DNA of 36,423 nucleotides, from positions 1 through 36,423 of the forward strand of contig JAQGPJ010000070.1 of assembly GCA_028293125.1 (NCBI GenBank), written 5' to 3'. This DNA comes from Verrucomicrobiales bacterium. Its GTDB lineage: Bacteria; Verrucomicrobiota; Verrucomicrobiia; Verrucomicrobiales; V1-33. Shown piece by piece: positions 1 to 36,423 of the stretch (positions within the stretch are counted from its first letter, which is position 1; each line of letters opens with the position of its first letter). The notes under the pieces were generated by a model. That model was not told the DNA's origin and made no database searches. It saw nothing but the letters and a program-made list of their open reading frames with translations. The translations under genes were made by a program, and so were the position numbers.

Positions 1-1
1 C

Positions 2-127
2 GACCTCGAGCAGGTCGCCGGCGGCAAGGACGACGCCGACAGCGGCAACACCACCTACACCTGCAACAACGCCACCGGCGGCTTCAACACCCGCAACGAG
101 TTCAGCAGCGAAGTCTCCCTGATCTAA
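2..127 (+). CDS. C-terminal end of a class II lanthipeptide precursor (LanA-like)
   Basis: Only the last 41 codons lie in the window and the 5' end is off the left edge. The visible frame begins DLEQVAGG, the double-glycine end of a RiPP leader of the NHLP/Nif11 kind. A core-like segment of about 33 residues follows, rich in Ser, Thr and Asn with one Cys (context TTYTCNN), and the frame stops at TAA 125-127. Position is the strongest support, because a LanM synthetase starts 183 bases downstream on the same strand. One Cys allows at most one intramolecular (methyl)lanthionine, although other Ser/Thr could stay dehydrated. Leader cleavage is expected after the GG. The assignment is inferred from the leader motif and neighbourhood; the rest of the leader cannot be seen. 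Confidence 0.72.
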   Translation, partial: DLEQVAGGKDDADSGNTTYTCNNATGGFNTRNEFSSEVSLI

Positions 128-163
128 GCTGATCCAAGGCCGCTTTCCCCTCCTCCCCCCAAA

Positions 164-201
164 GCGCACCGCTTCCCATGACAACCGGGGGAGCGGTGCG
201 C
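164..201 (+). terminator. Strong hairpin between precursor and LanM genes
   Basis: GCGCACCGCTTCCC (164-177) pairs with 188-201 as a 14-bp stem, with one T-G wobble, around a loop at 178-187. No T-run follows. It therefore looks less like a full intrinsic terminator than like a partial terminator or an RNA 3'-end stabiliser that keeps precursor mRNA more abundant than synthetase mRNA. Such hairpins are common between lanA and lanM genes. Confidence 0.6.
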
Positions 202-309
202 CCTCCTGTGTGACCAGGACCGGAACGGACTGTCCGCCTCTCTTCCCGTTTCCTCCGTCCCTTCACCTCCAGCGCTGACTTACCCATTTCCCACACCGCA
301 TTCATATCC

Positions 310-3300
310 ATGTCCGACCCGAGCGCCTCCTCTCTTTCCGCCACTCTGTTCTTCCCCGAAGAAATTGATGTCCTGGGACGGCGCGCTCCGGGATTGGCCG
401 GGCGTTTTTCCACCATTTCCTATCCCTTGGAGACAGCTGATGGGCAGGCGGAGAAGAAAGGAGAGTCAAAGCTGGAAGACCCCGCTTCCCCCAGTCTGCA
501 GGCACGCATGGAAATGTGGATGGCGGAATCCGCGGACAGCCGGGCGGATCTTTTCAGCAAGCGCCTCGAATGGGACGGCATCCGGCAGGATGCCGCCGCC
601 CTGCTCAAGGACGAATGGCCGCTTCCGGCCGGGGAACGCCCGAAGTGGCTGTCCTTTCTTGAGCATCTTTCACCAGGGAGGCAGGATTCCCCATGGGCAG
701 CTCTGGCCACGGAGGTGGCCGCCTCCAGTCCCGCCCCGTTCGCATCGGCGTGCCGCCCTTTTCTGATTGCGGCTTTGGACATTTTTCAGCTGGAAGGTCC
801 GGCTTCTTTGGACTCCGGCGTGGATGAATCCATTATCCGGGCAGCCGTCCGGGGCCTCCTTCAGGAGCTTTCCAGCTTCACAGCCCCCGTGCTGGCCCGC
901 CGTTTCAAAGATTATCTGAGCCAGCGCCAGGCTTTGCCGGACGCCTCCTCGTCCCGGAATTACCACGCCTTTTCGGATGATCTGGGTCTGGGCCGGGGGT
1001 GGGCTCCGGTGCTGCTGGAATACGCCGGGCTGGCACGGCTGATGGCGGTGGTCTGTCTGGGATGGGCCAGGGAAACCCAGGAATTTATCACCCGCTTCCA
1101 GACTGACCGGGGGGAGCTGGAGCAGGTCTTCCAGCTTTCGGGCCCGGAAAATTGCACCGGCCTGAAGCTGAAAGCCGTGCAGGTCGGCATCTCCGACCGC
1201 CACGGCGGAGCTGGAACCGTGAAGGTGCTGGAATTCTCCGATGGCCGGAAACTGGTTTACAAGCGCCGCCCGCTGGATCTGGAGGCGGACTTCCATCAAC
1301 TGCTGCGGGCTTTGAGGGAGCAGGGACTGGACTGTGCGCCCCCCGCGCTGGCCGTGCTGCCCAAAGCCGGTTACGGCTGGGTGGAGCACGCCTCGGCAGG
1401 ACCGGTGGACACGGCGGGGGAACTGGAGATGTGGTTTAAAAAGGCGGGTTCCCTGCTCTGCCTGATGCACCTTCTGGGCGGCAATGACGGGCATATGGAA
1501 AATGTGATCGCCACCACGGACGGCCCGGTGCTGATCGACTTGGAGACGCTCCTCCAACCCACCTTCGCCTCCCGGGACAATAGTGCCGGCCGGAATGGCT
1601 CCTCCCCGGCCCCTTCCCCGGGAACCTTCACGGAGGCCGCCCGGCGTGTGCAGGATTCCGTGCTCCAGACCGGTCTGCTGCCGCTCTGGCAGCGCGGGCG
1701 GCAGGGCGCGCTTTACGATATCGGCGGCCTGACCGGGGAGGGCGGCTACGAAAGTCCCGCCCCGCGTCTGGTGTGGGAGAACACCTCCACGGACGGGATC
1801 TGCCCGGCATGGCGGCGCGGTATTGCCCTGGGACTGAAAAATCTTCCCGTGTTTGAAGGCGCACGCCACTCCGCCGTCCGGAATCTGCCCGCCCTGTGCG
1901 CCGGATTCTCCACCACTTGGCGGGCGCTGCAGTCGCATGCGGGGGCGGTTCATGCCGCGTTGGACCGGTGGAGCGAAGCTCCCATCCGGGTGCTGCTGCG
2001 GCCCACTACCCACTATGCCTCCCTGCTGGAGCGCTCCCTGGCGGCGGGATCGTTGAAACATGGCATTGACCGCTCCCTGATTTTTGAGGCACTGCGCCGC
2101 CAGTTTGTGCGCGCCCACCCCTCCCGTCCCCTGCTGTGGGCCGCCGTGGAGCATGAAACCCAAGCTTTGGAGAATGGGGATATCCCGGTGTTTTATGTCC
2201 GGGCCGGAGGGCATCATCTGGAGGATGCCCACGGGGAATGCCTGATCGAAAATGCTTTTTCGCGCAGCCCGCTGGAGGCATCGATGGCCAAGCTCGGTGC
2301 CCTGACCGAGGCCGGTCTTCAGCGGCAGCTGGAGATGATCGCCACGGCCTTCATCCGTCCGGATGACCGCGCCGCGCCGGAGGCTCCCCAAGCGGAGTCA
2401 TCGGACACCGTGGATTACGCGGCCCTGCTGAAAACGGTGCCGCTGATCAGCGATGACGGACTCATCCGCGCCGCCACCATGCTCGGCGGTCAGATCATCA
2501 ATGCCGCCATCCGCGGCAAGGACGGATTCGTGACCTGGCTGGCGCCGGCCTTCCTGCATCCTGACAAAAAGGAGCAGCGCGGCGTTTCCTACTATCTTTA
2601 CGATGGGGCGGCGGGCATGTCCCTGTTCCTGGCGGCGCTGGCGAGAGTCACGGGTCTGGACGCGGCCAAGCGGACGGCGCTGGCCGCACTGGAGCCGGTG
2701 CGCGCCATTCTGGATTCGCCCCATGCGGGCGCCATGGTCAGCCGCGAGGGCATCGGCGGATGCTCCGGTCTGGCATCACTGGTTTACGCCCTCACCGGAG
2801 TCTCGCGGCTGCTGGACGCGCCGGAGCTGCTGGAGCGCGCGGCGAGGATCAGCCTTCTGATCGACGATGCCCGCATTGCGCGGGATCAGTCGCTGGATAT
2901 TGTCAGCGGCAGCGCGGGGGCCATTCTGTCCCTGCTGGCGCTGCACCGCGCCACCGGTGATTCGGAGGTTCTGGCGCGCGCGGTGGCCTGCGGGGAGCAT
3001 CTGCTGGCCCAGGCGGAGCGGGTGGGCGACGACGCACTGGCCTGGAACTCATGGCCGGACCGCGTTCTGCTGGCCGGGTACTCCCACGGCACAGCCGGTG
3101 GAGCCGCGGCGCTGCTGGCGCTTTTCAAGGCCACCGGCACACAAGCCTATGCCGATGCCGCCCGCGCGGCGCTGCGCCACGAGCGCGGTCTTTACGATCC
3201 CAAGGCGGAGAACTGGCCCCTGCTGCTGCCCGGCGGCGGCTCCCGCTTTGTCTCGACTTGGTGCCACGGAGCGCCGGGCATCCTGCTCAGCCGGATGGGC

Positions 3301-3672
3301 TTCCTGGGCGTCTTCGGTGAGCACGAGGACTCTCTGCTGCGGGCGGAGATGGAGGCCGCCTGCCGCACCACCTTGGCTGCCGGGCTTTCCGGGGTGGATC
3401 ATCTGTGCTGCGGCACCATGGGACGCGTGGAGATTCTCCATGTCACCGCGGACGCCATGCCGGGGAGCTCCAATCTTTCCCTGGCCAGACTGGGGGCCAC
3501 TCTGACTGTGCGGCGCGCCCAGCAGAGAAAAGCCTTTACGCTCCAGACCGATCCGGTGCGCAATGCGGTGTTCCAGCCCGGCTTTTTCCGGGGCTCCAGC
3601 GGTATTGGCCACACCCTGCTCCGGCTGGCCCGGCCGGACCTGGTGCCGTCGGTGCTCAACTGGGACATCTGA
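310..3672 (+). CDS. lanM: Class II lanthipeptide synthetase LanM (CCG-type, ProcM-like)
   Basis: This bifunctional enzyme (1120 aa, a usual LanM length) phosphorylates and dehydrates Ser/Thr of the precursor and then adds Cys thiols to form lanthionine rings in the cytoplasm. The N-terminal half is the kinase-like dehydratase (DUF4135). It contains K318 (context LVYKRRP) and the motif D393-x-H395-xx-N398 followed by D410-x-E412, matching the LanM active-site pattern. From about residue 740 the protein is a LanC-type cyclase with GYSHG, then C985 in WCHG, then C1033-C1034 in CCG. Three Cys ligands instead of Cys-Cys-His is the feature of the ProcM clade, known for relaxed substrate choice. The ATG at 310 has no clear Shine-Dalgarno. 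The probable precursor ends 183 bases upstream and a GNAT gene follows 67 bases downstream. Confidence 0.95.
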   Translation: MSDPSASSLSATLFFPEEIDVLGRRAPGLAGRFSTISYPLETADGQAEKKGESKLEDPASPSLQARMEMWMAESADSRADLFSKRLEWDGIRQDAAALLKDEWPLPAGERPKWLSFLEHLSPGRQDSPWAALATEVAASSPAPFASACRPFLIAALDIFQLEGPASLDSGVDESIIRAAVRGLLQELSSFTAPVLARRFKDYLSQRQALPDASSSRNYHAFSDDLGLGRGWAPVLLEYAGLARLMAVVCLGWARETQEFITRFQTDRGELEQVFQLSGPENCTGLKLKAVQVGISDRHGGAGTVKVLEFSDGRKLVYKRRPLDLEADFHQLLRALREQGLDCAPPALAVLPKAGYGWVEHASAGPVDTAGELEMWFKKAGSLLCLMHLLGGNDGHMENVIATTDGPVLIDLETLLQPTFASRDNSAGRNGSSPAPSPGTFTEAARRVQDSVLQTGLLPLWQRGRQGALYDIGGLTGEGGYESPAPRLVWENTSTDGICPAWRRGIALGLKNLPVFEGARHSAVRNLPALCAGFSTTWRALQSHAGAVHAALDRWSEAPIRVLLRPTTHYASLLERSLAAGSLKHGIDRSLIFEALRRQFVRAHPSRPLLWAAVEHETQALENGDIPVFYVRAGGHHLEDAHGECLIENAFSRSPLEASMAKLGALTEAGLQRQLEMIATAFIRPDDRAAPEAPQAESSDTVDYAALLKTVPLISDDGLIRAATMLGGQIINAAIRGKDGFVTWLAPAFLHPDKKEQRGVSYYLYDGAAGMSLFLAALARVTGLDAAKRTALAALEPVRAILDSPHAGAMVSREGIGGCSGLASLVYALTGVSRLLDAPELLERAARISLLIDDARIARDQSLDIVSGSAGAILSLLALHRATGDSEVLARAVACGEHLLAQAERVGDDALAWNSWPDRVLLAGYSHGTAGGAAALLALFKATGTQAYADAARAALRHERGLYDPKAENWPLLLPGGGSRFVSTWCHGAPGILLSRMGFLGVFGEHEDSLLRAEMEAACRTTLAAGLSGVDHLCCGTMGRVEILHVTADAMPGSSNLSLARLGATLTVRRAQQRKAFTLQTDPVRNAVFQPGFFRGSSGIGHTLLRLARPDLVPSVLNWDI

Positions 3673-3739
3673 CAAACCCTCCGGCCTTTTCTCCCTTCCC
3701 TTCCAACACCATTCCCCATTTTCCCCTGACATCCCCGCC

Positions 3740-4660
3740 ATGATCGCAACCCAAGTGCCCACCACCGCCGCGGAGGCCGCGGATTTCACAGGGATGACCT
3801 TTCCCCACTACAAGCACCTGACGGCGGTCCCCAGCCATCTGGACATCACTCCCCTGCTGGTGACCGCCACGGTGGACGATGTGCCGGCGGGGCTGGCGCT
3901 CGGCGCCATTCCCAAACCCGGCTACCAGGCGCCCCCCACCCTTTTCTCCCTCTATACGGCCCCGGCTTTCCGGCATCAGGGTGTGGGCACGCGGCTGATG
4001 GAGGTGTTCCATCATGAGGTGGCGGCCCGGGGAGGAGAGCTTATCCGCACCATTTACATGACGGGAAAGGATGTCAGCGCGCACTTCGAGCGCATCCTGG
4101 AGAAAACCGGCTGGGAAAAACCCCAGCCCCGCATGGCCGCCATCAAAGCCGATCTCCGTCAGATCCGCGCCATGAACCCTCCCTGGCTTCAGGAGCGCCG
4201 CTTTGACGCCAGCCGCTTCAGTATCGTGCCATGGCGGGAAATAACCGATGCCCAGAAAGACGCCCTGCGCCGCTCGCATGAGGCGGATCGCTGGATCGCG
4301 GAGGACCTGGCGCCATGGAAACATGAGGCCAATTACGATCCGGTCACCTCCTGCGCCGTGCTGCGGGACGGTGCCCTGGTCAGCTGGGTGATCAATCACC
4401 GTCTGGCGGACGGCACCACCCGCTTCACCTGCTCCTTCGCCCATCCCCGCCTGCAGCGCTACGGAGTGGTGATGTGGCTTTACAAAGAGGCCGTCGATCA
4501 GATGGAGAAGCACAACCGCCGGTTCGGCATGTGGACCGTGCCGCTGCATCATCCGGCCATGCATGCTTTCGCCACCCGCTGGATGAAGCCCTGCGCGGTT
4601 TATTTCCGGGAAACCATGGGATGCGAAAAAATCCTCACGTCCGACCGGATTCCCGTTTAA
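3740..4660 (+). CDS. GNAT-family acyltransferase, probably tandem GNAT
   Basis: This 306-aa protein has a GNAT fold in its N-terminal half. The acyl-CoA-binding signature FRHQGVGTRLM lies at about residues 77-87, after the strand LFSLYTAPA. The C-terminal half (from about 165) repeats the pattern loosely, with strands around VSWVINHRL and a C-terminal region like the end of a GNAT domain, so a tandem-GNAT protein is likely. GNATs transfer acetyl or longer acyl groups from CoA or a carrier to an amine. Its place directly behind lanM suggests that it acylates the lanthipeptide N-terminus or a side chain, or protects the host, but the substrate is unknown. The ATG at 3740 is preferred because the upstream in-frame codons lie inside lanM in another frame. 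Confidence 0.78.
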   Translation: MIATQVPTTAAEAADFTGMTFPHYKHLTAVPSHLDITPLLVTATVDDVPAGLALGAIPKPGYQAPPTLFSLYTAPAFRHQGVGTRLMEVFHHEVAARGGELIRTIYMTGKDVSAHFERILEKTGWEKPQPRMAAIKADLRQIRAMNPPWLQERRFDASRFSIVPWREITDAQKDALRRSHEADRWIAEDLAPWKHEANYDPVTSCAVLRDGALVSWVINHRLADGTTRFTCSFAHPRLQRYGVVMWLYKEAVDQMEKHNRRFGMWTVPLHHPAMHAFATRWMKPCAVYFRETMGCEKILTSDRIPV

Positions 4661-4713
4661 GTTATCCATCGGGATCCATCACCTGCCAAGCACCACCTCC
4701 TCCCCTCCCCGCC

Positions 4714-5463
4714 ATGGCCAGCACCCCGTCCTCCAACCGCCCCGCGCTCCTCCCGCAGCTCAATCCCTTCATCTCCTGCCTGCTGGACGCTTTCATTTTT
4801 CTCAATGAAGCCTTGGAGAAGGCGGCGGCCGATCCCGGTCGGGCCTTTGCTCTGGCGAGGGCCTCCACCATGCACACCCTGGCGTCGCTGCATGCGGCGG
4901 CCAATGCCGCGCTGCGGTTCGAGGACCATCCCATGATGCCCACCGCCACCCTGGCGGAGAAATACGCCACCTATCTCATCATTCTCCACGAGACCGGTCT
5001 GCGCAACGAGGACACCGCCATCCTTCACGAACTGGAGGTTGTGGGATTCATTGTCAACAATCCACAGGTCGCGCAGGCCAAACCTTTTCCGCATCCGGAA
5101 AAGAACAACCTCATCGAGTTTGAGCGCACACCGCTGAAAAAATTCTCCCATCAGGCCTCCCACTGGATTCCCGCCTATGCCGGGTGCGCGCTTGGTCTTG
5201 CCTGCTCCTTCCTGTCACGGTTTTTCCGCACCGACTGTGGACTGGATGTGGAGCGGCTGGAGATTCTCTTCGGATTCCACGCCCATTCGCCCGATGCCTA
5301 CACCACCGCCTTCGACGAGAGCGAACTGGCGGCCCTCGGGGCGGAGCGGCGCAAACTGCTGGAAAACCAAGCCTTTATCCGCCGCATGACTTCGGAGCGC
5401 TGGCTGATGCGGGAGGAGGATTTCCAGCTCACCCTTTTCGACGGTTGTCCGGGTTATGTGTGA
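4714..5463 (+). CDS. Uncharacterised protein of the lanthipeptide cluster
   Basis: I do not recognise this 249-aa protein. It is mostly helical, with a His/Glu-bearing middle (about residues 60-115) and a short hydrophobic segment, CALGLACSFLSRFF, near residues 170-183 that is too short for a confident membrane helix. The C-terminal part is acidic and charged. There is no signal peptide and no motif tying it to a known RiPP tailoring enzyme. It lies 53 bases after the GNAT gene in the same direction, so the order lanA-lanM-GNAT-this gene looks like one transcription unit. A role in tailoring, immunity or recruiting the GNAT is only a guess from position. The ATG at 4714 gives the shortest plausible frame, since the longer upstream frame overlaps the GNAT gene. 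Confidence 0.6.
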   Translation: MASTPSSNRPALLPQLNPFISCLLDAFIFLNEALEKAAADPGRAFALARASTMHTLASLHAAANAALRFEDHPMMPTATLAEKYATYLIILHETGLRNEDTAILHELEVVGFIVNNPQVAQAKPFPHPEKNNLIEFERTPLKKFSHQASHWIPAYAGCALGLACSFLSRFFRTDCGLDVERLEILFGFHAHSPDAYTTAFDESELAALGAERRKLLENQAFIRRMTSERWLMREEDFQLTLFDGCPGYV

Positions 5464-5612
5464 GTGGGTCTGGGCGGACGGACGTCATCTTTCCCATTCC
5501 TCCGCCGGATGCAGCAGCGAAATGGCGGTGTCTGGCAAGGGCTGTGGCTGATCCAGTGACGGGTGCAGCGGAAGCAGGCAGCAGAAAGTAAATCAACGCT
5601 GCCAGCCAGGAA

Positions 5613-5834
5613 TTAATGGAGAGGGAGTTCATCGAAAGCAACGGGCGGGATAACCATGGTGATATCGGTTTCCGTATCCTCCACGATGTTGATGCGGACA
5701 TTGCCGAGGCTGGTGCCGATGATGCTCTCCACCATAGCCTTGGGGTTGATAAGAAGCTGCCGGCGGAACACCGGATCGCGGTAGGCTTTGAGGGCGATGA
5801 TTTCGCGGAGTTGGCCTTCGGTGACGTGTGACAT
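5613..5834 (-). CDS. NHLP-type (nitrile hydratase leader-like) RiPP precursor or leader peptide
   Basis: This 73-aa product has the recognisable layout of the nitrile-hydratase-alpha-like leader family: an N-terminal helix (GQLREIIALKAYRDPVFRR), then LLINPKAMVESIIG, then VRINIVEDTETDITMVIPP. In the family this corresponds to a D-P-x-FR helix, a L-x-x-D/N-P motif and a strand ending in V-x-P-P. Typical NHLP precursors continue into a core after the leader. Here only about nine residues follow and there is no Cys, so no lanthionine can form. It may be a leader-only decoy, a precursor for another modification, or a remnant. It lies opposite to the lanM transcript, within 150 bases of its end. 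No Shine-Dalgarno is visible before the ATG. Confidence 0.75.
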   Translation of the reverse strand: MSHVTEGQLREIIALKAYRDPVFRRQLLINPKAMVESIIGTSLGNVRINIVEDTETDITMVIPPVAFDELPLH

Positions 5835-5864
5835 AAGTTTGGGGGAAGTTGAGGTTTTAAAGGA

Positions 5865-5882
5865 GGGGCGGCGTGCCGCCCC
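5865..5882 (-). promoter_or_regulatory. GC hairpin in the 5' leader of the NHLP peptide gene
   Basis: GGGGCGG-CGTG-CCGCCCC forms a perfect 7-bp stem with a four-base loop, about 30 bases upstream of the peptide start codon. It would sit in the untranslated leader of the minus-strand transcript. A shared 12-base word, GGCGGCGTGCCG, recurs 39 bases away at 5907-5918. The hairpin could regulate translation or be a small repeat. Confidence 0.4.
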
Positions 5883-5937
5883 AGGTTCGGGTCCCGTATA
5901 TAGCGGGCGGCGTGCCGGAAATTTTCAATATTTGATA

Positions 5938-5954
5938 GTTCATTGAAAATGAAC
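5938..5954. promoter_or_regulatory. Palindromic operator-like site GTTCATT-GAA-AATGAAC
   Basis: A perfect 7-bp inverted repeat with a three-base spacer lies in a local AT-rich patch between the divergent NHLP peptide gene (start 5834) and the OmpA-like gene (start 6273). This shape suits a dimeric helix-turn-helix regulator. No regulator gene is present in this part of the window, so the binding protein is unknown. Confidence 0.45.
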
Positions 5955-6272
5955 GTGATATATGGTGAAAAAGTTTAAGCGCTGATTTTGGATCCCGGTT
6001 TGGGAAGGAATCTGGAGCACCCGCTCCATGGATTGGAATCCCGGCTCCACTTTCCTGCGGCGGATTGGAGTCCCGGGCCGGGAGGGGGAATGCCGGATGC
6101 GGAATGGTGGAAAGTTTCACTCCCCGCCCCGCAATCCCATGCCTCACCGTAATTCATGGAAACATGGGGAGTATAATTGGCACACCGGCATTTCCACCCG
6201 CGACGGCGCTGCCGGTTTGACTTCCCTGCCCGCCAGCCCTTCCTTTTGCTGTTCCTGTTTCCTTTTCCATTT
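5955..6272. other. Intergenic stretch upstream of the OmpA-like gene
   Basis: No convincing gene is seen between the operator-like palindrome and the OmpA-like start. The first 40 bases are AT-rich and probably contain the minus-strand promoter. The remainder is GC-rich and presumably carries the promoter for the long plus-strand cluster. Open frames here have no recognisable product. Confidence 0.4.
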
Positions 6273-7250
6273 ATGAGCACGCCCCCGCCTGTCCCCCCGC
6301 CATCCGGTCCACGAAAGCCATCCGCCATGGCCAGCTGCATTCTGGTAGGAATCCTGCTGGTCTTTCTCGGGGCTCTGGGCGGCGGGGGATTCTGGGCCTA
6401 TAAAAAGTATGGTGCCCCGTATTTCGCCAAGTCCGGCACTCCTGAAGTCGCGGACAACAGCACCGGACAGAAAGTCACCAAGGAGGGGCAACCGGAAACC
6501 CCGCCCGTCACAAAGCCGGCCCCCACTCCTCCGCCCGGCAAGGACACACCGGTGAAGGATGATCTCCTGACCGCCACGCCCAGGCAGGAAAAGCCTGTCA
6601 CGGAGCCAGAGCCTCACGTGAAGCCGGAAGTGGCGGACAACACTCCCAAGGATCCTCCGCCGGCGCCAACTCCGGAGCCGGAGCCTCCCGTTCAACCGGA
6701 TCCAACACCGGCTCCTGAGCCTGCGCCCTCCATTCCTGACAATCCCGATCCGGTGGTGCCCGCCGAGCCTGTGAAGACTTTTGCAGCGAACGCCCCGGAG
6801 GTGATGACCCTCAAGGCCGACGCCGACCAGCGCATTGATGAGGCCCCGGCGGACATTTACTCCGACGACGACAAGGAAAAGGTGCGGGAAGCCATCCGCC
6901 AGGCCAAGCGGCTCACCCGGGTGGCGACCCTTCAGTTCGGCAAAGGGGCGGCGGCTCTGGGAGGCAACGAGCGCAAACGTCTGAAAACCGCCCTGCTGAC
7001 GCCCGAGGCCGAAGCTCTCCTGTCCGACCCGCAGGCGGTCTTTTTCCTGATTGGATTTGCGGATTCGTCCGGGGCCTCGCAGGCCAACCGCTCCCTGTCC
7101 CAGAAGCGGGCGGCGGGCGTGGGCTCGGTGCTGAGGAGCTTCCGTGTGTCCAACCGCGCGTATGCCGTGGGCCTTGGCTCCAGCAAGCTGGTGGGCGGAG
7201 CCCAGGAGGACAAAAACCGCGCGGTGGAGGTGTGGATCGTTCTCCCCTGA
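6273..7250 (+). CDS. Membrane-anchored OmpA-family (peptidoglycan-binding-like) protein
   Basis: This 325-aa protein has a proline-rich N-terminus and one membrane helix at about residues 20-40 (within SCILVGILLVFLGALGGG). A long PE/PK/PT-rich linker like those spanning the periplasm covers about residues 50-170, and an OmpA-like domain occupies about residues 205-325. Recognisable parts of that domain are the strand FFLIGFADSSG, then NRSLSQKRAAGV, and a last strand AVEVWIVLP, with NRAVE matching the family's N-R-x-V-x-I pattern. Such domains usually bind peptidoglycan, so the protein could tie the cell wall to an inner-membrane complex. It is the first gene of a co-directional cluster with the FHA-ABC transporter. 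The ATG at 6273 was chosen over an upstream start because the extension lacks any sensible sequence. Confidence 0.85.
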   Translation: MSTPPPVPPPSGPRKPSAMASCILVGILLVFLGALGGGGFWAYKKYGAPYFAKSGTPEVADNSTGQKVTKEGQPETPPVTKPAPTPPPGKDTPVKDDLLTATPRQEKPVTEPEPHVKPEVADNTPKDPPPAPTPEPEPPVQPDPTPAPEPAPSIPDNPDPVVPAEPVKTFAANAPEVMTLKADADQRIDEAPADIYSDDDKEKVREAIRQAKRLTRVATLQFGKGAAALGGNERKRLKTALLTPEAEALLSDPQAVFFLIGFADSSGASQANRSLSQKRAAGVGSVLRSFRVSNRAYAVGLGSSKLVGGAQEDKNRAVEVWIVLP

Positions 7251-7405
7251 CGGCCTCCCATGGCTGGTTCCACACGCGGCTCCTGTCAGGATTTCCGGAA
7301 TGCCGGGAAAGGAGCGGCCTGCGTCCCTTCTCTCCGTGCCCAGTGCCGGCCTAATCCTAGGCGGTGGTTCTGAGAATCGTCCCCATCCCTTCCAACGCCC
7401 GCAGC

Positions 7406-10009
7406 ATGACAGGCATGACCCCGCAAACCGCCGCTCCTGTTCCCCACATCACTCTGAGCGGAGGCACCCGGCTGAGCCGTGCCCTGGCCCCCGGCGTGCC
7501 GTTGACCATCGGCCACGCCAAAACCGCGGCGCTGCGCATTCCGCACCCGGCTGTCTTTCCCGTCCACTGCACGGTCACGTGGGAGGAGGGATTTGTCAGG
7601 CTGAGCGACGGCGGCAGTCCGCTGGGCACGAAGGTCAACGGACATCCGGTGACGGAAGACGTGGCGCTGTCGGATGGGGATGTGATCATGGTGGGCCTGT
7701 TTCAGTTCCACTTCACCTGGGAGGTGCCCGGTGCTGTCAAAGCTGCCCCGGCCCCGGCTGCGGATCCGCAGGAGGGCGTCACGGCACCACCACCTCCGCG
7801 CCCGGCCCCCCGCGTTCCCGACCCTCTGCCGCCTCCCGCGCCGGGAGCACCCTCGGCGGTGTTCCGTGGGGAGCAGGTCAGTGAGATTCCGGTCGCCGGC
7901 GGCCTTGCCTTCGGCACCGGCCGGGATGTGGATATCCAGCTGGCCGATTCCTCGCTTTCACCTGTGCAGGCGCGGATCGAGGCTGTGGCCTCCGGTTTTG
8001 ACGTGGTGGACATGGGCCGCACCGGATCGCAGGTGAACGGAAAATATTTCGAACGCCATCCGCTGGTCATCGGGGACCTGCTGCAGTTCGGCGAGGCGGA
8101 CTTTTTTGTCTTCGACGGTTTCGCGCTGCGTCCGGTGCGTGACGGTCTGGGCTGCGGGCTCCAGGCGCACGGTATTGATGTCTCCGGAGGCCGGGCCCGC
8201 GGGCTGATCCTGCAAAGCGCCAGCTTTGACGCCCGGCCCGGCCAGTTTGTGGGCATTATCGGCCCCTCCGGCGCTGGGAAAACCACTCTGCTCCGGTCAT
8301 TGCTGGGATTGCAGGCGATCTCCGCCGGCACTATTCTGCTGGATGGCCAGGATCTGCGGAACATTGAGTCGCCCTCCAGCTATTTCGGCTATGTGCCGCA
8401 GCAGGAGATCGTGCATCTGGAACTCACCGCGCGCCAGGCTCTGCACTACAGCGCCCTGCTGCGCCTGCCGCGGCGCACCCCCCGGCGGGAACTGGAGAAG
8501 CTGATCACCGCCCTGACCAGCCGCCTGGGGCTTCAGCAGCATCTCGACACCCGCGCCGGGCGGCTGTCGGGCGGGCAGCTGAAGCGGCTCAGTGTCTGTG
8601 TGGAGCTGCTGAGCCGTCCTCCCCTGCTTTTCCTGGACGAGCCGACATCGGGTTTGGATCCGGAATCCGAAACAGAACTGATGCAGCAGCTGCAGGAGCT
8701 CAGCTACACCGGCTGCACCGTGGTCTGCACCACCCACCTGATGGAGAACGTTTACCTCACCTCCTCGCTGGAGGTGGTCATGGCCGGCCGCGACTCCCAG
8801 GGACGGCCAACTCCGGGCCGCACGGTTTTCCGTGGCAAGCCCCGGCTGGCGCGGGAGCTTTTCAATGTCCGCACGCTCTCCAAGCTCTATCACCAGCTCA
8901 AGGAGGCCACACCGGAGCACTGGCAGCGGCTTTACCAGGAAAAGACAGGCCAGTCCCTGACTGATCCACCGCCGCCGCCTCCCGGACCACCGCGGAGCAC
9001 CGCGCCGCCGCGGCGGGCCAGACGCCGCTTTCCCGTGCCCATCCTGCTGGCCAGGCAGTGGCGCATCCTGCGCTCGGACTGGAAGAATCTGTTTCTTCTG
9101 ATAGGGCAGCCTGTGCTGATCGCGGGCCTCATCGCCATGGCGGCCACGGGTGAGCACGCCAGCGACAAAAAGCTCTTTCTCGCAGCCATCGCCGTGCTGT
9201 GGCTGGGCTGCGGCAACGCCGCGCCGGAGCTGGTCAGGGAGCGCTCCATCTTCCGCCGCGAGCAGTTTGTGGGACTGGGCGCCCTTCCGTATCTGCTGAG
9301 CAAATTCCTTGGAATGGGCTGTGTGACCGGCCTGCAGGCGCTGCTGCTGTTTCTCATTCTGAAATTTGCGGGTGACGGTCTGGACGGTGCGGCTTTCTGG
9401 CAGTTCGCGGGGCTGGCCGCCAGCGCCGCCGCCGCCACCGGACTGGGGCTGGCGGTCTCCGCCTGGGCCCGGAACACCCTGCAGGCCGTGCTGCTGGTCC
9501 CGGTGATCATCATTCCACAGATTCTGTTCGCAGGGTTTGTCTTCCCGGTCCGGGACTGGGATGAGCACCCCGTTCCCCGCATTGCCAGCCGCCTGTTTCC
9601 CTCCTTTTCCGCCCAGCGCGTGATGGATGTCTCGCTGGTCTGGGGGAAAAGCGTGGGGGATGCCGGCGACTATTCCACCGCTCTCAACAATCTCTACACC
9701 TTCCTGCGCCCGGTCTCGGTGCTGCTGAATCCCAACCAGTCCCTCGTCATTCCTGTGGATGAATCCATCATCTACGACCCGCCGGGGGAGGGCATGGATC
9801 CATTCGGGGTGGAGAATTTCGAGTGGGACCCCTCCAAAAAGGGCGTCCGCACTCCGCGTTATGTGACGGACACCCTCCGGGATGAGCGGCCCCGCGTGCT
9901 GAGGCACGCCCGTCCCGCCCTGGCGGGACTGGCGGCACTGGGCCTGTGGACGCTGGTGAGCTGCGGCTTCGCCCTGCTGATGCTGCGCCGGAAAGACGCC
10001 GGGCAATGA
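7406..10009 (+). CDS. ABC transporter with two N-terminal FHA domains fused to an ATPase and ABC-2 permease
   Basis: This 867-aa protein has four parts. The first FHA-like domain (about residues 10-110) ends with GTKVNG before the last strands. The second (about 155-260) contains GTGRDVDIQLADSSLS and GSQVNG. The ATPase (about 265-500) has Walker A GPSGAGKTTLL, Q-loop YVPQQE, signature LSGGQLKRLS, Walker B LLFLDEPTSGLD and a switch His in CTTHL. The rest is an ABC-2 type permease of about six helices (about 545-865). FHA domains read phosphothreonine, so transport is probably gated by a Ser/Thr kinase. The layout is a half-transporter of the ABCG/White type, so a dimer is expected; the cargo is unknown. 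ATG 7406 is used (7415 is also possible). Its stop overlaps the next start in ATGA. Confidence 0.93.
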   Translation: MTGMTPQTAAPVPHITLSGGTRLSRALAPGVPLTIGHAKTAALRIPHPAVFPVHCTVTWEEGFVRLSDGGSPLGTKVNGHPVTEDVALSDGDVIMVGLFQFHFTWEVPGAVKAAPAPAADPQEGVTAPPPPRPAPRVPDPLPPPAPGAPSAVFRGEQVSEIPVAGGLAFGTGRDVDIQLADSSLSPVQARIEAVASGFDVVDMGRTGSQVNGKYFERHPLVIGDLLQFGEADFFVFDGFALRPVRDGLGCGLQAHGIDVSGGRARGLILQSASFDARPGQFVGIIGPSGAGKTTLLRSLLGLQAISAGTILLDGQDLRNIESPSSYFGYVPQQEIVHLELTARQALHYSALLRLPRRTPRRELEKLITALTSRLGLQQHLDTRAGRLSGGQLKRLSVCVELLSRPPLLFLDEPTSGLDPESETELMQQLQELSYTGCTVVCTTHLMENVYLTSSLEVVMAGRDSQGRPTPGRTVFRGKPRLARELFNVRTLSKLYHQLKEATPEHWQRLYQEKTGQSLTDPPPPPPGPPRSTAPPRRARRRFPVPILLARQWRILRSDWKNLFLLIGQPVLIAGLIAMAATGEHASDKKLFLAAIAVLWLGCGNAAPELVRERSIFRREQFVGLGALPYLLSKFLGMGCVTGLQALLLFLILKFAGDGLDGAAFWQFAGLAASAAAATGLGLAVSAWARNTLQAVLLVPVIIIPQILFAGFVFPVRDWDEHPVPRIASRLFPSFSAQRVMDVSLVWGKSVGDAGDYSTALNNLYTFLRPVSVLLNPNQSLVIPVDESIIYDPPGEGMDPFGVENFEWDPSKKGVRTPRYVTDTLRDERPRVLRHARPALAGLAALGLWTLVSCGFALLMLRRKDAGQ

Positions 10010-12132
10010 CTGTTGTCTCCGCCGCCGAAGCCGGTTTCTTAGGCTCTGTGAACCCCTCCGACGAACTTTTTCTGCATGTGAACGGACAGCGCTGGCCCTG
10101 CCGGGCGGGCGATATTCTGGGCCGCCAAGGCACGGTGGCCATTGAGGTCCTGCGCCCGGTGGACGTGCTGTCGCGGCGGCATCTGAGCATTCAGTCCATT
10201 GATGGCGTGTGGTGCCTGGTGGCCCTGCCGGAATCCCGCAACGACACTTGGATAGACGGTGTGCCCATGCGCCGCGGCCAGCCCTACCCGCTCACGCCCA
10301 TGCAGCTGCTTCAGGTGGACTCATTCCAATTCCATCTGGGGGCCGGGGAATTGCCGGGGGCGGGGGCGGGGCGTCCGGCCGTTATCGGTTTCCAGCCCGG
10401 CGGCGGCACCTTGCTTTATCCATCCACCGCCTCCCTTTACCCCACCCTGACTGTCAAGGGGGATGATGACACCCGCGACGCCCTGCCGCTTGGAAATGGA
10501 CTGGACAGCCTGCCCGGGGCCGCCGTGGAGACGGATGTGCGCCTTAACATCCACGCCGCCAACCGCCAGGCGCTGGCTCTGCTGGGAAGCGATGCCGCCG
10601 GCCGCGATCTCGACGAGTGGACCCCTGAGCGCACCCGCCTGCGCAGTCATCTGCTGACACTGGACCAGGGCGTCACCTGTCAGAGCATCGACGTCCGCTT
10701 CCATGTGCCCGCCGGCAGCCGCATGATTGAAATCAGCGCCACGCGGCTGGAGGCCGGCTTCATGGTTTTTCTGCGGGATGTAAGCGCCGAGCACCAGGTG
10801 GAGGCCGGCCAGCAGTCGCTGTTCCAGCGGCTCTTCCGGCAAAGCGGGGCGCTTTCCGAACTGTCGCTGTCCCGCGCCTTCCAGGAGGGCGATGTGCCTA
10901 AAAGCCTGACCCTGCTGGCCCACCGCGCCGCGGAGGGATTGGAGTGCCGCCGTGTTTCGGCCTGGCTGAAATCCGGCAGCGGAAACAGTGTGGGGGAGAA
11001 GGTGGTCCGCCAGGTTGTCCACGACACCTCCGGCCCGGTGGCCGCCGGCACAATGACCGATCTGGCCTACTGCCCCATGTTTTTCGATAATCTGCGCGGG
11101 GATGAGCCGTGGGCGGAGGCGGTGACGGACACGCCGATGATGAGCCTCCTCCGGGAAATCGGTTTTGCGGGACCGGAAACCGGCAGCCTGCTGTGTGTGG
11201 GACTGCGGCACTCGGACGGCCTTTACGGCGTGCTCTGCTTTGAGCGCACTGGACCGGAGAGGGCGTGGTCCCGCGAGGACCGCCAGTTCGCCGTCTGCCT
11301 GGCCAGCTACGGCGTGCTGGCTCTCCAGACCAGTGAGCGGCGGGAAACCATGGCCCGGCTGGAAAGGAGCGAGCGGCGCATGACCGCGGAGCTGGAGGAG
11401 GCCAAGCACTATGTGCACCGCATTCTTCCGGATCCCGTCCATGAGGGGCCGATCACCGCCGAGTGGCACATGGTGCCCTCCGAAGCGCTCGGCGGCGACT
11501 CCTTCGGATATCACTGGGTTGGCGACCTTTTTGTGATGTACATCCTTGATGTCGTCGGCCACGGCACCGGCATGGCCCTGCTGTCCATCTCCGTGCTCAA
11601 CAGCGTCCGCTCCCGTCTTTTCCAAGGGGAGGCCGCCATGGCTGATCCGGCCAAAGTGCTGGCGGACCTCAACGCCGCCTTCCCCATGGAGGAGCAGAAC
11701 AACATGCTCTTCAGCATGTGGTATGGGGTTTACAACCGCCGCACCGGCATCCTCACTTATTCCAGCGCCGGACATCCGCCCGCCCTGCTGCTCTTTGGCG
11801 CGGTGCCGGAGGACGGTGTGGACTATGCCGCGCTGGGCACGGAGGGACCGTCCGTGGGAGCCTTGGCGGATGTGGAATTCCTCAACGGCAGCATTGTCGT
11901 GGATCCCGGCGCTAAACTCTACATCTACACAGACGGGGCTTTTGAGATCCCGGTCGGCCCTGACCGCGAATGGTCCTTTGAGGAATTCACCGCCGTGGTC
12001 CGCGGCACCCGCTACATGGCGGGCGGCGAGCCCGGCTATCTGCGCAAGCGCATCGGCGCCCTGTGCGCCCTCGAGCGTTTTCCCGATGATTTCACCATTG
12101 TCCGTCTTTCCTTTTCCGCGCCGGACGTTTAG
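10006..12132 (+). CDS. FHA / GAF-like / SpoIIE-type PP2C Ser/Thr phosphatase
   Basis: This is a 708-aa cytoplasmic regulator. Residues about 20-115 form an FHA domain with GDILGRQG, SRRHLSI and SRNDTWIDG, including the S-x-N-x-T phosphothreonine pocket. A PAS-like middle and a GAF-like region (about 285-445) lead through a helical linker to the SpoIIE-type phosphatase (about 480-708). Metal-binding aspartates are visible as D498 (GGDS), D515 (DVVGHG) and D643 (YTDGAFE). In partner-switching systems this enzyme dephosphorylates the STAS antagonist; the RsbW-like and STAS genes lie immediately downstream. Translation is probably coupled to the transporter through the 4-base overlap. An FHA domain on the phosphatase is unusual and suggests it docks on the same phosphothreonine partner as the transporter. 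Confidence 0.93.
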   Translation: MTVVSAAEAGFLGSVNPSDELFLHVNGQRWPCRAGDILGRQGTVAIEVLRPVDVLSRRHLSIQSIDGVWCLVALPESRNDTWIDGVPMRRGQPYPLTPMQLLQVDSFQFHLGAGELPGAGAGRPAVIGFQPGGGTLLYPSTASLYPTLTVKGDDDTRDALPLGNGLDSLPGAAVETDVRLNIHAANRQALALLGSDAAGRDLDEWTPERTRLRSHLLTLDQGVTCQSIDVRFHVPAGSRMIEISATRLEAGFMVFLRDVSAEHQVEAGQQSLFQRLFRQSGALSELSLSRAFQEGDVPKSLTLLAHRAAEGLECRRVSAWLKSGSGNSVGEKVVRQVVHDTSGPVAAGTMTDLAYCPMFFDNLRGDEPWAEAVTDTPMMSLLREIGFAGPETGSLLCVGLRHSDGLYGVLCFERTGPERAWSREDRQFAVCLASYGVLALQTSERRETMARLERSERRMTAELEEAKHYVHRILPDPVHEGPITAEWHMVPSEALGGDSFGYHWVGDLFVMYILDVVGHGTGMALLSISVLNSVRSRLFQGEAAMADPAKVLADLNAAFPMEEQNNMLFSMWYGVYNRRTGILTYSSAGHPPALLLFGAVPEDGVDYAALGTEGPSVGALADVEFLNGSIVVDPGAKLYIYTDGAFEIPVGPDREWSFEEFTAVVRGTRYMAGGEPGYLRKRIGALCALERFPDDFTIVRLSFSAPDV

Positions 12133-12177
12133 GTTCCGCAGCCCCCTACTGATCAGCCATCCTTTGTTCTGATAAAA

Positions 12178-12621
12178 ATGAGCGAACCCTTCTCCTATCT
12201 GATCCACGGCGGTCCCGCCTCCCTTCAAAATTGTCTGCAGGCGCTCGAGGAGAGCGGAGTCTATCAGGAAATGCCGCCACCGCTCCGGTTTGTCGCCGAG
12301 CTTATCTTGGATGAGTTGGCCTCCAACACCCTGAAGTACGGCGGATGCGAGAATCCCGAGGTGTGGCTGAGCTTGGAATACACCAATGGCTCCATGCGTA
12401 TTGAGATCAGCGACAACGCGCAGCCGTTCGATCCCTGGAGCCAGTCCCCCGGGGTGGACGACAGCCAAGTGGAGGATATTGAGGAGTTGGAAATCGGCGG
12501 ACGCGGCATCCACATGTTGAAGCAGGCCACTGACACCCGTCATTACCAGCGCCGTGATGGACGGAATATCAATATTCTCACGCGAAGCCTTCACCGGCCG
12601 CTCTGGAGTGCCGCCGCCTAA
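12178..12621 (+). CDS. RsbW-like anti-sigma regulatory factor / Ser kinase (HATPase_c_2)
   Basis: This 147-aa protein has a GHKL ATP-binding fold. The N-box is LILDELASNTLKYGG with E46 and N50, the G1 box is ISDNAQPFDP with D79, and the G2 box is GGRGIHML around residues 107-114. This is the full set for the RsbW/SpoIIAB-like family. Family members bind a sigma factor or other target, and phosphorylate a STAS-domain antagonist on Ser to release themselves. The STAS gene follows 107 bases downstream and the phosphatase precedes it, giving a complete partner switch. No sigma factor is encoded in this cluster, so the target may be the transporter or a sigma factor elsewhere, such as the one at 20026-20721. 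Confidence 0.9.
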   Translation: MSEPFSYLIHGGPASLQNCLQALEESGVYQEMPPPLRFVAELILDELASNTLKYGGCENPEVWLSLEYTNGSMRIEISDNAQPFDPWSQSPGVDDSQVEDIEELEIGGRGIHMLKQATDTRHYQRRDGRNINILTRSLHRPLWSAAA

Positions 12622-12728
12622 CTCGCCGGAGTCCGGCAAAAAGACAGCCTTGGCAGCCTGAACAGAATCAGAGCCAGGCCTGCCTCCTCCTCCTCTCCGC
12701 AGCCTGACAGAACCCCAAACCCCGTTTC

Positions 12729-13760
12729 ATGGAAATCGTCAAATCAGACCAAGACGGAATCAACGTCATCACCATAACCGGCAAGCTCGACTCCGGCACC
12801 GCCGCCGAATTCGATGCCAAATTACGGGAGCTCGTGGATGAGGATACAGGCCGTGCCGTGGTGCTGGAATTCTCCGGCGTGCAGACCCTGACCAGCGCGC
12901 CGCTGCGGGCCATCCTGTCCCTGGCCAAGCGCATGCAGCGCCACGGGGCCGCGCTCATCCTCGCCGCGCCCAGTGAAAACGCTTTGGAATCCCTGCGCAT
13001 CAGCGGATTTTTGAAGCTGAAGCTCTTTGAGCTGACTGACTCCCTGGCCGCCGGAATTCATCAGGCGCGCCAGGCGGTTCCCGGAGCCGCCCGCCCCGCA
13101 GCTCCGGCCACTCCAGCCCGGCCCAGTTCCTCACTGCTCCCGCCCCCTCTCTCCTCACTGCCCTCCATTGCTCCGCCGCCGGTTGCCGCTCCACCACCGG
13201 TTGCCGCTCCACCGCCAATTGCGACCCCGCCACCGGTTGCCACCCCACCGCCAATTGCCGCTCCACCGCCAATTGCCGCTCCACCGCCGGTTGCCACCCC
13301 ACCGCCGGTTGCCACCCCGCCGCCGGTTGCCACCCTGCCGCCAATTGCCGCTCCACCACCGGTTGCCACTCCACCACCGGTTGCCACCCCGCTGCCGGTT
13401 GCCACCCCGCCGCCGGTTGCCACCCCGCCGCCAATTGCGACCCCGCCACCGGTTGCCGCCCCGCCGCCAATTGCGACCCCACCGCCGCTTGCCAAAGCAC
13501 CTCCGGTGCTTCCTTCCGCTCTTCCTCTTCCCAAGACAGCTCCCGTGGCTGGACCACCGCCACTGGCACCCAAGGCCGCAGCTCCGGCACCTAAATCCTC
13601 TCCTCCACCCGTCACGCCACAGCCGCCACCCTCCCTGCCTCCAGCCGCCATCCAGCCCCCATCAGCTGCTCCCCAGGCAAAAGTGGGCTGGTTCACTTAC
13701 TGGGCCGGTGAAATTCAGAACGCGCTCGACTACTGGACCGGCATTTTCCGCCGAAAGTAA
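12729..13760 (+). CDS. STAS-domain anti-sigma factor antagonist with long proline-hexapeptide tail
   Basis: This protein is 343 aa. Residues 1-112 are a STAS domain of the RsbV/SpoIIAA type, with the segment VLEFSGVQTLTSAPLRAIL. S56, or the adjacent T55, sits at the usual phosphorylation position. Eighteen consecutive hexapeptides of the form PPPVAT/PPPIAA span 13173-13496, followed by more Pro/Ala-rich sequence. A short aromatic C-terminus (GWFTYWAGEIQNALDYWTG) looks like an amphipathic or membrane-touching helix. Usual antagonists have only about 110 residues, so the tail is an added feature. It may act as a stiff spacer placing the STAS domain at a distance from an envelope anchor. It is the last gene before a strong terminator. 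Confidence 0.9.
   Translation: MEIVKSDQDGINVITITGKLDSGTAAEFDAKLRELVDEDTGRAVVLEFSGVQTLTSAPLRAILSLAKRMQRHGAALILAAPSENALESLRISGFLKLKLFELTDSLAAGIHQARQAVPGAARPAAPATPARPSSSLLPPPLSSLPSIAPPPVAAPPPVAAPPPIATPPPVATPPPIAAPPPIAAPPPVATPPPVATPPPVATLPPIAAPPPVATPPPVATPLPVATPPPVATPPPIATPPPVAAPPPIATPPPLAKAPPVLPSALPLPKTAPVAGPPPLAPKAAAPAPKSSPPPVTPQPPPSLPPAAIQPPSAAPQAKVGWFTYWAGEIQNALDYWTGIFRRK
13173..13496 (+). repeat. Eighteen in-frame 18-bp tandem repeats (PPPxAx)
   Basis: The stretch is exactly 18 units of 18 bases, each coding PPP[VI]A[AT] with two substituted units (LPPIAA and PLPVAT) and a last unit PPPLAK. Unit DNA differs mainly at third positions (CCG/CCA/CCC) and between GTT and ATT. Unit number can change in frame by slippage or recombination, so tail length may vary between strains. 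Confidence 0.95.
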
Positions 13761-13796
13761 GGATCAGGAATCGGAACCAGGCTATTCCAGCCAAAG

Positions 13797-13838
13797 AGCC
13801 GCCGCCTCATTCCTTGAGCGCGGCGGCTTTTATTTTAT
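13797..13838 (+). terminator. Intrinsic terminator after the STAS gene
   Basis: AGCCGCCGC (13797-13805) pairs perfectly with GCGGCGGCT (13820-13828) and is followed by a T-rich run to about 13838. It closes the plus-strand signalling cluster 36 bases after the STAS stop codon. Confidence 0.85.
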
Positions 13839-13910
13839 CTTGGAGGAACTTTCCACAATCTCTCATAAGCGGGAATCCGGGTGCCTCCGCTTCATTTGCC
13901 AGTGAACCAC

Positions 13911-14651
13911 CTAACCGCCGGTGCCTCCATTGGATGAGGAGGAGCTGCTGCTGCTGCTGCTGGAGACGTAGCCGGATGGCCAGGTGCCGCTTTCGTCTCC
14001 GCTGCCGTCAATTCCGAGGGATTTTTTGATTTCCGCCTGCACTTCGGAGAGCAGCCGCTTCAACTCGGGATCAAACTCGCCAATGGAGACCAGAAGCGGC
14101 TGCATGCTGTTGTAAAAATCCTCACCGGCGCTTTTGAAGCGGGAGCAGAGTTCCTCCGCCTTGAGAGCCGCATTGAGCAGCGAGGTTTCATAACGCTGTC
14201 CCTGAATAGCCGTAAGTCGGAGAATTTCCGCAAATTTAAGCAGATCATTGACCGTCACCCTCTCAGGCTGGGGAGGCAGAACCCCGTTGGCGGAATAGGC
14301 CGTGGCGGCGGCCAGCCAGCTGTTGCCCCCGGAGTCCTCCAGGGAAATGCCGGCGGCGGCGGCGGCCAGAGCCCGGCGGCCGGCGGACTGGAGTTCCGGA
14401 TGCTGCTGCAGCGCGCTGCTCGCGGTCCGGAGATCGCTGACCGCCAGAGCCAAAGCCCGGGATGATCCCGCCGCTAACAGGTAAAATTGCCGCACATTGG
14501 CGAAAGGCTGATCCAGCAGATGGTCCGCCGGAGCCAGAGTGCCATTGCCCAGCTGCTCAAAAAATTCCCGGGACTCCCCTGTTCCCGGCTTGTAGAGATA
14601 ATAGAGAAGGGACTGGAGGCAGCCGAGCAATGAATAGAAATCCTTGGTCAT
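13911..14651 (-). CDS. Uncharacterised helical protein with a poly-Ser tail
   Basis: I do not recognise this 246-aa protein. It lacks a signal peptide and is predominantly helical with many Leu/Ala positions. The C-terminus ends with twelve consecutive serines and then NGGTGG, encoded partly by a CTG/CAG-type triplet run near 13937-13965. Such tails are flexible linkers or slippage products. The gene converges on the STAS gene and is divergent from the glycosyltransferase, whose start is only 103 bases away, so they may share a promoter region. The start ATG at 14651 was chosen because the upstream extension has no distinct sequence character. Confidence 0.65.
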   Translation of the reverse strand: MTKDFYSLLGCLQSLLYYLYKPGTGESREFFEQLGNGTLAPADHLLDQPFANVRQFYLLAAGSSRALALAVSDLRTASSALQQHPELQSAGRRALAAAAAGISLEDSGGNSWLAAATAYSANGVLPPQPERVTVNDLLKFAEILRLTAIQGQRYETSLLNAALKAEELCSRFKSAGEDFYNSMQPLLVSIGEFDPELKRLLSEVQAEIKKSLGIDGSGDESGTWPSGYVSSSSSSSSSSSNGGTGG

Positions 14652-14753
14652 AAATTTGAGGTGAATCCGTGTCTGGGCGGTTTTGAAGTGGAGAGAGGGG
14701 GCTTTGCGCAATCACAGCTTGCCAGGCGCACCCGGTCCGTTTTTAGAAAGGGA

Positions 14754-15980
14754 ATGCCGTCTGCATGCCGGAAATTATACTGGTTCAACTGGCCGGCCCA
14801 TGTCGGCGGATCGGACACCAAGTTTGTCCACACTCTCCGCCTCCTGGCCGGAGAGTATGACATCACGGTGGTGCCGAACAACGCCGGTTACCTTCAGAAT
14901 CCGGAGTGGCTGGATTACCTGCGGGGACTCGGGGTGAAGTGGAGTCTGCCGGAGGAGATTCCCAATCGGGCGGAAGGCTGGGCCATCTCCCTGTGCAATG
15001 GCTGGTTTTTCACCGGCGGGATGCTGGGCAGCTGTGTCAGGCGCGGCCTGCGGGTCATCTGGAGCAGTGAAATGATGTGGCACTTTTACGGCGAATTGGG
15101 GGCTGTGCGCTACGGGCTGGTGGAGAAGGTGCTTTATGTCTCCCCGGTCCAGCGCCAGGCACTGGAGCCCGGCTACCGCTGGGCGGCCTCCGGCATGCCC
15201 GGCCCGCCTCCCGGCTCCTTTGCCCTTTCCTCCGACTCCCTTCTGCCGCCGGACCATGAGTGGTGGGGCACTCTGCCCGGCGGTCCCGGAGGCCGGGAAG
15301 TGCCTTGGGTCACCGCTGGAAACTACATCGATCCCGCCGCCTTTCCCTTCCGGCAGCGCGGTCTGCCAAAGGAAGGGGAGCTCCCCTTCACGGTGGGACG
15401 CGTCTCCCGGCCGGATCCCGATAAATTTCCACGGGATTTTCCACTCAGCTACGAGGGGCTGGACCTGACGGAGCCCGCCCGGTTCCGCGTGCTCGGCTGG
15501 AGTCAGCAGATGGCCGGATGCTGGCCGGACCATTCCTTCGATGCCCGCTGGGATCTGGTGCCCGCCGGCAGCGTGCCCGTGGTGCCCTTCCTGGATTCCT
15601 TGGATATCATGGTTTACGACCTTGGTCCAAAGTTCCGGGAAAGCTGGGGCCGCTCCGTGGTGGAGGGCATGCTCAGCGGCGTGGTGCCCCTTGTGCCCCG
15701 CGGCGGCGGCCATCATCTCGGTCAACTGGTGCCCCACGGCATCGGGGGGTTCCTGTGTGACGGACCGGAGGACTACCGGCGTTATGCCCGGCAGCTGCAG
15801 GATGATCCCGCACTGCTGGCCCGACTCTCGCAGGGAGCCCGGGAATGGGCTGTCAAAAACCTGTGCGGGCAAAAGGCTCATCTGGAGCGCTGGCGCCGGG
15901 TGTTCTCCGACTGGGACAGGAATCCGCGGAAAGCCGGGATTCCGGTTCTGAATCCGGAGGGAGGAGGGAAGCAGGGATGA
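14754..15980 (+). CDS. Glycosyltransferase (GT4/GT1-like, GT-B fold)
   Basis: This 408-aa protein opens with a Rossmann-like strand (KLYWFNWPAHVGGSDTKFV) containing the Gly-rich turn of GT-B enzymes. The C-terminal donor-binding part has FRESWGRSVVEGMLSG followed by VVPLVPRGGGHHLGQLV and GIGGFLCDGPEDY. This is the E-x7-E/GG pattern by which GT4 enzymes hold a nucleotide sugar. It should transfer a sugar from an NDP donor to a glycan, lipid or protein, but the acceptor is unknown. No other sugar genes are nearby. The ATG at 14754 precedes the first strand; an upstream in-frame ATG at 14661 adds 31 residues without family features. Almost the whole gene lies antisense to the extended reading frame of the kinase gene at 14775-18923. 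Confidence 0.82.
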   Translation: MPSACRKLYWFNWPAHVGGSDTKFVHTLRLLAGEYDITVVPNNAGYLQNPEWLDYLRGLGVKWSLPEEIPNRAEGWAISLCNGWFFTGGMLGSCVRRGLRVIWSSEMMWHFYGELGAVRYGLVEKVLYVSPVQRQALEPGYRWAASGMPGPPPGSFALSSDSLLPPDHEWWGTLPGGPGGREVPWVTAGNYIDPAAFPFRQRGLPKEGELPFTVGRVSRPDPDKFPRDFPLSYEGLDLTEPARFRVLGWSQQMAGCWPDHSFDARWDLVPAGSVPVVPFLDSLDIMVYDLGPKFRESWGRSVVEGMLSGVVPLVPRGGGHHLGQLVPHGIGGFLCDGPEDYRRYARQLQDDPALLARLSQGAREWAVKNLCGQKAHLERWRRVFSDWDRNPRKAGIPVLNPEGGGKQG

Positions 15981-18923
15981 TTTCGGCGGCTCCGGCGGAG
16001 CGGCGGCAGTCAGAGCCTGCAGAGCAGCCCAATTCTTTTTGGCCTCCTCCCCCAACGCTCTCCGCGGCGCTGTCACGGCACTGGTCATGGCCCGGACCGT
16101 GCTCCGCGCCAAGGAAAGACCGCGTGTTTTGAGTTCCGGCACGCCGGATTCGGTGGCTGACCGGCAGGCGCGGGAAAGCGCTTTCAGCCAGTCATCCAGC
16201 CCCCCAATCTCCTGGGAGTAATCCCGCCAGCACTGGAGCGCCTCCTCCGCGGAGTCCAAAGCCTCCTCCCAGCGTTTTTCACTGTCCAGCGCCTCGCCGA
16301 TCAGCACATAGCCATAGGGAACCTCACCGGCAATGGTCTCCAATTCCCACTTGGCCTTCAGCAGCTCCACCCGCAGACGCAGGGCCTCGCGGGTGCGGGC
16401 CAGAACGAGCTGTTTGTTACCCATGCCGCGGTGCAGTTCCGCTTCCCGCCGGAGAAAGGATGCCTGGCTCCAGCGCCACCATGGAGCACTGGCGGGATCC
16501 GCGGCGGCCTGTTTCTCCGCGAAATCAATACTGTCATCCAGCAGCTTCAGCGCCTGCTCCGGCCGGCCGGCCTTTCCCCAGGTTTCACAAAGTCCTTTCA
16601 CCACCTGCTGCCAGCCCCTCTGGTCCTTCACATCGCGCCGGCGCCGCAGGATTTCAGATTTGGCGGCCTCCGCAGCACCAAATCCCAAAGCATCCAAGCC
16701 ATCCTTTTGCTTGGATTGCTGCAATGCCTTCATTTGATCCACGGCAGCTTTGCAATAGGCCAGCCGCACCTCGCGAACCCCGGGAGCATCCTTGTAAAGA
16801 GAGGCAAGCACATCAAGACGCTTCCTGCGCTCCACTGCCGCCTGCGCGGAATCACGGATTGATTCCCGGAACACTTGCAGTGCCCAGTGGCAATCCCCCA
16901 GCCGCAGCCGCAGGCGGGCGTTGGTCGGATTGGCGGCCAGCATTTCATCCACAGCCTTCAATTCCCCCGTCAGTCCCAGTTCCGCCTCCTGCCGTTTGTC
17001 AGGCCCCATTCTGGAGGCTGCCTGCCCGGCCCAGCCGATGAGGTCGGCATACAGTTCCCGCCAGCGGGAGGGAGGGTTGAGCCCGGCGCAAAGCGACTCC
17101 GCGGCATCCCGTGCCTGGATAAAAAGAGGCCGCGCCTCCGCAAAGCTCTCCAAATAATAACGGGCCCGGCCTTCGGCGCGCAGGCATTGAATTTCCGTAA
17201 ACACCGCCTCCGGGTTGTCCGGATCCGCTGTGCGCCATTCCCGGATTTTGGCCAGTGCCCTGCGGGCGTGCTCCAGCGCTTCAGGCACTTTGGTGTCAGG
17301 GCCAAGCTGCGAAATTCCATGATCCTGACGGAAAATCAGATTCGCCCGCGCCAGGCTGGTTTCCCCATCACTGCGGACAGCTGCTCCCGGATGGCTCCAT
17401 GGAATGACGGACCGCACTGACTCGAGGGCTTCCGCTCCCGCCTCATACTGCCCTTTGTCCGCGAGCGCCCAGGCAATCGCGGTTTTGCTCTCACGCTCCA
17501 CAGCCGGGATCTCCGCCGGAGGCAATGAGGGCAGGAATTTCAGCGTGGCCCGGGCCCGGGCCTCCGCTTCATCACATTTTCCCTGAGCCAGCAGCACCCG
17601 GCTCCAGCGCAGGAACAGCCGGGCGGACATCAGCGCGCCCTGGCTGTCCCCGGAAGCGCTGGTCACCCCCGCATTGGCATCCTCCAGGCTGGACCACGCC
17701 TGATCCAGCAGATCCACGCGCCCCAGATCCTCCAGGGAATCCGCAAAAGCACCCAGCAGAAACTGTGCGCGTTTTTCAGCAAGGGCAGTCGCGCTTCTCG
17801 TGGCGGCCAACGATTTCTGAAGGTCCTTGTTTTTAAACCAGAGCCCTGCCGTGCCTGAAACGGCGGTGATCACCAGAGCGGCACTCAGCCCGGCCAGCGC
17901 CGGTTTGCGGCGGGCCCACATCGCCAGCCGCTCACCTCCTCCGGCCCGGCGCGCCAGAATGGGCGCTCCTGTGCGCCAGCGCTTCAGATCCTCCGCGAGG
18001 GCGTCCGCGCTGGCATAACGGCGGTCGGGCTCCTTGGCCAGGCAGGTCATGCAGATCACCTCCAGATCCCGCGGCACAGCGGCCACGATGGTGGAGGGGG
18101 CATCAGGCATCTCATCGGCGATCTGCCGGAGAATGGCGGCCATGCCCTCCAGCACGAAAGGCGGCCGACCGGCCAGCAACTCATAAAAAACCGCGCCCAG
18201 ACTGTAGATATCGCTCGCCGTGGTGGCGGCTTTGGACCCGTTCCAAGTGACTTCCGGGGGCAGGTAGCACGGCGTTCCCATCACGCTGGTGGTCCGGGTC
18301 AGACCGGAATCCCCGTCCGCCAGTTTTGCCAGTCCAAAATCCCCCAGGCATGGTTGCCCGGATTCATCGAAAAGGATATTGCCCGGCTTGATATCGCGGT
18401 GCAGCACCCCGTGCTGGTGGGCATGGTGCAGAGTCTCCGCCAGGCTCTCCACCCATGAGGCCGCCGTGCGGGGCGATGGCAGACGCTCCGGGGACTTCAG
18501 AAGATCCGCCAGGGAGCCGCCCGTGGCCAGCTTCATGGTGAAGTAGGGTATGCCATCCACTTCCCCGAACTGGTGGAGCGGCAGGATGCCGGGATGCTCC
18601 AGCTGGGCCAGCGCCGCCGCCTCCACCCGGAACCGGTCCTGCAGAGCCGGTGACTGGCAATGCACCGGCAGGAGCATCTTGAGCGCCACCTGGCGCCGGG
18701 GCTGATGCTGCATGGCGCGGTAAACGACCCCCATGCCTCCGCGTGACAGCTCCGCGAGCAGATCGTGGCCCGGGATTTCCCATCCTGAGACCTCCGCCGG
18801 CAGGTCACGCGCCGGATTCCTCAGCCCGGTGGCCCACAGACAGGCCACACAGACCCCGGCCTCCCCGCCAAAAGTGGTGAGAGGCTGGCCACAGATCGGG
18901 CATTCCGCCGCCGGAGTGGACAT
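14775..18923 (-). CDS. Membrane-anchored Ser/Thr protein kinase with zinc ribbon and TPR-like region (run-on 3' end)
   Basis: Residues 1-30 form a zinc ribbon (C8, C11, C25, C28). A complete Hanks-type kinase follows: glycine loop LSRGGMGVVYRA, K82, E101, H175-R176-D177, N182 and D195-F-G. One membrane helix lies near 345-367, and an alpha-helical, TPR-like region extends to about residue 980. It should phosphorylate proteins on Ser/Thr and sense signals through its outer or TPR part. It ends an operon behind a sigma factor and a C39-like peptidase. The frame has no stop at the natural end of the domain. It continues about 400 codons antisense to the glycosyltransferase until TAA at 14775, and residues after about 981 have the composition of shadow sequence. 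The kinase call is certain; the C-terminus is not. Confidence 0.85.
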   Translation of the reverse strand: MSTPAAECPICGQPLTTFGGEAGVCVACLWATGLRNPARDLPAEVSGWEIPGHDLLAELSRGGMGVVYRAMQHQPRRQVALKMLLPVHCQSPALQDRFRVEAAALAQLEHPGILPLHQFGEVDGIPYFTMKLATGGSLADLLKSPERLPSPRTAASWVESLAETLHHAHQHGVLHRDIKPGNILFDESGQPCLGDFGLAKLADGDSGLTRTTSVMGTPCYLPPEVTWNGSKAATTASDIYSLGAVFYELLAGRPPFVLEGMAAILRQIADEMPDAPSTIVAAVPRDLEVICMTCLAKEPDRRYASADALAEDLKRWRTGAPILARRAGGGERLAMWARRKPALAGLSAALVITAVSGTAGLWFKNKDLQKSLAATRSATALAEKRAQFLLGAFADSLEDLGRVDLLDQAWSSLEDANAGVTSASGDSQGALMSARLFLRWSRVLLAQGKCDEAEARARATLKFLPSLPPAEIPAVERESKTAIAWALADKGQYEAGAEALESVRSVIPWSHPGAAVRSDGETSLARANLIFRQDHGISQLGPDTKVPEALEHARRALAKIREWRTADPDNPEAVFTEIQCLRAEGRARYYLESFAEARPLFIQARDAAESLCAGLNPPSRWRELYADLIGWAGQAASRMGPDKRQEAELGLTGELKAVDEMLAANPTNARLRLRLGDCHWALQVFRESIRDSAQAAVERRKRLDVLASLYKDAPGVREVRLAYCKAAVDQMKALQQSKQKDGLDALGFGAAEAAKSEILRRRRDVKDQRGWQQVVKGLCETWGKAGRPEQALKLLDDSIDFAEKQAAADPASAPWWRWSQASFLRREAELHRGMGNKQLVLARTREALRLRVELLKAKWELETIAGEVPYGYVLIGEALDSEKRWEEALDSAEEALQCWRDYSQEIGGLDDWLKALSRACRSATESGVPELKTRGLSLARSTVRAMTSAVTAPRRALGEEAKKNWAALQALTAAAPPEPPKSSLLPSSLRIQNRNPGFPRIPVPVGEHPAPALQMSLLPAQVFDSPFPGSLRESGQQCGIILQLPGITPVVLRSVTQEPPDAVGHQLTEMMAAAAGHKGHHAAEHALHHGAAPAFPELWTKVVNHDIQGIQEGHHGHAAGGHQIPAGIEGMVRPASGHLLTPAEHAEPGGLRQVQPLVAEWKIPWKFIGIRPGDASHREGELPFLWQTALPEGKGGGIDVVSSGDPRHFPASGTAGQSAPPLMVRRQKGVGGKGKGAGRRAGHAGGRPAVAGLQCLALDRGDIKHLLHQPVAHSPQFAVKVPHHFTAPDDPQAAPDTAAQHPAGEKPAIAQGDGPAFRPIGNLLRQTPLHPESPQVIQPLRILKVTGVVRHHRDVILSGQEAESVDKLGVRSADMGRPVEPV

Positions 18924-19003
18924 CGGTGTTTTGTTTTCGGAATGGAAAAATGGAGAAGGACGGCGGCTTCACGGAGCCCGCGTTTTCTCCGGAGATCTTA
19001 TGA

Positions 19004-19951
19004 TTACAGCCAAGCCCCGCCGGCAGTCCACCAGTCAGGATGGTTGTCCACATAGCGCACACGGCTCAGCCGCAGCGTCCGCGCGCACATCTCCACCCAG
19101 ACACTGAAGCGCGGCGGGACTCCCGGCTGATTGTCCACCAGGCGGACCTGCCAGCGGTCATGATAGCCTGAGGTCAGGCCTCCGGAAATCCGCACACTGC
19201 CGGAGGAGCCGGGGCGGGGTTTGTCCACCCCGTCCGACGTGGGCAGTGGCAGATCCGCTGCAAACTTTGAATGAAAAAACTGATAATGCTTCAGAGCGGT
19301 TTCCAGAATAATATCCTCCGCCTGCATGGGCATCCCTTCATCCCCCGCCAGCGCGGTCACGACTTCGAAGTCCACCGGTTTGGCGTTGGCTGGTTTTGCC
19401 AAGCACAGGCTGCCACGCCGCAGCTGGATCAGAAAATCGCTGACTTTGACCGGTCCCCAAAGCTCAGGGCCGGCCCCGCACCCTCCCGAGGGACAGGGTA
19501 CGCCACCATGGGAGCATTCCCTGCCCGCCGCAGTCCACGGATCATTCACCACCAGACAGAGCTGGTCAGGCTGCGAATGCAGGGTGTCGGCGGTGAACGC
19601 CCCGGTGACCACCACCCAGTGCTTGTAGTCACGGCAAGGGAGAAGCACCCCCTCCGGTGCCGCGGCTTTGACGGTGGCCAGAACATCCAATGCCTCCCTC
19701 CGGGAGGCACCTGTATGGTTCAGTGGCTTCCAAAGCAGTTCATAGCCATTCCGCGCAGGCAGAATCTGATTGAGCACCGTCAGCATTTTCTCCGGCGAGG
19801 CATTCCAGTTGTTTCCGTCCCTGACGGCATTGAACAGCGGCCGCTGGACCGGATGGGACACCAGCAGACCGTTTTTCTCCAGCACCATCTGGATACAGGC
19901 GGCACCGCACCAGTCGCTCAGGTCCTGACGGTGATAAGGGTAGGGAGGCAT
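19004..19951 (-). CDS. C39-like papain-fold cysteine peptidase
   Basis: This 315-aa protein has the C39-like catalytic arrangement: C15 in DWCGAACIQMV, H111 in DYKHWVVV, and N136-D137 in VVNDPW completing the triad region. The family includes leader peptidases that cut after double glycine, but many stand-alone members have other substrates or are adaptors. No signal peptide, membrane helix or ABC domain is present, so it probably acts in the cytoplasm. The sigma gene immediately upstream overlaps an alternative TTG start at 20029 (TTGA overlap). The ATG at 19951 is preferred because the catalytic domain starts there, but the longer form is possible through translational coupling. It sits between sigma factor and kinase in one operon, which suggests a regulatory role. 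Confidence 0.75.
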   Translation of the reverse strand: MPPYPYHRQDLSDWCGAACIQMVLEKNGLLVSHPVQRPLFNAVRDGNNWNASPEKMLTVLNQILPARNGYELLWKPLNHTGASRREALDVLATVKAAAPEGVLLPCRDYKHWVVVTGAFTADTLHSQPDQLCLVVNDPWTAAGRECSHGGVPCPSGGCGAGPELWGPVKVSDFLIQLRRGSLCLAKPANAKPVDFEVVTALAGDEGMPMQAEDIILETALKHYQFFHSKFAADLPLPTSDGVDKPRPGSSGSVRISGGLTSGYHDRWQVRLVDNQPGVPPRFSVWVEMCARTLRLSRVRYVDNHPDWWTAGGAWL

Positions 19952-20025
19952 TAGCAGTTTCGGCCGGAGTTGAAAAGCGGACGGGTTACGGATGATAATA
20001 CCACCTGACCCGCCAAGTGTATCAA

Positions 20026-20721
20026 TCAACCGGTGGTGTTAAGCACTTTAAACAGGTGGAGCATCTCGCTGTCCACGGATTCCCCCGATCCCACGGTCTG
20101 CGCTACGCGCTCGCGCAGGAATTCCCGGAAGCGCGCCCGCTGGCGGGAGACATCCACCCGGAGCGCCGCGGCCGAGGTGCCCACTTGGGCGGCGGCCTCC
20201 TCATAGGATGGCGGTGCGTTCTGGCCCGGAAGCAGAAATTTCACAACCACGGGCCACGACGCGCTGCGCTCCTTGCTGAGTCTGACCGTGGCCGCCAGAT
20301 CCTCAAAGGCCCCCTGCATCATGGCGACCGCCCAGTCCCGGTCAAACGCCTCGTCCGGCGGCTCCAGATCCGCCAGATTCAGATTTTCCAGACAGGAATC
20401 CAGGCTCAGTGGAACCATTCCTCCCGGACCCGGCTGCACGCGGGCGCGGCTGATCAGAAAACGCGCCAGAGCGGTGCAGAGATAGGCCCGGAAACGCCCC
20501 TTGGTGCGGTCCGCCCGCTTCAGCGTGGAATGCTTCAGCAGCCGCACCAGAAAATCGTGCGCCAGGTCCTCCACCTGATCCTGAGGCACCCCGCGCCGCC
20601 GGATAAAGGCCATGATCGGCTGCCGGTAACGCTTGTAGAAAGCGGCCAGAGCGGCGTTGGCGCTGGCATCCCCATGGATAGTGGCCTGTGCCAGTATGGT
20701 CCATTGTGTGGTGGGAAACAT
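20026..20721 (-). CDS. ECF-like RNA polymerase sigma factor
   Basis: This 231-aa protein resembles the sigma factors that accompany Ser/Thr kinases in Planctomycetota and Verrucomicrobiota. Region 2 is seen in FYKRYRQPIMAFIRRRG and VEDLAHDFLVRLL, with the following RTKGRFRAYLCTALARFL. Region 4 is a helix-turn-helix around YEEAAAQVGTSAAALRVDVSRQR. It would direct RNA polymerase to a small regulon, probably controlled by the kinase at the other end of the operon instead of by a classic anti-sigma factor. Its stop overlaps the possible TTG start of the C39-like gene. Start ATG at 20721. Confidence 0.88.
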   Translation of the reverse strand: MFPTTQWTILAQATIHGDASANAALAAFYKRYRQPIMAFIRRRGVPQDQVEDLAHDFLVRLLKHSTLKRADRTKGRFRAYLCTALARFLISRARVQPGPGGMVPLSLDSCLENLNLADLEPPDEAFDRDWAVAMMQGAFEDLAATVRLSKERSASWPVVVKFLLPGQNAPPSYEEAAAQVGTSAAALRVDVSRQRARFREFLRERVAQTVGSGESVDSEMLHLFKVLNTTG

Positions 20722-21162
20722 GGCAGGGCATCTGTTGGGATCAGTTCCGCGCCGGACGGCTGACCGCCCCCTGCGGCCCCGGGAGTTTTCCTCCCGTCGT
20801 CATGAGAAGCCAGCCAGCCTGCTGGTTTCTCTGTTTTGGCCACTGCCCTCCCGCCCACCACAGCCGGAAAACGGAGAAGGATGGAAAAACCGGACAGTTT
20901 GAGTGACGGAGAAAGGACATGGGTCCGCATAATCTGTGCATTACTGTTTTGAGAAGTGCGAATACCGCAAATTTTCCAACCGCACGGTGCCGTGGCCGGA
21001 CGATCCGCCCTATCAGGCGTGTTCCAGGAAAGAGCGGCGGGCAGATCATGGCTGACTTTCAGAGAGGCGGAGTGATGCCGGTATGCAAATATTCCGCCAA
21101 GCCTTGCCATTCACATTAAAAATCTCTTTAAATCCAGCGGTGGTTTATGGATAAAACGACAA
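20722..21162. other. Intergenic region upstream of the sigma operon
   Basis: No credible gene is seen. Short open frames on both strands have no recognisable product. The stretch must carry the promoter of the sigma-peptidase-kinase operon. No clear -35/-10 pair can be chosen by eye. An imperfect inverted repeat (GGCGGA ... TCCGCC) surrounds about 21064-21102. Confidence 0.35.
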
Positions 21163-21193
21163 CTTCCGAAGCGGAGTGAATCCGCTTCGGAAG
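21163..21193. terminator. Perfect 13-bp stem-loop, likely terminator
   Basis: CTTCCGAAGCGGA (21163-21175) and TCCGCTTCGGAAG (21181-21193) form a perfect 13-bp stem with loop GTGAA. Read on the minus strand, it is followed within several bases by a short T-rich stretch. That suits termination of the secreted-protein gene ending at 21337. Confidence 0.65.
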
Positions 21194-21336
21194 CTTCATT
21201 TGGCCTGCCTTGGCGGACGCCTGGCGGTTTTGGTTTTTAAAAGGCGCTATACCGGATTTGATTTGGTTTCCGGTCTGTTTTTGGATTTTGCACCATGGAT
21301 TCCGCACCATCGCCCGCTTTTCAACTCCGACCCGCA

Positions 21337-21813
21337 TTATGAGCGGAGACGGCGCTTCGGAGTGGCCATCGCTTTTCTATTCTTCAGCGCCATCAGGCGG
21401 CTCCGCAGGATCTCCTTGTGTTCGGACTCCGCATCGGGATGCACGCTGATCCACCACAGGGGGAGCATATCAGTGGCGGAGAGATCGTCCGGAAGCGAAT
21501 CCCGGTTGTCCGTCAGAAATTTTCCGATGCTGGCCGCGCACCAAGCCGGATCCTGGGCGCAGGGGAAAACGGTGCACAGGGAACCGCACTTGGATTCGGA
21601 CGGAGTGCTGCTGAACGCCGCGATGGCCTTAACCCCCTCCAGCCATGAGCGGATAATCAATTTGGCGGTGGTGGCGTTCTGTCCTTCGCTGCGGGTGGAA
21701 AGCGCTTGGCAGTCCTGCCCAAAAGTGGAGATCGACACGCCCCCTCCCGAGCGGGCGCTGTCAGCAATCGTGATCGCCAGCAAAAAAATGAAAAAACGCG
21801 TGATGTTTTGCAT
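21337..21813 (-). CDS. Small secreted cysteine-containing protein, unknown function
   Basis: This 158-aa protein has a signal peptide (NITRFFIFLLAITIADS, residues about 3-19). The mature part contains five Cys (QDCQ, SKCGSLC, FPCAQ and WCAAS), suggesting disulfides in the periplasm or outside the cell. A segment of the type W-x-x-G followed by Cys and a short C-terminal helix faintly recalls small Rap1a/Tai-like secreted immunity proteins, but I cannot support that assignment. It lies between the sigma operon and the replication region, with its own terminator downstream. The ATG at 21813 is preferred over the upstream in-frame start at 21861 because it starts the signal peptide properly. Confidence 0.6.
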   Translation of the reverse strand: MQNITRFFIFLLAITIADSARSGGGVSISTFGQDCQALSTRSEGQNATTAKLIIRSWLEGVKAIAAFSSTPSESKCGSLCTVFPCAQDPAWCAASIGKFLTDNRDSLPDDLSATDMLPLWWISVHPDAESEHKEILRSRLMALKNRKAMATPKRRLRS

Positions 21814-21879
21814 GACACTACTTTTTAGATCCGCCAATGTTTTACGCATTTCCGGTTCCAAGTCAGGTAAAATTCAGTA

Positions 21880-21985
21880 ATGTCTTGATTATCATGAATT
21901 TATGCAATTTTTAAATCACTTTAATAAAATATCATCAAGGCAAAAATATTGCATATGCATTGCACATACGATACGATATTGAGGA
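21880..21985. other. AT-rich tract upstream of the iterons
   Basis: This stretch is far more AT-rich than its surroundings and contains the palindrome TGCATATGCA (21950-21959). It may be the promoter region of the secreted-protein gene or a helix-destabilised part of the origin. It lies about 360 bases from the first iteron-like copy. Confidence 0.4.
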
Positions 21986-22341
21986 ATGCCGGTGATTTCC
22001 ACCTGCCTTGATTAAAATTCCGCAGGCATGCAGCAAAAAAATGGGTCACCGCCTGCGACTATTTTCTTTCATGAATTCGCTATAGTTCCCAAAGCTTGTT
22101 TTCCTGCTTCTACTTATGGAGGGCAGATCACGTTTTGCGACCGGGTTGAAAGCGGACGCAGTTCTGACCGCCGCCCCCCCCCCCCGGCCCTCCGCCCCCT
22201 TCCTTCGGGAGCTGCTTCGCGCGTTTTCCCTTCGATAAGGCGTGTCAAGGCTTTCAGGGATGCCTGTTCCGGACGCTGTCTCCTGACTCTGCGTGGGAAG
22301 CGGGAATGGAAAAAACAGCGGAAACAGGGTCAAACCCCCGG
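21986..22341. other. Non-coding stretch with a C12 homopolymer
   Basis: No convincing gene is seen between the AT-rich tract and the iterons. It includes a run of twelve cytosines at 22174-22185. The run is prone to slippage and sequencing error, and no reading frame around it looks real. Confidence 0.4.
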
Positions 22342-22888
22342 ATTTGCAGTGTCCATGTCGGTAGTTGGCCTTGGGAAGCCGGGAGAGAGCCGGCATTTCC
22401 AAGGAAAGAGGGGGATTTTGCCGGATTGCCCTGCGGTTTGCCTCCTACCGTACCGGATTACCGACATGGACACTGCAAATTGAAGAGAAATCATTACTGA
22501 TGAACAGTTAAGTCCTTTTCGAAAGGTGAATTCGGCGTTCCGGGCCTGTCATACGGCCTGAACCGGCGTGGAACGGAAATTGGATAACAGATTACCGACA
22601 TGGACGCTGCAAAATCGAAGACTTTTCAGAAAATACTGAACAAAAATACCGGCATGGGAGTTGCATTTTTGGGATGCCCCCAATCCAAGGAAAATCAGAA
22701 AAAGATCAGTCGGGCTCTTGGGCGGAAAATCCACTACCGACACGGACGCTGCAAAATACCGACATGGACGTTATTTTTGGCTCTGGACATACCGACATGA
22801 ACGTTGCAAAATACCGACATGGGAGTTGCAAATTTTAGGGGCACTACCGACATGGACGTTGCAAAATACCGACATGGGAGTTATTTTT
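22342..22888 (+). repeat. Iteron array (ten 22-bp copies), probable replication origin
   Basis: Ten copies share the core TACCGACATGG followed by an 11-base half ending GCAAAA/T or TATTTTT. An inverted copy lies at 22342-22363. Direct copies start at 22459, 22593, 22647, 22735, 22757, 22790, 22812, 22845 and 22867. The last six form three head-to-tail pairs with 11-base gaps, so pairs repeat every 55 bases exactly. The copies at 22342 and 22459 are perfect reverse complements over 22 bases. Iterons bind a Rep initiator, and a RepA gene starts 148 bases downstream. A weak DnaA-box-like word (TTATCCAAT on the minus strand, 22579-22587) lies inside the array. Confidence 0.93.
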
Positions 22889-22939
22889 TGAGTCATAACT
22901 CGTTGATTATCAACGTTCAAATCCCGACAAAAGAGAAAT

Positions 22940-23020
22940 ATGTATGTACGAAAAGAACATCATCATGGAAACCGGGTAACCGGCCGGTGGCCGGTGGTGA
23001 TGATGTTTTTCTGTTTTTGA
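22940..23020 (+). CDS. Possible 26-aa leader peptide spanning the repA hairpin
   Basis: An ATG at 22940 opens a 26-codon frame with three His codons at positions 7-9 and TGA at 23018-23020, covering the terminator-like hairpin before repA. The ribosome binding site is weak (AAAAGAGAAAT). Translation through the stem could change folding and so control read-through, but this is inferred from the arrangement only. Confidence 0.25.
   Translation: MYVRKEHHHGNRVTGRWPVVMMFFCF
22953..23015 (+). terminator. Terminator-like hairpin in the repA leader (possible attenuator)
   Basis: AACATCATCA (22956-22965) pairs with TGATGATGTT (22998-23007), extended by G-T and A-T pairs to 22953/23010. An inner ACCGG/CCGGT stem (22971-22975 with 22991-22995) adds strength. 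T-runs follow directly (TTTTTCTGTTTTT). It lies between the iterons and the repA ribosome binding site, the position expected for transcriptional attenuation of initiator synthesis. Confidence 0.7.
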
Positions 23021-23023
23021 GAA

Positions 23024-23030
23024 AAGGAGG
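23024..23030 (+). promoter_or_regulatory. Strong Shine-Dalgarno for repA
   Basis: AAGGAGG sits five bases before the ATG at 23036. Most other genes here lack such a site, so repA is unusual in its translation signal. That fits a replicon from outside the host's usual gene style. Confidence 0.85.
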
Positions 23031-23035
23031 GCCGC

Positions 23036-24448
23036 ATGGCTAAGCCTTTTCAAGCGCAGGAACCCGATCTGGATCTGGGTGATGGCCGGGATGAACTGAA
23101 CCTTGCCGAGTTTCCGCTGTCCCTGCTCTCAAAACGCCCGGACCAGGATGCCAAGGTGCTGGTGTTCGAGGATCAGATCTGGGACAGCCAGAGCCGTTCA
23201 ATGGTGACCCGCAAAGTGACCATCTCCGGCTCCGCGGACTGCGGACTGCCGAATGCCTCGGATGAAGAGGTGCTGCTGGCTCTGATCCAGATTACCAAGC
23301 TGCAGAGCTTCCGGAACAAGAAGGTCCACTTCTCACGTTACCAGCTGCTTCAAATTCTCGGATGGGAGGACAACGGCTACTACTACAACCGCATCGTCTC
23401 CGCGCTCAACACGTGGCTGGGTGTCAACGTGAAATGGCACAACGCGTGGCGGGACTATTCCAAAAAAACAAGCTGGGGGGACAAGGGAATTGTGCTGATC
23501 CAGGCGTTCGAGCTGAAGAAGAGGGAGCGCAGCGATTCCGCCTCCTACATCACTTGGGCGGACCACCTGTTCGAGAGCTTTCAGGCAGGCAATTTGAAGG
23601 GACTGGATTTCGGGCTTTACCGGGCGCTGCGCGACAGCATCGCCAAGCGTATGTTCCGCTTTCTGGACAAACGCTTCTACAACCGGGAGATGCTGAGTTT
23701 CGACCTCGCCACCTTCGCCTACGAGAAGATCGGGATGAAGCGCACCTACGGGCTCAACAACGTGAAGCAGAAATTCAAGTCCGCCATCGAGGAGCTGGTG
23801 GCGGTGGGGTTTCTGAAGCCCATGGATGAAAAGCAGCGCTACCGGAAGCGGAGGGCCGGGGAGTGGGATGTCTGCTTCACCAAGGTGGAGCAGGACGACG
23901 GCCAGCGGCTGCTGGCGCTGGAGATCGACACTCTGCCACAGATAGAGAATGAACTGGTGCGGCGGGGTGTGAGCCGGGCCCGCGCGAAGAGCCTGGCCGT
24001 CAAATATCCGGAGATGCACATCCGGGAGAAGCTGGAGGAGTTCGACTACCTCATGAGCCGGGCGGAGGGAGACCCGCTGAGGCCCCAGAATCCGGGCGGA
24101 TACCTTGCCCAGGCCATTGAGGACAACTACACCCCGCCCAGGGGATTCCAGTCACAGGACGGGCTCAAACGCGCGCAGCAGGAAAAGGAGGCCCAGGCGC
24201 TTCAGCGTAAAGAGGCACGGGAAGCCAAGCGCAAAGCCGAGGCGGTGCGGAAGGCGGTGGCGGAGCAAGAATTCCAGCAAAAGGCGGCCCAAGTAAGGGA
24301 ATATCTCACGGGATTGACGGAGCGGGAGCGGAAAGCGGTCGAAAAGAGCGCGCTTGCCGCCTCCCCCTTCGGATCCAGTCCCAGTCCGATGGTCCGGGAG
24401 TCACTGATCCACAACCACGTGCTGGAGCTACTGGAGAACAAAGGCTGA
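23036..24448 (+). CDS. repA: Plasmid-type replication initiator protein A (RepA, PF10134-like)
   Basis: This 470-aa protein resembles the RPA initiator family over residues about 15-300: LAEFPLSLLSKR, VTISGSADCGLP, VHFSRYQLLQILGW, then SYITWADHLFESF, and FRFLDKRFY. Two winged-helix units are expected; they bind iterons and open the origin. Residues about 370-430 form a highly charged Lys/Arg/Glu/Gln helix likely to be a coiled coil. The ten iterons, the hairpin and the good ribosome binding site lie just upstream, so the product probably controls its own origin and copy number. No ParA/ParB pair is seen, but a recombinase and ScpB-like gene lie about 1.6 kb downstream. The locus may be a plasmid, chromid or integrated plasmid. 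Confidence 0.88.
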   Translation: MAKPFQAQEPDLDLGDGRDELNLAEFPLSLLSKRPDQDAKVLVFEDQIWDSQSRSMVTRKVTISGSADCGLPNASDEEVLLALIQITKLQSFRNKKVHFSRYQLLQILGWEDNGYYYNRIVSALNTWLGVNVKWHNAWRDYSKKTSWGDKGIVLIQAFELKKRERSDSASYITWADHLFESFQAGNLKGLDFGLYRALRDSIAKRMFRFLDKRFYNREMLSFDLATFAYEKIGMKRTYGLNNVKQKFKSAIEELVAVGFLKPMDEKQRYRKRRAGEWDVCFTKVEQDDGQRLLALEIDTLPQIENELVRRGVSRARAKSLAVKYPEMHIREKLEEFDYLMSRAEGDPLRPQNPGGYLAQAIEDNYTPPRGFQSQDGLKRAQQEKEAQALQRKEAREAKRKAEAVRKAVAEQEFQQKAAQVREYLTGLTERERKAVEKSALAASPFGSSPSPMVRESLIHNHVLELLENKG

Positions 24449-24475
24449 GGGCGGAGGGAAATCCCAGTTGGGGGA

Positions 24476-25513
24476 TTATGCCGAGGACTGGGGCGCAGTC
24501 TTCAGGGGCTGCTCCTTCCCTCCATCCGCCTCTGTGGTGGCTGCCGCCTTCCTGCGGCTCCGGAGAATCAGTCCGGGAATATTCACCGCGAAGATGGCGA
24601 GGAGGAAAATGTGGTTCCGGAACTCGATGTCCATGACGACGGAGATGCCGATGTGCATGACGATGATCGCCAGACCGGTCCAGAAGGCGCGGCGGCGGCC
24701 CATGACCAGCATAGGCCCCAGCAGCTCCAGCAGAAGGCCGGTGCCGAAAAACAGCCGTGCGGCGTTGGGATAGGTCAGAATCCAGCCGGGAACCGTCACC
24801 GCCTTGAAGCCCGAGACGGGCTCCCCCTTGCTGTAGCTGGCGGACCAGACCGCCTTCATGACCTGAAGAGCCATCGATGGCACGCGCTGGATCCAGGCGA
24901 AATCCGTGGCCTCCAGCTTGGTGATACCGGAAGCGAAGTAGCCCGCGCCAATGGTGAGCAGCGACCAGAACACCGCCTGTTCCTGCACCTGATGGGCCGG
25001 ACGCAGCCATAGTGGCCGCTCTCGCCGCTGCCGGATGGCCGCGGTCAGATAGACGATCCATTGGGCCAGGAGCACCATGGCCACCAGTTGGGTGTGGTGG
25101 GAGATGTCCCCCATGGAATTCCGCAGAGCTCCCGTGCCCGTCATAAGGATCAGCGCCGGCAGGAGAGTCAGCACCGGGGCCATGCCCGCCACATAGAGAA
25201 TCAGGGTCAGACCGGTAAGGACCTGGATGACCAGGGAGCGGGCGGTGTCCACCATCCAGCCGAGAGGCACCACCGCCGCCAGTCCGTTGGCACTGGATTT
25301 GGACTCCGGGCCCGCCATGGTCTCGGCCCCGCCGTGGTCCATCATGGCCAGCCATTCCGGTTTGGGCACCTGGGCCGCGGCCTCGGGCAGTTCCCAGAAG
25401 ATGCCTGCCCACAGCAGCACCGCCGCAAACAGCAGACGCATGATGAGCATTTCAGCGGATCCCCAGTGCATGGGCCGGGTGCGGAACAGGGCGGTCAGCC
25501 AAGGGGATTTCAT
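24476..25513 (-). CDS. Multi-pass membrane protein, HTTM/DoxX-like
   Basis: This 345-aa protein has about seven to eight hydrophobic helices, starting near residue 22 and ending around residue 320, and a charged C-terminal tail. The segment FGTGLLLELLGPMLVMG followed by MHIGISVVMDIEF resembles the bundle in HTTM (vitamin-K-carboxylase-like) and DoxX-like membrane proteins. No catalytic motif can be named with confidence. Its start overlaps the stop of the upstream small gene by four bases (ATGA), so the two are translationally coupled. The gene converges on repA. Function is unknown; a membrane-bound redox or modification role would be a guess. Confidence 0.7.
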   Translation of the reverse strand: MKSPWLTALFRTRPMHWGSAEMLIMRLLFAAVLLWAGIFWELPEAAAQVPKPEWLAMMDHGGAETMAGPESKSSANGLAAVVPLGWMVDTARSLVIQVLTGLTLILYVAGMAPVLTLLPALILMTGTGALRNSMGDISHHTQLVAMVLLAQWIVYLTAAIRQRRERPLWLRPAHQVQEQAVFWSLLTIGAGYFASGITKLEATDFAWIQRVPSMALQVMKAVWSASYSKGEPVSGFKAVTVPGWILTYPNAARLFFGTGLLLELLGPMLVMGRRRAFWTGLAIIVMHIGISVVMDIEFRNHIFLLAIFAVNIPGLILRSRRKAAATTEADGGKEQPLKTAPQSSA

Positions 25514-26037
25514 GGGGTGGGTTTTTTCGGTTGGGGCTGTGGCACGGTCATGGTGGCGATTTCCGTGGTGGTGTCCGAAAACACCCCATGGCGCATGGCG
25601 ACGGTGCGGATTTTCAGGCGGAATTCCCTGGGACTGAACGCCTCCACGTCATCCCCGTCCCGGGCCTCCCAGAGTTTGGCGAGAAAGGCCTCGCCGGCGG
25701 CGCGGCGTTTATCCGGCGGCGCGTCCTCGTATTCCTTGGTGCCGGCGACCTTCTGAAGAATGCTTTCAAAACGCTTTTTCCCCTGTGCGGATCCCACATT
25801 GAAGAGCTTGGACATGGGCAGGGGCCTGTCCGCCTCATTGGTGACGAGCATGAGGTCCGCGGAGGTGTCCTCTATTTTCCCCAGATTGGAGTACATCGGG
25901 AAGTTGGAGAGCGGGTATTTGTCTCCGATGACCACCAGAACAACAGCCAGGGTGGCGCAGAGGCCCGCCGGATGCCTCCAGAAGGCTTTGGCGGCGGCAG
26001 GGAAGGAGAAGGGACGGGTGGGCACTTCCCAAGTCAC
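25510..26037 (-). CDS. Membrane-anchored partner of the HTTM-like protein
   Basis: This 175-aa protein begins at GTG 26037. One N-terminal membrane helix (CATLAVVLVVIGDKY, about residues 23-37) is followed by a mostly soluble domain with NFPMYSNLGKIEDTSADLMLV. Small proteins of this form often precede HTTM-like genes in this group, and the ATGA overlap supports a functional pair. The GTG is inferred: the frame continues upstream, but that part overlaps the divergent recombinase gene and has no membrane-protein character. Function is unknown. Confidence 0.62.
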   Translation of the reverse strand: MTWEVPTRPFSFPAAAKAFWRHPAGLCATLAVVLVVIGDKYPLSNFPMYSNLGKIEDTSADLMLVTNEADRPLPMSKLFNVGSAQGKKRFESILQKVAGTKEYEDAPPDKRRAAGEAFLAKLWEARDGDDVEAFSPREFRLKIRTVAMRHGVFSDTTTEIATMTVPQPQPKKPTP

Positions 26038-26088
26038 AGCGGCCCTCTTCGGGTGACAACGGAAGAATGCGCGGGAAGGGTCGTTTCC

Positions 26089-27015
26089 ATGTCCCTTAGT
26101 CCAAACGAGATTTTGGAAAATCTTAATGCCGCCGCCGCACAGCGGCAGCTGTCCCGCCCCACTTTGGCCGCTTACCGTCGGATATGGCGGGACATCGTGA
26201 TCCGGGCCGCGGCGCAGTCCCTGGATCCGGCAGCTTTGCCCAGAAGCGTGGCGGAGGAGTTCTACGCGGAGCTGACGCGCGGCCGGGGGGCCTCGCACCA
26301 TCTCCAGACCAAGGCCGCCGTCTCCTTCCTTTACCGCATGCTGGATGCCCCCAATCCGTTCGCTGATTGCGTGGCCCCCAAATTCCGTTTGGAGTCGGTG
26401 GAAATCCAGCATCTGGACGCTACACCACTCTCAAAAGTCCTGCTGGAGCTTCAGCGGAGCCGCAGGACGTATTTTGACCATCTGGTGAGCCATCTGGCGG
26501 AGGCGCTGTTCTTCACCGCCTGCCGGTTTCACGAATGGGCGCTGCTCACGTCGGACAAGCTGGTGCGCAATGGGGTGGGCAAAGTGACTGCGGTGCGGCT
26601 CAAGGTCAAAGGCGGCCGCTTCCGGGATGTGCCGGTGCTGCCCCGTCTATCCGAATCCTTGGCGGAATGGATCCGGTTTCTGGAGGGTATTAAAGGCCAC
26701 CGGCTGCGGCGCGGGCACATCGGGTTTGCGGGCAGCGATCTGGTGTTTCCCGGCCGTGAAGGCAGCCCGCCCAGCAATCAGGCGTTCAACAGACGGCTCG
26801 CCGCCGCCTGCCGGGGTGCCGGGACCGGGATCATCACCGCCCACGGCCTGCGGCACAGCGCCGCCAGCCTGCTGCTGAATGAGCGCGGGCGCAACCTGCG
26901 CGAGCTGCAGGACCTGCTGGGCCACAAAAACCTCTCCACCACCGCCCGCTACACCCACATCGACAAGGAGCGGCTGCGCTCAGTGGTCGGGGATCTGAAT
27001 CTGGCTTCTGAATGA
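26089..27015 (+). CDS. Tyrosine recombinase (XerC/XerD-like)
   Basis: This 308-aa protein is the size of XerC/XerD. The N-terminal core-binding helices (about residues 1-95) precede the catalytic domain, which contains R146 (ACRFHEWALL), a beta-hairpin Lys in KVKGGRFRDV, H252-x-x-R255 (HGLRHS), H279 (GHKNLSTT) and the nucleophile Y288 (ARYTHID). The set is complete, so the enzyme is probably active. It could resolve replicon dimers or integrate an element. The ScpB-like gene overlaps it by four bases (ATGA), so the two are coupled. The start ATG 26089 is 51 bases from the divergent membrane-protein gene. Confidence 0.92.
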   Translation: MSLSPNEILENLNAAAAQRQLSRPTLAAYRRIWRDIVIRAAAQSLDPAALPRSVAEEFYAELTRGRGASHHLQTKAAVSFLYRMLDAPNPFADCVAPKFRLESVEIQHLDATPLSKVLLELQRSRRTYFDHLVSHLAEALFFTACRFHEWALLTSDKLVRNGVGKVTAVRLKVKGGRFRDVPVLPRLSESLAEWIRFLEGIKGHRLRRGHIGFAGSDLVFPGREGSPPSNQAFNRRLAAACRGAGTGIITAHGLRHSAASLLLNERGRNLRELQDLLGHKNLSTTARYTHIDKERLRSVVGDLNLASE

Positions 27016-27632
27016 GCGCTGTTCCGTCCAAGAACAAACGGGCCAGAACCGCCAGCGCCGCGGTCACCGCCGCCCGCACGGTGGTGCAGATTCTGACCGT
27101 GACCGGCAGGCGCTTCACCTTGGATGGCCTGCGGGAGAAGCTCCGGGAGTTTTACGCGGAGGAGGGACGGGTGGAAATCCGGGCCGCAGCCTCCCTCAGT
27201 GCGGTGCAGCTGCTTTCGGCCCTGCTGGAACTGAATGAGACGCTGGCCGCCGCCGGGCTGCAGATCCGCGTGGTCAACGGCTTGGTTTCCCTTGGCACCA
27301 CGCGGATCGAAGAGCCGCGCCTGAGTGAATATCTGGCCCGGGAAACCCCCTCTCAGGGTGCGGCAGGGGATATCACTCCAAGCATGATGGAGATTCTGGC
27401 CTGCATCGCCTTCAAGCAGCCGGTCAGCCATGCGGAGATCGAGCGCGTTTTCGGCGGGGTGGACAAGCGTGCCTTGGTGGTCCGGCTGCGGGAGATGGGG
27501 CTGGTGGAGGATTTCGCCGGACCTGATGGCCGGCTCCAGTTCGCCACCACCGCCCTTTTTCTGGAGCGTTTCTCGCTGACTTCGCTCGACGAGCTGCGAA
27601 CGCTTCCTCAGCACGGTCAGGAGCCTTCATGA
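27012..27632 (+). CDS. scpB: ScpB-like segregation and condensation protein
   Basis: This 206-aa protein has two winged-helix units as in ScpB, the kleisin-binding subunit of the SMC-ScpAB condensin. The second unit is clear: ITPSMMEILACIAFKQPVSH, then AEIERVFGG, LREMGLVEDF and the closing FLERFSLTSLDELRTLP. The first unit is more divergent. A condensin role in DNA compaction and segregation is the family function. ScpA and SMC are not in the window, so it could use chromosomal partners. The ATG overlaps the recombinase stop. On many chromosomes xer and scp genes neighbour each other, so the pairing does not by itself prove a mobile replicon. Confidence 0.82.
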   Translation: MSAVPSKNKRARTASAAVTAARTVVQILTVTGRRFTLDGLREKLREFYAEEGRVEIRAAASLSAVQLLSALLELNETLAAAGLQIRVVNGLVSLGTTRIEEPRLSEYLARETPSQGAAGDITPSMMEILACIAFKQPVSHAEIERVFGGVDKRALVVRLREMGLVEDFAGPDGRLQFATTALFLERFSLTSLDELRTLPQHGQEPS

Positions 27633-27753
27633 CACCCGGAAACGACCGGCAGGCGTGCTGAACTTGGACACAGTGCACGCCGGACCTGCTCATCCAGTGG
27701 ACCAGCAGGGGCTGACATCCGCATTCCTCCATTTTCCGGGATCATTCAGACTA

Positions 27754-27830
27754 GAGCATTTCCCCCAATGTCGTAGCCGTTTTGAAGCTGATTGTCTCGG
27801 GAAGCGGGGCCATGATTGACAGAAATGCTC
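27754..27830. mobile_element. 77-bp miniature element with IS630-type ends (MITE)
   Basis: GAGCATTTC (27754-27762) and GAAATGCTC (27822-27830) are perfect 9-bp terminal inverted repeats flanked by TA on both sides, the IS630/Tc1 target duplication. The left end continues with a sequence similar to the transposase 3' end of the IS630 element at 36300-36423: the residues around CGYNI match NGYDI. It looks like an internally deleted, non-autonomous copy. Confidence 0.8.
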
Positions 27831-27935
27831 TATAATGGCTCCGGTTTCGCCGCTCAAGCCCAATGCTGGTAAACAGGACACTTCGCCATCCAGCCGGTGC
27901 GCGTGGTGGGGGGACTGGTATGGGAATCTGTCAGG

Positions 27936-28306
27936 GTTTAATCCGCAGGAGGGAAGCGGTCCGGAAGATCCGGCTTGGAGCGCAGAGGCAGGCGGCCTGG
28001 CGGCGATGGGAGAAGAGGGCCAAGGCAAGGAAACTCGGAGCCGCCGACCGCACGGCCTTGGAAAAAGCCCTGACCTACTTTCGCAACAATGTGGAGCGCA
28101 TGGACTATGCCGCCCGCGCGGCGGCGGGACTGCCCATCGGCAGCGGCGTCACCGAGGCTGGCTCCAAGCTTCCGGTCAAAAAACGGCTCTGCGGCCCGGG
28201 CATGACATGGGGCTTCACCATGGCCGGCCACATCCTGCGCCTGCGCGCCCCCGCGCACAGCGCCGGCAGGCGTCGGGCCGGCCTCTGGAAAGCCATTCTA
28301 ACTTAA
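27936..28306 (+). pseudogene. C-terminal remnant of an ISKra4-like transposase
   Basis: The end of the open frame contains ALEKALTYFRNNVERMDY, then GLPIGSGVTEAG and VKKRLCGPGM. This matches the C-terminal block (E in TEA..., then K-x-R-L-C-x-S/P-GM) of ISKra4-type transposases. The N-terminal and central parts, including the earlier acidic residues, are missing, and the start is not a gene start. It is a fragment beside the IS630-type miniature element, in a decayed mobile-element region between scpB and the M61 peptidase gene. Confidence 0.6.
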
Positions 28307-28333
28307 ATCGACCGGATTATATGATTGACGGTC

Positions 28334-28351
28334 GCACCCGTTGCCGGGTGC
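28334..28351. terminator. Stem-loop between transposase remnant and M61 gene
   Basis: GCACCCG (28334-28340) and CGGGTGC (28345-28351) form a perfect 7-bp stem with loop TTGC. It is extended by an outer ATTGA/TCAAT pairing (28324-28328 with 28355-28359). It could stop transcription across the remnant. Confidence 0.4.
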
Positions 28352-28383
28352 CCATCAATTTTGTGATTCAAGCAATATAGGAA

Positions 28384-28399
28384 ATGTGAAAATTCACAT
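28384..28399. promoter_or_regulatory. Inverted repeat ATGTGAA-AA-TTCACAT
   Basis: A perfect 7-bp dyad with a two-base centre lies about 210 bases upstream of the M61 start. The halves resemble TGTGA/TCACA of CRP-type sites, but the gap is four instead of six bases. It may be an operator for an unknown regulator. Confidence 0.3.
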
Positions 28400-28604
28400 A
28401 GACAATGTGCAAACCTGACCACCGGAATGCGGATTTTGGAGAAAAATGGATGGTCAGACTGCTGGCTGACCAAGCTGGACTGTGATGTGTTGTGCTGCCA
28501 AGGAAAGGAAAACGGGAAAAAGGAGGAAGATCGGGCTGCTGGATGGTGTATTTTGCTTCAGCCTGCGCACTTTTTGCCTAATGCTCTCCTCGAACCGCAA
28601 CCCC

Positions 28605-30644
28605 ATGAATGACCAGCAGGGGAATTTGCCCGCTGACGCCGCCGGCGGGGAGCGAAACCCGGTTTCCCGCTCCAGTCAGGGACCGGGACTGATTTCCGGA
28701 TGGGTGCTGATGGGCTTGGCTTTGGTGACGGTTTTATTTGCCCAGAACCCCCTTGATACCCCTGCCCCGGAAATCCTCCCCGCCTCCAACACCTTGGCGC
28801 AGCCGGAGGAGGCCGTGGATTCCATTCCTCATGCGCGTGATGAGGATTATCCGGGCACGATGACGCTGGAGGTGGACGCCACGGACACTGCGCGGGGTAT
28901 TATGCGGATCAAACAGCGCATTCCGGTGGCGGAGGCGGGCCCGCTGGTGCTGCTTTATCCGAAATGGCTGCCCGGCAATCACGCCCCCAGCGGCCCGATC
29001 GACAAGCTGGCGGGGCTCCGCTTCAGCGCCGGCGGCAAACCTCTGGTCTGGCGGCGGGACGCCGTGGATGTGTTCGCCTTTCATGTGGAGGTGCCGGAAG
29101 GGGCCACTGCAGTGGACGCGGAATACCAGTATCTGTCGCCGACAGCCACGGATCAGGGCCGCATCGTGGTGACGCCGGTGATGATGAATCTGCAGTGGAA
29201 CGCGGTGTCACTTTATCCGGCGGGCTGGTTCGTGCGCCGGATTCCCGTCAGTGCGGCGGTCACCTGGCCGGCGGGCTGGACGGTGGCCACGGCGCTGCGT
29301 CCGCGGAAAACCGTGGGGTCAAGGGTGGAGTACGGGACGGTGAACTATGAGACGCTGGTGGACAGTCCGGTTTTCGCGGGGCTGCATGCCAGAATAGAGA
29401 AGCTGTCGCCGGATGTCACGCTGAACATCTTCGCGGACCAGCCGGAGCAGCTGGCGGCCACGCCGGAGCAGTTTGAGGCCCATCGGAATCTGGTCACTGA
29501 GTCGCTCAAACTGTTTGGATCGCAGCACTACGACCACTATGATTTCCTGTTGGCCATGTCGGAGCGCCAAGGCGGGATCGGGCTGGAGCATCATCGCTCG
29601 TCCGAGAACGGGGTCGCCTCCGAATATTTCACCAAATGGGACGACAATGCTCCGGGGCGGGATCTGCTGCCACATGAGTTCGTGCACAGCTGGAACGGCA
29701 AGTTCCGGCGTGGAGCGGACCTGTGGACACCCGATTACCGGACACCGATGCGGGACAGCCTGCTCTGGCTTTACGAGGGCCAGACCCAGTTCTGGGGATA
29801 CATCCTGGCCGCGCGCTCGGGGCTTTGGACCCGGCAGCAGACGCTGGATGCCCTGGCCGGCATTGCCGCGGCGTTTGACACCCGGGCAGGCCGTCTGTGG
29901 CGTCCGGTGGCGGACACCACCCACGATCCCATCATCTCCGGACGCCGCCCGCAGCCGTGGCGCAGCTGGCAGCGGGGGGAGGATTATTACCGGGAGGGCC
30001 TGCTCATCTGGCTGGATGCCGACAGCCTGATCCGGGAGAAGACCGACGGAGCCAAATCACTGGATGACTTCGCCTCCGCGTTTTTTGGCATCAATGACCG
30101 CGATTGGGGCGAGCTGACCTACCGCTTCGAGGATGTGGTGGCCACGCTGAACGGCGTCCTGGAGTGGGACTGGGAGGCGTTTCTGAACCAGCGGGTCAAT
30201 GGCACCACGTCCCGTGCGCCGCTGGACGGCCTGACGCGGGGTGGCTATCAGCTGGTTTACCGGGACACGCCCACCGAATTCTTCAAAAAGGACGAGGCCA
30301 AACGCAAAATCAGTGATCTGAGCTACTCCTTTGGCTTGGTGACCGACAACAAAGGGGTGGTGAAGGAGGTGATGTGGGACGGTCCGGCGTTCAATGCCGG
30401 TCTGACTGCCGGTACAGAGATCGTGGCCATCGGAGGCCGGGCGTGGACGGAGGGCGATCTGAAGGCCGCCATCACCGCCGCCAAGGGAGCCGCGAAGTCT
30501 ATCTCCCTGCTGGTGAAAACCGGGGACCTGTTTCGGACCGTGGAGGTGCAGTGGAATGGGGGTCTGCGCTATCCGGCCTTGGAGCGTACCGCTCCGCAGG
30601 AGGAGAACAGCCGCTTGGAGGCCCTTCTGGCACCCAAACTCTGA
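28605..30644 (+). CDS. M61 family (glycyl aminopeptidase-like) zinc peptidase with PDZ domain
   Basis: This 679-aa protein has an N-terminal hydrophobic anchor or signal (LISGWVLMGLALVTVLFAQ, about residues 28-46). A beta-rich M61 N-terminal domain follows, then the zinc centre H357-E358-F-V-H361 (HEFVHSWNGK) with E391 in WLYEG as the expected third ligand. A PDZ domain covers about residues 580-655 (SYSFGLVTDNKG, AGLTAGTEIVAIGG). The family contains aminopeptidases with preference for Gly/Ala; the cellular substrate is unknown. It probably acts in the periplasm or at the membrane. The start at 28605 was chosen from in-frame ATGs at 28482, 28581 and 28605 because it gives a normal N-terminus. 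Confidence 0.9.
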   Translation: MNDQQGNLPADAAGGERNPVSRSSQGPGLISGWVLMGLALVTVLFAQNPLDTPAPEILPASNTLAQPEEAVDSIPHARDEDYPGTMTLEVDATDTARGIMRIKQRIPVAEAGPLVLLYPKWLPGNHAPSGPIDKLAGLRFSAGGKPLVWRRDAVDVFAFHVEVPEGATAVDAEYQYLSPTATDQGRIVVTPVMMNLQWNAVSLYPAGWFVRRIPVSAAVTWPAGWTVATALRPRKTVGSRVEYGTVNYETLVDSPVFAGLHARIEKLSPDVTLNIFADQPEQLAATPEQFEAHRNLVTESLKLFGSQHYDHYDFLLAMSERQGGIGLEHHRSSENGVASEYFTKWDDNAPGRDLLPHEFVHSWNGKFRRGADLWTPDYRTPMRDSLLWLYEGQTQFWGYILAARSGLWTRQQTLDALAGIAAAFDTRAGRLWRPVADTTHDPIISGRRPQPWRSWQRGEDYYREGLLIWLDADSLIREKTDGAKSLDDFASAFFGINDRDWGELTYRFEDVVATLNGVLEWDWEAFLNQRVNGTTSRAPLDGLTRGGYQLVYRDTPTEFFKKDEAKRKISDLSYSFGLVTDNKGVVKEVMWDGPAFNAGLTAGTEIVAIGGRAWTEGDLKAAITAAKGAAKSISLLVKTGDLFRTVEVQWNGGLRYPALERTAPQEENSRLEALLAPKL

Positions 30645-30698
30645 GTTGCCTCATTCAGCGCGGAGAAATGGGCCGGATTCTTTTCCATCAAACATCCC

Positions 30699-31016
30699 AT
30701 GACACGTCCTGGCTTATACTTGCTGGTTGCGGTTTTGGCCTCCTCCTGTGCCTCCCCACTGGAAACCTCCATCAGCCAGTCGCCGGTCCGCATGGGCATG
30801 ACCCGGCAGGAGGTGAGGGAGCATTTTGGCAGTCCTGTCCGCACAGTGCGCAAAAAGGATGGGCGGGAGGAGTGGTATTATCCGCTGTGTTGGCAGGAGT
30901 CCCTGGAACGGACAGTGTATCAGCGCCCCCGCCGCAGTGGCGATAGGACTCCAGGATTTCCCCATCAGGTGGAGTCGTCCTCCTCATTCACCGCTGAGCG
31001 CCACACAGCAGCATGA
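30699..31016 (+). CDS. Small BamE/SmpA-like lipoprotein, possibly frameshifted
   Basis: The 105-aa product has a lipoprotein signal (YLLVAVLASSC, lipid-acceptor C17). A BamE-like core follows, GMTRQEVREHFGSPV, in which the family pattern is G-M-T-x-x-E-V-x-x-x-x-G-x-P, ending EEWYYP. Family members are short outer-membrane or periplasmic adaptors of this fold. After about residue 68 the sequence loses family character. An alternative +1 frame around 31021-31080 reads VDFDPAGCVEAV, which looks like the missing final strand, so the natural gene may be frameshifted or the sequence may carry an error. It follows the M61 gene by 54 bases. Confidence 0.6.
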   Translation: MTRPGLYLLVAVLASSCASPLETSISQSPVRMGMTRQEVREHFGSPVRTVRKKDGREEWYYPLCWQESLERTVYQRPRRSGDRTPGFPHQVESSSSFTAERHTAA

Positions 31017-31665
31017 GGCCACTGTGGATTTCGATCCTGCGGGCTGCGTGGAGGCGGTTCCCAAGGGGACTATCGGTTCGGAGATCACGATAATGAAAAC
31101 TCGGGAGCCACAGCGGTGGAAAGGGAAAAACACCTGGCACTGTGCAGCAGGCGCATATTCTTTTTTAAGTGGATTATATGCCGTTTGCCATAAATCATCA
31201 CACCTCGGTTCCCCCGGCCAGATCGTCCCCCATGGTCCCGGCCCCAGGCCATCCCCTTCAAAAGTGGGTATGCCTGCAGGCACAGCCTGCGCTGCACCGG
31301 ACTGGTCGCCGAAGCCCTCCGGCGCGCCTCCCCACCCGTTCCGGACAGCAGCCCGGAGGTGTCATCCCCGCTCCGCCGGGGGGCCCGATACACCTTTAAA
31401 TCTTGGCAGAAATCCCTCGCCTTCCCGCGGATAATCTCCAGCATGAGTCACACCGCCAAGTGCCATTGCAATCCCCGCCATGGAGAGCTTCCCGGCTGAA
31501 GACCTTTGAAGCCAGACCCATGATCCACGACCACATCGACGCCTCCCATAGCGTCCACCGCCCCCATTCGTCACCCGGCCTCCAATCACCCATCGTCTCC
31601 GGGCACTCCCCCGCCCGGGATCCCCATTAATTCACACATTTTGTCCGCGTTTTCCTTGCAGGATC
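31017..31665. other. Intergenic stretch after the lipoprotein gene
   Basis: No intact gene is seen. The first part may contain the displaced end of the BamE-like gene. The rest shows only short frames on both strands with proline/arginine-rich translations typical of GC-rich non-coding DNA. Confidence 0.35.
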
Positions 31666-32178
31666 ATGCCGTTTTTCGCCACGCTCAGAAAAGACTTTGC
31701 AATGAACGACAAGCGTTTCACGCTTGGGAGTTTTGCGTTCCACCTGCTCTGGCACAGCCGCTACAATGCCCTCATCCTGATCCGCGCCTTCCTCTGGCTG
31801 CAGGACCGCCACCTTCCCACCTTCCTTCCCGATTTCTTCCTGCGCACCCGTTACCAGATCGAAATCCTCAAACCGGTCACAATCGGGCCGGAACTTTATC
31901 TGCCGCATCCCTTTGGCATTGTAATCACAATGGGCACCCATATCGGAGCGCGGTGTAATTTATACGCCTTGGTCCGGATGCTTACCACGCCAAGCGGTTC
32001 GCCCGTGGTCGAGGATGACGTTTTCCTCTCCGATGGCGTGCGCCTTGTTGGCGGCGTGCGCATCGGGGCCGGCTCCCTGATCGGGGCGGGTGCTGTGGTG
32101 ACCAAAGACATCCCCCCTGGCGTGGTCGCCGTCGGAATCCCCGCAAAAGTGATCAAAGCTGCGGGTTGGCGGAAGTGA
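31666..32178 (+). CDS. Hexapeptide-repeat acyltransferase (serine acetyltransferase/CysE-like)
   Basis: This 170-aa protein has an N-terminal helical part and a C-terminal left-handed beta-helix. Hexapeptide turns are visible in the segments ITMGTHIGARCN, VVEDDVFLSDGV, VRIGAGSLIGAGAVVTKDI and VAVGIPAKVI; the last is the common ending of these enzymes. A His in LPHPFGIVI lies where CysE-type enzymes place a catalytic His. It would transfer an acetyl group from CoA to an amino or hydroxyl acceptor. A true serine acetyltransferase is usually longer, so another acceptor such as a sugar is equally possible. An in-frame ATG at 31702 is an alternative start. Confidence 0.82.
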   Translation: MPFFATLRKDFAMNDKRFTLGSFAFHLLWHSRYNALILIRAFLWLQDRHLPTFLPDFFLRTRYQIEILKPVTIGPELYLPHPFGIVITMGTHIGARCNLYALVRMLTTPSGSPVVEDDVFLSDGVRLVGGVRIGAGSLIGAGAVVTKDIPPGVVAVGIPAKVIKAAGWRK

Positions 32179-32622
32179 TCAGGGTTGGCATGAACCATTC
32201 CTGGACCCATGGAGCAGGAGGAATGAGTTCGGCTGGCGGCCCTTGGCAGCTGCACAGTTTGCCATAAATCATTTCCGAAAGGATACACCGGCATCGGGGA
32301 AATCTCCCGCCCATTCCGGAAATGACTTCCGGCGATCAGTATATAGGAAGGACGACCGGGGCAGTTGATCGATTCACACCTATGCGCTTCATTTTTCCCG
32401 CCATGCGGGAGCGCCTGCGCCCTCCCGCTCTCGCATCACTGGCTGGCGCAGGGGAATTATCCTAAAAAGGAAAATGGACACGCGGATTCCGCGCCGTTCG
32501 GTTTAAACGATGGCCTGACGGGAGGATTGGGCGGGCGGGTGGGGATTTCATCCGCTGAGCAGGGGTTCAGCCTCCGGAGGCAGACCCGGCAGCCATTTTC
32601 CGCCGAGCCAGTGGCGCAGCAG
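32179..32622. other. Non-coding stretch next to transposase remnant
   Basis: No intact gene is found. Open frames on the plus strand give no recognisable protein. The part nearest 32622 adjoins the decayed transposase and may include the lost insertion-sequence end. Confidence 0.35.
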
Positions 32623-33541
32623 CTATGAGGGAAGCCGCGTCCAGCGCTGTTCGCCGCTCCATCGCTCCGTGATGGCGCGGATATGGCATAACTCGTTGCT
32701 GATGGCCGCGATGGCCTGGGCGATGATGTCGCCTTTTTCGTGCAGGATGCTCACTTTGACGGTGCGCTGTCCGCCGCTCTGCACCTGCCGTCCGAAGCCG
32801 GACATGATCACCGCGCAGAAAGGCCGGCTATTGAGGCCGGGGGAGTTTCTCCAGCGTTTCCCAAAGTCCCGGCAAGCCTTTGGCTCCGGCATGCTCATTG
32901 CCGGGGCGTACCTCCACGCCGGGGCTGATGTGGAGGTTGCCGGCAAAATAACTGTGCTAAACATGGCTGGGACGCCCGGGTTTATGTGGATTATAGCCCA
33001 TGGCGGCACCCTCCTGCCGGCCATAAAGCGGCTTCACCGTGACATCGATGTCCAGGATCCACGGCAGCCCCAGCGCCGGAGCGATGGAGCTGAGAGTCTG
33101 TCAGGACAGCCAGTTCAGTCCATCGGTTTCGCTGATGCAACGCCTGGCCATCCGCACCGCGTCCTCACTGACCGTCCCCCTCATTCCCAGCAGCCCGGGA
33201 TTGACCCCGTCACCGCGGATGCCGTTGTTGTGGGCATAGCGTCAGTGGCCGCAAAGCACGCTCAGGAGCACCGTGCCCATGACGTTTTTGGCCCCCGCTG
33301 CCGCAGTTGCCGCTGTAGGCCAGGGGACAGCCGCGCAAAAATTGTTCCCAGCGGCTCCCGCCTCAAGGAACTGGAAAAAGAAAATCAGGGAGCTCTCGCG
33401 GGTGGCCGGTGACTGGTCGCCCCATCCGGCGTGAAAACGCCCGCCCGGCGTGTCCCGGGGCCACGATCCGGAGACCGGCAGCGCCTGATTTGAGGACTCA
33501 CCCGCAGGGTGAGCCGGAATTGGAGGTGCCAAATCGTTCAT
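32623..33541 (-). pseudogene. Decayed DDE transposase (IS1380/IS4-like) with frameshifts
   Basis: Reading the minus strand from 33541 and changing frame gives a continuous transposase story. The N-terminal part has SLIFFFQFLEAGAAGN and then NVMGTVLLSVLCGH. Around 33060-32870 in another frame come ALGLPWILDIDVTVKPLYG, QEGAAMGYNPHKPGRPSHV and FAGNLHISPGVEVRPGNEH. The end in a third frame is SGGQRTVKVSILHEKGDI and QRWTRLPS. The D-x-D and the Q-E-G-A/GYNP motif are characteristic of DDE transposases of this type. Several frameshifts and at least two in-frame stops make it non-functional. Terminal repeats could not be identified by eye. Confidence 0.75.
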
Positions 33542-33731
33542 GGCCTTGAAAATAAGTCACTTCCTCCGTTTTGGCCAATTTCTCATTTTCCTCTTTAGGC
33601 TAAATCCTCTCCTTCGCCCTCGGGGGAAAGTAGCCGGTGATATTCAGTGAGTTCCGCACGCAGATCTGAAGATGGTTCCAGTGCCTCAACTCGGCCCCTT
33701 CGTAAGTCGGCCGGCCCTCCGCGAAGTAGAG
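33542..33731. other. Intergenic stretch between transposase remnant and MITE
   Basis: No gene is seen. It separates the decayed transposase from the inverted-repeat element starting at 33732. Confidence 0.3.
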
Positions 33732-33958
33732 GTGATCACAAAAAACGGAATAAATTGTATACTAAGCGCGGCAATTCTGCCGTACAATGATTTTCACGGC
33801 ATTTTGGAGACGGATTGTTCCATAGGCTGTGAGGAAAATCGGTCGTGACACTGGGATTTTCCAAAAAGCCTGTGCAAGAGCTGCTTGGGCGCTTTCAGGG
33901 TTCATTTTGCCGTAGAATCAGGGCTTGGCGTATGATTTATTCCGTTTTCTGTGATCAC
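33732..33958. mobile_element. 227-bp element with imperfect long terminal inverted repeats (MITE-like)
   Basis: GTGATCACAAAAAACGGAAT, running to 33755, is matched by the reverse complement of 33935-33958 with one mismatch over 24 bases. The similarity continues inwards to roughly 55-60 bases with scattered differences (shared AAGC, ATTCT, CAAAATGA-like blocks). The middle codes for nothing recognisable. No target duplication is clear, so the exact boundary may differ by a few bases. Confidence 0.65.
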
Positions 33959-34075
33959 CCGGGGAAGCAAGCCTTTGGGTGCGTATCACCGCCCTTCCAT
34001 TTTCAAGTCACACCCAGCGGGCCGCTCCGGCCCGGCATCCCATAGCTGTTTTGCAAGTTCCTTATTTTTGTCTTT
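33959..34075. other. Upstream region of the nucleoside-hydrolase/cytochrome gene
   Basis: Short non-coding region between the MITE-like element and the ATG at 34076. It presumably carries the promoter, unless the inverted-repeat element supplies it. No Shine-Dalgarno is obvious. Confidence 0.3.
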
Positions 34076-35851
34076 ATGCGTCTTCCCGTTTATTACCTGC
34101 TGCTCCTCGCAGCGCTGTTTCCGGTTTGGACTTCCCCCGCTATGGTGCCGGAGCACACGATCCAAAACGGCGTCGTAAGCCTGGTGGGTGTTGGGCCGGA
34201 CAATCCTATTCTCTACGACAACGATTTCTGGACTGATGTGCCTGACGCCGCCTACCTGTGGATGAAAGTCAGTCTGGGTGAAGCAAAACTGGTGGGAAAT
34301 ATTATTACGCGATGCACATTTGGCTGGGAGGAAAAATATGCCCATGAACTCCGGCAGCAAACAGATGAGGCGGCGAAGCTCCTGCGGCTGGCACGGGAAA
34401 GCGGATTGAAAAACATCCCGGAACCAGTGGTCGGTTCCACGGTCGCCATCCGCAGGCCTCCCGGCGACAAGGAGTCGGACACCGCATTTGAGCGCACGGA
34501 GGGCAGTGCTTTGATCATCGCCGAGGCGAAAAAGGCCACGCCGGAAAAGCCGTTGCTGGTGTTTGTCGGCGGTTCCTGCACCACGATCGCCAGCGCCTTC
34601 TTGGCCGAACCATCCATCACGGAGCGCATCGTGGTTTTTCAGGTGGATGGCGGTGGATACAACGGCTCGGACCAGTGGGCGTGGGACATCACCCGGCGTC
34701 ATTTTAAATTTGTGAATTGGGCGCGTGGATATTTCTGGGGGAATGTCAGCGTCTGGCCGGAGGCGAGGTTCAAGGAATTGCCGGAGAATCCGCTGGGCGG
34801 CTTCCTGCGCGGATATGCGGCAAGCGATCTTGGAAAAGCCAACCAGTGGGGCGATGGCGCATGGCTCTTTCAACTCTTCGCGCCCGGCTGCATCACCGCC
34901 GTGGAGGATGACGATCAGCAGGGAATCACCGTGCCGCGTCACGGAAACAACACCCGCGCCATGGAAGACGAATTCTTCCGCACGATGAAAACTCCACATA
35001 CGCAGGAAATCATATTACCTTCAACTATCAAACCAGTAGTTTCCACGGTCACAGGCCTGCTCCTTGAGCCTCCCGTGGATTTATCGAAATTCACCCGTGA
35101 GGAATTCCTGCGCGTCAGTGCCAGCGTCGGGCCGCATAAAATCAACAAGCCGTGGACCACGGCGATACCCGCTCTGCCGCCCCATCCACGTTCCGATGTC
35201 CACGGGCTGGATGAGCGGGAGATCAGGGCCTGCATGCTGCAGGCACGGGATCTCTTTGAAAAGGGAGCCGCCGTGCCGGTCTCCGATGTGGGCCTGATCA
35301 GCACGCAGGAGGATGTCATCCGGCGCCCCATGTTCAATCATGTCTCCGCTTTTTCAAATGAGGTGGCGCATGTGTATCTGCTGGTGCAGAAGCCCGCGGG
35401 CGCTGATGCCTGGGGCACATTCTCCATCGTGCAGGACCGGACCACCAACCCGCCTTTGAATTATTTTGCCGAGATTAAGGGAAGTGAAGTCCGCTTCGAG
35501 GCCGTGAGCTGCTATAAATGCCACGCCAATGGCCCGTTGGCCGTCCACCCCGCCCGCGGGGATCTTATCAATGATGCCGCATTGCTCAAGGCCTTCAACC
35601 AGCACATCGGGGACCAGCCGCTCTCCCGGATGCACTACCCTCCGCATGATCCCGCCCCGGCCTATGGCGATCCCCTGACATTGAAGGCCTGCACGAAGTG
35701 CCATGCCAATGACGCGGACCGTGCCCCGCTTTTCAAAGTCCACTCCCACTCCATCAGAGTTCTCGTGGACTATGGACACATGCCTCCGGCGCGCCCCCTC
35801 AGACCTGAGGAACTGGCGGAGATCAAAGCATGGCTGGCTGTGAAACCGTAA
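34076..35851 (+). CDS. Nucleoside-hydrolase-like domain fused to a dihaem cytochrome c domain
   Basis: This is a 591-aa exported protein with signal peptide 1-22 (VYYLLLLAALFPVWTSPAM). Residues about 38-340 resemble inosine-uridine-type nucleoside hydrolases. The segment ILYDNDFWTDVPDAAYL has the D-x-D-x4-D metal pattern and LLVFVGGSCTTIASAF corresponds to the family core. The C-terminal third has two c-type haem sites, C479-Y-K-C482-H483 and C539-T-K-C542-H543, and M569 (HMPPARP) as a probable axial ligand. The last helix is EELAEIKAWL, as in monohaem cytochromes. The fusion suggests a periplasmic enzyme linked to electron transfer; whether it hydrolyses nucleosides is uncertain, since several catalytic positions cannot be confirmed by eye. 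Confidence 0.85.
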   Translation: MRLPVYYLLLLAALFPVWTSPAMVPEHTIQNGVVSLVGVGPDNPILYDNDFWTDVPDAAYLWMKVSLGEAKLVGNIITRCTFGWEEKYAHELRQQTDEAAKLLRLARESGLKNIPEPVVGSTVAIRRPPGDKESDTAFERTEGSALIIAEAKKATPEKPLLVFVGGSCTTIASAFLAEPSITERIVVFQVDGGGYNGSDQWAWDITRRHFKFVNWARGYFWGNVSVWPEARFKELPENPLGGFLRGYAASDLGKANQWGDGAWLFQLFAPGCITAVEDDDQQGITVPRHGNNTRAMEDEFFRTMKTPHTQEIILPSTIKPVVSTVTGLLLEPPVDLSKFTREEFLRVSASVGPHKINKPWTTAIPALPPHPRSDVHGLDEREIRACMLQARDLFEKGAAVPVSDVGLISTQEDVIRRPMFNHVSAFSNEVAHVYLLVQKPAGADAWGTFSIVQDRTTNPPLNYFAEIKGSEVRFEAVSCYKCHANGPLAVHPARGDLINDAALLKAFNQHIGDQPLSRMHYPPHDPAPAYGDPLTLKACTKCHANDADRAPLFKVHSHSIRVLVDYGHMPPARPLRPEELAEIKAWLAVKP

Positions 35852-35947
35852 CACACCATCAGGACCCCGGAAAGCCCGCCGCCGCCACCCGTTTGACAGG
35901 GGCACCCGCCCGGCCTCACGGCTTTCCTCCTTCTTTATTCCGCCGCC

Positions 35948-36289
35948 ATGACCGCTGAGGAACTTCTCCACCACATGCAGGCCGCCGCGCGGAAATACAA
36001 CCGCGCGCAGCGCGTTCTACCCGCCGCCGTGGGGATTGCCGCGACCGCCGGGCTGGTCATGCTCCTCCCCCCGGTGACGGGAGAAAAATTCCCCCGCGTG
36101 GATCAGCTTCGCTTGGCTGACAGTCGTAAGCGTTTGATCCATGCCCCTGTCCGGGCTGCGGTTGGTGAAAACAAAGATCTGAAGGGAGCGCTCGTCCTCC
36201 CTCAGCGTCCCGCGCACCAGCATTTTCCCAACATCAGGCTCATTAGGGGAAAGCCCGCAACGTCAACAGAATGCAGGTGGCTGCTGTAA
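35948..36289 (+). CDS. Small single-span membrane protein, possibly truncated
   Basis: This 113-aa frame begins with an amphipathic helix (ELLHHMQAAARKYNRAQRV) and one likely membrane segment (AVGIAATAGLVMLLP, residues about 27-41). Beyond residue 50 the sequence loses any secondary-structure pattern and is rich in Arg/Pro, so only the first half looks real. The frame ends nine bases before the TA target of the IS630 element at 36298, so the gene could be a truncated remnant. The function is unknown. Confidence 0.35.
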   Translation: MTAEELLHHMQAAARKYNRAQRVLPAAVGIAATAGLVMLLPPVTGEKFPRVDQLRLADSRKRLIHAPVRAAVGENKDLKGALVLPQRPAHQHFPNIRLIRGKPATSTECRWLL

Positions 36290-36299
36290 TTTCCCTTTA

Positions 36300-36423
36300 G
36301 AGCATTTCAAATAATATTGTAGCCACATGAGGCAAACCATCCTCTGGCATTCGTCGGACTCACCGCATCCAGTGCCGCCGCGACGGTCTCCAGCAGCTTC
36401 CCATGGGTCCGGGCCGCGGCCCT
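36300..36423 (-). mobile_element. IS630-family insertion sequence end (right edge, incomplete)
   Basis: Target dinucleotide TA at 36298-36299 is followed by the inverted repeat GAGCATTTC (36300-36308). The minus strand encodes the transposase C-terminus up to the window edge. The other end of the element lies beyond the window. Confidence 0.82.
36307..36423 (-). CDS. IS630-family transposase, C-terminal part only
   Basis: The visible 38 codons read RAAARTHGKLLETVAAALD, then AVSPTNARGWFASCGYNII and a TGA at 36307-36309 that overlaps the terminal repeat. This matches the conserved IS630 ending (AARTV...LW..I...LD.ITP.DARGWFxHCGY). The gene continues past the right edge, so the catalytic DDE residues are not visible. 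The same ending, degraded, is found in the miniature element at 27754-27830. Confidence 0.85.
   Translation of the reverse strand, partial: RAAARTHGKLLETVAAALDAVSPTNARGWFASCGYNII

Follow-up and report, generated by a model that had tools for sequence, protein, structure and literature searches.

A candidate two-module envelope system in a Verrucomicrobiales bacterium: a partner switch beside an FHA-ABC transporter and an OmpA-like protein

Five neighbouring genes in a Verrucomicrobiales bacterium encode an OmpA-like protein, an FHA-ABC transporter and the phosphatase, kinase and STAS protein of a partner switch. We favour, at slightly less than even confidence, a reading in which the switch acts post-translationally on a peptidoglycan-anchored FHA-ABC/OmpA complex, the five genes forming a two-module envelope system. 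Relatives suggest that the cell envelope, and not a transcription factor, is the target of the switch. The window (the whole stretch of DNA that was analysed, 36,423 nucleotides) is an entire contig of a draft genome of 6.48 Mb that is 99.1% complete, referred to as G000; G098 and G015 are genomes of the same order, and L053 is a Verrucomicrobia MAG contig. The features of the cluster are as follows.

6273..7250, + strand: OmpA-like protein, 325 aa (Pfam OmpA 29.2 bits; transmembrane helix by hydropathy; same layout in G098)
7406..10009, + strand: half transporter of the order FHA-FHA-ABC-ABC2, which is ABCG-like in order and Rv1747-like (Pfam FHA x2, ABC_tran, ABC2_membrane)
7466..7738, + strand: FHA1 of the transporter, phosphothreonine pocket degenerate (compared with Rv1747 FHA I, His at the Arg site and Phe at the Ser site; aligned with the Rv1747 FHA structure 6cah)
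7856..8113, + strand: FHA2 of the transporter, phosphothreonine pocket degenerate (compared with Rv1747 FHA I, Thr at the Arg site and Gln at the His site)
10006..12132, + strand: FHA-(PAS-like)-GAF-SpoIIE phosphatase, 708 aa (Pfam; invariant pocket and metal residues in four homologs)
12178..12621, + strand: RsbW/SpoIIAB-like HATPase kinase, 147 aa (Pfam HATPase_c_2; invariant residues; predicted model)
12729..13760, + strand: STAS protein, 343 aa (Pfam STAS; alignment with SpoIIAA)
13170..13494, + strand: 18-bp tandem repeats that encode the tail PPP(V/I)A(T/A) of the STAS protein (Tandem Repeats Finder, 17.7 copies)
13683..13757, + strand: C-terminal segment of the STAS protein, GWFTYWAGEIQNALDYWTGIFRRK, strongly amphipathic if helical (hydrophobic moment; YW-containing basic ends in G098 and L053)

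The five genes form one colinear run, and all of their expected domains score above the Pfam gathering cut-offs, which bears out the five genes and domains described in an earlier note on this DNA. That note had also called the module fused; the genes are adjacent and separate. The stop codon of the transporter gene (TGA, 10007–10009) overlaps the ATG of the phosphatase gene at 10006 (ATGA), and the intergenic gaps are ∼155 bp between the OmpA and transporter genes, ∼45 bp between the phosphatase and HATPase genes, and ∼107 bp between the HATPase and STAS genes. A promoter scan of the window found no sigma-70-like site and terminator-like sites occurred at chance level; the scan is thus uninformative on the limits of the operon. 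The Ser/Thr kinase gene nearest to the cluster is an ORF at 14775–18923 on the opposite strand, at least 1 kb downstream, and none lies inside the cluster. A LanM gene is found upstream of the cluster.

The OmpA-like protein is predicted to be of the peptidoglycan-binding type, based on a Pfam OmpA match above the cut-off and on the presence of the GFAD...RA residues typical of such domains (GFAD and LSQKRA motifs, with the conserved Asp and Arg). A short N-terminus is followed by one hydropathy-predicted transmembrane helix (residues 18–36), a Pro-rich linker and the C-terminal OmpA-like domain (∼7008–7220), and the G098 OmpA protein has the same layout of N-terminal helix, Pro-rich linker and C-terminal OmpA domain.

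The transporter has, in a single chain, the Rv1747-type order of two FHA domains, NBD and ABC2 TMD, with Pfam scores of 72 bits for FHA (two stretches), 99.4 for ABC_tran and 78.1 for ABC2_membrane; its top NCBIfam match, an ABCG-type pigment precursor permease model, falls below the cut-off. An ATG at 7406 (or 7415) is the more likely start compared to the upstream GTG at 7364, and residue numbering is counted from 7409. Orthologs in G098 and G015 are 49% identical, and the intact Walker A, signature and Walker B motifs do not differ among the three proteins. We rejected two other roles for these genes. Against a lanthipeptide exporter, we saw no LanM gene next to the switch in either G098 or L053, and the transporter is of ABC-2 type and not a peptidase-containing LanT. 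A defence system is disfavoured since the PADLOC matches are only at the level of an ABC ATPase (the transporter) and of a kinase domain (the nearby kinase).

Rv1747 of Mycobacterium tuberculosis, found with the kinase PknF, has two N-terminal FHA domains, then the NBD, then the TMD in one chain, and the phosphothreonine-pocket residues of its FHA I are Gly32, Arg33, Ser47, His50 and Asn69 (PMC5549992). The window transporter shares the domain order, but the pocket Arg is missing from both of its FHA domains, and in FHA1 the Ser is missing too; moreover, there is no kinase gene in the cluster, which contains an OmpA protein and an entire partner switch in addition. Both FHA domains of the G015 transporter are also without the Arg and Ser, and both of those in G098 retain them. 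Because the G098 ortholog retains these residues, the loss of the pocket bears on phosphothreonine gating in the window organism, not on homology. By their residues, the FHA domains of the window transporter look incapable of binding phosphothreonine, and the phosphothreonine gating of the transporter proposed in the earlier note is not supported in this organism, given that both pockets are degenerate.

The other three genes make up a complete partner switch, as had been proposed, with a phosphatase, a kinase and a STAS protein that appear catalytically competent by their residues. The phosphatase has Pfam matches to FHA (25.5 bits), GAF (31.4 bits) and SpoIIE (95.4 bits), together with a marginal PAS-like region (PAS_4, 20.1 bits, below its cut-off). 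Its metal-site residues Asp498, 515, 643, 694 and 695 do not vary among four homologs, all of which also retain the FHA pocket residues Arg40, Ser56 and His59. Judged by these residues, the FHA domain of the phosphatase is the only credible phosphothreonine reader in the cluster; the three readers claimed at the outset reduce to this one, the two on the transporter being without the pocket Arg. Since the transporter pockets are degenerate and that of the phosphatase is kept, phosphothreonine input would most plausibly enter through the phosphatase, not through the transporter.

The HATPase kinase (Pfam HATPase_c_2, 51.1 bits) scores far under the RsbW family cut-offs, and Glu46, Asn50 (the Glu and Asn of the N-box), Asp79 and GGxG are invariant among 17 homologs. 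No match to its sequence was found among PDB sequences; therefore we predicted the fold (AlphaFold2, mean pLDDT 88) and compared the model with PDB structures. The model matched SpoIIAB, UsfX, the RsbW domain of Rv1364c and RsbW with Z of 11–13 and SiaB (6kko) with Z 11.4, compared to Z of at most 8.3 for histidine kinases.

The STAS protein (Pfam STAS, 55.9 bits; domain ∼12744–13022) has Ser56 aligned with Ser58 of SpoIIAA, and the Ser is also present in G098 and L053. A hydropathy-type scan found no transmembrane helix in the protein. Its Pro-rich, repeat-encoded tail is followed by a predicted C-terminal amphipathic helix, the hydrophobic moment of which (0.65) was reached by none of 2000 shuffles. 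The tails of the G098 and L053 proteins differ in sequence (Ala/Glu/Lys-rich) and have similar YW-containing basic ends with weaker moments (0.32–0.46). We infer from these features that the STAS protein would sit at the inner membrane through its C-terminal helix.

Sigma factors are the textbook targets of partner switches, and we considered whether the HATPase is an anti-sigma factor. The switch would then work through a sigma factor whose gene lies elsewhere, and would control the transcription either of this cluster or of other genes. The predicted fold of the kinase, nearest to SpoIIAB, UsfX and RsbW, is consistent with this, and the review PMC8256260 cites a partner switch that acts on sigma-S in Shewanella. 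A search with a region-3 model, which has ECF sigma factors outside its reach, found two sigma factors in the window genome and no SigB/SigF-class (group-3) factor: the first is encoded in a long frame of RpoD size, and the second (L232, 316 aa) has region 1.2, which places it in group 2. The group-2 factor is a possible target of the switch, but all six genomes tested have a group-2 sigma, and three of them are without the cluster. No sigma gene lies inside the cluster, in agreement with the earlier note. Control through a sigma factor would also leave unexplained both the membrane-directed tail of the STAS protein and the fusions of STAS to OmpA described below, and we consider it rather unlikely.

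Among the 190 genomes of the order, only three (G000, G098 and G015), which belong to three families, contain both an FHA-ABC and an FHA-GAF-SpoIIE ortholog. Both profiles were built with the sequences of these three genomes included, so their scores favour them: the transporter profile gave >1400 bits for the three and 542 for the next match, and the full-length phosphatase profile picked out the same three. Single-sequence searches, which are without such bias, agreed. With the phosphatase against 113 relatives, G098 and G015 came first, followed by matches to the SpoIIE domain only; with the FHA region of the transporter, G098 and G015 again came first, followed by a fall from 88 to 46 bits. 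A phylum-wide phosphatase search found no full-length match beyond G000 and G015 (G098 was absent from the matches listed). When named genomes were scanned with an alignment of the phosphatase, most matches were to the SpoIIE domain only and the FHA part was covered only in L053; the same scan showed SpoIIE-HATPase-STAS sets to be widespread, in many phyla.

The five-gene order is found in the window genome only. The G098 genes fall into two units on opposite strands of the same contig, 12 kb apart: OmpA with FHA-ABC, and FHA-SpoIIE with HATPase and two STAS genes. Ahead of the G098 switch unit come genes for a 2847-aa Calx-beta/FG-GAP surface protein, a beta-barrel protein and a protein of 716 aa, the successive gaps being 2, 36 and 22 bases; L053 has the same switch unit. 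In G015, the FHA-ABC and FHA-SpoIIE genes are on different contigs, solitary, with no OmpA, HATPase or STAS genes beside them. Thus the separation of the genes in relatives, which the earlier note held would count against the system, is found in part, as unlinked genes in G015 and two divergent units in G098. This lack of a conserved order is what would be expected if the OmpA and FHA-ABC genes and the FHA-SpoIIE, HATPase and STAS genes were independent modules that lie side by side by chance. However, of the 190 genomes, the same three and no others have both modules (the naive chance that the other two genomes coincide, given the window genome, is ∼6e-5, ignoring phylogeny and genome size), they are linked in two of the three genomes that carry both, they are joined by the ATGA overlap in the window, and STAS and OmpA are fused beside FHA-ABC elsewhere. 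We therefore consider chance neighbourhood quite improbable.

Further evidence that associates the STAS protein with the envelope complex comes from three relatives that bear a T6SS (G161, G154 and G027), in which STAS and OmpA domains are joined across a membrane helix in one protein. In G161 and G154, the gene directly upstream of a more distantly related FHA-ABC gene encodes such a protein, in which an N-terminal STAS domain is followed by a Pro-rich linker, one transmembrane helix and a C-terminal OmpA-like domain; in G027, the T6SS operon begins with the STAS-OmpA gene and FHA-ABC is ∼20 kb away. The Pfam OmpA scores of the fusions are below the cut-off (17.7 bits for L163 and 19.7 for L205, with none listed for L164), and we assign these ends to OmpA because they align with the window OmpA subfamily. 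TssK is present at both the G161 and G154 loci, with TssL also in G154 and a marginal T6SS_FHA_C-like gene in G161 (Pfam). The STAS phosphosite of the fusions is variable (Pro in L163, Val in L205), and since it is not always kept in these relatives, the fused STAS domain may be merely structural. At the other T6SS loci examined, which were recognised by a more divergent TssK, we saw no STAS-OmpA fusions. STAS, OmpA and FHA-ABC thus go together in two distinct settings, which is the best evidence for a putative envelope complex as the output of the window STAS protein. The link to the envelope or export suggested in the earlier note thus gains support from the co-occurrence of the modules, their linkage in G098, the STAS-TM-OmpA fusions by FHA-ABC and T6SS genes, and the giant surface protein in the G098 run.

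The same T6SS neighbours bear on a reading in which FHA-ABC/OmpA is the input of the switch, reporting the state of the peptidoglycan or membrane, like TagQRST upstream of PpkA, with the output elsewhere. FHA-ABC and STAS-OmpA genes do adjoin T6SS genes in G161, G154 and G027, but TssK (PF05936), which is found in 11 of the 190 genomes of the order, had no match in G000, G098 or G015. These genomes apparently have no T6SS, we rejected T6SS membership for the window genome on the lack of a TssK match, and the cluster shows no output for a sensor. We consider this role as an input unlikely.

In the reading that we favour, with the envelope complex as output, the first module would consist of the inner-membrane FHA-FHA-NBD-TMD transporter, expected to dimerise, and of the OmpA-type protein, whose transmembrane helix would lie in the inner membrane and whose Pro-rich linker would bear the peptidoglycan-binding domain. 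In the second module, the HATPase would phosphorylate Ser56 of the STAS protein, and this phosphate would be removed by the FHA-GAF-SpoIIE phosphatase once its GAF and intact FHA domains are engaged, the FHA ligand probably being a protein phosphorylated by one of the Ser/Thr kinases of the cell. Kinase genes of this type adjoin or lie within a few kb of FHA-ABC in several of 20 sampled loci (adjacent in G137 and G121), FHA-ABC homologs are beside them on Brasilonema and Rhodococcus plasmids as well as in several genomes of Verrucomicrobiota, and G098 has a second FHA-SpoIIE gene followed by a kinase gene. The Pro-rich tail and amphipathic C-terminal helix would hold the STAS protein at the inner membrane, where the unphosphorylated form would act on the ABC/OmpA complex and permit, or locally position, the export or assembly of an envelope component. 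In this scheme, the sequences support the domains, the membrane helix, the intact state of the catalytic residues in the phosphatase, kinase, STAS protein and NBD, the joint occurrence of the two modules and the STAS-TM-OmpA fusions. We infer the contact between STAS and ABC/OmpA, the sense in which the switch works, the ligand of the FHA domain and the substrate of the transporter. A wider and more doubtful version is that a STAS-OmpA-ABC core may be a portable, phospho-controlled envelope device in which unphosphorylated, membrane-held STAS docks on FHA-ABC/OmpA, used with a T6SS subtype in some Verrucomicrobiota (as the STAS-TM-OmpA fusion) and with the phospho-switch and a giant surface protein in others.

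Several known systems resemble parts of this cluster. In SiaABC of Pseudomonas aeruginosa, a PP2C/SpoIIE-type phosphatase, a SpoIIAB-like kinase and a STAS-like target have the diguanylate cyclase SiaD as output (PMC7647112). The two share a phosphatase/kinase/STAS set and would share a non-sigma output, and the window kinase model resembles SiaB as noted above; the Sia phosphosite, however, is Thr and its output SiaD, whereas the window site is Ser, the candidate output is ABC/OmpA and the phosphatase carries FHA and GAF domains. BtrUVW of Bordetella is a three-protein partner switch that acts on type III secretion (PMC8256260). Its three-protein composition is that of the window switch, and it is tied to a secretion system. 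We know of no ABC transporter or OmpA protein in the BtrUVW module. The RsbU-RsbV-RsbW and SpoIIE-SpoIIAA-SpoIIAB switches of Bacillus are similar in kinase fold and in the position of the STAS phosphosite, but the window differs from them in that no SigB/SigF-class sigma was found, the STAS tail is long and membrane-directed, and the kinase is far below the RsbW cut-offs. The T6SS threonine-phosphorylation pathway (PpkA, PppA, Fha, TagQRST) combines FHA signalling and a phosphatase with an ABC transporter and envelope proteins (PMC3953482, PMC10482370), and relatives of FHA-ABC and STAS-OmpA lie in or beside T6SS loci; the window genome, by comparison, lacks TssK and its switch is of the HATPase/STAS type.

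We found no description of the five-gene composition, nor of STAS-TM-OmpA fusions in a Verrucomicrobiota T6SS subtype, in the open-access literature searched, although such absence is weak evidence. The earlier statement that no system of this composition has been described therefore stands insofar as nothing contradicting it was found, but each part has a parallel, in Rv1747 for the transporter and, for the switch, in Btr, Syp and Sia, all of them partner switches that do more than simply control a sigma factor. What is new is the combination and its genomic associations, every single part being already known. Specialists are likely to be surprised by the fusion of STAS to OmpA and by the restriction of the two modules to the same genomes.

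To our knowledge, the documented non-sigma outputs of partner switches are few: a diguanylate cyclase, type III secretion and biofilm control. The STAS-TM-OmpA fusions provide an independent, testable handle on the role of STAS domains at the cell wall, and if the switch does act directly on the ABC/OmpA complex, a transporter would join the list of partner-switch outputs.

The switch genes (those for the FHA-SpoIIE phosphatase, HATPase kinase and STAS protein) lie within a few kb of a gene for a GNAT-type acetyltransferase in all three of the genomes represented by the window and the loci L032 and L053, and this acetyltransferase is ∼68% identical across the three.

Window, about 3740-4660, + strand: GNAT-type acetyltransferase
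L032, 16467-17375: counterpart of the window acetyltransferase
L053, 6654-8090: counterpart of the window acetyltransferase

P450 and SDR-like genes adjoin the acetyltransferase gene in L053 and in G098, a relative within the order. On contig C334 of G098, the region L033 9009-14319 encodes a second FHA-SpoIIE protein, which has a zinc-ribbon-like Cys motif at its N-terminus; next in the region come the genes for a protein of 272 aa and for a Ser/Thr kinase.

Proteins in which STAS, transmembrane and OmpA-like segments are fused are encoded in T6SS loci of three relatives, and we found no description of them in the literature searched.

L205, 271-2238: STAS-TM-OmpA fusion protein
L163, 7525-9204: STAS-TM-OmpA fusion protein
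L164, 6586-8610: STAS-TM-OmpA fusion protein

The T6SS loci L213-L218 and L220 belong to a small-genome genus (g5); their TssK is divergent, and none of them contains a STAS-OmpA gene.

A lanthipeptide synthetase gene, a leader-like ORF and a pair of overlapping ORFs flank the five-gene cluster.

Window, 310-3672, + strand: LanM, type 2 lanthipeptide synthetase (TIGR03897, 685.7 bits, above cut-off)
Window, 5616-5834, − strand: ORF of 73 aa, similar to RiPP leader peptides of the NHLP type (match to TIGR03793 at 35.4 bits, under cut-off)
Window, 14775-18923, − strand: Ser/Thr kinase ORF
Window, 14661-15980, antisense to the kinase ORF: 439-aa ORF, glycosyltransferase-like by its sequence

The LanM gene is sited upstream of the cluster; the leader-like ORF, as read from its sequence, lacks Cys. 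Downstream, the 439-aa ORF overlaps the C-terminal third of the kinase ORF, and the kinase itself may end elsewhere than this ORF does. Farther along the window, GC content falls to 0.53 at 21000-27015. A gene for a phage-type integrase and one for a RepA-like replication initiator lie beside this segment, which is possibly an integrated element.
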